Virus record (IMG/VR): IMGVR_UViG_3300049457_000009
Coordinates: 1 to 45,780 of that record
DNA: 45,780 nt
Strand: one strand, 5' to 3'
Origin: a virus
In this document: positions 1 to 45,780 of the stretch, in pieces
How positions within the stretch are numbered: position 1 is the first letter of the stretch
Layout of the letters: each line of letters opens with the position of its first letter
The notes under the pieces: model-generated
What the model saw: the letters and a program-made list of their open reading frames with translations, nothing else
What the model was told of the DNA's origin: nothing
Databases searched by the model: none
Translations under genes and position numbers: made by a program

Positions 1-632
<632 letters not shown>

Positions 633-635
633 TTT

Positions 636-1079
636 ATGATTGATATAATTTTGACTTTACAATCAATTCTTCCAGCTCCAAATTTTATTGGTTGTATAGA
701 ATATGAAAAACCATTATTAAATACAGATGGCTTCGGCACGGGAAAATTCAGAACTATCTCAATAGAAGAACTACAAATTCAATATGAAGATTTACAATGG
801 GAAGATGAACGCCCAAAACCAGACTGGGAAACACTCGTAAATACATGGCCGGTAATCGAGTCACGTTTAAATCCTCTGGCAACGATCACAACCGCTATAA
901 AAACTTTGCCGATTCAGAAACGAACGAATACCGAATGGGGTTCGCTATTGACACAAAGCTTATTGGCCATACATAATGATGATATAGAAGCTCTGGGATA
1001 TTTATTAAATAATTTCCAGACAGAAGATACAGAATATATAGATATTATAAATACTGCTAAAACTTTATTTTCAATATAG
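636..1079 (+). CDS. Hypothetical protein in the fibre cassette (possible fibre accessory or chaperone)
   Basis: This 147-residue protein starts three bases after the collagen-like fibre gene stops. It is acidic and soluble-looking, with no signal peptide or membrane segment. The middle part (about residues 45-75) is rich in Glu, Trp and Pro, as in short proteins that follow tail-fibre genes in many phages and act as assembly chaperones or fibre tips. The C-terminal half is predicted helical. I do not recognise a specific family. The accessory role is inferred from position only. Confidence 0.7.
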   Translation: MIDIILTLQSILPAPNFIGCIEYEKPLLNTDGFGTGKFRTISIEELQIQYEDLQWEDERPKPDWETLVNTWPVIESRLNPLATITTAIKTLPIQKRTNTEWGSLLTQSLLAIHNDDIEALGYLLNNFQTEDTEYIDIINTAKTLFSI

Positions 1080-1090
1080 GAGATAAATCA

Positions 1091-1486
1091 ATGTCTGTTA
1101 ACGGCTTTACTGAAATTATGGAAGGTATTGAAGTTGCTCTTCAAGGTATATCCGCTATGGCCGGTGCTACAGGTCCCACCGGAGCCACAGGTGCAACAGG
1201 AGCTACAGGTGCAGCAGGCACAGGCATAAGTACATTGGCCCATGGTAAATTTGCTAGTGACGGAACTTTAGCGGCTGGATCAAATAGAGTTGCTTCAGTT
1301 GTACGCACAGGTACAGGAACTTATGATGTAACTTTAAATCCAGTCATGGCCAATACTAATTATAAAGTGTTAGTTACTGGCGATGCAGCGGATGCTCAAA
1401 ATGTAAGGTATACTATAGTAAGTACCGGCGTCGTTACCTTATCTGCTTTTGCAGATACCGCTGCCTCATTTCTAATAATCCCGTAA
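1091..1486 (+). CDS. Short collagen-like virion protein with a LAIGI-type C-terminal module
   Basis: This is a 131-residue protein. Residues 24-44 are Gly-X-Y triplets of the [10 protein letters not shown] kind. The rest is a beta-rich domain (NRVASVVRTGTGTYDVTLN, then NYKVLVTG, ending in SFLIIP). This domain has the same layout as the C-terminal domains of the proteins at 43173-44510 and 44530-45300, which end FLAIGI. The N-terminus (about 23 residues) is too short to be a separate domain and may be an attachment peptide. An AGGAGA sequence precedes the ATG. It is probably a small trimeric fibre or tip protein. Confidence 0.8.
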   Translation: MSVNGFTEIMEGIEVALQGISAMAGATGPTGATGATGATGAAGTGISTLAHGKFASDGTLAAGSNRVASVVRTGTGTYDVTLNPVMANTNYKVLVTGDAADAQNVRYTIVSTGVVTLSAFADTAASFLIIP

Positions 1487-1505
1487 TATTGAACGGAGTT
1501 ACGGT

Positions 1506-2300
1506 ATGAAGAGTACAGGAAAAACAATTCTTGTAATCCCTGACTCACATGCAAAACCTAATATTTCCAATGAGCGCTATGATTGGCTAAATAAACTTAT
1601 CCTTGATAGAAAACCTAACTATATAGTAGAACTTGGCGACTTTGCGGATATGGAATCTCTCAGCTCTTATGATAAAGGAAAGCTATCAGGCCAAAATCGA
1701 CATGTAGGAAATGATTTGGATTGGGCAATTGATGCTAGGAAACGTTTATCAAAAGGTATTCTTGAACGGCAACAACAATTATTCAATAGCAAGAAAGCGA
1801 AATGGCTTGTAAAAATGGTGGCCCTTGGAGGGAACCATGAGAACCGTTTAGATAAGTACGTAAACGATAACCCAGAAATGTTAGGGGTTCTGAACCAAGA
1901 TGCTAGCAAAGCAGCTGAACAAGGTTGGGAATGGCATCCATTTATGGAGAAAGTTACTATAGAAGGAATTACTTTCTGTCATTATTTCCATAATGGGATA
2001 GGCAAGCCTTTAGGTGGAGTTATGCCAGCTAGAACACTCACTCAAAAATTATATACTAGTACAGTTAGCGGCCATAGTCATATATGGAATCATTATAGCG
2101 ATGTTACCGCAACAGGTAGACGGATAAATGGATTAGTAGCAGGTTGTTATTTTGGCCATGAAGAAGCTTATGCTAGGCATTCTAATGCAACTTGGGATAG
2201 GTCTGTTACACTTCTTCATAATGTAGTAGATGGTGATTATGACCTAGAAAAAATATCGTATGATAGAATAAGGAATGAATACGGTTCGGAAATTAAATAG
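1506..2300 (+). CDS. Calcineurin-like metallophosphoesterase
   Basis: This 264-residue protein carries the full metallophosphoesterase signature: D13-x-H15 (PDSH), G44-D45, G109-N110-H111-E112, a later His around 159-162 (FCHYFH) and G189-H190-S191-H192. These residues would coordinate two metal ions for phosphoester hydrolysis. The substrate cannot be read from the sequence; phage relatives include nucleotide and RNA-end phosphatases. It is the only clear enzyme among the late fibre and small-protein genes, which is an odd place for a nucleic acid repair enzyme. It starts 19 bases after the preceding stop, with GGAG upstream. Confidence 0.9.
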   Translation: MKSTGKTILVIPDSHAKPNISNERYDWLNKLILDRKPNYIVELGDFADMESLSSYDKGKLSGQNRHVGNDLDWAIDARKRLSKGILERQQQLFNSKKAKWLVKMVALGGNHENRLDKYVNDNPEMLGVLNQDASKAAEQGWEWHPFMEKVTIEGITFCHYFHNGIGKPLGGVMPARTLTQKLYTSTVSGHSHIWNHYSDVTATGRRINGLVAGCYFGHEEAYARHSNATWDRSVTLLHNVVDGDYDLEKISYDRIRNEYGSEIK

Positions 2301-2327
2301 ATGAAAATATTACAGAAAGGACTTGTA

Positions 2328-2438
2328 ATGAAAAAAGCACCGAAGAAATCTGATAAATCTATGTCTAAAAAAGAAGACATGAAACAAGATAAGGCTATGA
2401 TCAAAAAAGAAATGGCCAAGAAAGGAAAGAAAAAGTAA
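2328..2438 (+). CDS. Very small Lys-rich protein (36 residues)
   Basis: This short ORF starts at ATG 2328 behind AGAAAGGA with good spacing; an in-frame ATG at 2301 would add nine residues but has no such site. The product is almost half Lys, with several Met and acidic residues, and should be strongly basic and helical. Its TAA stop overlaps the next ATG (TAATG), which indicates coupled translation and supports it as a real gene. Function is unknown; nucleic acid binding is a guess from charge. Confidence 0.65.
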   Translation: MKKAPKKSDKSMSKKEDMKQDKAMIKKEMAKKGKKK

Positions 2439-2587
2439 TGCCTTTAAAACCTGGAAAGTCCAAGAAGGCTTTTTCCGATAACGTAAAAACAGAAATAAAA
2501 GCGGGCAAGCCACAGAAACAAGCTGTGGCTATAGCCTATTCTGAACAACGACATACTTCTAAAGCGCCAAAGAAAGGAAAGAAATAA
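2438..2587 (+). CDS. Small basic protein with a KQAVAIAYSE motif (49 residues)
   Basis: It begins MPLKPGKSKKAF and contains PQKQAVAIAYSEQ. This combination is widespread in tiny phage-encoded proteins (the family resembles DUF6496) found beside structural or packaging genes. The biochemical function of that group is not known to me. It is coupled at both ends by TAATG overlaps (2436-2440 and 2585-2589). Conservation of the motif makes this the best supported member of the small-protein cluster. Confidence 0.8.
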   Translation: MPLKPGKSKKAFSDNVKTEIKAGKPQKQAVAIAYSEQRHTSKAPKKGKK

Positions 2588-2772
2588 TGTCTTTTACTTC
2601 GCCTTCAAATAAAAAACCTGCTAAAGGTTCTAAAACAACGAAACCTAGCAAGACTACTCCAACTAAAACAACTGCAAATAAAGTTACGAAACAAACTTCG
2701 AGTTCCAAAACATCGAAGCCAACGAGTTTTAAAGGAAGCCAAAATGAAACCCGCGTCGAAAAACAGTGGTAA
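2587..2772 (+). CDS. Lys/Thr/Ser-rich low-complexity protein (61 residues)
   Basis: Starts at the ATG that overlaps the previous stop (TAATG). The sequence is nearly all Lys, Thr, Ser and Pro up to residue 48, so it should be disordered and strongly basic, like a histone tail in composition. The last 29 bases overlap the next gene in another frame. It has no recognisable domain. Confidence 0.6.
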   Translation: MSFTSPSNKKPAKGSKTTKPSKTTPTKTTANKVTKQTSSSKTSKPTSFKGSQNETRVEKQW

Positions 2773-2905
2773 GAAAAAACAGAATAGTACTTCTAATACC
2801 CCTTCTGTAAAAACTTCTAAACAAACAACTAAAGTACAAGGGAAAACTATTAAACCTGGCGGTATGATAGGAAACTCCTCAAGTATCAAAGGAGGACAAT
2901 ACTAA
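2744..2905 (+). CDS. Small basic Lys/Ser/Thr-rich protein (53 residues)
   Basis: Starts inside the end of the preceding gene, in a different frame, behind AAAGGAAG with about five bases of spacing. The product is Lys, Ser and Thr rich up to residue 35 and then has a less simple tail (KPGGMIGNSSSIKGGQY). Its stop overlaps the next ATG (TAATG at 2903-2907). The residue composition matches the upstream protein, so the two may be a diverged pair. Function unknown. Confidence 0.6.
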   Translation: MKPASKNSGKKKQNSTSNTPSVKTSKQTTKVQGKTIKPGGMIGNSSSIKGGQY

Positions 2906-3057
2906 TGTCCAAACGCACAGAATTCAATAATGGTGGCTTCATCACACCTACTGTTGGTGAGACGGAAGTTCAATCTCTGGTTAAAGGGCTACAAGAAACA
3001 GTTTTAAAATTAGGGGAACTTCTCTTGGCCGTCCCCGTGCCGAACGAGGATAAATAA
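2905..3057 (+). CDS. Small protein, last gene of the rightward arm (50 residues)
   Basis: Preceded by a consensus AAAGGAGG site, the strongest in this cluster, at good spacing. Unlike its neighbours it is not Lys-rich. It has an N-terminal part with Asn, Gly and Phe and an amphipathic helix (about residues 21-42, VQSLVKGLQETVLKLGELLL-like) ending in acidic residues. The ORF ends 26 bases before a rho-independent terminator. Function unknown. Confidence 0.65.
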   Translation: MSKRTEFNNGGFITPTVGETEVQSLVKGLQETVLKLGELLLAVPVPNEDK

Positions 3058-3083
3058 TTTCTCTCCATACTATCCATGCGCTT

Positions 3084-3118
3084 TCCCCCTACCAACATAG
3101 ATAGGGGGATTTTCTTTT
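3084..3118 (+). terminator. Rho-independent terminator of the rightward (late) arm
   Basis: An 8-bp perfect stem, TCCCCCTA (3084-3091) with TAGGGGGA (3102-3109), has a 10-base loop and is followed on the + strand by TTTTCTTTT. It lies exactly between the converging arms. On the - strand no T-run follows, so it is one-directional. Confidence 0.9.
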
Positions 3119-3120
3119 CA

Positions 3121-3519
3121 TTAATAATATAGCCAGCCAAATGCCCTAACAGCTTTGTACATTGCTTGCTCTTTCCATTTGGACTCCCCTGAAGCATCTA
3201 TCAATTCTTTAAAGATATCATCGCATTCTTTCCGGGTTAGGATATAGCCTTCCGGCAATTCACTATAATTTTGTTCCTGTACTTTACGGCCATATAACCA
3301 ATCATGTACAACTGCAGCTCCCCTATATAGCCCATCATGAGCTAGACCAAATATAGACCATACCCATTGGGGGATAGAAGCTAAATCAGTTAAGTAACCG
3401 GCGGGTACCTGAATGGAAATCTCTTTTCCAATACCATCATGAACGATTACTGTATAATGAGAGACTAATCTATAGAGCTTATCTGATATCGGCCTAACAT
3501 CAGGTTGTTCAAAAATCAT
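3121..3519 (-). CDS. DUF1353-family protein
   Basis: The 132-residue product has the family signature: VPAGYLTDLASIP, then W, then GAAVVHDWLYG. This is typical of DUF1353, a common phage protein of unconfirmed function; the conserved His and Asp suggest a metal-dependent hydrolase or membrane-associated factor, but this is not established. I chose the ATG at 3519 because it overlaps the glycosyltransferase stop as ATGA and has AAGGA 11 bases upstream. The ATG at 3531 would give four more residues but has no proper site. It is the last gene of the leftward arm. Confidence 0.85.
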   Translation of the reverse strand: MIFEQPDVRPISDKLYRLVSHYTVIVHDGIGKEISIQVPAGYLTDLASIPQWVWSIFGLAHDGLYRGAAVVHDWLYGRKVQEQNYSELPEGYILTRKECDDIFKELIDASGESKWKEQAMYKAVRAFGWLYY

Positions 3520-4640
3520 AACGTATACCATCCTTTATTAGTCAACTCTGATATTTGGGTAAATACTTTATCATACATTGTGCCAATAGTTTCCAAAGAA
3601 TATTTATCCCTAGCTTTTTCAGCTATCTTAATTCTATCGGCAGTTCTAGCCAATTCTACTGCGTGTAACCAATCTTTAAGAGTTTTACATCTGAACTGAG
3701 AATCTCCTACTGTCTCAGAGAAAGCCCCAAAATCAGAAGCGATAAGCGGCGTACCGCATAGTTGGCCCTCTATACCGGAACAGCCGAAAGGTTCTATATA
3801 ACGTGTTGGCATTAGGACAGCTAATGCATTTCCTAAAAGAGCATCCCGGTCTTTTCCGCGAACTGGAGATTTATAGTATAGATTAGGAATAGCACCATCT
3901 TGTATACAAGAATTCATATCTTCTTTGTTTGCAGTTCTATCACGTAATTCATTGGCTATATCCATAGTGCCGCATATTATAGTATCGACTCCAGAATATT
4001 TGGCAATTTCTTTAACAATATTTACCCCTTTATTCTCTTGTACACGGCCGAATAAAAGAAGATATCCTGCGTGGTTATTTTTAACTGTCCATTCTGAAGT
4101 ATCAAAATAGTTCGGTACTACCCAATTATAGTCTGATCCTGCTTTAATATCTTCTTTTCCCATGATAAAATGCCAATGGGAATAAGATTCATATACCCGG
4201 AATTGAAGATAAGGATTGTCATACCCTATTCCTGTCTCTATATGAAATAAATCAGGATAAGCGGTCATTACTTGTTGATGAGCGGGGCCAAAAGGATGAC
4301 ATACAATATCTCCCGGTTTTGCATAGTTAGCTATTTGTTCTATAGTTTTTCTATTGAAAACTTGACAAAGTGAACTTTGGATATTTAAAATATCATTTGG
4401 AAATTCTTTCTTATGAAGGGCAGATAATGCTTGGAGTTCCGCCAAAGAAAGAATCTCAACTTTATTTTCACATTCAGATTCAGATCCTGCATTAGAATAC
4501 TCAATAACTTTATACCCTTGCATCTGCATCATTTTGGAAAACCGAAGAATCTTCTGGGAGAACGCACAATGCGAATAGTTTAAGTTCACTTGAGTATATG
4601 GAAGTCCTAATAAATGTAAAGTTGGTTTAGTATTAGACAT
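3516..4640 (-). CDS. GT-B type glycosyltransferase (GT4-like)
   Basis: This 374-residue protein has a GT-B layout. The C-terminal half begins with LLLFGRVQENKGV (195-206), the usual start of the nucleotide-sugar-binding domain. It carries the E-x7-E motif at E283 and E291 in EPFGCSGIEGQLCGTPLI, followed by DFGAFSE. The N-terminal half (acceptor side) is less conserved. It should transfer a sugar from a nucleotide-sugar donor; the acceptor is unknown. It overlaps the adenine methyltransferase gene by eight bases and the DUF1353 gene by four. Lying next to a DNA methyltransferase and ThyX, it might modify DNA, but a cell-surface or virion target is equally possible. Confidence 0.85.
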   Translation of the reverse strand: MSNTKPTLHLLGLPYTQVNLNYSHCAFSQKILRFSKMMQMQGYKVIEYSNAGSESECENKVEILSLAELQALSALHKKEFPNDILNIQSSLCQVFNRKTIEQIANYAKPGDIVCHPFGPAHQQVMTAYPDLFHIETGIGYDNPYLQFRVYESYSHWHFIMGKEDIKAGSDYNWVVPNYFDTSEWTVKNNHAGYLLLFGRVQENKGVNIVKEIAKYSGVDTIICGTMDIANELRDRTANKEDMNSCIQDGAIPNLYYKSPVRGKDRDALLGNALAVLMPTRYIEPFGCSGIEGQLCGTPLIASDFGAFSETVGDSQFRCKTLKDWLHAVELARTADRIKIAEKARDKYSLETIGTMYDKVFTQISELTNKGWYTL

Positions 4641-5157
4641 TTACAACTACTCCTAGTTCTTTGAATACCTCTTCAAAATGTTCCGAAGCATCTATATTAC
4701 CCGGGACATATACGATTGCATTTGAATGACTAGGGGAAATCTTTCCTACATGTCCATCAAATCGAATACGTTTGGAGGGAATACAGAACGGAAACTCTCC
4801 AATAGATGGAAGTCCTTTTCCTTGTGTACTTTGTAAAGCTTCTACGGAGAACGCCATAAAAATCGCGTGCGTGAATTCTTTACATTCTAGTCGATGATTC
4901 ATGAGTTTCTGCCAAAACAACCCTGTCTGAGACTTATTTTCCACCTTCCCGCCGGGAGGATTAAGATATATGGACCCTGGTAGCCATTCTCTCTCAAGAG
5001 ATCGTTCTGAAAACCATTGTTTGGCCTGAACAGTAATATTAAAATATGTATCGGAAGCCGGATCGAAATCAATTTCACCTAATACTTCATGCACCATCTG
5101 CATAATACTCATAGGCGTCCCCCAAGAGTCCGATCGACTTGAGTGCATTACATTCAT
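4633..5157 (-). CDS. Phage Dam-like DNA N6-adenine methyltransferase
   Basis: The product matches the phage DNA N-6-adenine-methyltransferase family (PF05869 type). The features are an N-terminal WGTP, a IDFDPAS segment, then a W-L-x-G-x-x-Y-L-NPP motif IV. The catalytic motif reads NPPGG rather than NPPY or NPPF, a variant in this family. The length (about 174 residues) is normal. I favour the ATG at 5157 because it overlaps the ThyX stop as ATGA; the ATG at 5172 would add five residues. The likely role is protection from host restriction or marking of phage DNA. No cognate restriction gene is nearby. Confidence 0.82.
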   Translation of the reverse strand: MNVMHSSRSDSWGTPMSIMQMVHEVLGEIDFDPASDTYFNITVQAKQWFSERSLEREWLPGSIYLNPPGGKVENKSQTGLFWQKLMNHRLECKEFTHAIFMAFSVEALQSTQGKGLPSIGEFPFCIPSKRIRFDGHVGKISPSHSNAIVYVPGNIDASEHFEEVFKELGVVVNV

Positions 5158-5831
5158 ACTTTTTCCGTCCATGCTTTAAAACTAACAGGAAAATATTCTT
5201 TTAAAATTTCACCTAGTTGCTTTGCTATTATTTGGCATTCAAGTTGAGAATGATTATCAATACGTTGTTTATAAATTCTAATGAATGCTAGAAGTGACCC
5301 TGTCCATATCCAGGAAGTATTCATTGATTGAGGCAGGACCATCCTGGCCATTTCAGGAGCGACACCAGAATCTAATAACCCGTTATACATTCTACGGGAT
5401 TCAGCTAAAAAACTATAGTATTGATTCTTTATATCTTGATAAAAGTGTTGTTCTTTATAATTGAATTTTTTAGAGAACTCGGTTAACTCCTCTTCAGAAC
5501 TGCCTTGCTTTATACTTCCATCCGGCCTCCCTCGCCATTTATCAGGGATATAAAATGTAGGAACCTCATCTATATATCTACGACTTATCTCATTGATAGA
5601 AAGGCCGACAGTGGAACGCTTCAATTGGTTGGCTATAAAGATGGGCACAGTAACTCGAACCTGAATCTGAGGATGGCTGAATGGGCTCCAATGCTGATTC
5701 CTGGCCAAATAATTTATAAGTTTATTATTCTGTTCCTTAGAATATGTAGAGGCTACTTTATCAAAGCTAACCCTAGCAGCGTCAACTACCATATCATCGG
5801 AGCCCATATGAGTTAGATATTCTATCTTCAT
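5154..5831 (-). CDS. thyX: FAD-dependent thymidylate synthase ThyX
   Basis: This 225-residue protein makes dTMP from dUMP using methylene-tetrahydrofolate and FAD. It has an N-terminal AARVSF, HWSPFSH (47-53), the ThyX signature region around 71-86 ending SINEISRRY, and a C-terminal R-x4-SQLECQ-type segment. The usual RHR at the start of the signature is altered (LKRSTVGLSINE), see findings. It starts by ATGA overlap with the DUF6378 gene and ends by ATGA overlap with the methyltransferase, so the three are probably co-translated. It belongs to the dNTP supply set with NrdA, NrdB and MazG. Confidence 0.93.
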   Translation of the reverse strand: MKIEYLTHMGSDDMVVDAARVSFDKVASTYSKEQNNKLINYLARNQHWSPFSHPQIQVRVTVPIFIANQLKRSTVGLSINEISRRYIDEVPTFYIPDKWRGRPDGSIKQGSSEEELTEFSKKFNYKEQHFYQDIKNQYYSFLAESRRMYNGLLDSGVAPEMARMVLPQSMNTSWIWTGSLLAFIRIYKQRIDNHSQLECQIIAKQLGEILKEYFPVSFKAWTEKV

Positions 5832-6133
5832 TTAGTACCTCTTAACAATTCATCACATTCACCAGCTATAGCCATGTAAGCCGCCCCGTCAACATAATTA
5901 TCGTTGTGGCCTCTGTTGGCCGCTATCCGGGATACTTTTGCCAAAACCATAAAGATAGCCGCATCTACTGCATCAATTTCAACGTATTCAATATTCTTTC
6001 CTTTTAAATAGGCATTACATAGATCGGCAAGAGTCGTTAGGTTTACTATTGGTGGCCCATAAGTCTTATTCCGATCATTTGCTGTCAGTTTACTCGCAGT
6101 ATTGAGTATTTTTTCTCGTATAGATTCAGTCAT
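5828..6133 (-). CDS. DUF6378-like small phage protein
   Basis: Starts at ATG 6133 behind AAAAGGAGA at ideal spacing; the open frame continues upstream to 6214, but that part overlaps nrdA and lacks a site. The 101-residue product has the family pattern: R-x-K-x-YGPP near the N-terminus, a middle D-A-x-x-F-MVLAKVSRIA and HNDNYVDGAAYMAIA near the C-terminus. DUF6378 proteins are common in phages and lie near nucleotide metabolism genes. The helical layout and conserved acidic residues resemble all-alpha NTP pyrophosphatases, but activity is not established. Confidence 0.8.
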   Translation of the reverse strand: MTESIREKILNTASKLTANDRNKTYGPPIVNLTTLADLCNAYLKGKNIEYVEIDAVDAAIFMVLAKVSRIAANRGHNDNYVDGAAYMAIAGECDELLRGTK

Positions 6134-6204
6134 AATTTCTCCTTTTCTAATTGGGTCGAAAAATATCCAATTAAACATTGGATTAGAAATGTTTGGTCCT
6201 GTTT

Positions 6205-8448
6205 TCATTGACATGATTCACATCCTGGATCTTCTATCTTACATTGCTGTACTTCAGTTCGGATATGCGTTTTGCCAAATTGATTTGGGTCTATAGTCGA
6301 TTTCTCAACTTGACTTGCGCCTAGAGTTCGTAAGTAGTAAGTGGTCTTAACACCAGATTTCCATGCCCTGAAGTACAAATCAGATAGTTTTTGACCATTG
6401 GGCTCTTTAACATATAAATTCAGGGATTGGCTTTGACTAATGAAAGGTTGTCTTGCCGCCGCTTGATCAATTAAAACGTTCTGATCAATCTCAAAAGCAG
6501 TCTTGTATTTATCTTTCAGATATTTAGGGATGCGGTCTATGTTTTGAACTGAACCATCTCGATATTTTAATTCATTCAACATTTCTGTATCCCAAATACC
6601 GGCGGCTAGAAGATCTTTAACTAAATAATTATTAATATTTGTAAACTCTCCTGATAGATTAGATTGCACAAACAGATTACTATACAGAGGTTCTATACTA
6701 GGGCTAGTGCCAACAATATTACTGATAGTAGCTGTGGGCGCGATAGCTGTCACGTAAGAATTCCGCATCATGGTTTTTTGAGTAGAATGCCCCCAGTTTG
6801 CATAAGTCCCTTTTTCTTTTGCCAAAGATTCAGATGTAGCTATAGCAGTTTGTTGGATAATTTTTTGGATTGTTTCCGCCATTGATAAAGCTTCAAAACT
6901 ATCAAAGGTATAGTTAAGTTTATGTAAAGATTCTTGCCAGCCCATAATTCCTAGACCTATAGGGCGATTTGCTTTATTTGTTTTGGCGGCGGTTTCTGTA
7001 GGATAAAACATGGTATCAATAATATTATCTAACATCCGAACTGCGAGGGTGACCGTATTTTTTAATTTAGTTCCGTTAAAACCTTGTGGCACTAAATGAT
7101 TACTCAGATTAATAGAGCCAAGATTACAGACAGCGGTTTCATTAGGGCCCGTATTTAATGTAATTTCAGTACAAAGATTGCTAGACCGAATCATTCCAAG
7201 TTTCTGAAGGGGATTAGCTGCATTACAAGGATCCTTAAAACATATCCACGGATGTCCCGTTTCATATAAGGAGGATAGAATTTTCTTCCACAAATCTTTG
7301 GCCTTAACAGTTTTCCGAATGAATTGTCCGTTTCGTTCATAAGTTTGGTAGAAATCTTCAAATCGACCACCCCAAGAATTTGCGAGATATGGGCATTCAT
7401 AGGGGCAAAACAAAGACCAATCGCCATCTTCTTCCACTCGTTTCATGAAGAGGTCTGGAATCCAGAGCGCAGTATCAAGATCGTGAGTTCGTCGTCTGTC
7501 ATCCCCGATCGCTTTCCGTAAATCAAGGAACTCTTCGATATCAACGTGCCAAGGTTCAATATATGCGCAATGAGATCCGCGTCTTTTACCTCCTTGATTG
7601 ACCGCAATCGCAATATCATTTTGTATCTTGAGCCACGGGATAATCCCAGTTGAGTTACCATTAGTTCCGTTGATTCGGCTGCCTGAAGCACGCACGCCAG
7701 TCCAGTTTGTACCGATACCTCCAGCCCATTTTGACATCTGAGCAATTTCACTATAGGCATCGAAAATATCCCCTAAAGAATCATCTACATGGGTAACATA
7801 GCAACTGGCCATCTGTGGTCGAATAGTACCCGCATTAAAGAGCGTTGGGGTGCTTGGCATATAATCAAACGAAGATATACAATCGTAAAAGGTAATAGCC
7901 CATTCTGCGTGGTTTGTTTTTTCTCCCAACGCAATACCCATAGCAACCCGCATAAATAAATACTGCGGTGTCTCAAGAAGCCGTCCTGAATCGTTTCGTA
8001 AAAGGTAACGGTCATAAAGAATTTTCACTCCTTGATATCTAAACAATTTGTCACGTTCAGGTTTAAGTGCATTTTGCAAAGTGCTAGTATCGAACATCCC
8101 TTGCTCATCGCCAACAGTCCAATCATTCATTCTAGGATCTAAACGCCCCGAACCTAGAGAATGGCAATACCCATTAAACGTCCCTTTCACTTCTTTATAT
8201 ATCCGTCTTAAAAGAAGGCGAGCCGCAACATAGTCATAATTAGGATGAACTTCAATAAGTTCACAAGCAGCCATGATAGTAGCTTCTGAAAGCTCATCGG
8301 TGCTAATTCCATCATACCAAGATACTTTACACCTTGTAGCAATTTCCGTCCATTCCACATAGCTTAAATCCTTACAAGCTTCTTGTATAGCCTCATTAAT
8401 CTGGCTCTCGTCAATTGGCTCTAGGCCATGTTTTGTTATAACTTGCAT
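6205..8448 (-). CDS. nrdA: Class I ribonucleoside-diphosphate reductase, large subunit
   Basis: This 747-residue protein reduces ribonucleotides to deoxyribonucleotides together with NrdB. Residues 1-90 look like an ATP-cone regulatory domain. The catalytic barrel has C216 (MASCYV), N424 and C426 and E428 (NLCTEI) and C441 (AVCNLGSINL), then the Tyr pair in TTYYLRTL. The C-terminus ends CESCQ, the mobile pair that is re-reduced by thioredoxin or glutaredoxin. All expected residues are present, so it should be active. AAAGGGA precedes the start. No glutaredoxin or thioredoxin gene is visible, so it presumably uses a host reductant. Confidence 0.97.
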   Translation of the reverse strand: MQVITKHGLEPIDESQINEAIQEACKDLSYVEWTEIATRCKVSWYDGISTDELSEATIMAACELIEVHPNYDYVAARLLLRRIYKEVKGTFNGYCHSLGSGRLDPRMNDWTVGDEQGMFDTSTLQNALKPERDKLFRYQGVKILYDRYLLRNDSGRLLETPQYLFMRVAMGIALGEKTNHAEWAITFYDCISSFDYMPSTPTLFNAGTIRPQMASCYVTHVDDSLGDIFDAYSEIAQMSKWAGGIGTNWTGVRASGSRINGTNGNSTGIIPWLKIQNDIAIAVNQGGKRRGSHCAYIEPWHVDIEEFLDLRKAIGDDRRRTHDLDTALWIPDLFMKRVEEDGDWSLFCPYECPYLANSWGGRFEDFYQTYERNGQFIRKTVKAKDLWKKILSSLYETGHPWICFKDPCNAANPLQKLGMIRSSNLCTEITLNTGPNETAVCNLGSINLSNHLVPQGFNGTKLKNTVTLAVRMLDNIIDTMFYPTETAAKTNKANRPIGLGIMGWQESLHKLNYTFDSFEALSMAETIQKIIQQTAIATSESLAKEKGTYANWGHSTQKTMMRNSYVTAIAPTATISNIVGTSPSIEPLYSNLFVQSNLSGEFTNINNYLVKDLLAAGIWDTEMLNELKYRDGSVQNIDRIPKYLKDKYKTAFEIDQNVLIDQAAARQPFISQSQSLNLYVKEPNGQKLSDLYFRAWKSGVKTTYYLRTLGASQVEKSTIDPNQFGKTHIRTEVQQCKIEDPGCESCQ

Positions 8449-8493
8449 AACTATCCCTTTTTATTTGCTAAATAATCAATATCAGATATTATT

Positions 8494-8793
8494 TTAATAT
8501 TCTAAATTTCCTGATTTAGCCCATTGTAAAGCGCATTTTTTTAAGCCTTCTGGATAATCATATAGCCCCAAATGGTATAGCGAGCCACAATATAGGTCCT
8601 CTTTAACTATCTTATATTTAAGAGAATGTTTAATATCTTGCCAATTTTCTAGCGCTAGGCGACAAATTGAATCAAATTCAGTATCTTTCATTGGTGGGTC
8701 TATATTAGTATGATAGTATAAAAAACTGGACATTAATAGGGCTGGGACACATAAATTAATATTTTTTTTGCAAAGATTATATGTTATGTTCAT
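8494..8793 (-). CDS. Small protein resembling the N-terminal domain of NAD-dependent DNA ligase
   Basis: This 99-residue protein contains FLYYHTNIDPPMKDTEFDSIC, matching the YY-x3-DP-x-x-xD-xE[YF]D-x-L pattern of LigA domain Ia (the NMN-binding part). The nucleotidyltransferase, OB and BRCT domains are missing. Such LigA-related small proteins are seen in many phages; whether they bind NAD or act alone is unknown. The start overlaps the stop of the upstream gene (8790-8793). The first 20 residues are Cys-rich and lie outside the similarity; a later ATG at 8733 is possible. Confidence 0.7.
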   Translation of the reverse strand: MNITYNLCKKNINLCVPALLMSSFLYYHTNIDPPMKDTEFDSICRLALENWQDIKHSLKYKIVKEDLYCGSLYHLGLYDYPEGLKKCALQWAKSGNLEY

Positions 8794-9002
8794 TTCAAAT
8801 ATTTATCCAATTCAACAAGGAGGTCTATTTCATGATCTTCTAATATAGTAATAAGCGTGTCCACATATTTTAGATGGCGGGAATCTAGTTTATACCCTTC
8901 ATCCCATATAAATCGAGTTTTGCCTTTTCCGCCTCCAGGGCCAATATAATGATCCCTTTCATAAAATTCTTCTCGTATATATTTTTGGCTAGCTAATCTC
9001 AT
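8790..9002 (-). CDS. Small hypothetical protein between nrdA and nrdB
   Basis: The ATG at 9002 follows AAAGGAGC at ideal spacing. The 70-residue product is charged. It has a Gly-Lys stretch (YIGPGGGKGKTRFIW, 19-33) and a C-terminal amphipathic helix rich in Leu, Ile and Asp. Despite GGGKGKT it is too short to be a P-loop ATPase. Overlap by ATGA with the next gene suggests coupling. Function unknown. Confidence 0.7.
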   Translation of the reverse strand: MRLASQKYIREEFYERDHYIGPGGGKGKTRFIWDEGYKLDSRHLKYVDTLITILEDHEIDLLVELDKYLK

Positions 9003-9055
9003 TCTTGCTCCTTTGGATACCAGTTTGGTTTAAATTCTTGTTTTCGTAAATATGT

Positions 9056-10054
9056 TTACCATTCCAAAGCGCCCCCAATTTGATATTCAGTTACGCGGCT
9101 TTCAAAAAAGTTCTTTTGTTTAGTAAGATCAATTATTTCTGACATCCAGGGAAATGGTGTCCTAGTATTAAAGATTGCTGGAAGGCCAATGGAGACAAGC
9201 CTTCTATCTGCAATATATTCGGTGTATTCTCGAAAAGATTTAGCAGACATTCCGAGCATACCACTGCCAACAAGTGTGTCTGCATAAAGGGACTCAAGTT
9301 CCGAAGCTCTCTTAATTTTTGCAGTGATGTCATTTTTAAATTCCTCTGTCCATAAACGTTGATTCTCATTTTTAATACCATTTATTAAATCAATGCCGAA
9401 ATTCATGTGCATAGATTCATCTCGCATAATATATTGGAATTGTTCCACGGTTCCAGGAAGCAAGTTGCGGCGTTTAAAGCTCATAATAGCTGCAAAAGAT
9501 GCGTAGAAAAAGATTCCTTCCATTATGATATAGAAATCGATCAAAGCTTCCAGGATTTCATGATCATTTGGAAGTTTATTCAATAGCCCAACTGCCAACT
9601 GAGATACGAAATTATCCTTTTTATATATGGCTGCAACAGTTCGGTACTTATCAAATATCTCCTCTTCATCTAATCCGAGGGACTGGACAATATGTTGATA
9701 CGAATGAGTATGGATCGCTTCTTCGTAAGCTTGGCGGAGTAGGTAGAGACGGCACTCAGGAGCCGTAATCTTACTATAAACGAGAAGTACAAGATTATTG
9801 GCGACCAAACTATCCGCAGTAGTAAAGAATCCAAGTGCCGTTTTGATAACATGTTTTTCATTATCTGTTAAAACTCCTGGAGCATTCCATTGTTCTATAT
9901 CTTTCTGCATTGAAATTTCTTGTGGTAGCCAGTGGTTGGCATTAGCAGCATGATAAGCATCCATTGCCCATTGGTATTTAATTGGGGATAATTTCACAAC
10001 ATCATTCTTACCATTAATAAGACGACGGTCATTTGCTTCTTTAGCTAGAGTCAT
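9056..10054 (-). CDS. nrdB: Class I ribonucleotide reductase, small (radical) subunit
   Basis: This 332-residue ferritin-like protein provides the radical for NrdA. Expected di-iron ligands are visible: D81 (TADSLVANN), E112 and H115 (EEAIHTHSY), E179 (MEGIFF), E213 and H216 (DESMHMNFG). Y119 occupies the radical-Tyr position in E-A-I-H-x-x-S-Y. All key residues are present. It is encoded upstream of nrdA in transcription order, separated from it by two small genes. Its start overlaps the cupin stop (ATGA), and AAGGA precedes it. Confidence 0.97.
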   Translation of the reverse strand: MTLAKEANDRRLINGKNDVVKLSPIKYQWAMDAYHAANANHWLPQEISMQKDIEQWNAPGVLTDNEKHVIKTALGFFTTADSLVANNLVLLVYSKITAPECRLYLLRQAYEEAIHTHSYQHIVQSLGLDEEEIFDKYRTVAAIYKKDNFVSQLAVGLLNKLPNDHEILEALIDFYIIMEGIFFYASFAAIMSFKRRNLLPGTVEQFQYIMRDESMHMNFGIDLINGIKNENQRLWTEEFKNDITAKIKRASELESLYADTLVGSGMLGMSAKSFREYTEYIADRRLVSIGLPAIFNTRTPFPWMSEIIDLTKQKNFFESRVTEYQIGGALEW

Positions 10055-10476
10055 TGATTACATCCTTTTCCTATTAGGTTTCCACCTTCGTAGGTAGATA
10101 CAAAGTCTTTCCAGTATACCCATCCTTTTGGGCAATGGAATCCCCAAGGGCGTTTCCAAGAGCCGGTTATAAATAAACTCCAGATTGAACCTTTAGAATG
10201 GTCTTCTATCTCTATTCTATGAGCAATAACCGCTTTCCTAAAATAGAACTTAAAAGGTTTTCTCCATATTTTATAAGTAGGAAGATGTTCCCAGTATCCA
10301 CCCTTCAGTATAAAACTGAGGTTCCACCAGGGATGATCATGCAGGGCCCGATCATCATCACTTTTCCAGAATTGATGTAAATAAATATTAAGCCAAGGAT
10401 TTCGAGGTATAATATACCAACGATAAAGATAGGGATCTGTTGGGGGGCCTATAATAAAATGAGGCTTTAAAACCAT
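10051..10476 (-). CDS. Cupin-like phage protein
   Basis: The 141-residue product has the pattern DDDRALHDHPWWNLSFILKGGY, then RKAVIAHRIEI and WSLFITG..WGFHCP-GWVYWK. HDHP with a later AHR corresponds to the two metal-binding motifs of a RmlC-like cupin barrel. This is a recurring phage family without known substrate. I favour the ATG at 10476, which overlaps the MazG-like stop (TAATG) and has GGGAA nine bases upstream; the ATG at 10485 would add three residues. It overlaps nrdB by four bases. Confidence 0.75.
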   Translation of the reverse strand: MVLKPHFIIGPPTDPYLYRWYIIPRNPWLNIYLHQFWKSDDDRALHDHPWWNLSFILKGGYWEHLPTYKIWRKPFKFYFRKAVIAHRIEIEDHSKGSIWSLFITGSWKRPWGFHCPKGWVYWKDFVSTYEGGNLIGKGCNQ

Positions 10477-10898
10477 TATACGCATTTCCCGTGTTTATAA
10501 GGGCGAGTAAAATTGTAAGCTTCTTTCTCGTCTCTAGCGCCACCTAAATCAAGATCGTAAGCACCTGCGTAATCTTCAATCCTAATCAAAGTATCAGCCA
10601 ATTCTACTTCTTCCATCTTACGGTGAGGAAGTTTATCATCCATAGAATCTTTCCTAACCCCTTCGACCATTTCAGACAGTTCCGAATGAATCAATGCAAT
10701 GCGGGCTAGCTTCCGATTTCTTTCCCAAATACTTTTTAATTTGGCCGCAGCATCAATAGGAAGAAAAATTTCACAAGCGTCCTTTTCAATATAAGCGATA
10801 AGATTTTCTATGAATTCATCGTCTTCATAAAATCCTTTATTTATCATAGCCTTTGAGGTATTCTTAGAAGCCTTATTAATCTGATCTCTATATTCCAT
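10476..10898 (-). CDS. MazG-like nucleotide pyrophosphohydrolase
   Basis: The 140-residue product has an all-alpha NTP pyrophosphatase signature: HSELSEMVEGVRK followed by KMEEVELADTLIRIEDYA, giving the E-x2-E plus E-x2-D metal-binding acids. It ends ARDEKEAYNFTRPYKHGK, typical of the phage MazG-like branch. It would hydrolyse (d)NTPs to monophosphates, perhaps dUTP or ppGpp-like substrates. The ATG at 10898 is preferred because GAGG lies six bases upstream; the ATG at 10910 lacks a site. It lies two bases from the RuvC-like gene. Confidence 0.85.
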   Translation of the reverse strand: MEYRDQINKASKNTSKAMINKGFYEDDEFIENLIAYIEKDACEIFLPIDAAAKLKSIWERNRKLARIALIHSELSEMVEGVRKDSMDDKLPHRKMEEVELADTLIRIEDYAGAYDLDLGGARDEKEAYNFTRPYKHGKCV

Positions 10899-10899
10899 T

Positions 10900-11409
10900 T
10901 TAAACCTCATATTCTTTTAATGATTGTCTGTACCCGTACTCAGCTATTAGAATTGCGTCCGCTAAATCTAAAGTAATTTGATTTTTGTAGTTTGGAAACA
11001 GTTTTTTAGCGGTCTCTAAATAAGCTTGTTTCCTGGCGGCTTTTTTTGCCGCTGCATTTTTAAATGTTTCTTTTCCTGTTATATTGGCCAAACCTAATTC
11101 TTGTTGCCAGACTTGCGGCAGGATTAAATTATAACTGACATTTTCTTGTTTAAGCATTCCCTCAATTATGCCAACTGAACGGCCAAAGGAAAATACTGAA
11201 GTAACTCCTTGTCCCGGCATTGAGTGGACTTTTTCTAAATATGTTTCAGTTTGATATTTAGTATTATCTTTTATAAACTGTCGGATTTCAAAACATGAAG
11301 TAGTAAAATTATTAGTATTCTTAAATTTAGCCCATGCTAAACTATGATCAGCATATATAGCCACAATAGCCCCTGAAGCACCGGGATCAATACCAATAAT
11401 AGTATTCAT
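10900..11409 (-). CDS. RuvC-like Holliday junction endonuclease
   Basis: The 169-residue product has an RNase H-like fold pattern. D8 lies in IIGIDPGASGAI, E59 in TYLEKVHSMPGQG, and D148 and D151 in TLDLADAILIAEYG, which together would bind two metal ions. It should resolve branched DNA before packaging or support recombination. I chose the ATG at 11409 because it overlaps the DNA polymerase stop as ATGA and the conserved region starts there; the ATG at 11433 adds eight residues but has no spaced site. Confidence 0.88.
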   Translation of the reverse strand: MNTIIGIDPGASGAIVAIYADHSLAWAKFKNTNNFTTSCFEIRQFIKDNTKYQTETYLEKVHSMPGQGVTSVFSFGRSVGIIEGMLKQENVSYNLILPQVWQQELGLANITGKETFKNAAAKKAARKQAYLETAKKLFPNYKNQITLDLADAILIAEYGYRQSLKEYEV

Positions 11410-13451
11410 TTTCTGTAACGATATCCTTTCCATACTTCCGCGTCTAAAGGTAAATCAGGAGCCCATTTAATTTGCCGAATGAAACATTCTTTAACTTCTT
11501 CTAAATTAATATCATTCATACCTTCTGATAATATCTCATCATGTACAGTTAATACAATATCTAGTCCATAATTCTTTATATTAAACATTCCTTCAACCAT
11601 AACATCTCTGGCGATAGCTTGCACAATATTCTCAGTTAGCTTGCCTCCGTAAGTATGCTCTCTGTATAATTGTTTTGTGGTTGAATCAATGCCGACGTAA
11701 GTAAAAGTTTCTTTTGTTGAGCCGAATTTATTCGTCCTATTTTCAATTTGTGGTTTATAATATGCCATCTTCCTATCCGAAGGTAAAATACAATATAGGA
11801 AGTCATCTTCTACTTTGAATTCTAAATTAGGATAATTAGCATTTGTATGGCCTATAGCAGGCTCATTAACAGCTTTAATAACCAGTATATTTATATCTGT
11901 CCAGAATTGGACAATTTGGTCGTTATTGACTCGCCAACGTTGTTTAATGATATCGGCGCATAAGCCTTCTTCTTTATTAAAACATTCAACTTCTGATTTC
12001 AACGCTTCTTTGGCATAACCTGCATAGACAAACTCTGCTTTATCTAATTCATCCGGTGTAGCAGAATTAATAATCTGCTGTGCAATCGGAGCAAGCGAGA
12101 CACCATAAATTGTACACATCTTATAGAAAGCGGCAATACCACCTTGGTAACCAAGGCCAAGGACAGCGCACTTACCGACTTGTCGCTCTTCTTTGTCATT
12201 TTCTGTAATAACTCGTCCATATATATTGCTAGCCTCCTTTAAGTAAATATCTTCATTTTTACGAAATACATCTAAAGTATGTTTTTGGCCTGCAATCCAG
12301 GGAGTGATCCTAGCTTCAATCCCTGCATAGTCCCCTCCGATAAAACATTTTCCCACAGAAGGAATAATTACAGATCGAATAAGGCTGGAAGCAGTATCAT
12401 TAATAGAGCCGTAAATAGAAGGCCATATAACATCACCAGTATCAATGGTTGATAAAGCATACTCCGTATCAAATCCTTTCATAGGTCTTGGTAAATTCTG
12501 TAATTGAGCCCCTTGGCCCGTCCAGCGCCCTGTACCGGCACCGCAAAATACAAGATTCTCTCTTAATCGGTTATCGGAGTCTATGGAATCAAAAATCTTT
12601 TTATACTTGGCCGTAGAGCTTTTTGATAATATTTTGCGGATTTCGAGAATCTCTCTAATATCTTCTGATAAATTATCGGAGCCCAATAATTTTTTAATTT
12701 CTTTAGCATTAACCGAAGATATATCCAGGTTCTTAGCTTGTAAGAATTTTCTAAGTGCCACACTAGATTTTGGACTTCCAACTTTTCCTTGAACAAGTAG
12801 TTCAAATCGTTTTGATAGTCTGTTGTGCTCATCAGTAAGTAATCCTATGACTTCAGTTATCAATTGTTTATCTACATTGACCCCGCGTAAGTTAATTTCT
12901 TGATCCAACTCCCATAATAGTTGTTCTTGTGGGATTAAATCCGGGAGGGCTTTATCTATAGCCATTGTAGTCAAAACATCTTGTTTACAATAATTTAATA
13001 ACTGCCGTAAAGATACTTCATCTCTTGGGCCATCGGGCTTGCATATTTTGAGCATTAACTTTTTTCCGCCCATATCTTTCTGTTGAAGAAGATTCAAGGC
13101 ATCCGCCATTTTCTCTAATGATCCAGGTAATGCGTGTGCTTGCCCTTTGGCTCTAGTACATCTCCACGTTTTAATCGGTCGTTCTGAATATCCATAATTT
13201 TTGACTAATACATTTTGCCATATTAACTGTTCAAATATAGAATTATGAGCTACTAATAATTTATCTTTAATGAAATCTTCAATCCAGGGAGGGTCTGCAT
13301 GAAAGTCCAATACCTCCATAACAGTACCGTCTTCTGAAATGAGCACCCCACAAAGTATATCGGTAGAAACATGATTAGAATAGACTGAAGCATTAGATTT
13401 AAGTAGATCACATTCCGAAACAGTTTCAAAATCGATATACACTTTTTTCAT
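11406..13451 (-). CDS. Family A DNA polymerase with 3'-5' exonuclease
   Basis: This 681-residue replicative polymerase has an exonuclease domain with DFET (D7, E9), AHNSIFE (68-74) and YCKQD (154-158). It is followed by an A-family polymerase domain: motif A GGDYAGIEAR (D374), motif B R423-QVGK-x7-GYQGG, and motif C VHDE (636-639, D638). There is no 5'-3' exonuclease domain, as expected for a phage replicase. It acts with the primase/helicase, the DUF2815 binding protein and the RuvC-like resolvase. Its start lies directly after the stop of the small gene upstream, and its site is weak, so coupling is likely. Confidence 0.96.
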   Translation of the reverse strand: MKKVYIDFETVSECDLLKSNASVYSNHVSTDILCGVLISEDGTVMEVLDFHADPPWIEDFIKDKLLVAHNSIFEQLIWQNVLVKNYGYSERPIKTWRCTRAKGQAHALPGSLEKMADALNLLQQKDMGGKKLMLKICKPDGPRDEVSLRQLLNYCKQDVLTTMAIDKALPDLIPQEQLLWELDQEINLRGVNVDKQLITEVIGLLTDEHNRLSKRFELLVQGKVGSPKSSVALRKFLQAKNLDISSVNAKEIKKLLGSDNLSEDIREILEIRKILSKSSTAKYKKIFDSIDSDNRLRENLVFCGAGTGRWTGQGAQLQNLPRPMKGFDTEYALSTIDTGDVIWPSIYGSINDTASSLIRSVIIPSVGKCFIGGDYAGIEARITPWIAGQKHTLDVFRKNEDIYLKEASNIYGRVITENDKEERQVGKCAVLGLGYQGGIAAFYKMCTIYGVSLAPIAQQIINSATPDELDKAEFVYAGYAKEALKSEVECFNKEEGLCADIIKQRWRVNNDQIVQFWTDINILVIKAVNEPAIGHTNANYPNLEFKVEDDFLYCILPSDRKMAYYKPQIENRTNKFGSTKETFTYVGIDSTTKQLYREHTYGGKLTENIVQAIARDVMVEGMFNIKNYGLDIVLTVHDEILSEGMNDINLEEVKECFIRQIKWAPDLPLDAEVWKGYRYRK

Positions 13452-13601
13452 CTATATTTCTACTTTCTGTTCCGAATTAGAATAAGGTAATTCCATATGT
13501 ATCAAAAGAGTAGGTTCTGTTTCAATCAAAAGTATTTTTGATTCAGGGTCTTTATTTTTTAGTATTTCTAATAATTCTCTTGTTGTTAAATTACCCGGCA
13601 T
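13452..13601 (-). CDS. Small protein, paralogue of the upstream neighbour (49 residues)
   Basis: Begins MPGNLTTRELLEILKNKD and matches the N-terminus of the next gene upstream (MSDNLTVGQLLEILKGK). Both have the same leader, GAGGTTTAAAA before ATG, so the site was duplicated with the gene. After the shared helix a short beta-like segment (KILLIETE) occurs. The stop directly abuts the DNA polymerase start. Function unknown; it may be a replication accessory peptide. Confidence 0.7.
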   Translation of the reverse strand: MPGNLTTRELLEILKNKDPESKILLIETEPTLLIHMELPYSNSEQKVEI

Positions 13602-13610
13602 TTTTAAACC

Positions 13611-13820
13611 TCAATTAAATTCTATAAATATCTTATTTTCATAATCTGGTTCATACTCTTTAAAATCAGATGCCTGTACAGGAAAAGAAATTTCAGAAGC
13701 ATTCCTATAAAAATAGCAAGTGTTGAGAGAATAGTCAATTTTAACTAGAACTACTTCTTGTTCCAGGGCTTTACCTTTTAATATTTCCAGAAGCTGGCCC
13801 ACTGTTAAATTATCTGACAT
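13611..13820 (-). CDS. Small protein, paralogue of the downstream neighbour (69 residues)
   Basis: The first 28 residues (MSDNLTVGQLLEILKGKALEQEVVLVKID) parallel the next gene; the C-terminal half is different and acidic. It is preceded by GAGGTTTAAAA at good spacing. The LLEIL helix followed by a beta strand is common in small phage proteins, but I recognise no named family. It begins two bases after the single-strand-binding protein gene. Confidence 0.72.
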   Translation of the reverse strand: MSDNLTVGQLLEILKGKALEQEVVLVKIDYSLNTCYFYRNASEISFPVQASDFKEYEPDYENKIFIEFN

Positions 13821-13822
13821 TT

Positions 13823-14494
13823 TTAAACCTCATCTTCTTCAGCTAAAGATTCATTAGCAGCATCATCAGCAAAAGTTTTGAATAGGTTCATATCAGCTCC
13901 AGCACGGCCTAAAGGTTCACCATTCTTTTGTTTCTGGAAAGCATGGAGCCGCAAAAAGATTTTATCTTTATTATGAATCCCTACAGATACCAATGCTTGG
14001 CCGTAACATCCTGGATATACCAATTCCTTTTGTTCGACATTAATTTTATTTTTAGTAGCGTCCAGAATAGTCGGGGGGAAATAGGCATTCGCCGTTGCTT
14101 TGAATTGGCCTTTCATAAATGGATATTTTTCTAGTGTATCAACATTAGATTCTTTTTTAATTGCTTTTGCCAATCCTTTCAGAAAAGTATCCGCATAAAT
14201 AATATCTTCTTTATCGATGCCCATTTGAAGACGTTGAGCTTCTTCCGGGCTGTTAGGAATTACTGCTACTTTGGAGAATTCTGGGTGTTTCTTCAAACGC
14301 TCTACAGCCGCTTTATAATTATCAAAAGTTTCTTCCGGCGGAAATAAAAGAGTAATTCCATATTTTGGCTTTTGGCCTTCTTGAAAAGCTTTTGGGGTAA
14401 ATAAATCATGAAAAGCAATTTTTCCAAGAGGAAGAAGGAATTGATCTCGTAAATCAATAATTATATTATTATTTTGTTTTGTCTGTTCGGCCAT
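13823..14494 (-). CDS. DUF2815-type single-stranded DNA-binding protein
   Basis: The 223-residue product follows the DUF2815 pattern: an early FHDLFTPKAF, KYGITLLFPPE, a middle MKGQFKATANAYFPP, then YPGCYGQALVSV and a C-terminal strand segment ending GEPLGRAGAD. The last residues are acidic (ESLAEEDEV), as in T7 gp2.5 and SSB proteins, where such a tail contacts polymerase and helicase. It should coat single-stranded DNA in replication and recombination. GGAG precedes the start. It lies in the common phage order DUF2800, DUF2815, DNA polymerase. Confidence 0.88.
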   Translation of the reverse strand: MAEQTKQNNNIIIDLRDQFLLPLGKIAFHDLFTPKAFQEGQKPKYGITLLFPPEETFDNYKAAVERLKKHPEFSKVAVIPNSPEEAQRLQMGIDKEDIIYADTFLKGLAKAIKKESNVDTLEKYPFMKGQFKATANAYFPPTILDATKNKINVEQKELVYPGCYGQALVSVGIHNKDKIFLRLHAFQKQKNGEPLGRAGADMNLFKTFADDAANESLAEEDEV

Positions 14495-14498
14495 TATA

Positions 14499-15575
14499 TT
14501 AATCTCCTATTACATTAAAAGCTTCAAATAAATCGGGGGTTTGTTTTATAGTTCGAGTAAGTTTTTTTCCGGTCATTTCCCGTATAGTTATAGCATCAAC
14601 TTCTTCTTTTGGAATTAGTTTCTCCATTTGCGCCGGACTTTTTAATTTCAAATCGTATATTAAATCCGGGCCATATAATCTTGCTAGATTCCGCTTTGTA
14701 AATTCTTCATCTTTCCATTTCCTGTTTCCTAATGATTCAGTTAATTCATAGCCATCTATAATTAAACCTCTAGATACTGCTGAGAATGCTTGACTTCTTA
14801 TAGCCTTAACCCATGATTCTAATAAATCCACATTATCTAAATAGATTTTAAATTGTTCGGCGGATATATCTTCGATTGGTGGGCATTCTTTTAGAGGCAC
14901 ATCAGCTTTTATATTAAATTGTTCTTGAATTTGTTCTAATTGTTTTGGACAAAAAGCTAAAGCAGGGCACCATTTACATGAACTAGAGATATTTAATTGA
15001 TTTGATTTTAAAGCGGCTTTAAAATCTTTTTCAAAAGTGTCTAGTGCTTTAGAATCAGTTTTCCATACAGATATCCCCCCATTCCTTGGCTGAACGATAT
15101 ATAATTGAAGGGTTGTTATATCTATATGATGAGTATCTCTTATAGCTGTAGCATAATACATGAGTTGCTCATTATGTTCCGGCTCTATTTTTACCCCTCT
15201 GCCGAATTTATAATCAAAGACGTAAGCAGTTTTATCAGCTATAAAATATGCATCGCATGTCCCATAAGCGTTTTCACCTAAAGAAGTAGCAGTTACTCTA
15301 GCTTCGAGCTTTAATGGAATTTCCAGATTATCAATTTCAAATAGACAATCCTCAATTACACCGGCATACATTTTAGCGCCATCTATCATCTCGTCCGTTG
15401 CCCATGAAGGTATAGGCTGCCCTAATATATAAGCTTCTACTACTTCATGAGCGCGGGTACCCTCTTCGGCATATACAGATGATTCCTGCTTTGGGGCTTT
15501 AGCAACTAACGCCACGGAACCGGGACAAGCAATTATTCTTTTGGCACTAGATGGCCCAATCGACGAATGCTGCAT
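14499..15575 (-). CDS. DUF2800 family, Cas4-like PD-(D/E)XK nuclease
   Basis: The 358-residue product starts MQHSSIGPSSAKRIIACPGS and has EEGTRAHEVVEAYI, then YGTCDAYFIADKTAYVFDYKFGRG, which provides D and D-x-K of a RecB-like nuclease core, and QLMYYA. A cysteine set (CKWCPALAFCPKQ plus the N-terminal CPG) resembles the iron-sulphur cluster of Cas4/AddB-type enzymes. The family is nearly always beside a DUF2815 protein in phages and probably processes DNA ends for recombination. ATG 15575 follows GAGGT at proper spacing; the frame upstream overlaps the helicase gene and is not used. Confidence 0.88.
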   Translation of the reverse strand: MQHSSIGPSSAKRIIACPGSVALVAKAPKQESSVYAEEGTRAHEVVEAYILGQPIPSWATDEMIDGAKMYAGVIEDCLFEIDNLEIPLKLEARVTATSLGENAYGTCDAYFIADKTAYVFDYKFGRGVKIEPEHNEQLMYYATAIRDTHHIDITTLQLYIVQPRNGGISVWKTDSKALDTFEKDFKAALKSNQLNISSSCKWCPALAFCPKQLEQIQEQFNIKADVPLKECPPIEDISAEQFKIYLDNVDLLESWVKAIRSQAFSAVSRGLIIDGYELTESLGNRKWKDEEFTKRNLARLYGPDLIYDLKLKSPAQMEKLIPKEEVDAITIREMTGKKLTRTIKQTPDLFEAFNVIGD

Positions 15576-15576
15576 G

Positions 15577-17292
15577 TTATACCTCGTCTGAATCTTCAAT
15601 ATTATTTGAGGGAAGTAAAAAAGCCAGAGCGGATGGCATATCATGATCATTCAAACGATGATTCAAAGTTGAAAGATTATCGTCTATCATTTCAGAAATC
15701 TTTTTTACTTTAAATCCTTCTAGTAATACATTTTTATAATAGCTATCTGCTTCTTCTTTGGAAACACCAGCCTCTTTCAAAGTTTTTAAAAGAGTTTGTG
15801 CTTTTACTGTAAGTTCAGACCGATCAATTCCCGTATTTATTGGGCCAATAGTCTGGGGCTCCGAAGCAGTTACAGTTACGGCTCCAGGCTGTACAGAAAC
15901 TGTTTCTGCCGGTACTGCTACAGTTTTAGGTTCTTTTCCTTTTGGCTTCGCAGCTAGTTTTTGTGCTACTGCTTCAGCTACTTTTTCGGCAAAAAATAAT
16001 GCCAGAGTTTCAACGGCTTGATTCATCGTTTGTTTCCTTTCTACATGTACAGGTCTAATGAGTTTGGAGATAATATTTCGTTTCCATTCGAGCTTGAGGT
16101 CAATTTCCTCTTCAATAGTATTTGATGCAATGAGATAATGGACAAAAACTGTTTTAGTTTGGCCAATACGTCGAAGTCTATCCTTCGCTTGTTCGAGTAT
16201 TCCAGGGCTCCAATCGATTTCACCGAAAACAATGTAGTTACAAACATTTTGTAATCCATCTATTCCATATCCAGTAACGCTGATTTGACCGATTAAAAGC
16301 TTACAATTTTCATTTGTTTGGAATTCTATTAGGTTTTGGTGTTTTTGATCACTTGTCATTCCACCTTGTAATATAACTGAATCTTTGAAAGCTTCTTTTA
16401 GTTTTTGTATTGTTTCTCTATGATAAACGATTAATAGGACTTTATCAATAGTTTGTAATAAATCTGTTATATATTCAATTGTAAAGTCTACTTTCGCCAA
16501 AGAAACTAGTTTCCTTCGAGTAGGCATAAACTCGGATTCATCATCGATAATACCAGGGATGTTGATAACTGTCTCAACAATAGGGGGTAATTCAGTTAAT
16601 ACTTGCTCCTTGGTACGGCGTAAGATAAAAGCTGAGAGAATAGCCGCTAGTTCATCCGTATGAGTAGCACCTTTTGCTTGAAAGCCACAGAATCGACGTA
16701 CGAATATGGGCCAAGGTAAATATTTACCAAGAGACTTTGGGGCAAAAGCTTTAAGAATAATGTAAGCTTCTGACGGCCTATTCAATATTGGAGTGCCGGA
16801 CATCAAGCACACTTGTTTAGCGTTGGCCAGAAAGCTTCCAGGTGATTCTTTCCCGGTAACAGTACATATCGTTCTACCACCCAGTATATTTTTAGTACGT
16901 TTGGCTTTGGGATTTTTTAAAAAGTGCATCTCATCTACTATTACAAAATCGTAATGTAATTGAAGGAGCTTTAACTTGCCCTGATCAGTTCCGGCTCTGC
17001 TATAGCCACTTACCAAAATAAACTTACTAAAGTGCCTGGATTGGACAGGTTTATTTAGGAAAGCTTCAATAAAGTAATCAGGGAAAAATTCCTTGGCCTT
17101 CTCAACCCACTGAGGAATAATGGATGAAGGGCAAATAATCAAAATCTTTCTAGCACCTAATTCTAATGCCGCCGATAAAGCTTGGATTGTCTTACCAAGA
17201 CCCATATCATCTGCAAGAAGGCTATATTTTCTGTCTTTAATATAATTTACTCCTTCTCTTTGAAAAGGTAGTAGTGTATAAGGATTGTTCAT
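15577..17292 (-). CDS. SNF2-type DEAD/DEAH helicase with C-terminal extension
   Basis: Residues 1-420 form a SNF2-like superfamily 2 motor: Q11, Walker A DDMGLGKT (28-35), DEMH (120-123), SGTP (165-168) and motif VI QAKDRLRRIGQ (368-378). It would translocate on DNA with ATP, probably in replication or branch processing. Residues 423-571 are an added region: a helical Ala/Glu part, a Pro/Val/Thr-rich linker, and a C-terminal helical part. ATG at residue 423 (16026) has its own AAAGGA site, see findings. AGGAG precedes the main start, only about 20 bases after a terminator-like hairpin. Confidence 0.93.
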   Translation of the reverse strand: MNNPYTLLPFQREGVNYIKDRKYSLLADDMGLGKTIQALSAALELGARKILIICPSSIIPQWVEKAKEFFPDYFIEAFLNKPVQSRHFSKFILVSGYSRAGTDQGKLKLLQLHYDFVIVDEMHFLKNPKAKRTKNILGGRTICTVTGKESPGSFLANAKQVCLMSGTPILNRPSEAYIILKAFAPKSLGKYLPWPIFVRRFCGFQAKGATHTDELAAILSAFILRRTKEQVLTELPPIVETVINIPGIIDDESEFMPTRRKLVSLAKVDFTIEYITDLLQTIDKVLLIVYHRETIQKLKEAFKDSVILQGGMTSDQKHQNLIEFQTNENCKLLIGQISVTGYGIDGLQNVCNYIVFGEIDWSPGILEQAKDRLRRIGQTKTVFVHYLIASNTIEEEIDLKLEWKRNIISKLIRPVHVERKQTMNQAVETLALFFAEKVAEAVAQKLAAKPKGKEPKTVAVPAETVSVQPGAVTVTASEPQTIGPINTGIDRSELTVKAQTLLKTLKEAGVSKEEADSYYKNVLLEGFKVKKISEMIDDNLSTLNHRLNDHDMPSALAFLLPSNNIEDSDEV

Positions 17293-17310
17293 ATAGCTCC
17301 TGCTTTAGAT

Positions 17311-17363
17311 AAAAAAGATTCCGCCTCTATAAATCTTGCGCAATCTATAAATAGAGACGGAAT
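17311..17363 (-). terminator. Terminator-like hairpin in the leader of the SNF2 helicase
   Basis: On the - strand ATTCCGTCTCTAT (17363-17351) pairs with ATAGAGGCGGAAT (17330-17318) with one G-T position. The loop contains the palindrome TTGCGCAA, and six T follow (17316-17311). The T-run ends about 18 bases before the helicase ATG. Confidence 0.8.
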
Positions 17364-17387
17364 GAAAGTCAGTAAGAGTTAAGTAGA

Positions 17388-17621
17388 TTATGTGTTATGT
17401 AGGGAATTAAAGAAATCGGCCGTTTTTTGTAAATCGTACCATTTTGTTCTTGATCCTGCAAATGCTGGTGTTATATTATTACCCTCTAACATGCTCTTAA
17501 AATTCTTGAGTGAAGTATGTTGAGCAAATAATGTATATAGCTTATGGAAAGAAACATACTCTCTTCCAGCTATAAGAGCTACTGTAGATTTCTCTTTTCT
17601 TTTCTTTGGTTCGGATTCCAT
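17388..17621 (-). CDS. Small hypothetical protein with a basic N-terminus (77 residues)
   Basis: ATG 17621 follows AAAGGATAAATAATA, a good site. The product begins with a basic cluster (KKRKEK) and continues as a mixed helical domain (LYTLFAQHTSLKNFKSML; then SRTKWYDLQKTADFF) that could be a small winged-helix or HTH DNA-binding fold. This is a guess; no family is recognised. It lies between the primase and the helicase leader terminator, so it ends the primase transcript. Confidence 0.7.
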   Translation of the reverse strand: MESEPKKRKEKSTVALIAGREYVSFHKLYTLFAQHTSLKNFKSMLEGNNITPAFAGSRTKWYDLQKTADFFNSLHNT

Positions 17622-17656
17622 TATTATTTATCCTTTATTTGTATATTTTAATTATT

Positions 17657-19723
17657 TCATACATCTTCTTCAATATCAATATCTTCTTCATCATTTTTTA
17701 CAAAAAAGGTGGCGCCACTACTTTTCTTTTTAACCCATCCTAATTGTCTCAAACATTTAGCTATTCTTTGTTGAGATCTTTTATCCCAGCTTTCAACACT
17801 ATAAATAGATAATGCGTCAAAGTAAACTTCCCTAGTTGTAACTGTAGCATTTTCTTTATTTCCTTTAATAAGCCAATCAGATATTAAATCTTCCCAAACA
17901 TCTGAATCTTTATTTATTTGAGCTTTTTCTTCGGCATGGTCTTTTATTGTTTCTACTAATTTATGCGGCCGTACGCCATTTCTATATAGCTCCATAGCTT
18001 CCGCAAATATTTGATCTCTATTAGCTTTTATATAATCAACTGGTATTTTTTCAGTTTGATCAATTATTAAGAATCTTCGGTTCTCATCATCGGTTATAAA
18101 ACCTGCTACAGTTGGATTAATAGTCCATACAGGAATACAAACTCTTGGAAAATCTTGAGGCCCATGTTTGCCATACATCGGAATATAAGTATCTTTTGTA
18201 CAAGTTATGAAAGCTTTTATCTGATTTATATCAACTTTATTCACAGAAGTTAATTCTGGAAACTCTAACCACCACGCGCCTTCAATCTCTTGTACACTTC
18301 TACTATCAGTAGGTATTTTCTTGGCTACTTTGGCGAATTCACCGCCGATAGCTTCAATTAGATAAGATTTACCTAGACCTTGTGCGCCGGCTATAACTAG
18401 CATATGGTCAAACTTGTATCCTGGATAGAATATACGATATATAGAAGCCAGCAAAAATATTTGAGCCACAGTTAATCGATAATATCCATAGCCGAATAGC
18501 ATTCCTATCCTTGGCTTTCCATCCCATTGTAAACCGTTTAACCAATCACATATCGGATTAAAGCTTCTAGCTATGGCCAAAGAATATACGGCGTCTTCTA
18601 ATAAAAGCGTGGGGCAATCCATTTTAGCCGTAATAGATAAGTCTACCCGTAATTCGCGCCAGTCCATATCACTCATAGTTAAAGAGCCGTCGGCTTTGTT
18701 ACCTCTCCAAAGGGGGCGATTGGAAAGCGCTATCTTCTTTCTGAAAGTATCCCAAAGGAATAACCCTTTGTATCTATCAGCTAATAGAACTATCCGAAGA
18801 TTAGACGCTGTGGGAAGAATGTGATCTCCTCGATACGTTAAAGCCGTTCCTGGATGGAGTTTGGCATAAAAAGCATCATCATAAACTCCCGGTTTATATA
18901 CTGATTCAGCTAAAGGTTTGTTGGAAGTAAATACTTCAAAATTGATAGCGGCTTTCCCTTTTGCATTTTGAGCATATTTGGCCGCATTCCCAATAATTGT
19001 AGAAAGCTCTTGCTCACCCCAAGAAGGAGAGTTCTTTTGATCCCATTCAAGCATGACTTCTAGTATATCTTCTTTAGAAAGTCCAAAGTCAAACCCGTAC
19101 GCTGCAGTATTATAGGTATAATCATTTCCGTTCTCGCCTTGAACGGCGGGCGCTTGAGCCATTATCCATTGTTTAAACCGGCTACGCTCCAGGGACTCGT
19201 TTATTTTAATAGGTGATGCATCGAGCTTCTCTACTTTAATATCATTTTGTAACTCTTCCAATAGTTTAATCGGAGCTTCTGGAGAAGTTGATAACTCTCC
19301 TTGTTGGTAATGATATTCTCCAGTTTCAGCTATAGAGTTTGGGCCGATAACATATGATTTTTCTGACAAGAAGTCTATACCCGGATATTGTGGAAGGTTC
19401 TTCCTTATTGGCTGTTGGGTAGGATTCCTAAACCAATAATGATATCCTCCTCTAGCTGTCTTACAAGTAAAACAATCTGAAAAATCCACAAAAGCTGATA
19501 ATTTGGTAAAACTGTCATGGGCTTCAGGTTTCCGAAGGTCAACATCTATTACCAACCATTCAGCTTCCAGCGCCACAGCATAACACGACCAACGGTTAGC
19601 GTCATCTCCATCTATCATCCAGTATTCCAGATCGCGCCAGCCTGATGCTTTAGGTCGTCTATTGGCTGAACATTCAAAGACTGAAAGATTATTCTCTAAA
19701 AAGTAAGAAGCAGATACTGTCAT
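17657..19723 (-). CDS. PrimPol-VirE type primase/helicase
   Basis: This 688-residue protein is a bifunctional DNA primase/polymerase joined to a helicase. Residues about 5-160 form the PrimPol domain, with VIDVD (58-62, D60 and D62) and TARGGYHYWF (H95). Residues about 200-255 resemble a PriCT linker. The C-terminal part is a VirE-like superfamily 3 helicase (Walker A GAQGLGKS 446-453; Walker B WWLEFPEL 484-491), with a basic and then acidic tail. It should make primers and unwind the fork. I chose ATG 19723 (AGGA six bases upstream) because the ATG at 19756 lies in the terminator hairpin. Confidence 0.93.
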   Translation of the reverse strand: MTVSASYFLENNLSVFECSANRRPKASGWRDLEYWMIDGDDANRWSCYAVALEAEWLVIDVDLRKPEAHDSFTKLSAFVDFSDCFTCKTARGGYHYWFRNPTQQPIRKNLPQYPGIDFLSEKSYVIGPNSIAETGEYHYQQGELSTSPEAPIKLLEELQNDIKVEKLDASPIKINESLERSRFKQWIMAQAPAVQGENGNDYTYNTAAYGFDFGLSKEDILEVMLEWDQKNSPSWGEQELSTIIGNAAKYAQNAKGKAAINFEVFTSNKPLAESVYKPGVYDDAFYAKLHPGTALTYRGDHILPTASNLRIVLLADRYKGLFLWDTFRKKIALSNRPLWRGNKADGSLTMSDMDWRELRVDLSITAKMDCPTLLLEDAVYSLAIARSFNPICDWLNGLQWDGKPRIGMLFGYGYYRLTVAQIFLLASIYRIFYPGYKFDHMLVIAGAQGLGKSYLIEAIGGEFAKVAKKIPTDSRSVQEIEGAWWLEFPELTSVNKVDINQIKAFITCTKDTYIPMYGKHGPQDFPRVCIPVWTINPTVAGFITDDENRRFLIIDQTEKIPVDYIKANRDQIFAEAMELYRNGVRPHKLVETIKDHAEEKAQINKDSDVWEDLISDWLIKGNKENATVTTREVYFDALSIYSVESWDKRSQQRIAKCLRQLGWVKKKSSGATFFVKNDEEDIDIEEDV

Positions 19724-19739
19724 AAAGGTCCTACTGGTT

Positions 19740-19778
19740 AAAAAAACTCCTCTCACTTGATTTCTTAAATGAGAGGAG
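19740..19778 (-). terminator. Terminator-like hairpin in the leader of the primase
   Basis: On the - strand CTCCTCTCA (19778-19770) pairs perfectly with TGAGAGGAG (19755-19747), with a 14-base loop and seven T (19746-19740). Only 16 bases separate the T-run from the primase ATG. Confidence 0.88.
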
Positions 19779-19834
19779 CAAAATCAGGAAATGGAGAGTT
19801 AGTTTTACTATAGTTATTCGTACACGATTATTTT

Positions 19835-19863
19835 AGAATACTTTGTTTGAGGCAGGATTTCAA
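19835..19863 (-). promoter_or_regulatory. Candidate leftward sigma70 promoter upstream of the primase leader
   Basis: -35 TTGAAA (19863-19858), 17-base spacer, -10 TATTCT (19840-19835) on the - strand. The predicted start near 19828 gives a leader of about 105 bases that contains the hairpin at 19740-19778. The -10 matches consensus at four of six positions. Confidence 0.5.
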
Positions 19864-19880
19864 TAGCTTTGTAATTTTTC

Positions 19881-19976
19881 TTAATAACTTGAGTACTTGT
19901 ACCATATTATAATAAACGCTGTAAGACAGATACAAAATATTATAGCTTGTAAAAGGATATAGTTAAACATTGTCAT
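19881..19976 (-). CDS. Tiny single-span membrane protein (31 residues)
   Basis: ATG 19976 lies one base after the stop of the upstream gene, with AGGA about ten bases upstream. The product, beginning MTMFNYILLQ, is one hydrophobic helix (about residues 5-24) ending in a short WYKYSSY tail. Such a peptide could be a membrane-active small protein, for example a holin-like or host-takeover peptide, but its early-arm position argues against lysis. A longer reading in the same frame, upstream to 20147, overlaps the neighbouring gene and is rejected. Confidence 0.5.
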   Translation of the reverse strand: MTMFNYILLQAIIFCICLTAFIIIWYKYSSY

Positions 19977-19977
19977 A

Positions 19978-20304
19978 TTAAAAATGTCCTTGTATTGTTT
20001 GGCCGTCTGGAAAGTCAGACGCTGTAAATTGGTCTTGAAAGGGGTTAAAAAGCGGGTTGGAAGTGTCTTGGCCAAGGTTATATAATCCTCCCAGCGTCTG
20101 ATGTAACTGGTCTTGGGCTTCTTGAGATGTGTTGTAAGTTGTACCAAGCATATTGTTGGCCTTAACCGCCCAAGCAGGGTTACTCCCTTCTTGAGTTGGA
20201 GAAGTGAAATGGTCTATGTTGCAGCATCCAAAGGTTTCATCATCATATTGGACAACGCCATACTGTCCTGCATAATTTGTAAGCTGAGTAAATACAGGAT
20301 TCAT
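19978..20304 (-). CDS. Hypothetical protein in the early leftward arm (108 residues)
   Basis: ATG 20304 follows AAAGGATATGATA, nearly the same leader as both pentapeptide-repeat genes; an ATG two codons upstream is too close to the site. The product is acidic, Gln/Asn-rich and soluble-looking (NYAGQYGVVQYDDETFGCCN; SQEAQDQLHQTLGGLYNLG). It has a CC pair but no recognisable motif. The shared leader suggests co-regulation with the pentapeptide genes. Function unknown. Confidence 0.7.
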   Translation of the reverse strand: MNPVFTQLTNYAGQYGVVQYDDETFGCCNIDHFTSPTQEGSNPAWAVKANNMLGTTYNTSQEAQDQLHQTLGGLYNLGQDTSNPLFNPFQDQFTASDFPDGQTIQGHF

Positions 20305-20322
20305 TATCATATCCTTTCATAC

Positions 20323-21003
20323 TTACATTACTGTAGGACCTTTATACTTTTTAGGTTCATGTTCCTCTCTTAAAGACAAATTATCCATTATAGCAAATAT
20401 GGTGGCTTTATTCTGATCCCAATATTCTAAAGCTTTATCATCCATTTTATCTATTTCTTCATCAGTAAAATCTTTCCATTTTTGGTTATTGTATTTTTCA
20501 CAGCCTATTTGCATTGAGTTTTTTTGTATGTAAGCAACATAGGGATAAGACGTATAGATACATAAACCTGTATTTTTAAGATTAAACTCTCCAAAATTAG
20601 CCCCTCGAAGATTAACCGCTTGAAGATTAGCCCCTTCAAGATTAGCTTTTCGAAGATCAGCTCCTTCAAGATCAGCTCCTTCAATATTAATCCATTGAAG
20701 ATGGGCCCATTGAAAATTAGCTCCTTCAATATTAGCTCCTTCAATATTAGCTCCTTGAATATTAGCTCCTTTAATATTAATCCATCGAAGATTAGCTCCT
20801 TGAATATTAGCTCCTTGAATATTAGCTTTTCGAAGATCAGCATATTGAATATTAGCTCCTTGAAGATTAGCTCTTCGAAGATCAGCATATTGAAGATTAG
20901 CCCCTTGAAGATTAACTCCTTGAAGATTAGCCCCTCGAAGGGTATCTCCTTCGTAAATATAAATCACTTCACCGGTTATTCTATGTTTGATTTCTATAGC
21001 CAT
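20323..21003 (-). CDS. Pentapeptide-repeat protein, copy 2
   Basis: This 226-residue protein has about 24 A(N/D)LXX pentapeptides (about residues 24-140), which form a right-handed quadrilateral beta helix. The N-terminus (MAIEIKHRITGEVIYIYEG) and the C-terminal domain from NTGLCIYTSYPYVAYIQKNS to the end are almost the same as in the neighbour at 21022-22122, so this is a tandem duplication with fewer repeats and some changed ones (AN[IF]-type). Pentapeptide proteins such as MfpA and Qnr mimic DNA and bind gyrase; in an early phage arm, a DNA-mimic or inhibitor role is plausible but unproven. Confidence 0.9.
   Translation of the reverse strand: MAIEIKHRITGEVIYIYEGDTLRGANLQGVNLQGANLQYADLRRANLQGANIQYADLRKANIQGANIQGANLRWINIKGANIQGANIEGANIEGANFQWAHLQWINIEGADLEGADLRKANLEGANLQAVNLRGANFGEFNLKNTGLCIYTSYPYVAYIQKNSMQIGCEKYNNQKWKDFTDEEIDKMDDKALEYWDQNKATIFAIMDNLSLREEHEPKKYKGPTVM
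20590..20945 (-). repeat. 15-bp tandem repeats encoding pentapeptides (copy 2)
   Basis: Imperfect 15-base units (GCTCCTTGAAGATTA and relatives on the + strand) repeat through the gene, each encoding one pentapeptide. They are coding repeats, not a CRISPR array: there are no spacers. Confidence 0.9.
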
Positions 21004-21021
21004 TATCTTATCCTTTCATAC

Positions 21022-22122
21022 TTACGTTACTGCAGGACCTTTATAATCTTTAGGCTCATGTTCCTTTTTTAAAGCCAAACTATCCATTATAGCAAATATA
21101 GCGGCTTTATTCTGATCCCAATATTCTAAAGCGTTATCATCCATTTTATCTATTTCTTCATCGGTAAAATCTTTCCATTGTTGGTTACTACATTGTTTAC
21201 ACCCTATTTGTGTTGAGTTTTTTTGTATATAGGCAACATAGGGATAAGACGTATAGATACATAAACCTGTATTTCTTAACCTAGCTCTTCTAAAATTAGC
21301 TCCTTGAAGATCAGCTTCTTGAAGATTAGCTCCTTCGAGCTTAGCATATTGAAGATCGGCATATTGAAGATCGGCATATTGAAGATTAGCTCCTCGAAGA
21401 TTAGCCCATTGAAAATTAACTACTGTAAGATCAGCTCCTCGAAGATTAGCTCCTTGAAGATTAGCTTCTTGAAGATTAGCTTCTCGAAGATTAGCTCCTT
21501 GAAGATTAGCTTCTTGAAGATTAGCTTTTGTAAGATCAGCTCCTCGAAGATCAGCCGCTGTAAGATCAGCTCCTCGAAGATCAGCCGCTGTAAGATTAAC
21601 TCCTTGAAGATTAGCCCCTCGAAGATCAGCCGCTGTAAGATCAGCTCCTCGAAGATCAGCCGCTGTAAGATCAGCTCCTCGAAGATTAGCTTTTGTAAGA
21701 TCAGCTCCTCGAAGATCAGCCGCTGTAAGATCAGCTCCTCGAAGATTAGCTTTTGTAAGATCAGCTCCTCGAAGATCAGCTCCTCGAAGATCAGCCGCTG
21801 TAAGATCAGCTCCTTCGAGCTTAGCTTCTCGAAGATCAGCTCCTCGAAGATTAGCTTTTGTAAGATCAGCTCCTCGAAGATCAGCCGCTGTAAGATCAGC
21901 TCCTCGAAGATTAGCTTCTTGAAGATTAGCCGCTGTAAGATCAGCTCCTCGAAGATTAGCTTCTTGAAGATTAGCTTTTGTAAGATCAGCTCCTCGAAGA
22001 TTAGCCCCTTGAAGATCAGCTCCTCGAAGATTAGCCCCTTGAAGATCAGCTCCTCGAAGATCAGCTCCTTCGTAAATATAAATCACTTCACCGGTTATTC
22101 TATGTTTGATTTCTATAGCCAT
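21022..22122 (-). CDS. Pentapeptide-repeat protein, copy 1
   Basis: This 366-residue protein has a 19-residue N-terminal cap, then about 52 pentapeptides (ADLRG, ADLTA, ANLQE and similar) at about residues 20-280, and a C-terminal alpha-helical domain (DFTDEEIDKMDDNALEYWDQNKAAIFAIM). The long regular helix is negatively charged along its length, as in DNA-mimic proteins. The AAAGGATAAGATA leader is shared with copy 2. Being close to the leftward promoter, it should be made early. The C-terminal domain also occurs in copy 2 and is the most specific feature for finding relatives. Confidence 0.92.
   Translation of the reverse strand: MAIEIKHRITGEVIYIYEGADLRGADLQGANLRGADLQGANLRGADLTKANLQEANLRGADLTAANLQEANLRGADLTAADLRGADLTKANLRGADLREAKLEGADLTAADLRGADLRGADLTKANLRGADLTAADLRGADLTKANLRGADLTAADLRGADLTAADLRGANLQGVNLTAADLRGADLTAADLRGADLTKANLQEANLQGANLREANLQEANLQGANLRGADLTVVNFQWANLRGANLQYADLQYADLQYAKLEGANLQEADLQGANFRRARLRNTGLCIYTSYPYVAYIQKNSTQIGCKQCSNQQWKDFTDEEIDKMDDNALEYWDQNKAAIFAIMDSLALKKEHEPKDYKGPAVT
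21280..22070 (-). repeat. 15-bp tandem repeats encoding pentapeptides (copy 1)
   Basis: The same kind of 15-base units, but more uniform than in copy 2. A higher-order pattern is visible where pairs such as GCTCCTCGAAGATCA plus GCCGCTGTAAGATCA alternate, which points to recent expansion by slippage or unequal recombination. Confidence 0.9.
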
Positions 22123-22203
22123 TATCTTATCCTTTCATTTTACGGTTGATTGCGGGTTCGAGAGCGAGAGTTTTTATTATTTTGATGTCTATGTAGCTAA
22201 AGG

Positions 22204-22401
22204 TTAGTTTTCGTTTGTTGTCGTTGATTGTAGAGGCCGATGGTTTATTTCTTTGTTTCTTTGTTTTCTCTTGATGCCAACTCTGTACTCAGGATGGTTC
22301 TTTCTTCCGAAGATATTGAATGAACAGGGAGAAAGAATCGAATAGCCACAGAACTCATTGTTTTTGCATATTCCGCTGTAAATACATTTGACATTAATCA
22401 T
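22204..22401 (-). CDS. Small Cys-containing protein, first gene of the leftward arm (65 residues)
   Basis: ATG 22401 follows GGAGAAATGATTA and lies about 25 bases after a candidate leftward promoter. The product has four Cys in its first 26 residues (C6, C12, C18, C26), a possible small metal-binding module, and a basic C-terminal half (RKNHPEYRVGIKRKQRNKE). Position right behind the promoter suggests an immediate-early protein. No family is recognised, and coding status is less certain than for its neighbours. Confidence 0.5.
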   Translation of the reverse strand: MINVKCIYSGICKNNEFCGYSILSPCSFNIFGRKNHPEYRVGIKRKQRNKEINHRPLQSTTTNEN

Positions 22402-22431
22402 TTCTCCATGCTTTTGTTTGTTTTAATGATT

Positions 22432-22460
22432 ATAATATTAGTTTAGCATGTATTGGTAAA
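22432..22460 (-). promoter_or_regulatory. Candidate leftward early promoter
   Basis: On the - strand: -35 TTTACC (22460-22455), 17-base spacer, -10 TATTAT (22437-22432). It points into the leftward arm, with a predicted start near 22425. Confidence 0.5.
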
Positions 22461-23065
22461 GGTAGGAATAGATGTTACAAAATGTTTATGTTTATAGGGG
22501 GCTATTTTGCTGTCCTGTTTAGTGAGAGAGCGGGAAAGGGGTTTGTGGGGTAGTGTTGTCCAGGGGATGTCCCTAGGTTGTCCAGTAGCTCTGTGACTGT
22601 ATTAGGGATATCTATTTTTATAATAGTAATAAAAGAGTATATAAAAACGTATATATCCAATAGGGAAATCACGTCCCTGTTGTCACTATTGTCACTTTCC
22701 TTGCTATGACTGGCTGGACAGCTAGTTCTTGATCAAATAGGAGTTGTCCTTGTTGTCCCTATTGACCCTAACCCAGTCATAGCTTGAAACTAGTTGTTCT
22801 TGTGAAGTTATATAAACATCTAAAACGCTTAACAATCACTGTTATTTGGCCTAAATCACTCAAAGCCCGCTCCTCGCCACACCACTAGACGCACAATGGT
22901 TTCCATATACTAGGACCTGGAACGCATTATAGGCAGGCTATCATGGCTGCTAGAAACCTCGAGAAGGCGTCATTAGACCAGTGTATGGGAGAACGGGGTA
23001 TTATGAAGAAATGTTTAGGGCGCTTCTTTTTATTGGGGTGGGAGGGGGTATGGGATCCCTGGCTA

Positions 23066-23095
23066 TGAGCGGCTTTGGGTAGGAAGAGCCGCTCA
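23066..23095. promoter_or_regulatory. 9-bp perfect inverted repeat in the control region
   Basis: TGAGCGGCT (23066-23074) and AGCCGCTCA (23087-23095) are separated by 12 bases. No T-run follows on either side, so it is not a standard terminator. It could be a protein-binding site, an origin hairpin or an RNA structure. Confidence 0.65.
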
Positions 23096-23283
23096 CGAAA
23101 TACAACTCCAAATTTCTAAATGCTTAATAAAACTTTACTTAACAATTATTTTATGCTTTACAATGTAAAAAGAGGGATAATTTTAGAGTAAAAAAAAATT
23201 CCTTCAAAAACTTAACAAATTCTTTTAATTTTAATATTTCTTAAATAAATTTTAAAATTAAGGATTATTACGAATTATACTAA

Positions 23284-23312
23284 TTCAAGAGTAAAATATG
23301 ATAGGCTATATT
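23284..23312 (+). promoter_or_regulatory. Weak candidate rightward promoter for the first rightward gene
   Basis: -35 TTCAAG (23284-23289), 17-base spacer, -10 TATATT (23307-23312). The -35 is poor. The predicted start near 23319 fits a short leader to the ATG at 23355. Confidence 0.3.
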
Positions 23313-23354
23313 TGTACACTAAAATCACGTTAATAAAATGATAAGGATAACGCC

Positions 23355-23744
23355 ATGACTCAAGAACAATATCCCATTTCAGAATACATTAAATTAAGAA
23401 CAATTAAAATAAGTAAGATTTTAGTGAATACAAATAGACCAAATTATAATACATCAACAACAGAAATTATGGCGGATCGCAAAAAGACAAAACATCAATT
23501 AGAACTACAAAAATTAGAACGAGAAATGATATCGTTACGACATAGTTATGAATTGGCCCGAACACAAACTCAACAAGCCGAGCAACAGATATCTGCTTTA
23601 AAAGTTGTAGTAGCTAGTTATGAATGTGAAATTAAAGATGCAGAAATGACTATCATAAAAATGCAAGCAAAAAATAATAGACTTCTTAATAGAAATAAGT
23701 ATCTGACTAAATTATTAAAAAATTCTAATGAATTTGATGTTTAA
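23355..23744 (+). CDS. Coiled-coil protein, first gene of the rightward arm
   Basis: This 129-residue protein is basic. Residues about 45-125 have heptad-like Leu/Ile spacing, rich in Gln, Glu and Lys (HQLELQKLEREMISLRHSYELA and later), so a long coiled coil is expected. AAGGAT precedes the ATG. An internal ATG at residue 39 (MADRKKTK) is possible. It lies before the strong promoter at 23760, so it may be expressed separately from the late genes and could be a regulator. Function unknown. Confidence 0.7.
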   Translation: MTQEQYPISEYIKLRTIKISKILVNTNRPNYNTSTTEIMADRKKTKHQLELQKLEREMISLRHSYELARTQTQQAEQQISALKVVVASYECEIKDAEMTIIKMQAKNNRLLNRNKYLTKLLKNSNEFDV

Positions 23745-23759
23745 TAAAAATTTACATAT

Positions 23760-23788
23760 TTGACTTAATACCAAGATTCTGCTACAAT
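23760..23788 (+). promoter_or_regulatory. Strong sigma70 promoter with extended -10 driving the rightward arm
   Basis: -35 TTGACT (23760-23765), 17-base spacer, -10 TACAAT (23783-23788) preceded by TGC, an extended -10. Predicted start is near 23795, 38 bases before the next ATG. Confidence 0.82.
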
Positions 23789-23832
23789 CGAAGAAAAAGA
23801 ATATTTTTAAAGAATTATAAGGAAGTAAATAA

Positions 23833-24483
23833 ATGGTTCGTGTAAATAAGAAAGCTCCTCCTCATTATCTAGTTACGGTGGAAGGCGCATATGCATATAA
23901 AGATATGGATGGCGAGAAGAAACGGAAGAATTATAAATATGAAATCCCTGTCCCAGTTCAGGTAACCGCAATGATTCCTACCAAGCTATTTGACGCACAA
24001 AAACAAACTTTCTTTTGGCAAGATCAACAGAAGACTATTCATATATCAGATTATGGAGTTCTTTCCTATCTTATTAAGGAACAACGAATTCAAAACCGTA
24101 TAAGGAAGGAGTGCCCTGCATTTATTGCTCTTCTCAGACATGAGATCACAGACCTCAGAGGATCATCCCCGGAAGTTCAGTTGCCTTCAACCCCCCATGT
24201 TCTTAATAAATCTCAATTAACAAAGTTTATTAAGGCGAATGGTTGGCCTATTGATATCTCTCTTTTCCCCACTCTGAAAGACCTACGGGAAGCGGTACTT
24301 AACTATAAAGAATCCCCTGAATCGTATGAAGTGTATGAGACTAACAGGCGTCGTAGAGGCGCTACAGGAAATGCATTCACTAAAGTCCAAGAAGAACTGG
24401 AGTCATTCTATACTAGTCCAACCTCTTCTGATCAGACTGAAGATGAAACTACTGAAGAACAAACTCCTGAAGAACTGGTATAA
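23833..24483 (+). CDS. Hypothetical protein upstream of packaging genes
   Basis: This 216-residue protein follows AAGGAAG and the strong promoter. The N-terminal half is strand-rich (PPHYLVTVEGAYAYKD; YEIPVPVQVTAMIP). A helical segment at about 125-165 (LNKSQLTKFIKANGWPIDISLFPTLKDLREAVL) resembles small LEM/HeH or SAP-like helix-extended-helix DNA-binding motifs. The C-terminal tail is acidic and rich in Thr and Glu. I do not recognise the whole protein. Position before the terminase suggests a role in packaging or late control. Confidence 0.7.
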   Translation: MVRVNKKAPPHYLVTVEGAYAYKDMDGEKKRKNYKYEIPVPVQVTAMIPTKLFDAQKQTFFWQDQQKTIHISDYGVLSYLIKEQRIQNRIRKECPAFIALLRHEITDLRGSSPEVQLPSTPHVLNKSQLTKFIKANGWPIDISLFPTLKDLREAVLNYKESPESYEVYETNRRRRGATGNAFTKVQEELESFYTSPTSSDQTEDETTEEQTPEELV

Positions 24484-24485
24484 AA

Positions 24486-24959
24486 ATGAACCCCCAAGAT
24501 CTTCCTCCGAAAAGTAATTTAGCTAAATATATGAATCCTAAACGGATGATTACTTGGGATGAAAACGGGATACCCAGATCATTTACCGATTGGCTTCTGC
24601 CTAAAAATAAAATAGATGATATAGTTTTGGCCTCATTTGCCCTTCCTTATGAAGGAACTTTTGATACCAGACTAGAACAGCTAATCCTCGAACCTGAATA
24701 CGAAGGGCTGACTAATATCGAAGTAGCATGTATAAAGCAGGCTAAAAAAGCCGCCTCTGGCGATTTGGAAGCCCTTCGTTTCACTATCGAGCGTATCCTA
24801 GGTAAACCTAAACAAGCTGTTGAACAGACTACAGTAACTATGTCATTGAAAGAATATCTTCAATCGATTGATATTAGCGATATAGTTGACACTGTAGCTA
24901 ATGAAGTAAAAATGGATCCTACCACAGAATCTAACTCTATGGAGGAATATGATGTCTGA
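24486..24959 (+). CDS. Putative terminase small subunit (candidate 1)
   Basis: This 157-residue protein starts two bases after the previous stop. Its middle part (LEQLILEPEYEGLTNIEVACIKQAKKAASGDLEALRFTIERILGKPKQ, given here as two pieces: LEQLILEPEYEGLTN and KKAASGDLEALRFTIERILG) has the S-G-D-x-x-A-x-x-x-x-x-x-R-x-x-GKP pattern seen in phage packaging-associated proteins next to large terminases. A recognition HTH is not obvious. The acidic C-terminus could reach the large subunit. Assignment rests on pattern and position. Confidence 0.55.
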   Translation: MNPQDLPPKSNLAKYMNPKRMITWDENGIPRSFTDWLLPKNKIDDIVLASFALPYEGTFDTRLEQLILEPEYEGLTNIEVACIKQAKKAASGDLEALRFTIERILGKPKQAVEQTTVTMSLKEYLQSIDISDIVDTVANEVKMDPTTESNSMEEYDV

Positions 24960-25194
24960 AAGTAACGCATGGTACGCATATAAAGATTCAAATCCTGGAG
25001 CTATCTTTGGACATAGAATGAAAGCTTGTAAACTTACTCCCGAAGAAGTAGGAAATCGTCTTGGAATTCCTACATTAATAGTAAAGAAATGGTTAGATGG
25101 TAGCAAACCTGTTCCAGTTATGGCCGATGCTTGGATAAGGGCTTATAAGTTTGGATTAGAAATGGAAAAGAAGTTTAATGACAGCAGAAGATAA
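24952..25194 (+). CDS. Small HTH protein before the large terminase (small-subunit candidate 2)
   Basis: The 80-residue product has a helix-turn-helix: LTPEEVGNRLGIPTLIVKKWLDG, as in XRE-type or terminase small-subunit DNA-binding domains. I prefer the second of two adjacent ATGs (24952) because GGAGG is then six bases upstream. It overlaps both neighbours (stop of the previous gene and start of the large terminase), which suggests coupling with packaging rather than a repressor function. It could also regulate late genes. Confidence 0.65.
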   Translation: MSESNAWYAYKDSNPGAIFGHRMKACKLTPEEVGNRLGIPTLIVKKWLDGSKPVPVMADAWIRAYKFGLEMEKKFNDSRR

Positions 25195-26785
25195 GACAAT
25201 AGAAGCATTAAAAGCTCTAAAGAATAATCTCCCCTTATTTGCAAAAAATTGTTTACGTATTGTAAATGAAGAGGGACAGTTAGTTCCTCTTGAGTTTAAT
25301 GAGGATCAATTACTTCTTCATGGGATGATAGAAGAACAACTCGCTAAAATTGGCATGGTTCGTATGGTAGTTCTTAAAGGAAGAAAACAAGGGGTATCGA
25401 CCTATGTTGCGGCTAGGTTTTTCCATAAAGCATTTTTCAATTCATATAAACAAGTTTATATACTTTCTCACTTAACAGGAGCGACTAAAGCACTTTTCCG
25501 AATGGTGAATATATTTTATCTACATCTACCAGCTCCTTTGAGGGGGAAACTTTTAGTAGACAATAGTTTAGAAATGGGATTTGACAACCACTCCATGTAT
25601 ACTGTCGCTACAGCCGGGGAGGGTGAAGTCGGAAGGGGGTCAACCCCCCACTTATTCCATGGATCTGAAGTTGCTTCATATACTCATACAGACGGTATTG
25701 AAACAGGTATATTTCAGGCGATAGCTATGCAATCGGGAACTGAGATGATTCTGGAATCTACTGCTAAAGGAATCGGAAATATATTTCATAAATACGCAAT
25801 AATGGCTTTAGAGAAGACAGGATTATATGAATTAGCTTTTTTACCATGGTTTTTACATAAAGCTAATTCATTACCTATACCGAAAGACAAACTACCTTTT
25901 ATATATGATGAAAAAGAGAAAGAATTATTAGCTAATCATCCTAACATAACCAACGAACAGCTTTACTGGCGTAGAATGGCTAAAGCCGGCAAGGATGACT
26001 GGATGTTTAAGCAGGAATTTCCTGCTACAATACAAGAAGCATTTCAGACTTCGGGGGACTCATTCATTGATGGTCGACGTGTATATGCGGCTCGTAAATC
26101 TACAGTTACAGATAACTTCGCTCCCTATATTGTGGGCATTGACGCCGCCAGATCGGGAGACAGAACTATTTTTGTACATCGTAAAGGTAGGGCAGTCATT
26201 AAGGTGGAGAAATTCTCCAACATGGATGAAATGCGACTGGTCGGACTCGTCTCTTCAATGATTAACAAAGTCAGTCCCGATAAAGTCTTTATTGATGTGG
26301 CTTCGGCTTATGGGGCTATTGATCGTCTAAAGGAATTAGGTTTTGGGAGGATTGTACAAGGAGTACATAACTCTGAGTCCCCAATGAATCCGGAACTATA
26401 TGTCAATAAACGGGCCGAGACGGCTTTTGCTCTACGTGACTGGTTCGATGAGGATGTATCTATACCTGATGATGATGATATCATGTTAGATATACTGGCC
26501 ATTCCAATGTATAAAGAGAGTTCTAACGGGAAGTTTCAATTAGAAAGTAAGGCAAATATTAAGAAATCCTTTGGTAAGTCCCCTGATATCTTTGACGCCT
26601 TCTGTCTGACGTTTGCCTATCCTGTTCGGAATAATAGTCCCACTTTACAAAATACATATCAAGGTTATAATGGAGGTAAGACTATTAAGAAGAGTGAGTT
26701 TATCTCACCTGTTATGAAATCTTTTAACCGAGATTCGGATCAACCCCCTAATAACTCAGGACGTAATTCACATTTTGAGAGGTAA
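25178..26785 (+). CDS. terL: Terminase large subunit
   Basis: The 535-residue DNA-packaging motor has an N-terminal ATPase with Walker A LKGRKQGVST (66-75), a Walker B region ending GSEVA (162-166) in which the usual Asp is Ser but Glu164 remains, and an EST motif (193-195). The C-terminal nuclease has D322 (VGIDAARSGDRT), D373 (FIDVASAYG) and an Asp in SPDIFDAFCLTF. The length is normal. It would cut concatemers and pump DNA into the prohead through the portal encoded downstream. It overlaps the HTH gene by 17 bases. Confidence 0.96.
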   Translation: MTAEDKTIEALKALKNNLPLFAKNCLRIVNEEGQLVPLEFNEDQLLLHGMIEEQLAKIGMVRMVVLKGRKQGVSTYVAARFFHKAFFNSYKQVYILSHLTGATKALFRMVNIFYLHLPAPLRGKLLVDNSLEMGFDNHSMYTVATAGEGEVGRGSTPHLFHGSEVASYTHTDGIETGIFQAIAMQSGTEMILESTAKGIGNIFHKYAIMALEKTGLYELAFLPWFLHKANSLPIPKDKLPFIYDEKEKELLANHPNITNEQLYWRRMAKAGKDDWMFKQEFPATIQEAFQTSGDSFIDGRRVYAARKSTVTDNFAPYIVGIDAARSGDRTIFVHRKGRAVIKVEKFSNMDEMRLVGLVSSMINKVSPDKVFIDVASAYGAIDRLKELGFGRIVQGVHNSESPMNPELYVNKRAETAFALRDWFDEDVSIPDDDDIMLDILAIPMYKESSNGKFQLESKANIKKSFGKSPDIFDAFCLTFAYPVRNNSPTLQNTYQGYNGGKTIKKSEFISPVMKSFNRDSDQPPNNSGRNSHFER

Positions 26786-26787
26786 TT

Positions 26788-27015
26788 ATGGCCCCTTTTC
26801 TTATCCCTGTTGCCGCTTCTGTAGCCGGTGCCGCTATCACCGGTATGATGAATAAAGGTGGCAAAATGGCTAAAATGCCTACTGTTGCCGCTCCTCCTAC
26901 TGGTGATCAAGATAAGACCCCCGGACAAATCTCTAATCCTGCATTAGCTAACGCAGCCAGCCAGAATACTCTTTCCAATTCTAATACTACTTCAGGTAAA
27001 TTACTAGGAGGTTAA
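26788..27015 (+). CDS. Small hydrophobic-start protein between terminase and portal (75 residues)
   Basis: Begins MAPFLIPVAASVAGAAITGMM, an Ala/Gly-rich hydrophobic segment that could span a membrane or pack in a virion, followed by a disordered Pro/Thr/Asn/Ser-rich tail ending GKLLGG. GAGG precedes the ATG. Podovirus genomes often have such a small protein before the portal; it may be a head or ejection component. Function unknown. Confidence 0.7.
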   Translation: MAPFLIPVAASVAGAAITGMMNKGGKMAKMPTVAAPPTGDQDKTPGQISNPALANAASQNTLSNSNTTSGKLLGG

Positions 27016-27016
27016 T

Positions 27017-27199
27017 ATGGCCGGACTTTTCGGGGGCCATCACGGTGGTGGTAAACCAAAGCCAGTAGCGGCCCCAACTCCAACTCCTACTCCCGCAAAT
27101 GCTAATGGTGCTATTGCAGGAGTTAGTCAGAATTATGGAAGTAATAATATGCTGTCTAATCAGGCACAAATAGCCCGTGGCAGTTTCTTAGGAAGTTAA
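27017..27199 (+). CDS. Small Gly/Pro/Asn-rich protein before the portal (60 residues)
   Basis: Starts MAGLFGGHHGGGKPK after AGGAGG, the best kind of site, one base beyond the previous stop. The tail (QNYGSNNMLSNQAQIARGSFLGS) resembles the tail of the preceding protein (Asn/Ser-rich, ending in a G-x-x-L-G form), so the two may be related. No domain. Probably a small virion protein. Confidence 0.65.
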   Translation: MAGLFGGHHGGGKPKPVAAPTPTPTPANANGAIAGVSQNYGSNNMLSNQAQIARGSFLGS

Positions 27200-27200
27200 T

Positions 27201-28988
27201 ATGAACCTAGGTGACGTACAAGATTCATACAATGAGCCGAATATGCAAAGCGAGAACGGGCCATCTGAAAGCCCATTAGCGAGAGTGCGCCGTCGCTATG
27301 AGGCCATGAGGCGGAATAAATCACCTTGGATACAAATCTATGATACGATTGCCCGGTATATTCTAGGTCGTCGTAATTTTATGACTCAATATGAACTTCT
27401 CCCGCAAGACTATTTTGATTCCTATATCTTCGACACTACTGCTATTTCTGCCAATCATATTTTGGCCTCATCTAATGTAGGCGCTCTTTGGCCTTCAGGA
27501 GCAAAAACCTTTACAATTGAAATACTTCCTGAGATGGTTGATCAGATTAATGATACTCAGGAGATAGAAGCATATTTTGAATTTGTTACAAAAACTTTAG
27601 CAAATATAATGGATAACCCAAAATGTGGGTTTCTAACGACTTTAGAAGAGTACATGATTGAACAAGGAGCTTTCGGGACTTCTGCTATTATAGTAGAAGA
27701 ACAGGATGATCTTCATGTTCCGGTGGTCTTTCGTCCTGTAAGTGCTAGAGATATTTTCATTGATATGAATGGTAAGTATCAAGTTGATACAGTTTATATC
27801 AAACGAAGAATGACCTTACGACAGATTCAAAAAGAATACGGTACTGCTTCCTTCACTGATGGAGAAATTGGGGATTTAGATGATTGGACAAACTGGAAAA
27901 AATATGACATTATTATCGCCATCCAACCGAGAGAGGATTATGATCCGAACAGTCCAACGAACCTTAACTTTCCTTATAGCAGCATCCATATTGATTACAC
28001 GCGTAACCGGTTATTAAGAGAATCTGGCTATAAAGAAATGCCAGTATTTGTAGGACGGTTTTGGCATACCCTTAATGAACTTTATGGCCGTGGCCCTGGA
28101 GTTGTGGCTTTGCCCGATATACGAGAACTGAATCAGTTACGATATGATTTGATATGCGCCTCTGAGAAACTTATGTTCCCCCCGGTATCGGTTATAGATG
28201 GCTGTATAATGGGGAATGGAGTAGTTGATTTATCCGCTAAAGGTATAAATGTAGTATCTGTATCGGGAAAAATGCAGGGTTATAGTGGCAGACCTATTGA
28301 ACAAACTATTGATGTAGGTAATCCGCAGTGGGCATTTACTCGTTTACAAGACTTAATACAAACCATAAAAGACCATTTTTTTCTTGATCGCATCATGGAT
28401 CTCAATAACGAAACTCGTATGACATTAGGTGAGGCAAATATACGGAATCAACTCCGTGGCCAATCCTTGAATACAATCTATAGCCGTCAAGAGAAAGAAG
28501 TATTAGAACCTGCTATTGAACGAACTTTCAATATCTGCCTAGAGAAAGGTTTACTAGGGGTTGTTAAAGGCTCTTTAGAAGAAGCTAAATTAATGATGCA
28601 GGGTATACAACCGATGTATATCCCAGATAGCATCGTTAATCGTATGATGAAAGGACAAGATGTTTATCGAGTCCGATTTATCTCACCCGCTTCGCAAATC
28701 AGGAATGCTCAAGAATTGGCCGGTATAACACAAACTCTTCAAGTAGCACAAGAATTAGCTCAGATTAAGCCCGATGTGCTTGACTGGATTGATGAGGATT
28801 ATACATTTAGAGCTATGGCTCAATTAGCCGGCGCCCCTTCTAAAATGATTAAATCCTCACAAGAAGTAGCACAAAATAGACAAGCACAAGCACAAGCACA
28901 AGCACAACAACAACAAATGGAAATGGCGCTACAAGGTGCGCAAGCCGCTGGACATCTGAGCAAAGCGGCTGAACAACAACCTCAATAA
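27201..28988 (+). CDS. Portal (head-to-tail connector) protein
   Basis: The 595-residue protein fits the podovirus head-to-tail connector family (PF12236). It has the early RRRYEAMRRNKSPWIQIYDTIARYI region, DSYIFDTTAISANHILASS, a central ELYGRGPGVVALPDIRELNQL signature, and a Gln/Ala-rich C-terminal tail (QAQAQAQAQQQQM) that is a typical barrel or crown extension. Twelve copies would form the ring through which DNA passes. It follows the terminase by the usual phage order. Confidence 0.95.
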   Translation: MNLGDVQDSYNEPNMQSENGPSESPLARVRRRYEAMRRNKSPWIQIYDTIARYILGRRNFMTQYELLPQDYFDSYIFDTTAISANHILASSNVGALWPSGAKTFTIEILPEMVDQINDTQEIEAYFEFVTKTLANIMDNPKCGFLTTLEEYMIEQGAFGTSAIIVEEQDDLHVPVVFRPVSARDIFIDMNGKYQVDTVYIKRRMTLRQIQKEYGTASFTDGEIGDLDDWTNWKKYDIIIAIQPREDYDPNSPTNLNFPYSSIHIDYTRNRLLRESGYKEMPVFVGRFWHTLNELYGRGPGVVALPDIRELNQLRYDLICASEKLMFPPVSVIDGCIMGNGVVDLSAKGINVVSVSGKMQGYSGRPIEQTIDVGNPQWAFTRLQDLIQTIKDHFFLDRIMDLNNETRMTLGEANIRNQLRGQSLNTIYSRQEKEVLEPAIERTFNICLEKGLLGVVKGSLEEAKLMMQGIQPMYIPDSIVNRMMKGQDVYRVRFISPASQIRNAQELAGITQTLQVAQELAQIKPDVLDWIDEDYTFRAMAQLAGAPSKMIKSSQEVAQNRQAQAQAQAQQQQMEMALQGAQAAGHLSKAAEQQPQ

Positions 28989-29001
28989 AGGATAAAGCAA
29001 A

Positions 29002-29409
29002 ATGGATAGAGAAGATTACATAACTCAATATTGGGATTTAAATGAGCGCCATCCCCATATGGATGAACGGCCGGAACCGAATCATATGAAAGGTCATTTT
29101 GACCCAGAATACGAGAAAGTTCTACAAGAAAATAAGCAGTACCATTTATCTGAAAATAATGATAAAGCTAATTATGAACAGAAGATGTTGACTGAGGCTT
29201 TTAATCGATTAGTTCAGACTGAAGATGGTTATAGAGTATTCCGTTGGCTTTGTGATTACCTCTCCTTTAAAGGTAGTGTAATGGCTATGGTGAACGGTAA
29301 AGCAGATACAGAATCTATGATATTTAACGAAGCTCGTCGATTAGTATGGATGGCTGTTAGAAAATTTTTGAATATAAGTAACCGTAATAAAATAGAGGAA
29401 GATAGATAA
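29002..29409 (+). CDS. Bbp19-like phage protein
   Basis: The 135-residue product has the pattern EAFNRLVQTEDGYRVFRWLCDYLSFK in its middle. This matches the Bbp19 family (named from Bordetella phage BPP-1), small proteins found between portal and scaffold in related podoviruses. The N-terminal 60 residues are acidic and His-rich. The function is unknown; a head-assembly role is inferred from position. Its stop overlaps the next start as TAATG. Confidence 0.75.
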   Translation: MDREDYITQYWDLNERHPHMDERPEPNHMKGHFDPEYEKVLQENKQYHLSENNDKANYEQKMLTEAFNRLVQTEDGYRVFRWLCDYLSFKGSVMAMVNGKADTESMIFNEARRLVWMAVRKFLNISNRNKIEEDR

Positions 29410-30314
29410 TGTCTTTAGATGATATGACTCAGGAAGTTGTTGTACAAGAAGCAGCCCCTCAGATCGCCCCCTCAGTTAATTTAAGTGATACCTTTATATC
29501 ATCAGTTCCCGAACAATATCGGACTGAATCTTTTGTTCAAGATATTGCGAGAACTGAAGATCCTACCCAAGAGTTGTGGACAAAGTTTGCTGGGATGCAT
29601 TCAGCATTGCAGACTCAACCCGGTGGAATGCCCGCTATTGATGCGTCAGCAGAGGATTGGGCTAAATGGAGTTCAGCAATTGCGCCCAAAGATGTTAGTG
29701 TTTACGGGGATTTGAAACCTGTTATTGATGAAAGTAAAGCTCATATTAAGGACTTACTGGACCCCGTATATACTCCAGAAATCATGGGAATGGTTATGGA
29801 AAATGCTCGACAGTTAGGTGTTCAACCCCATCAAATGAAAGGCCTGATCGATACTTTTAATAATCTGCAAGTTCAAGCAGCAGAAGATTATTACAATTCT
29901 CAACAACAGGCCAGCCAGGAATATAATCAACAGTTTGATGACTTTTGTGCAAAGCAATTTGGCAAAGACAGAGATAAAATTGTTGGTGAAGGATTCAATT
30001 TCATTGCCCAGAATGTATCGAAGGATTTGGTTACTCATGTTAATAACCTGCCTAATGAAGCACTTGCAACTGTAGCCGCTCTTGCCTATAACCTAAAACA
30101 GAAATATGGTGTGGAAGATAGACTTCCTCAAGCAGATTCTCTTTATACCGGTGGCGGTGGGGATATCGTATCTCTTAAATCAGCCATTGGTGAAAAGATG
30201 AACAGTCCAGAATATAGGAATGCTTTTGATGCAAGACATAACCAAATAGTAGCCGAAGTCCAACAGTTGAGTTCACAATTAGCTAGGTTGACTCAACCTC
30301 GGAAAGGTTACTAA
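29409..30314 (+). CDS. Putative scaffolding protein
   Basis: This 301-residue protein is acidic and Gln-rich with predicted long helices (QVQAAEDYYNSQQQASQEYNQQFDDF). It begins with a disordered region (QEVVVQEAAPQIAPSVN). This profile and its place just before the capsid gene fit a head scaffold. There is no catalytic motif. A W/S segment (AEDWAKWSS, about residue 81) is common in phage scaffolds. Start and stop overlap the neighbours (TAATG), suggesting coupled expression. Confidence 0.8.
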   Translation: MSLDDMTQEVVVQEAAPQIAPSVNLSDTFISSVPEQYRTESFVQDIARTEDPTQELWTKFAGMHSALQTQPGGMPAIDASAEDWAKWSSAIAPKDVSVYGDLKPVIDESKAHIKDLLDPVYTPEIMGMVMENARQLGVQPHQMKGLIDTFNNLQVQAAEDYYNSQQQASQEYNQQFDDFCAKQFGKDRDKIVGEGFNFIAQNVSKDLVTHVNNLPNEALATVAALAYNLKQKYGVEDRLPQADSLYTGGGGDIVSLKSAIGEKMNSPEYRNAFDARHNQIVAEVQQLSSQLARLTQPRKGY

Positions 30315-30886
30315 TGTTTGCCCCATCAATTAAACTAGATAAAAACCAATTATATTATATTTATCAATTTAAGCATGTTTTTAACAAGGCATCAGGATTA
30401 ACTAATGTCCCTTGGCAACTGTTAGCAGGAATTTGGACCCGTGAGAGTTTTTCTGTAGCGAGTCCAAAAACTCCCGGGGGTCCAATGCAATTCGATCCCC
30501 CTTTATCATTTAGTCAAATAACCTCTTTACTTCATAAATATACTAATCTAACTACTATAGATATAGAAAAATACGCAAGAAAAGGCGCGAATGATTTTCC
30601 AATTGCTGTAATATGCGCGGCCTGTTTTCTTCTTGAAAAGATGAATGGAAAACCGATTAGAACAGACGCAGATATCATGACAGCCGCTTGGAGATATAAT
30701 GGCGCAGTCGGTCATAATCCAACCAATAGCCCTTATGTGTATAATGGTTTTGATGCTGAACATAATGGTATGCGACTAATTGGCACTATACCAGATGGAC
30801 ATGGTGGGCGAAAAAAAGTTGATATAGTTGATCATAGGCCTGGGGCATTTACTGTTTATACACAATTAGTAACAGAAAATATTTGA
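30314..30886 (+). CDS. Lytic transglycosylase-like peptidoglycan hydrolase
   Basis: This 190-residue protein looks like an SLT/lysozyme-type lytic transglycosylase. VPWQLLAGIWTRES includes E44 at the catalytic position, GGPMQFDP (55-62) corresponds to the G-x-MQ-x-x-P motif, and MTAAWRYNG corresponds to the later A-x-x-YN motif. It has no signal peptide. It could be the endolysin or a virion enzyme. It sits between scaffold and capsid, away from any holin-like gene, which is unusual. Start overlaps the scaffold stop. Confidence 0.8.
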   Translation: MFAPSIKLDKNQLYYIYQFKHVFNKASGLTNVPWQLLAGIWTRESFSVASPKTPGGPMQFDPPLSFSQITSLLHKYTNLTTIDIEKYARKGANDFPIAVICAACFLLEKMNGKPIRTDADIMTAAWRYNGAVGHNPTNSPYVYNGFDAEHNGMRLIGTIPDGHGGRKKVDIVDHRPGAFTVYTQLVTENI

Positions 30887-30914
30887 TTGTAAATAATTAT
30901 TACCCTGTTATAAT
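30887..30914 (+). promoter_or_regulatory. Extended -10 promoter for the major capsid gene
   Basis: -35 TTGTAA (30887-30892), 16-base spacer, consensus -10 TATAAT (30909-30914) preceded by TGT (extended -10). Predicted start is near 30921, 37 bases before the capsid ATG. It is the only clear promoter seen inside the structural genes. Confidence 0.75.
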
Positions 30915-30957
30915 AAATGTATTGGGTTTAGGCCATGTAAATAAGAGGATTTTTAGA

Positions 30958-31884
30958 ATGACTATTACTGGCAACTATGCTGATGAAACAGCACTTACAG
31001 TTTTTGACCGTACGCTTGAGCATATCTTTTTTCAGACTAACTTTCGTTGCGAAAAGTTCTTGAAAAGAGCACCTTTCTCCCCTGATAATAAAGGGAAGAT
31101 CAAACGTATCAACCGTATCTTCTCGGAAGGTTTGCCAGTTGAGTTGACTGAACGGTTCACCCCGATTGCACCAACTCGAGAAACTAAATTCGATAGTCGT
31201 TGGATAGCTACTCAAACCTTGGTAGCTACTGAATTTGTAGATGAGAAAGATATCCAGGAATCCCTACTTGATCCTACTGGTGAATTGGCTCAACGTCAAG
31301 TTGAAGCATTCAACCGGAAACTGGACATCGATGTAGTTCACGCTATGTTCGCACCTGTTATGATTGGTGGATCCGAATCAGTAATGAGCCAACTCTCATT
31401 TGCAGCGGATGGCGGACAAATCATCGATATGACGGCTGGTGCTACTTATGAAGATCTATTAAGTATCAATCAAACCTTCATTGATCGTGAAGTAGCTAAC
31501 AACGGCCCCCTCAACAAATATATGTCAATTGATGGTACGATGAACACTCAGTTCTTAAATGAAATCGAATTGACCTCTGGTGATTATACTCGGGTTAATA
31601 CGATTGATGCTGGTGAAATCCAAACTGCCGCCGGTATCGAGTTCATCCGTTTCGGTTCCGGTACCGATGTTCCTGATCCTATCTTGCCGGTAGCAAGCGG
31701 TGTTAGAACTGGTTTCTGTGTCACCGACAAAGCAATGCAGTTCTGTGTTCAACAAGAACTCAGCACTTTGGTAGAACGGGATCCCTCCCACTACGATACC
31801 TGGAGAATCATAACCAAAATGCGTTATGGTCTGCTTCGGTTGGATGCCCGTCATGTACTAAAAGTCTTAACGACCGCAAGTTAA
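30958..31884 (+). CDS. Major capsid protein
   Basis: The 308-residue protein begins MTITGNYADETALTVFDRT after AGAGGA with good spacing. A TTG at 30883 would extend the frame upstream through the promoter and is not used. Position after scaffold, length, even composition, dedicated promoter and codon-level quality fit the shell protein. Motifs: TRETKFDSRWIAT, FVDEKDIQESLLDPTGELAQRQ, and a C-terminal RIITKMRYGLLRLDARHV, which resembles podovirus coat proteins with the HK97 fold. The fold is inferred. Confidence 0.88.
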   Translation: MTITGNYADETALTVFDRTLEHIFFQTNFRCEKFLKRAPFSPDNKGKIKRINRIFSEGLPVELTERFTPIAPTRETKFDSRWIATQTLVATEFVDEKDIQESLLDPTGELAQRQVEAFNRKLDIDVVHAMFAPVMIGGSESVMSQLSFAADGGQIIDMTAGATYEDLLSINQTFIDREVANNGPLNKYMSIDGTMNTQFLNEIELTSGDYTRVNTIDAGEIQTAAGIEFIRFGSGTDVPDPILPVASGVRTGFCVTDKAMQFCVQQELSTLVERDPSHYDTWRIITKMRYGLLRLDARHVLKVLTTAS

Positions 31885-31899
31885 TAGGAGATCACATAA

Positions 31900-32436
31900 A
31901 TGGCAGTTGTCGATATCTACGCAAATCCGATTGAGCAGAGTGCTAAATCATCTGCTTTAGGCGTCGGGATTCCTTCCTCACGTACGATCTCCGTATTCGC
32001 TGGCCGTGGCGAAGAGATGATGGAAATGATCCAACTTCTAACTATTACCGCTGGCGATAGCGCCGGTTCAGTATACCGCCTCTTCAATTCAGTTCCCGCG
32101 AAATATTACCTGGATGATGTTGAAATATTGAACCCTGCGGTTGCTGGGGCATCTGATGTAGATCTTGGATTCTATCTCCCTTTCTTTGGAGCGGTTGTAG
32201 ATGCCAATGCATTAGGTGATGCTCTGGATTTGACCGTCGCTCATACTTATCCAAACCCTTTACATGCCGCTAATAATCTAACTGTTGCACAACGGATTCA
32301 ACCCCTCTGGCAAATTGATGGCGGCGTATTTGATAAAGAGCCTAATGCATTAGACTTGGCTTTAACTTTGAATACTGCTGCAACGGCTACCGCAGTAATT
32401 TATGTGAAAGCTAGATTCATTACGCCTGTAAGTTAA
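31900..32436 (+). CDS. Putative head decoration/accessory protein
   Basis: This 178-residue, beta-rich, Ala/Val-rich protein lies 15 bases after the capsid gene with AGGAG in between. It has no catalytic motif. The position and composition (TITAGDSAGSVYRLFNSVPA, then DVDLGFYLPFF) fit a capsid-stabilising or decoration protein of BPP-1-like podoviruses. Identification rests mainly on gene order. Confidence 0.7.
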   Translation: MAVVDIYANPIEQSAKSSALGVGIPSSRTISVFAGRGEEMMEMIQLLTITAGDSAGSVYRLFNSVPAKYYLDDVEILNPAVAGASDVDLGFYLPFFGAVVDANALGDALDLTVAHTYPNPLHAANNLTVAQRIQPLWQIDGGVFDKEPNALDLALTLNTAATATAVIYVKARFITPVS

Positions 32437-32451
32437 TCGAGGCGGTGAACA

Positions 32452-33105
32452 ATGCCCGCTCCACAGTCCCCCGTCGATATCTGTAATCTTGCTCTAGACT
32501 ATCTAGGGCAAGATTCTGTTATCGCTTCTATAACATTACCAGAAAGTCGCGAAGAGATCATAATGTCCCATCATTATGATTTAACGCGGCAATGTCTATT
32601 AAGAGCGCACGCCTTCTCATTTGCTTGGACAGAAGCTACACTGGCAAAAACACGGGGGCAAACTCAAGATTATAAAGAAGGATTTCTACTTCCAGCGGAT
32701 AGCCTGCGATTAATGCGTATAGGCTCTTCAATATTTCCTATTAATGATTACCGGATAGAAGATAGAACTATTTTGGTAAGCGGTCTTTTCACAGCTCCTT
32801 CTATCTCTTCTTTAATAATTCAATACATTCGAGATGAAGAACGAGTTGAGTTGATGGAGCCTTTATTCATCCAATTACTGGCCTTAGAACTTGCTAATCG
32901 CCTGTCCTATAAATTCAACCGATCTGTTGAACAACAGCAAGAGATAAATAAACTACTTGTTCAAGAGACAGCTAAATGCGTTGGGACCCGTTGGCAAGAA
33001 AGCAAACCTAGACGTGTTGACCTATCGAGAGCTATCCAAGCTAGATATATTCAAACAGAATTCATTATAGCCCCAAATGAGATATATTGGTTAAATGTGC
33101 CATAA
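32452..33105 (+). CDS. Tail tubular protein A (gp11-like adaptor)
   Basis: The 217-residue protein has the T7 gp11 family pattern: ICNLALDYLGQDSVIASIT near the N-terminus, then HYDLTRQCLLRAHAFSFAWTEATLAK (helix and W), and ALELANRLSYKFNRSVEQQQ. It forms the dodecameric adaptor between portal and nozzle. The stop overlaps the next start as TAATG. A GAGGCGG site precedes its ATG. Confidence 0.9.
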   Translation: MPAPQSPVDICNLALDYLGQDSVIASITLPESREEIIMSHHYDLTRQCLLRAHAFSFAWTEATLAKTRGQTQDYKEGFLLPADSLRLMRIGSSIFPINDYRIEDRTILVSGLFTAPSISSLIIQYIRDEERVELMEPLFIQLLALELANRLSYKFNRSVEQQQEINKLLVQETAKCVGTRWQESKPRRVDLSRAIQARYIQTEFIIAPNEIYWLNVP

Positions 33106-35447
33106 TGCCAAAGTTAAATGCTTCATATACAGATTTCTCAGAAGGAGAGATTTCGTATAAAATGCGTGGAAGATCGGATATACCGATCTTTAAAAGTGTA
33201 GCGGAATGGTTGCAAAACTGGATCGTATATCCACAAGGACCAGTTACATTTCGTTCTGGAACTCAGTATGTACATCATACTAGGCATAATAACCCCGCAG
33301 TGCTCATTCCCTTTGTCTTTAATGATATTCAAGCTTATCTTTTAGAGTTTACAGATCAGAAGATTCGCTTCTATAAAACTACGGGGATAATTACTGAGGC
33401 AGGAGTTAACATCTCAAATATAACTAATTCAAACCCTGGTATAGTAACTGCCGCTGCCCATGGATATACAGACGGGGATGAAGTCTTTATATATAATACT
33501 CTTGGCATGGAAGAAATAGATGGTCGTTCATATATTGTAACGAATTCTACAACAAATGATTTTGAACTTTTTGATGAGTTTGGAAATCCTGTTGACACTA
33601 CCAGCTATAGTGTCTATGTATCCGGTGGACAAACTTATAGGATATATGAAATTGACTCCCCATATTTGGAAGCAGATCTCCCTTTCTTAAACTACGCCAA
33701 ATCGGCGGATACTATGTATATTGTTAATAGGAATTATGCCCCCAGAAAATTGATAATAGTAAGCGAAACAAATTGGACTCTTAATACTTTCTCAAGAATC
33801 AACGACCCTTTCAGTTCAAATAATTGGCCCGGTGCTGTAGCCTTTACTTCAGATGGCAGACTTATATATGGTGGAACAAACCCTAGTCCTAATACTGTTT
33901 GGGGAAGTGCAGGCCCTGCTACTAACGGAGGAACAAGATATGATGATTTTACCCGTCCCGCTAGTCCTACTGCTGTCAATTCTTATGTATTTACTTTGGC
34001 AGAAATACACGGCCAATCCGATTCTATTCGGTGGATTTCTAATACAGATAATTTTCTTGTTGTGGGTACTTTTGGGTCTGTGCGTTATCTATATGGTTCT
34101 GCCCTGGATCAACCGGTAACTCCCTTAAATGTCAATGCTAGATCCGTCAACTCTTTTGGAGCTGCATTTATCTCCCCAGTTCCCTTAGGTCCTCAGATGT
34201 TATATGTACAGAGAAGTGGAAGCATAATCCGATCGGTAGAATATGATTACTTAATAAATGGATATCAATCATTAGATAAAAACTTAATATCTGATCATAT
34301 ATTAAACTCGGGGATCAAGACAATTGCAAACCAAGCAGGTATCCCGGATATAATGTGGGGATGCCGTAATGACGGAACACTTGTGGGGTTAACTTATAAT
34401 GCGAAAGAAAACAAATATGGTTGGCATAGACATCGAATTGGCGGAGCGGCAGTTACGTGGGTACAGCGTCTGCCACAAGAAAATAATCAAGATATGTTAT
34501 GGATGGTTAGTAAACGTACAGATAGCGAAGGAAGAATTGTTCGGCATATAGAACATTTTGCCCCTTCTCTCCAGTGGCCGATTGATACAGCATTCTTCAC
34601 TGGTAATGTAGCAGAGGATACAGCTAAGTTTCTGAACGTTATGTATGAACAACAAAAGAACGGAGTATATTTGGATGCCTCTGCCACCTATGATGGTTCC
34701 GAACAAGGGTTTGTGGAGAACATAACAATGACCCCCGGGACCGGTGCAACAACTCCAGGAGCTACGGATGTGCCTTTTACTGCTTCTACTTCTTTCTTTA
34801 AAGCTAGTATGATCGGCAGACAACTTTGGAAATCTTACGACAATCTTGGGGATGGTGGAGGACGTGCGGTTATAACATCAGTTATATCTCCTACTGTCGC
34901 GCATTGCACAATCATCAATAACGGATATGATAATTTGGATTCGATGCTTCCGGGAAGTTGGTTTATAACTGCTTCTATAGTTCGCGGTTTAAATTATTTA
35001 GAAGGTAAGACTGTTACAATTTGTAATGATGGGGCTTTATATGGAACTGACATTGTAGTTAATGGTTCTGTTACCCTAACTAAACAGTCTTCTAAAATTA
35101 CAATTGGTCTCCCTTATACCGGCATACTTAAAACTCCTGGAGTTGATATGGGAACAAAGACAGGGCCGGGAATGACAAAGTTAAAAAGTATAGTAGAGTT
35201 CCGGCTGAAACTATTCAGCACACAAGGAATCTCTGTTGGGGCAAATCTCTATAATATGAAACCCATTGAGTTTCGACAAACAGGACAAATAACGGGGAGA
35301 CCTATACCTTTATTTACTGGTATAGAACGTGCTATACTACCCATAGATTCTTCAACCCTTGACAAACACTGTTTTATAGTACAAGATAAACCATTTCCCG
35401 CTACCATAATATCTTTTGACCCGTATGTGGAGACCTCTGAACCATGA
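33105..35447 (+). CDS. Tail tubular protein B (gp12-like nozzle)
   Basis: The 780-residue protein is the tail nozzle: it starts MPKLNASYTDFSEGEISYKMRGRSD, with the family's early G-E-x-S-x-x-x-x-GR-D and QNWIVYPQGPVTFRSGTQYV. A repeated beta structure follows, with a Gly/Asn-rich central part and a C-terminal segment that mentions TGRPIPLFTG. I chose ATG 33105 because it overlaps the previous stop (TAATG); a TTG at 33087 is rejected. Six copies would close the tail and hold the fibres. Confidence 0.92.
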   Translation: MPKLNASYTDFSEGEISYKMRGRSDIPIFKSVAEWLQNWIVYPQGPVTFRSGTQYVHHTRHNNPAVLIPFVFNDIQAYLLEFTDQKIRFYKTTGIITEAGVNISNITNSNPGIVTAAAHGYTDGDEVFIYNTLGMEEIDGRSYIVTNSTTNDFELFDEFGNPVDTTSYSVYVSGGQTYRIYEIDSPYLEADLPFLNYAKSADTMYIVNRNYAPRKLIIVSETNWTLNTFSRINDPFSSNNWPGAVAFTSDGRLIYGGTNPSPNTVWGSAGPATNGGTRYDDFTRPASPTAVNSYVFTLAEIHGQSDSIRWISNTDNFLVVGTFGSVRYLYGSALDQPVTPLNVNARSVNSFGAAFISPVPLGPQMLYVQRSGSIIRSVEYDYLINGYQSLDKNLISDHILNSGIKTIANQAGIPDIMWGCRNDGTLVGLTYNAKENKYGWHRHRIGGAAVTWVQRLPQENNQDMLWMVSKRTDSEGRIVRHIEHFAPSLQWPIDTAFFTGNVAEDTAKFLNVMYEQQKNGVYLDASATYDGSEQGFVENITMTPGTGATTPGATDVPFTASTSFFKASMIGRQLWKSYDNLGDGGGRAVITSVISPTVAHCTIINNGYDNLDSMLPGSWFITASIVRGLNYLEGKTVTICNDGALYGTDIVVNGSVTLTKQSSKITIGLPYTGILKTPGVDMGTKTGPGMTKLKSIVEFRLKLFSTQGISVGANLYNMKPIEFRQTGQITGRPIPLFTGIERAILPIDSSTLDKHCFIVQDKPFPATIISFDPYVETSEP

Positions 35448-35890
35448 GATTAGTACCTGCAAAGCCTGATCATATGGATCTCTTGGAACTACGAGATCAT
35501 GAAGCCAATACTATGGCTTGTGACCCGTTATCAGGAATAGCTGCTAAAAATATTATAGAGCAAAGTATATGTTCCACTATGCTATATGATGGAAAGATTA
35601 TATGTATTTTAGGATTTTATAATCTTTTTCCAGGAGTTATAAATGTTTGGATTTTTCCATCTATATATGCGGCCAAACACCCTATCGCTTTCTTAAGAGC
35701 TGCAAAGAAGTATACTACTGCAATTTTTAATGACTTCCCTTGTCATCGTCTTCAGTCTCTGGCTATTGCGGATAATCTTCATAGGGCTTGGATGTCTTTT
35801 CTTGGATTTAAGAAAGAAGGAATTCTTAAAAAATATACCGCCGATATGGTTGACTATGAGCAATGGGCTATAGTAAAGGAGCTATCATGA
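35444..35890 (+). CDS. gp13-like protein (GNAT-type DUF2833)
   Basis: The 148-residue protein has the acetyltransferase-like pattern of the T7 gp13/DUF2833 group: MRLVPAKPDHMDLLELRDHE, then an AMLYDGKIICILGFYN-like strand pair, and HRLQSLAIADNLHRAWMSFLGFKKEG. It is small and not known to be an active enzyme; in T7 the homologue is needed for virion assembly. It overlaps the nozzle stop and the next start (ATGA), so it is part of the ejection-gene run. Confidence 0.85.
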   Translation: MRLVPAKPDHMDLLELRDHEANTMACDPLSGIAAKNIIEQSICSTMLYDGKIICILGFYNLFPGVINVWIFPSIYAAKHPIAFLRAAKKYTTAIFNDFPCHRLQSLAIADNLHRAWMSFLGFKKEGILKKYTADMVDYEQWAIVKELS

Positions 35891-36408
35891 CTTCATTTAT
35901 GGGCGGCGGATATAATCCTGGCATGATCCCAGGTGGAACTATAGCAGGAGCGTCTCCATCTGTGACTTCAGTATCTCCGTTTGCTCAAGGGCAGAAATAC
36001 TCAGGACTCGGTATGACCGCCGCTGGCGGAGTTATGGATATCTTTGGGGGTATACAAGCTAATCAAGCATATAGCGCGGAAGCCGGGGCATTAAAAGCAC
36101 AATCAAATGAAGCGATTAAACAAGCTGAATTAGAAGCAGCTTCCAAAGCCGATCAAGTTCGACAATATGCAGCGAATCAGCAAGAAGACTATTCTTCTAG
36201 TGGAGTTACTTTGGCCGGAACCCCTGCCCAAGTAATAGCAGATACTCATCGTAAAGGGCAACAGGAAGTTGACGCTATAGCTAGAAGAGGTGCTTTTCAA
36301 GCACAGTTATTACGTACACAAGCAAATCAAGCAAAATCCGCTGGACGGAATGCTATTCTAGGAGGTTTATTTAAAGCTGGTACTTCAGTAGCAAGTTACT
36401 TTCTTTAG
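35887..36408 (+). CDS. Ejection (internal virion) protein, gp14-like
   Basis: I place the start at ATG 35887 (AAGGAG upstream and ATGA overlap); the frame continues upstream to 35863. The 173-residue protein has a Gly-rich N-terminus, one hydrophobic segment (LGMTAAGGVMDIFGGI) and a long Ala/Gln-rich helix (ALKAQSNEAIKQAELEAAS...), then a helical C-terminus ending SVASYFL. This resembles T7-type gp14, which forms part of the pore across the outer membrane. Confidence 0.82.
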   Translation: MTSFMGGGYNPGMIPGGTIAGASPSVTSVSPFAQGQKYSGLGMTAAGGVMDIFGGIQANQAYSAEAGALKAQSNEAIKQAELEAASKADQVRQYAANQQEDYSSSGVTLAGTPAQVIADTHRKGQQEVDAIARRGAFQAQLLRTQANQAKSAGRNAILGGLFKAGTSVASYFL

Positions 36409-36418
36409 GAGACAGTGC

Positions 36419-36667
36419 ATGAAATTAGTAAAAATTGATTCAAATACGAATGTTATAAAACAAGAATTAATTGATTATCTATTGGAAGCTATAGAAGATT
36501 TAAAAATAGGTAAGATTGATGAATTTATTATGGGACGTGTAGATTCTAAAGGAACGGTAACAACTCATCAATTTGGAGCTTCCGCAGATTTTCGAGCCTC
36601 TTTATTAAAAAGGATCGGGCTATTAGAAGTTATAAAATTAGATTTGATGGATGATTATAATGGCTAA
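36419..36667 (+). CDS. Small hypothetical protein between ejection genes (82 residues)
   Basis: Starts 10 bases after the previous stop with AGGAG nearby. The product is mostly helical with a beta turn (MGRVDSKGTVTTHQFGASADFRASLLKRIGLLEVIKLDLMDD). I recognise no family. It overlaps the next gene by eight bases. Several phages place a small accessory protein here; role unknown. Confidence 0.65.
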   Translation: MKLVKIDSNTNVIKQELIDYLLEAIEDLKIGKIDEFIMGRVDSKGTVTTHQFGASADFRASLLKRIGLLEVIKLDLMDDYNG

Positions 36668-38405
36668 AATTACACCATATCAACAAGGACAACTAGCCTC
36701 TTCTGTAGTAGGAACACCGGGAGTTAATCTTGGTGCCTCTAATTTGTTAGAAGGTATCGGGCATGAGTTAGGCCAAATAGGTGCCGCGCAACATCAACAG
36801 TATCTAACGGACTTGCGTCAAAAACAAGCTGAACAAAGAACGCTTCAGAATCATATGAATGATATGGCGCGAAAAACTCAAGTAATTAATATCGCTTCCG
36901 GGGCCCAAGTAGAACAGCAGCAGACTATGAATGATCTTCAAATGAAATATAGAAATGATCCGGGTCAAGCTATACAAGAATATTCTGTAATGTCAGAAAA
37001 GAAAATGCAGGCAACTTTACAACAAGTTACAGATCCAGAAACTAATCAGATGCTACAAGAGAAATTAATGCAACAACACGCTTCCAATCTAGAAAAACTC
37101 GGGAACTGGCAACGGGAACGACAAGTTCCTATAGCTGAACAAAATTTGAAAGATTCGGCGGGAAGTTTGTCCGTAACTACAGGCCAAATGTCGGCACAAT
37201 CTCCTCAAGATATAAAGAATACTATTAATCAGTATGCAACAAATACTCACGATCAATATGAATTCTATCACCCAAAAGGATTATCAGGACAATTTGAAGC
37301 TAGTAGCGATGCGGTCAAAGAATATTTAGAAGCAACGGCGGCTGGAGGAGATCCAGTTCTCCTAGAGAAACGTATTAAAGAGTTTGCTGACGGAAAATAC
37401 ATATCTCCATCCATGTTGCAATCTGTCGCAGTTCAACAGCGAGGTATCGCAGCTCAAGTTAGATTGGCTCAAAATACTGAACAAACTAAAACTCAGAATT
37501 CTACTTATCTTGATACGGTTCAACAACTACTAGCGGCGGGTAATGGCGATATGAAGGCTATTAATCCCGCGGTTGCTCAGACTATTCTGAATAAGGCCGC
37601 CCCTAACTTAACAACCGCTCATAATGTGGCCATACAAGAAATGATCTCTAGGAATGCGGTAGAGCAGAGACAGACAGAAGCTTCTGAGAAAGCTTTAGAA
37701 GAAGCTTTGAATGCATCACCAACCGGGAAGATAGAACAAACTCCAACAAGTACAATTTCAAATATATTAAAGAATAAGGATCTTTCTTCTGAGGATCGTA
37801 AGAAATATACAAATCTTTTAACAGGGAATGCTGCCGCTATAAAATCTTTAAATGTAGATAAAGCGGTTTCAGAAGCAGTAGGGCAAGCTGCCTCAGGTTT
37901 AGATAAATTATCTGCTAGTATACATGAAGATTTGTTAGGATTAGGAAAAATACATGATCCTCAAAAACACGCTGCAGCTTTAGCAAAATTTGAATTAAGT
38001 ATTCAACGTTACCAAGCAGCTTACGTGACATTACATTCTTCCAAGGACAGTATTAAAGATCAGAATGTTAAAGCATTGGTAGATCTCCATGCGAGAAATG
38101 CAGATGGCGAGTTTGGCCGTATAGTAAATATTCTAAAGAATGAACCGAATGCTATAGAAGCTAAAAAGCAATCTGATTCTTTATATAATAAAGTGATTCC
38201 AAAAACAATTTATGCTGATCCTAGACAACAACAATATTATAATTATCTACATAAACAGTTATTTTATGATCGAATAACTACTTTAGGTCTTTCCCCACAA
38301 ACAATGGGCCAAATTGCAGCAGACCCAAAACGAGTTCAAGCTTTACAGAATATGCTATCTAAATTAACTACATCCTGGATGTATCAACGAGGTTTAACTC
38401 ACTAA
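36660..38405 (+). CDS. Ejection (internal virion) protein, gp15-like
   Basis: The 581-residue protein starts MAKITPYQQGQLASSVVGTPGVN, typical of the podovirus gp15 group. The rest is a Gln/Ala-rich helical protein with long coiled-coil stretches (KQAEQRTLQNHMNDMARK; QVTDPETNQMLQEKLMQQH). I prefer ATG 36660 over 36651 because this N-terminus is conserved. With gp14- and gp16-like proteins it should form the DNA ejection tube. Its stop overlaps the next ATG (TAATG). Confidence 0.85.
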   Translation: MAKITPYQQGQLASSVVGTPGVNLGASNLLEGIGHELGQIGAAQHQQYLTDLRQKQAEQRTLQNHMNDMARKTQVINIASGAQVEQQQTMNDLQMKYRNDPGQAIQEYSVMSEKKMQATLQQVTDPETNQMLQEKLMQQHASNLEKLGNWQRERQVPIAEQNLKDSAGSLSVTTGQMSAQSPQDIKNTINQYATNTHDQYEFYHPKGLSGQFEASSDAVKEYLEATAAGGDPVLLEKRIKEFADGKYISPSMLQSVAVQQRGIAAQVRLAQNTEQTKTQNSTYLDTVQQLLAAGNGDMKAINPAVAQTILNKAAPNLTTAHNVAIQEMISRNAVEQRQTEASEKALEEALNASPTGKIEQTPTSTISNILKNKDLSSEDRKKYTNLLTGNAAAIKSLNVDKAVSEAVGQAASGLDKLSASIHEDLLGLGKIHDPQKHAAALAKFELSIQRYQAAYVTLHSSKDSIKDQNVKALVDLHARNADGEFGRIVNILKNEPNAIEAKKQSDSLYNKVIPKTIYADPRQQQYYNYLHKQLFYDRITTLGLSPQTMGQIAADPKRVQALQNMLSKLTTSWMYQRGLTH

Positions 38406-41400
38406 TGCCAGATACAGAATCGACTGATGAACAAGTGTTATTAGGCGCTAAAGCCCCAAAATCTCCTGCGGTTCCTCAATTGGACACAACTTCAATATTA
38501 AATCCTATCGCTCAAGTCGCCAAAGATTTATCTATTGGGGAACAGGAAGTTCAAAATAACCAGCATAATGTTTGGCTGATGTCTCAAAACATGGATGACA
38601 GCCAAAGAATGAATTCAATCAAAGCAGGAATAACGAAAATCCAAGGTGGGACAACTCAAGCAGATCAAGAAGCCCAACCTTGGTATCAGGCATTATTTCA
38701 TAACGTAGTTCAATCAGCACCTTCTCTAGGAGATATGGGAGCACAAGGTGTAGCGGGTGGGACTATTGGTGCTGGGGCAGGCGCAACTATTGGCTCTGTT
38801 GTTCCAGGTATAGGAACTGCAATCGGCGCTGGAGCGGGTTGGGGGTGGGGGTTTTCTACAGGTATGTTTAAATCGGGTTGGGAGCAATCCGCTGGTGAAA
38901 TGTATGGGTCTCTTCGCGAAGCGGGAGTTGATCATGATACCTCCAAGAATATCTCTTATGCAGTTGGTGCGGTAAATGGGGCATTAAATACTATAGGAGG
39001 GAAAATACTAACATCAATCGCCGGTAAAGCTGTAACTCAGACAGAGAAAAGATTAATAATAAAAGCCGCTACTTCTACCTTTGTAGAACAATTAGAGAAA
39101 AATATGCTAGGTAGAATGGCTATGAATGTAACTATTGGAACTCTAGAGCAAACAGCAATCGGAACTGGTACTTCTATTATGGAAGAGGCCGGCAAAGTTG
39201 TAGCCGGAATATTACAAAAACAGAATCCAGAAGCATTTACAGATTTCGGTTCTTCTATGAAACATATCCGGGAAGCTTTTACTAGTTCACTTATGGCAGG
39301 GCCAGTATTGGCTACAGGTGCTCATGTTGCAGGACAAGCTATAGGAAATGTAACAGGAAAAACTAAATTGGCGCTAGACCGAACTCAACTTAATAAAATT
39401 AAAAACATATCTCCACATGAAATATTAAAGCAAGTTCAAGGTCACTTGGAAGATATGCCGAATCCTTGGGAAACTGGGGAAACTTCAGTAGCTCATGATG
39501 AAGCGGGACAAGTATATATTAGAACTGGAACTACTAAAACAGGTCAATTGCAATTGACAGACATAATTGAAAATCCTCAATCTAAAATTCAAAAAGAGTT
39601 ACAGGTTATATATCCAGAAGAAAAGACTTTAACCCCAGAAGAAATAGCAGAAGGAAAACAACTTCGTCTGGCCCTACAGACTGAAAGAAATCTTAACCCC
39701 ACTGAAGTAAAAGGGCGGTTGAATCAGATAGCTTCTGATATTAAAACATTGAAAAAAGAAGAGCGCCGGTTAGAAGCAGAGATTACTATTAAAGAAGGAA
39801 CTGGTCAATCTTCACAAAAATTAATTGATAAGTGGCGTAATGTCACACATGCCATTGACGCTTTGGAATCAAAACGAGATTTCATAGAAAAAGGATTAGG
39901 AACTAATATAACAGAAAATGCAGAGAACGTAAAGTTAAAAATGAATACTTTAAATAAGGTATTCGATAACCTTACCGCAACCGCCGAACGTTTGCAAAGA
40001 ACAAAAGAACAATTGGCTCAAACTTATGAGATAGGATTCAAAAGAGGAAAATATGAAACTGAAAGAGGGATTAGAAAAATTCAAGCAGAATTAGTACATA
40101 TTGTTAATGCATCTACAGAAGACCCCAAAATACGGGCAACTGTGAAACAATATATAAATAAAGTAACTAATCCTGCCCAAGCATTAAAAGCTATCGCCTC
40201 CATTAAAGAAAATATAATAAAACAGGAATCTGCAAAAGCAGCACAGTTAAATGAAGTTGACCGGTTAAAAACTTTTAATGCGGTAGTAAAATTGGCTCAG
40301 AATAATAGGGTCACATTACAAAGCGGATATCCAGTAACACAACTTCCTCAAGAGATTGTAACAAAACTTCAAGTTCTAAAAGGGTTTCTGAAAGATAAAA
40401 AGAGTCTGGATGCATTTTTAGAACAAACTGCTTTAGAACATGGTAATAAATCGGTTAGTGAATTACCAGAAGATGTAGCATTTAAAGCTCAGTTAGCGAC
40501 TATGGCTGATGCTTTACATAATGGGGATGCTTTAACTAGGAATGTTACGGCGGCTAATATAGCTCAATGGGTTTATGATGGGGAAAAAATAATAACAGCT
40601 AAAAAAGCAGAACTACAATTGAAAAAAGATACGGCAATAACTACAGCTAAAAATAGCCTTGGCTACCAGAAAGGCCAAATAAAATATCTGACAAGTCAAA
40701 TAGATCAAATTCGGCATAGTATTAATGATATAGGGGCTCAGGGATTTACTTGGAATACTCTTTTAGATTTGATTACACCAAAAGATAAAAATCATCAATT
40801 ATCTAAAATATTAGATGAATCTGAATCCAGACACAATTATTTGGCCTCAGTAAAAACGACTAATCTTAATATGGTTAAAGGTATCGAAGGTTATATGAAG
40901 AATAACGGTTATGAAGGGAACCTTATACAGAAAGTTTGGAATGATAATAATGTAGAAGTCCGAATTACATCTGAGGATAAAAATGGAAACCTTTTTACAT
41001 TAGAACCGATGACCCGTGGCCAAATGATTGATGTAGCTTTGAAAGCAAAAGATCCTTCTCTTCATAAAGCTTTAAGAGAAGGTAATGGATTTACTCTACC
41101 GGGGGATACAGAGCCGGGAACCTCGACGTTAGAGCGGATAAACGAAGCGCTTACTAAAGATGATCAAGCACAAATAGAAGCTACTTTGGCATTCTATAAA
41201 GATTATCATGGAAGTGTAAATGAAGTTTATAAAAATAAATATGGTGCTGATCTCCCTATGAGAGATAACTATAGTCCTGTTACGCGAAAAGGTTATAAAG
41301 TAGATGCACCGTATTCCCAACAAGGGTTACAGTTCTCAAACTTACTTCCAGGATCAGCTAATACCCGGATGGATAGTAAACTTCCGATTCAGTTTCATAA

Positions 41401-42988
41401 TCCTATGGAAGATACTGTTTCCCACATTAGACAATGGGAGTATTTTAAGAACTATACTGACCTATTAGATAGGGTGGGTCATACATTGACTGATTCAGAT
41501 ATTAGAACACATATTCGAGATAACTTTGGAGCCGGAACTTTAAAAGTGTTAGATGATTTTCATAAACGGTTTATTCAGAATAGCCCCGTCCCTTCAGCCC
41601 CTGGCAATAGTTGGTGGTCGGCTATGAGAAGTGATTTTTCTAATGCTGTAATGGGTTTTAGGGCCAATCAATTCTTTACTATCCTTCCTCACGGCCTAAA
41701 TACTTGGGCAAATTATTCAGCTACAGATATACTTCATGGCATAAAAGAAACTGTGCTGCATCCTCTTGAAACTGATAAAGTTTTGAAACAATCCCCCATA
41801 TTTGAAGCCCGTACTAGAGAAGGGACAAACTTTGAACTTGAATCCGCAATGCATCATTCAGGTTTGTTTGGTAATACAATCGGGAAGATATTTGGCATTG
41901 AGCCCACGTTAGAAGATCAAAGAGTGAATAGCACTATCAAACGGTTTATATATGCAGCACATATTGGGGCTGATGTCGGTATACAAAGAATATTTGGGGC
42001 ACCGATCTATCATGCCGAGCTAAAGAATGGAGCTACCCCACATCAAGCTTTGATAGCGGCTGAAAGAGCTATCGAGCAAACTCAACCGGGGCATTCAGTT
42101 AGTCAAACTCCATTCATCCAAACTAACCCCATCGCCCATACTATGTTGGCTCAATATACTCAGCACCCTTCCCAAGTTCTGGGAAAGTCATTAGTTGCAG
42201 TTCGAGATTGGCAACATAATATGAATGATCCTAAAGCCTGGATGAAACTAGGTGGGGCGCTAGGCGCATTATGGGCTATACCTGGAGCATTAACAGCTAC
42301 AGCTAGGGTGGCCCCCCTTCTTATAAATAATCCAAATCAAGATGAAGATACCTTAAAAGAAGCTGGATATCAAATTGCAGGCGGCGCAATTATGGGGCCT
42401 TTGGAAAGTGAACCTATTATTGGTGATATAGTACAAGGGATATGGTTTCATTCAGCTAAACATTTAATCGGAGTCGATGAATCAAAAATGGGGGAACTAC
42501 ATCCAAGTACATTTGTATCGGAGATATATAACAACACAACTACGGCTTTGAAACGCTGGGCAAAATTAGGAGAACCTCAGGATCCTACAAAGTTAGAAGA
42601 TGTTGAAAAGGAAGAGGATTCCAAGATCAAAGCTGAACTATCCACAACCAAAGCAGCGTCTATGGCTTTAGGTATTCCGAATCAATTAACTTCGGGGCCA
42701 ATAACAGCGGCTCGACAGGCGGAAAAGGGAGATATTCTTGGGGCGGGTTTCGCTTTAGGTGGATGGTCACCTGGTATGTTGGCAAAACGTATCCCACCAT
42801 CAATGGAAGAATCATTACGACTAGAAGAGAAAAGAATAGAAGATTCTATTAAAGGTGGTAAGGATGAATCAGTTTATGATACAATGAAAACATATCTTCA
42901 AAGTTTGTTTCATGGGCAGGAGCCTCCAAAACCTGATACTGAAACAAGCCCTGCGGTTAAGGCTTTTATGGAGGAATCCAGCAAATGA
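38405..42988 (+). CDS. Large ejection protein, gp16-like (1527 residues)
   Basis: The largest gene here. The N-terminal 200 residues have two Gly/Ala-rich hydrophobic segments (GAQGVAGGTIGAGAGATIGS and onwards to about 155) that can insert in membranes. The middle (about 420-760) is a long coiled coil. The rest is helical with a hydrophobic stretch near 1300 (ALGALWAIPGALTATARVAPLL). It is of the size of T7 gp16 but has no N-terminal lysozyme-like domain, and no catalytic motif was seen. It likely crosses the periplasm during DNA entry. Confidence 0.85.
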   Translation: MPDTESTDEQVLLGAKAPKSPAVPQLDTTSILNPIAQVAKDLSIGEQEVQNNQHNVWLMSQNMDDSQRMNSIKAGITKIQGGTTQADQEAQPWYQALFHNVVQSAPSLGDMGAQGVAGGTIGAGAGATIGSVVPGIGTAIGAGAGWGWGFSTGMFKSGWEQSAGEMYGSLREAGVDHDTSKNISYAVGAVNGALNTIGGKILTSIAGKAVTQTEKRLIIKAATSTFVEQLEKNMLGRMAMNVTIGTLEQTAIGTGTSIMEEAGKVVAGILQKQNPEAFTDFGSSMKHIREAFTSSLMAGPVLATGAHVAGQAIGNVTGKTKLALDRTQLNKIKNISPHEILKQVQGHLEDMPNPWETGETSVAHDEAGQVYIRTGTTKTGQLQLTDIIENPQSKIQKELQVIYPEEKTLTPEEIAEGKQLRLALQTERNLNPTEVKGRLNQIASDIKTLKKEERRLEAEITIKEGTGQSSQKLIDKWRNVTHAIDALESKRDFIEKGLGTNITENAENVKLKMNTLNKVFDNLTATAERLQRTKEQLAQTYEIGFKRGKYETERGIRKIQAELVHIVNASTEDPKIRATVKQYINKVTNPAQALKAIASIKENIIKQESAKAAQLNEVDRLKTFNAVVKLAQNNRVTLQSGYPVTQLPQEIVTKLQVLKGFLKDKKSLDAFLEQTALEHGNKSVSELPEDVAFKAQLATMADALHNGDALTRNVTAANIAQWVYDGEKIITAKKAELQLKKDTAITTAKNSLGYQKGQIKYLTSQIDQIRHSINDIGAQGFTWNTLLDLITPKDKNHQLSKILDESESRHNYLASVKTTNLNMVKGIEGYMKNNGYEGNLIQKVWNDNNVEVRITSEDKNGNLFTLEPMTRGQMIDVALKAKDPSLHKALREGNGFTLPGDTEPGTSTLERINEALTKDDQAQIEATLAFYKDYHGSVNEVYKNKYGADLPMRDNYSPVTRKGYKVDAPYSQQGLQFSNLLPGSANTRMDSKLPIQFHNPMEDTVSHIRQWEYFKNYTDLLDRVGHTLTDSDIRTHIRDNFGAGTLKVLDDFHKRFIQNSPVPSAPGNSWWSAMRSDFSNAVMGFRANQFFTILPHGLNTWANYSATDILHGIKETVLHPLETDKVLKQSPIFEARTREGTNFELESAMHHSGLFGNTIGKIFGIEPTLEDQRVNSTIKRFIYAAHIGADVGIQRIFGAPIYHAELKNGATPHQALIAAERAIEQTQPGHSVSQTPFIQTNPIAHTMLAQYTQHPSQVLGKSLVAVRDWQHNMNDPKAWMKLGGALGALWAIPGALTATARVAPLLINNPNQDEDTLKEAGYQIAGGAIMGPLESEPIIGDIVQGIWFHSAKHLIGVDESKMGELHPSTFVSEIYNNTTTALKRWAKLGEPQDPTKLEDVEKEEDSKIKAELSTTKAASMALGIPNQLTSGPITAARQAEKGDILGAGFALGGWSPGMLAKRIPPSMEESLRLEEKRIEDSIKGGKDESVYDTMKTYLQSLFHGQEPPKPDTETSPAVKAFMEESSK

Positions 42989-43172
42989 GTGGTATTCAAG
43001 GTCCAACCCCTCAACCTCAAAAGATAATAGAGAAAAAAGGGAAAGCCAAGCAAATGGTTTCCCGTGACGATCTCATAAAAGCCATTCAACAAATGCAATT
43101 ACCGGAACATAAACAAGAATCCCAGCAAGTTTATCCCCCATCAAATATAACGCAAGTATGGGGAACTAACGG

Positions 43173-43176
<4 letters not shown>
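42985..43176 (+). CDS. Small protein between ejection and fibre genes (63 residues)
   Basis: The ATG overlaps the stop of the large ejection gene (ATGA), and its own stop overlaps the fibre start (ATGA). The sequence is Gln/Pro/Lys-rich with a short helix (SRDDLIKAIQQMQL). Tight coupling to both neighbours supports it as a gene. Function unknown. Confidence 0.6.
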
Positions 43177-45300
<2,124 letters not shown>

Positions 45301-45304
45301 ATAA

Positions 45305-45507
45305 ATGTCTTTGAACTTACAGCCCAAGCTAACATACGGATTAATCGGTGGTTTTATATTAGCAGCTCTGGAGCTTGGGCTGTTTGTAACCAAAGGTGAT
45401 CTTTATCAAAACTTTGTACCTCGGTCGGAGATGACTGCAAAACTTGATTCGATAGATCGCAAGATTGATAGAATAGTAGAATTTATGCTTAATGAAAATT
45501 CAAAAAA

Positions 45508-45511
<4 letters not shown>
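45305..45511 (+). CDS. Small membrane protein in the fibre cassette (68 residues)
   Basis: A predicted transmembrane helix covers about residues 10-29 ([20 protein letters not shown]), with a charged C-terminal half that looks like a coiled coil ([22 protein letters not shown]). The start lies four bases after the stop of the upstream collagen-like gene. Its stop overlaps the split fibre gene (ATGA). A single-span membrane protein among virion fibres is unexpected; holin is the best-known candidate role, but no spanin or endolysin lies beside it. Confidence 0.7.

Positions 45512-45780
<269 letters not shown>

Follow-up and report, generated by a model that had tools for sequence, protein, structure and literature searches.

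Qnr and MfpA, the pentapeptide-repeat proteins invoked for DNA mimicry of the gyrase type, share the pentapeptide solenoid fold with the protein pair described here. They dimerise through a C-terminal helix, and in Qnr proteins projecting loops, larger in some members, interrupt the pentapeptide frame. More similar to the pair are phage proteins of the phrog_31567 type: orf232 of the Salmonella phages ST64T and L, orf19 of ST104, the 'pentapeptide' of the Barba phages and gp20/21 of Caulobacter Rauchvirus. They have in common with it a pentapeptide stalk of variable length, the same C-terminal domain and an early-region gene; these phages usually carry one such gene, whereas the locus studied here carries a tandem pair. 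A literature search on phage pentapeptide-repeat proteins found no member of this family with a tested function. Phages L and ST64T are >99.9% identical, and the 16 bp by which they differ genome-wide include one unit of orf232 (PMC8022706); the ST64T copy bears the phrog_31567-type C-terminal domain. Stalk length likewise varies between the near-identical Caulobacter phages RW and GB2A, whose pentapeptide protein genes differ by 375 nt (PMC11053796), which comparison of the sequences showed to be exactly 25 units. The C-terminal domain of the RW protein was considered as a distant relative of the one described here, but no relationship was found (hhalign probability 2%).

The window, i.e. the whole 45.8-kb stretch analysed, is a viral record from a metagenome. 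The phage is of the podovirus type, as judged from its head-tail connector (PF12236), to which the closest named connectors show 25–34% identity. The pentapeptide pair are the first long genes of the leftward (minus-strand) arm and head a replication/recombination operon. Profile and PHROGs matches identified in this arm, all on the minus strand, a primase/helicase with Prim-Pol and VapE-like domains as the next gene (17657..19756), an SNF2/DEAD-type helicase (15577..17292), an exonuclease (phrog_69, 14499..15650), a Gp2.5-like single-stranded DNA-binding/annealing protein (phrog_112, 13823..14494) and a family A DNA polymerase (11406..13451), together with a resolvase. A strong terminator-like hairpin of 13 pairs followed by a T run (19746..19779, minus strand, z −4.45) falls between the pentapeptide gene group and the primase. 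An earlier note on this DNA had placed the pair near the early promoter; it does open the leftward arm, but promoter-like matches were not in excess of shuffled sequences (18 versus 14.1 ± 3.7).

Elsewhere in the window, metabolic genes at 3516–10910 encode the large and small subunits of ribonucleotide reductase, thymidylate synthase, a glycosyltransferase, cysteine dioxygenase and a pyrophosphatase. A 1527-aa open reading frame (38405–42988) had no Pfam match and is probably a large internal virion protein. At both of its ends (1–163 and 45676–45780) the record runs into one and the same 36-bp collagen-like (G-X-Y) repeat; a collagen-like tail gene is therefore the probable site at which the contig broke, or joins. 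Another such array is located at 44705–44992.

The long pentapeptide-repeat gene (21022..22122, minus strand) encodes 366 amino acids and the short one (20323..21003, minus strand) 226. Both products belong to the Pfam Pentapeptide family PF00805 by their tandem A(D/N)LXX repeats (short, E = 7e-37, 124.9 bits; long, E = 5e-124, 403.6 bits; cut-off 20.2). Strict counting between the caps gave 25 and 53 pentapeptides, close to the about 24 and 52 initially reported. The caps and domains described as shared are indeed so. The N-terminal caps (long gene, 22066..22122; short gene, 20947..21003) comprise 19 residues and are identical in protein and DNA (57/57 nt), and the C-terminal domains (21022..21270 and 20323..20571), which PHROGs searches and alignment assigned to the phrog_31567 type, are identical at 225 of 249 nt (24 differences; 90%). 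Between the two domains a dN/dS of 0.44 (bootstrap 0.18–1.15) at a dS of 0.20 was determined. Positive selection, considered because of 15 amino acid changes against few silent codons, was unsupported, as the interval reaches 1.15. Two plus-strand open reading frames across the pair (20620–21072 and 21304–22149) were discarded as genes, being mirror images of the minus-strand repeats.

The two stalks (long, 21271..22065, 795 nt; short, 20572..20946, 375 nt; both minus strand) show little variation in codon use; for the longer one, near-identity of the repeats at the DNA level had been noted. Leucine is encoded by CTT in 48 of 51 codons of the long and 15 of 15 codons of the short stalk (63/66), compared with about 20% of leucine codons in eight genes elsewhere in the window, and threonine is encoded by ACA in all 14 codons of the long stalk. 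Exact repeats reach at most 87 nt in the long gene, offset by 60 nt, and at most 26 nt in the short one. This near-uniform codon use indicates that the stalk repeats are homogenised at the DNA level. Of the higher-order units proposed earlier, the similarity between repeats is present, but it is spread across many offsets with no dominant single period. Because the record is metagenomic, the exact number of pentapeptides in the window genes could be an assembly error.

A common leader had also been noted, and the 18-nt sequence TGAAAGGATAWGATAATG was found before both pentapeptide genes and before the next gene. Exactly three copies (at 20302, 21001 and 22120) occur in the window and none elsewhere; with up to three mismatches allowed, four matches were obtained versus 0.24 expected. 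Copy 1 (22120..22137, minus strand), TGAAAGGATAAGATAATG, contains the ribosome-binding site and start codon; copies 2 and 3 are at 21001..21018 and 20302..20319 (both minus strand). Copy 3 precedes a 110-aa gene (19978..20310, minus strand) to which open reading frame listing and profile searches assigned no function, and which probably shares a transcript with the pair. It is likely that copy 3 represents the boundary of a tandem duplication. The pair would then have arisen from a single early phage gene composed of N-cap, pentapeptide β-solenoid and conserved C-terminal domain, probably by recombination between the short leaders preceding this gene and its downstream neighbour.

AlphaFold2 predicted for the short protein (mean pLDDT 81, pTM 0.60) a β-hairpin N-cap with strands at residues 2–7 and 13–18, a right-handed solenoid with a pLDDT of about 90 in its N-terminal half that drops toward the C-terminal end, and the C-terminal domain. 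Modelled alone (pLDDT 87), the latter folded into four strands and three helices, with a terminal helix about 21 residues long. With this model no match was found among solved structures in the PDB (best E 1.2); matches to viral structure models at E ≤ 0.001 included named phage pentapeptide proteins, the remaining hits carrying no name. The isolated domain of the short protein matched phrog_31567 (E 6.7e-10), as did seven of seven members of the alignment. The domain carries the family motif (Q)IGC...W..F.D..I..MD..AL.(F/W/Y)W, and W, A, L and W are invariant across 42 sequences. No model in Pfam or NCBIfam matched the domain, and PADLOC defence models matched neither protein. The long protein scored 248.7 bits and the short one 103.3 bits against the Alr5209 family of short single-domain pentapeptide-repeat proteins (NCBIfam NF052603, cut-off 125 bits); the long protein was not filed there because it exceeds the cut-off only when the scores of five repeat stretches are added together.

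The C-terminal domain was found in 173 phage and 30 plasmid records, with P22-like Salmonella phages, Acinetobacter prophages, and Caulobacter and Rheinheimera phages among its carriers. One search of IMG/VR contigs gave 30 loci and another 121 confirmed loci, of which 80 were kept. A first scan of bacterial genomes yielded none, a second 10 loci across varied bacteria. Stalks in the family range from about 5 to 53 units, with a median of 22 among 80 distinct complete proteins (automatic count, which ran one unit too long on the window pair); the 53-unit stalk of the window is the longest among the complete relatives counted, the next having 37. At least two N-cap types occur, and in one record (L001) the N-cap type of the window is joined to a different C-terminal domain. 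Conversely, in three records (L025, L127 and L128) the C-terminal domain is carried by YdcK-type β-solenoid repeats (Pfam above cut-off) and not by pentapeptides, which indicates that the type of rod can be swapped with the C-terminal domain retained. In EBPR podovirus 1 (L008:1-883) the domain follows repeats of about 20 residues, LSGCDLTGITLPTSIGGSL. In that record the reading frame shifts inside the domain and the coding sequence is split over two frames; the annotated gp1 is therefore only the end of the domain.

That stalk length changes by slippage, as the earlier note had proposed, or by recombination between repeats is well supported by relatives with identical or near-identical caps that differ by whole 5-residue units, and by the published L/ST64T and RW/GB2A cases. 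Acinetobacter relatives with near-identical caps range from 172 to 265 aa, the Rheinheimera Barba phages have seven lengths between the same caps (165, 170, 195, 200, 205, 215 and 225 aa), and the proteins of Caulobacter Rauchvirus JessA, BL94 and RapA have 242, 252 and 277 aa, respectively. In the Barba phages an NTGNWNTG-repeat protein (PF01469 by annotation) is encoded just upstream of the pentapeptide gene (L005:4237-5214). The stalks of the window differ by 28 units, equal to seven solenoid turns; a rule by which the caps would be kept in register by whole turns of four units was rejected, since the Barba, Acinetobacter, L/ST64T and RW/GB2A proteins differ by arbitrary numbers of units. 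Another tandem pair, again with stalks of different length (240 and 200 aa), was identified in 10 IMG/VR contigs (L064–L072 and L077), which look like one phage species. As in the window, the genes are adjacent, with the same caps within the pair and different stalk lengths. The N-cap is of another type (LKEILRLHKLWL...) and the divergence is older (C-terminal domain dS 0.65 versus 0.20 in the window), with purifying selection acting between the copies in L064 (dN/dS 0.14). Recombination between repeats would homogenise the stalk, which gains or loses whole 5-residue units, as seen in the relatives.

With regard to function, the gene neighbourhood was compared across the family. P22-like phages carry the family gene in a slot flanked by ral, an anti-restriction gene, and gene 17, with erf, abc1 and abc2 farther downstream. 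Of 68 family groups, 26 (raw count) have an exonuclease or single-strand annealing protein gene no more than 6.5 kb away, always on the same strand as the pentapeptide gene and mostly downstream, and in Rauchvirus the family gene adjoins the DNA polymerase. At the homologous site of barba19A, one Barbavirus species, the gene is absent. It is hence non-essential in that Barbavirus, which fits an accessory role and gives no function. As a functional clue, anti-restriction and recombination neighbours amount to guilt by association, early operons holding many kinds of genes.

We favor the reading that the pair encodes early counter-defence or host-takeover proteins acting via the C-terminal domain (probability roughly 45%), on account of the early gene position together with a charge count that speaks against DNA mimicry. 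The counter-defence role suggested in the earlier note is borne out as far as gene position is concerned (the operon here, the ral/gene 17 slot in P22-like phages) and not by function.

The main rival, which we consider unlikely though by no means negligible, is an accessory factor of phage replication or recombination that would serve as a scaffold for, or a regulator of, the exonuclease, annealing protein or polymerase encoded by the phage itself. Such a role would fit the recurrent same-strand place upstream of genes for YqaJ exonuclease, ERF or RecT in the 26 of 68 groups, the adjoining DNA polymerase in some relatives, and the order in the window, where the pair comes before the genes for primase, helicase, exonuclease, annealing protein and polymerase. 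Yet the neighbour type varies among phages (ERF, RecT, YqaJ or polymerase), so that there is no single conserved phage partner; the gene is missing from one Barbavirus species, and in the window the strong terminator separates the pair from the primase.

It appears improbable that the solenoid imitates double-stranded DNA and in this way inhibits the gyrase of the host, a restriction enzyme or some other defence protein that binds DNA. The predicted right-handed pentapeptide solenoid gave structural matches to MfpA, QnrB1 and AlbG, and the early gene position, with ral as neighbour in P22-like phages, would suit such a function. TM-scores for Qnr and MfpA are low (0.2–0.4), however, and the best matches are to synthetic or cyanobacterial solenoids. 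Charge was assessed by a sequence count over the whole stalk and per face. The net charge is 0 for the 25-unit stalk and −6 over the 265 residues of the 53-unit stalk, each of the four solenoid faces lies between −3 and +2, and stalks across the family have a median of −1.1 per 100 residues with both signs present; the count thus gave no strongly negative surface of the kind expected of a DNA mimic. The earlier note had itself named a neutral or positive helix surface, together with no effect on any DNA-binding enzyme, as grounds for refuting its reading; of these, the charge half agrees with the sequence count. The window proteins also scored far under the cut-offs of the NCBIfam models for Qnr (NF033086, 44.9 and 107.9 bits; cut-off 240) and MfpA (NF000349, 40.4 and 94.6 bits; cut-off 360). 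A genome search for Qnr sequences to serve as a yardstick gave none above cut-off. Unlike Qnr and MfpA, the pair shows no acidic surface by sequence count, its stalks of 25 and 53 units run unbroken with no loop interrupting the frame, and the C-terminal domain is unrelated. Further points against a DNA mimic are that the same domain caps the YdcK-type solenoid and that the pentapeptide proteins McbG and QnrB did not inhibit BREX (PMC7261183). Judged from sequence, the near-neutral faces and the low scores to the Qnr and MfpA models make charge-based DNA mimicry of gyrase unlikely.

Least probable is that the proteins are virion or structural components, or that the genes are repeats without selected function that expand by slippage. 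This would accord with the extreme length variability (about 5 to 53 units) but not with a C-terminal domain conserved in very diverse phages down to its invariant W, A, L and W, the purifying selection between the L064 copies, or a position in the early region, apart from the structural arm.

In the favored counter-defence or host-takeover reading, the proteins would act early in the cytoplasm, the conserved C-terminal domain engaging a putative host protein. Such binding is a conjecture, because the domain has no solved relative. The solenoid would be a length-tolerant rod that sets the reach of the domain or offers a repeated surface, and two copies of different length may allow one version to be kept stable while the other varies. 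A bolder proposal, to which we give little credence, is that the pair is a length-diversification device composed of a stable short and a hypervariable long counter-defence copy, the C-terminal domain being a new class of host-enzyme inhibitor on an interchangeable β-solenoid.

The phage protein family to which the window pair belongs is widespread but unstudied. Its members occur in phages of very different kinds, P22-like ones among them, and its C-terminal domain is uncurated in Pfam and NCBIfam. Few features change as fast as stalk length when near-identical phages are compared. As natural length alleles with identical caps exist (Barba phages, L/ST64T), the effect of stalk length is directly testable.
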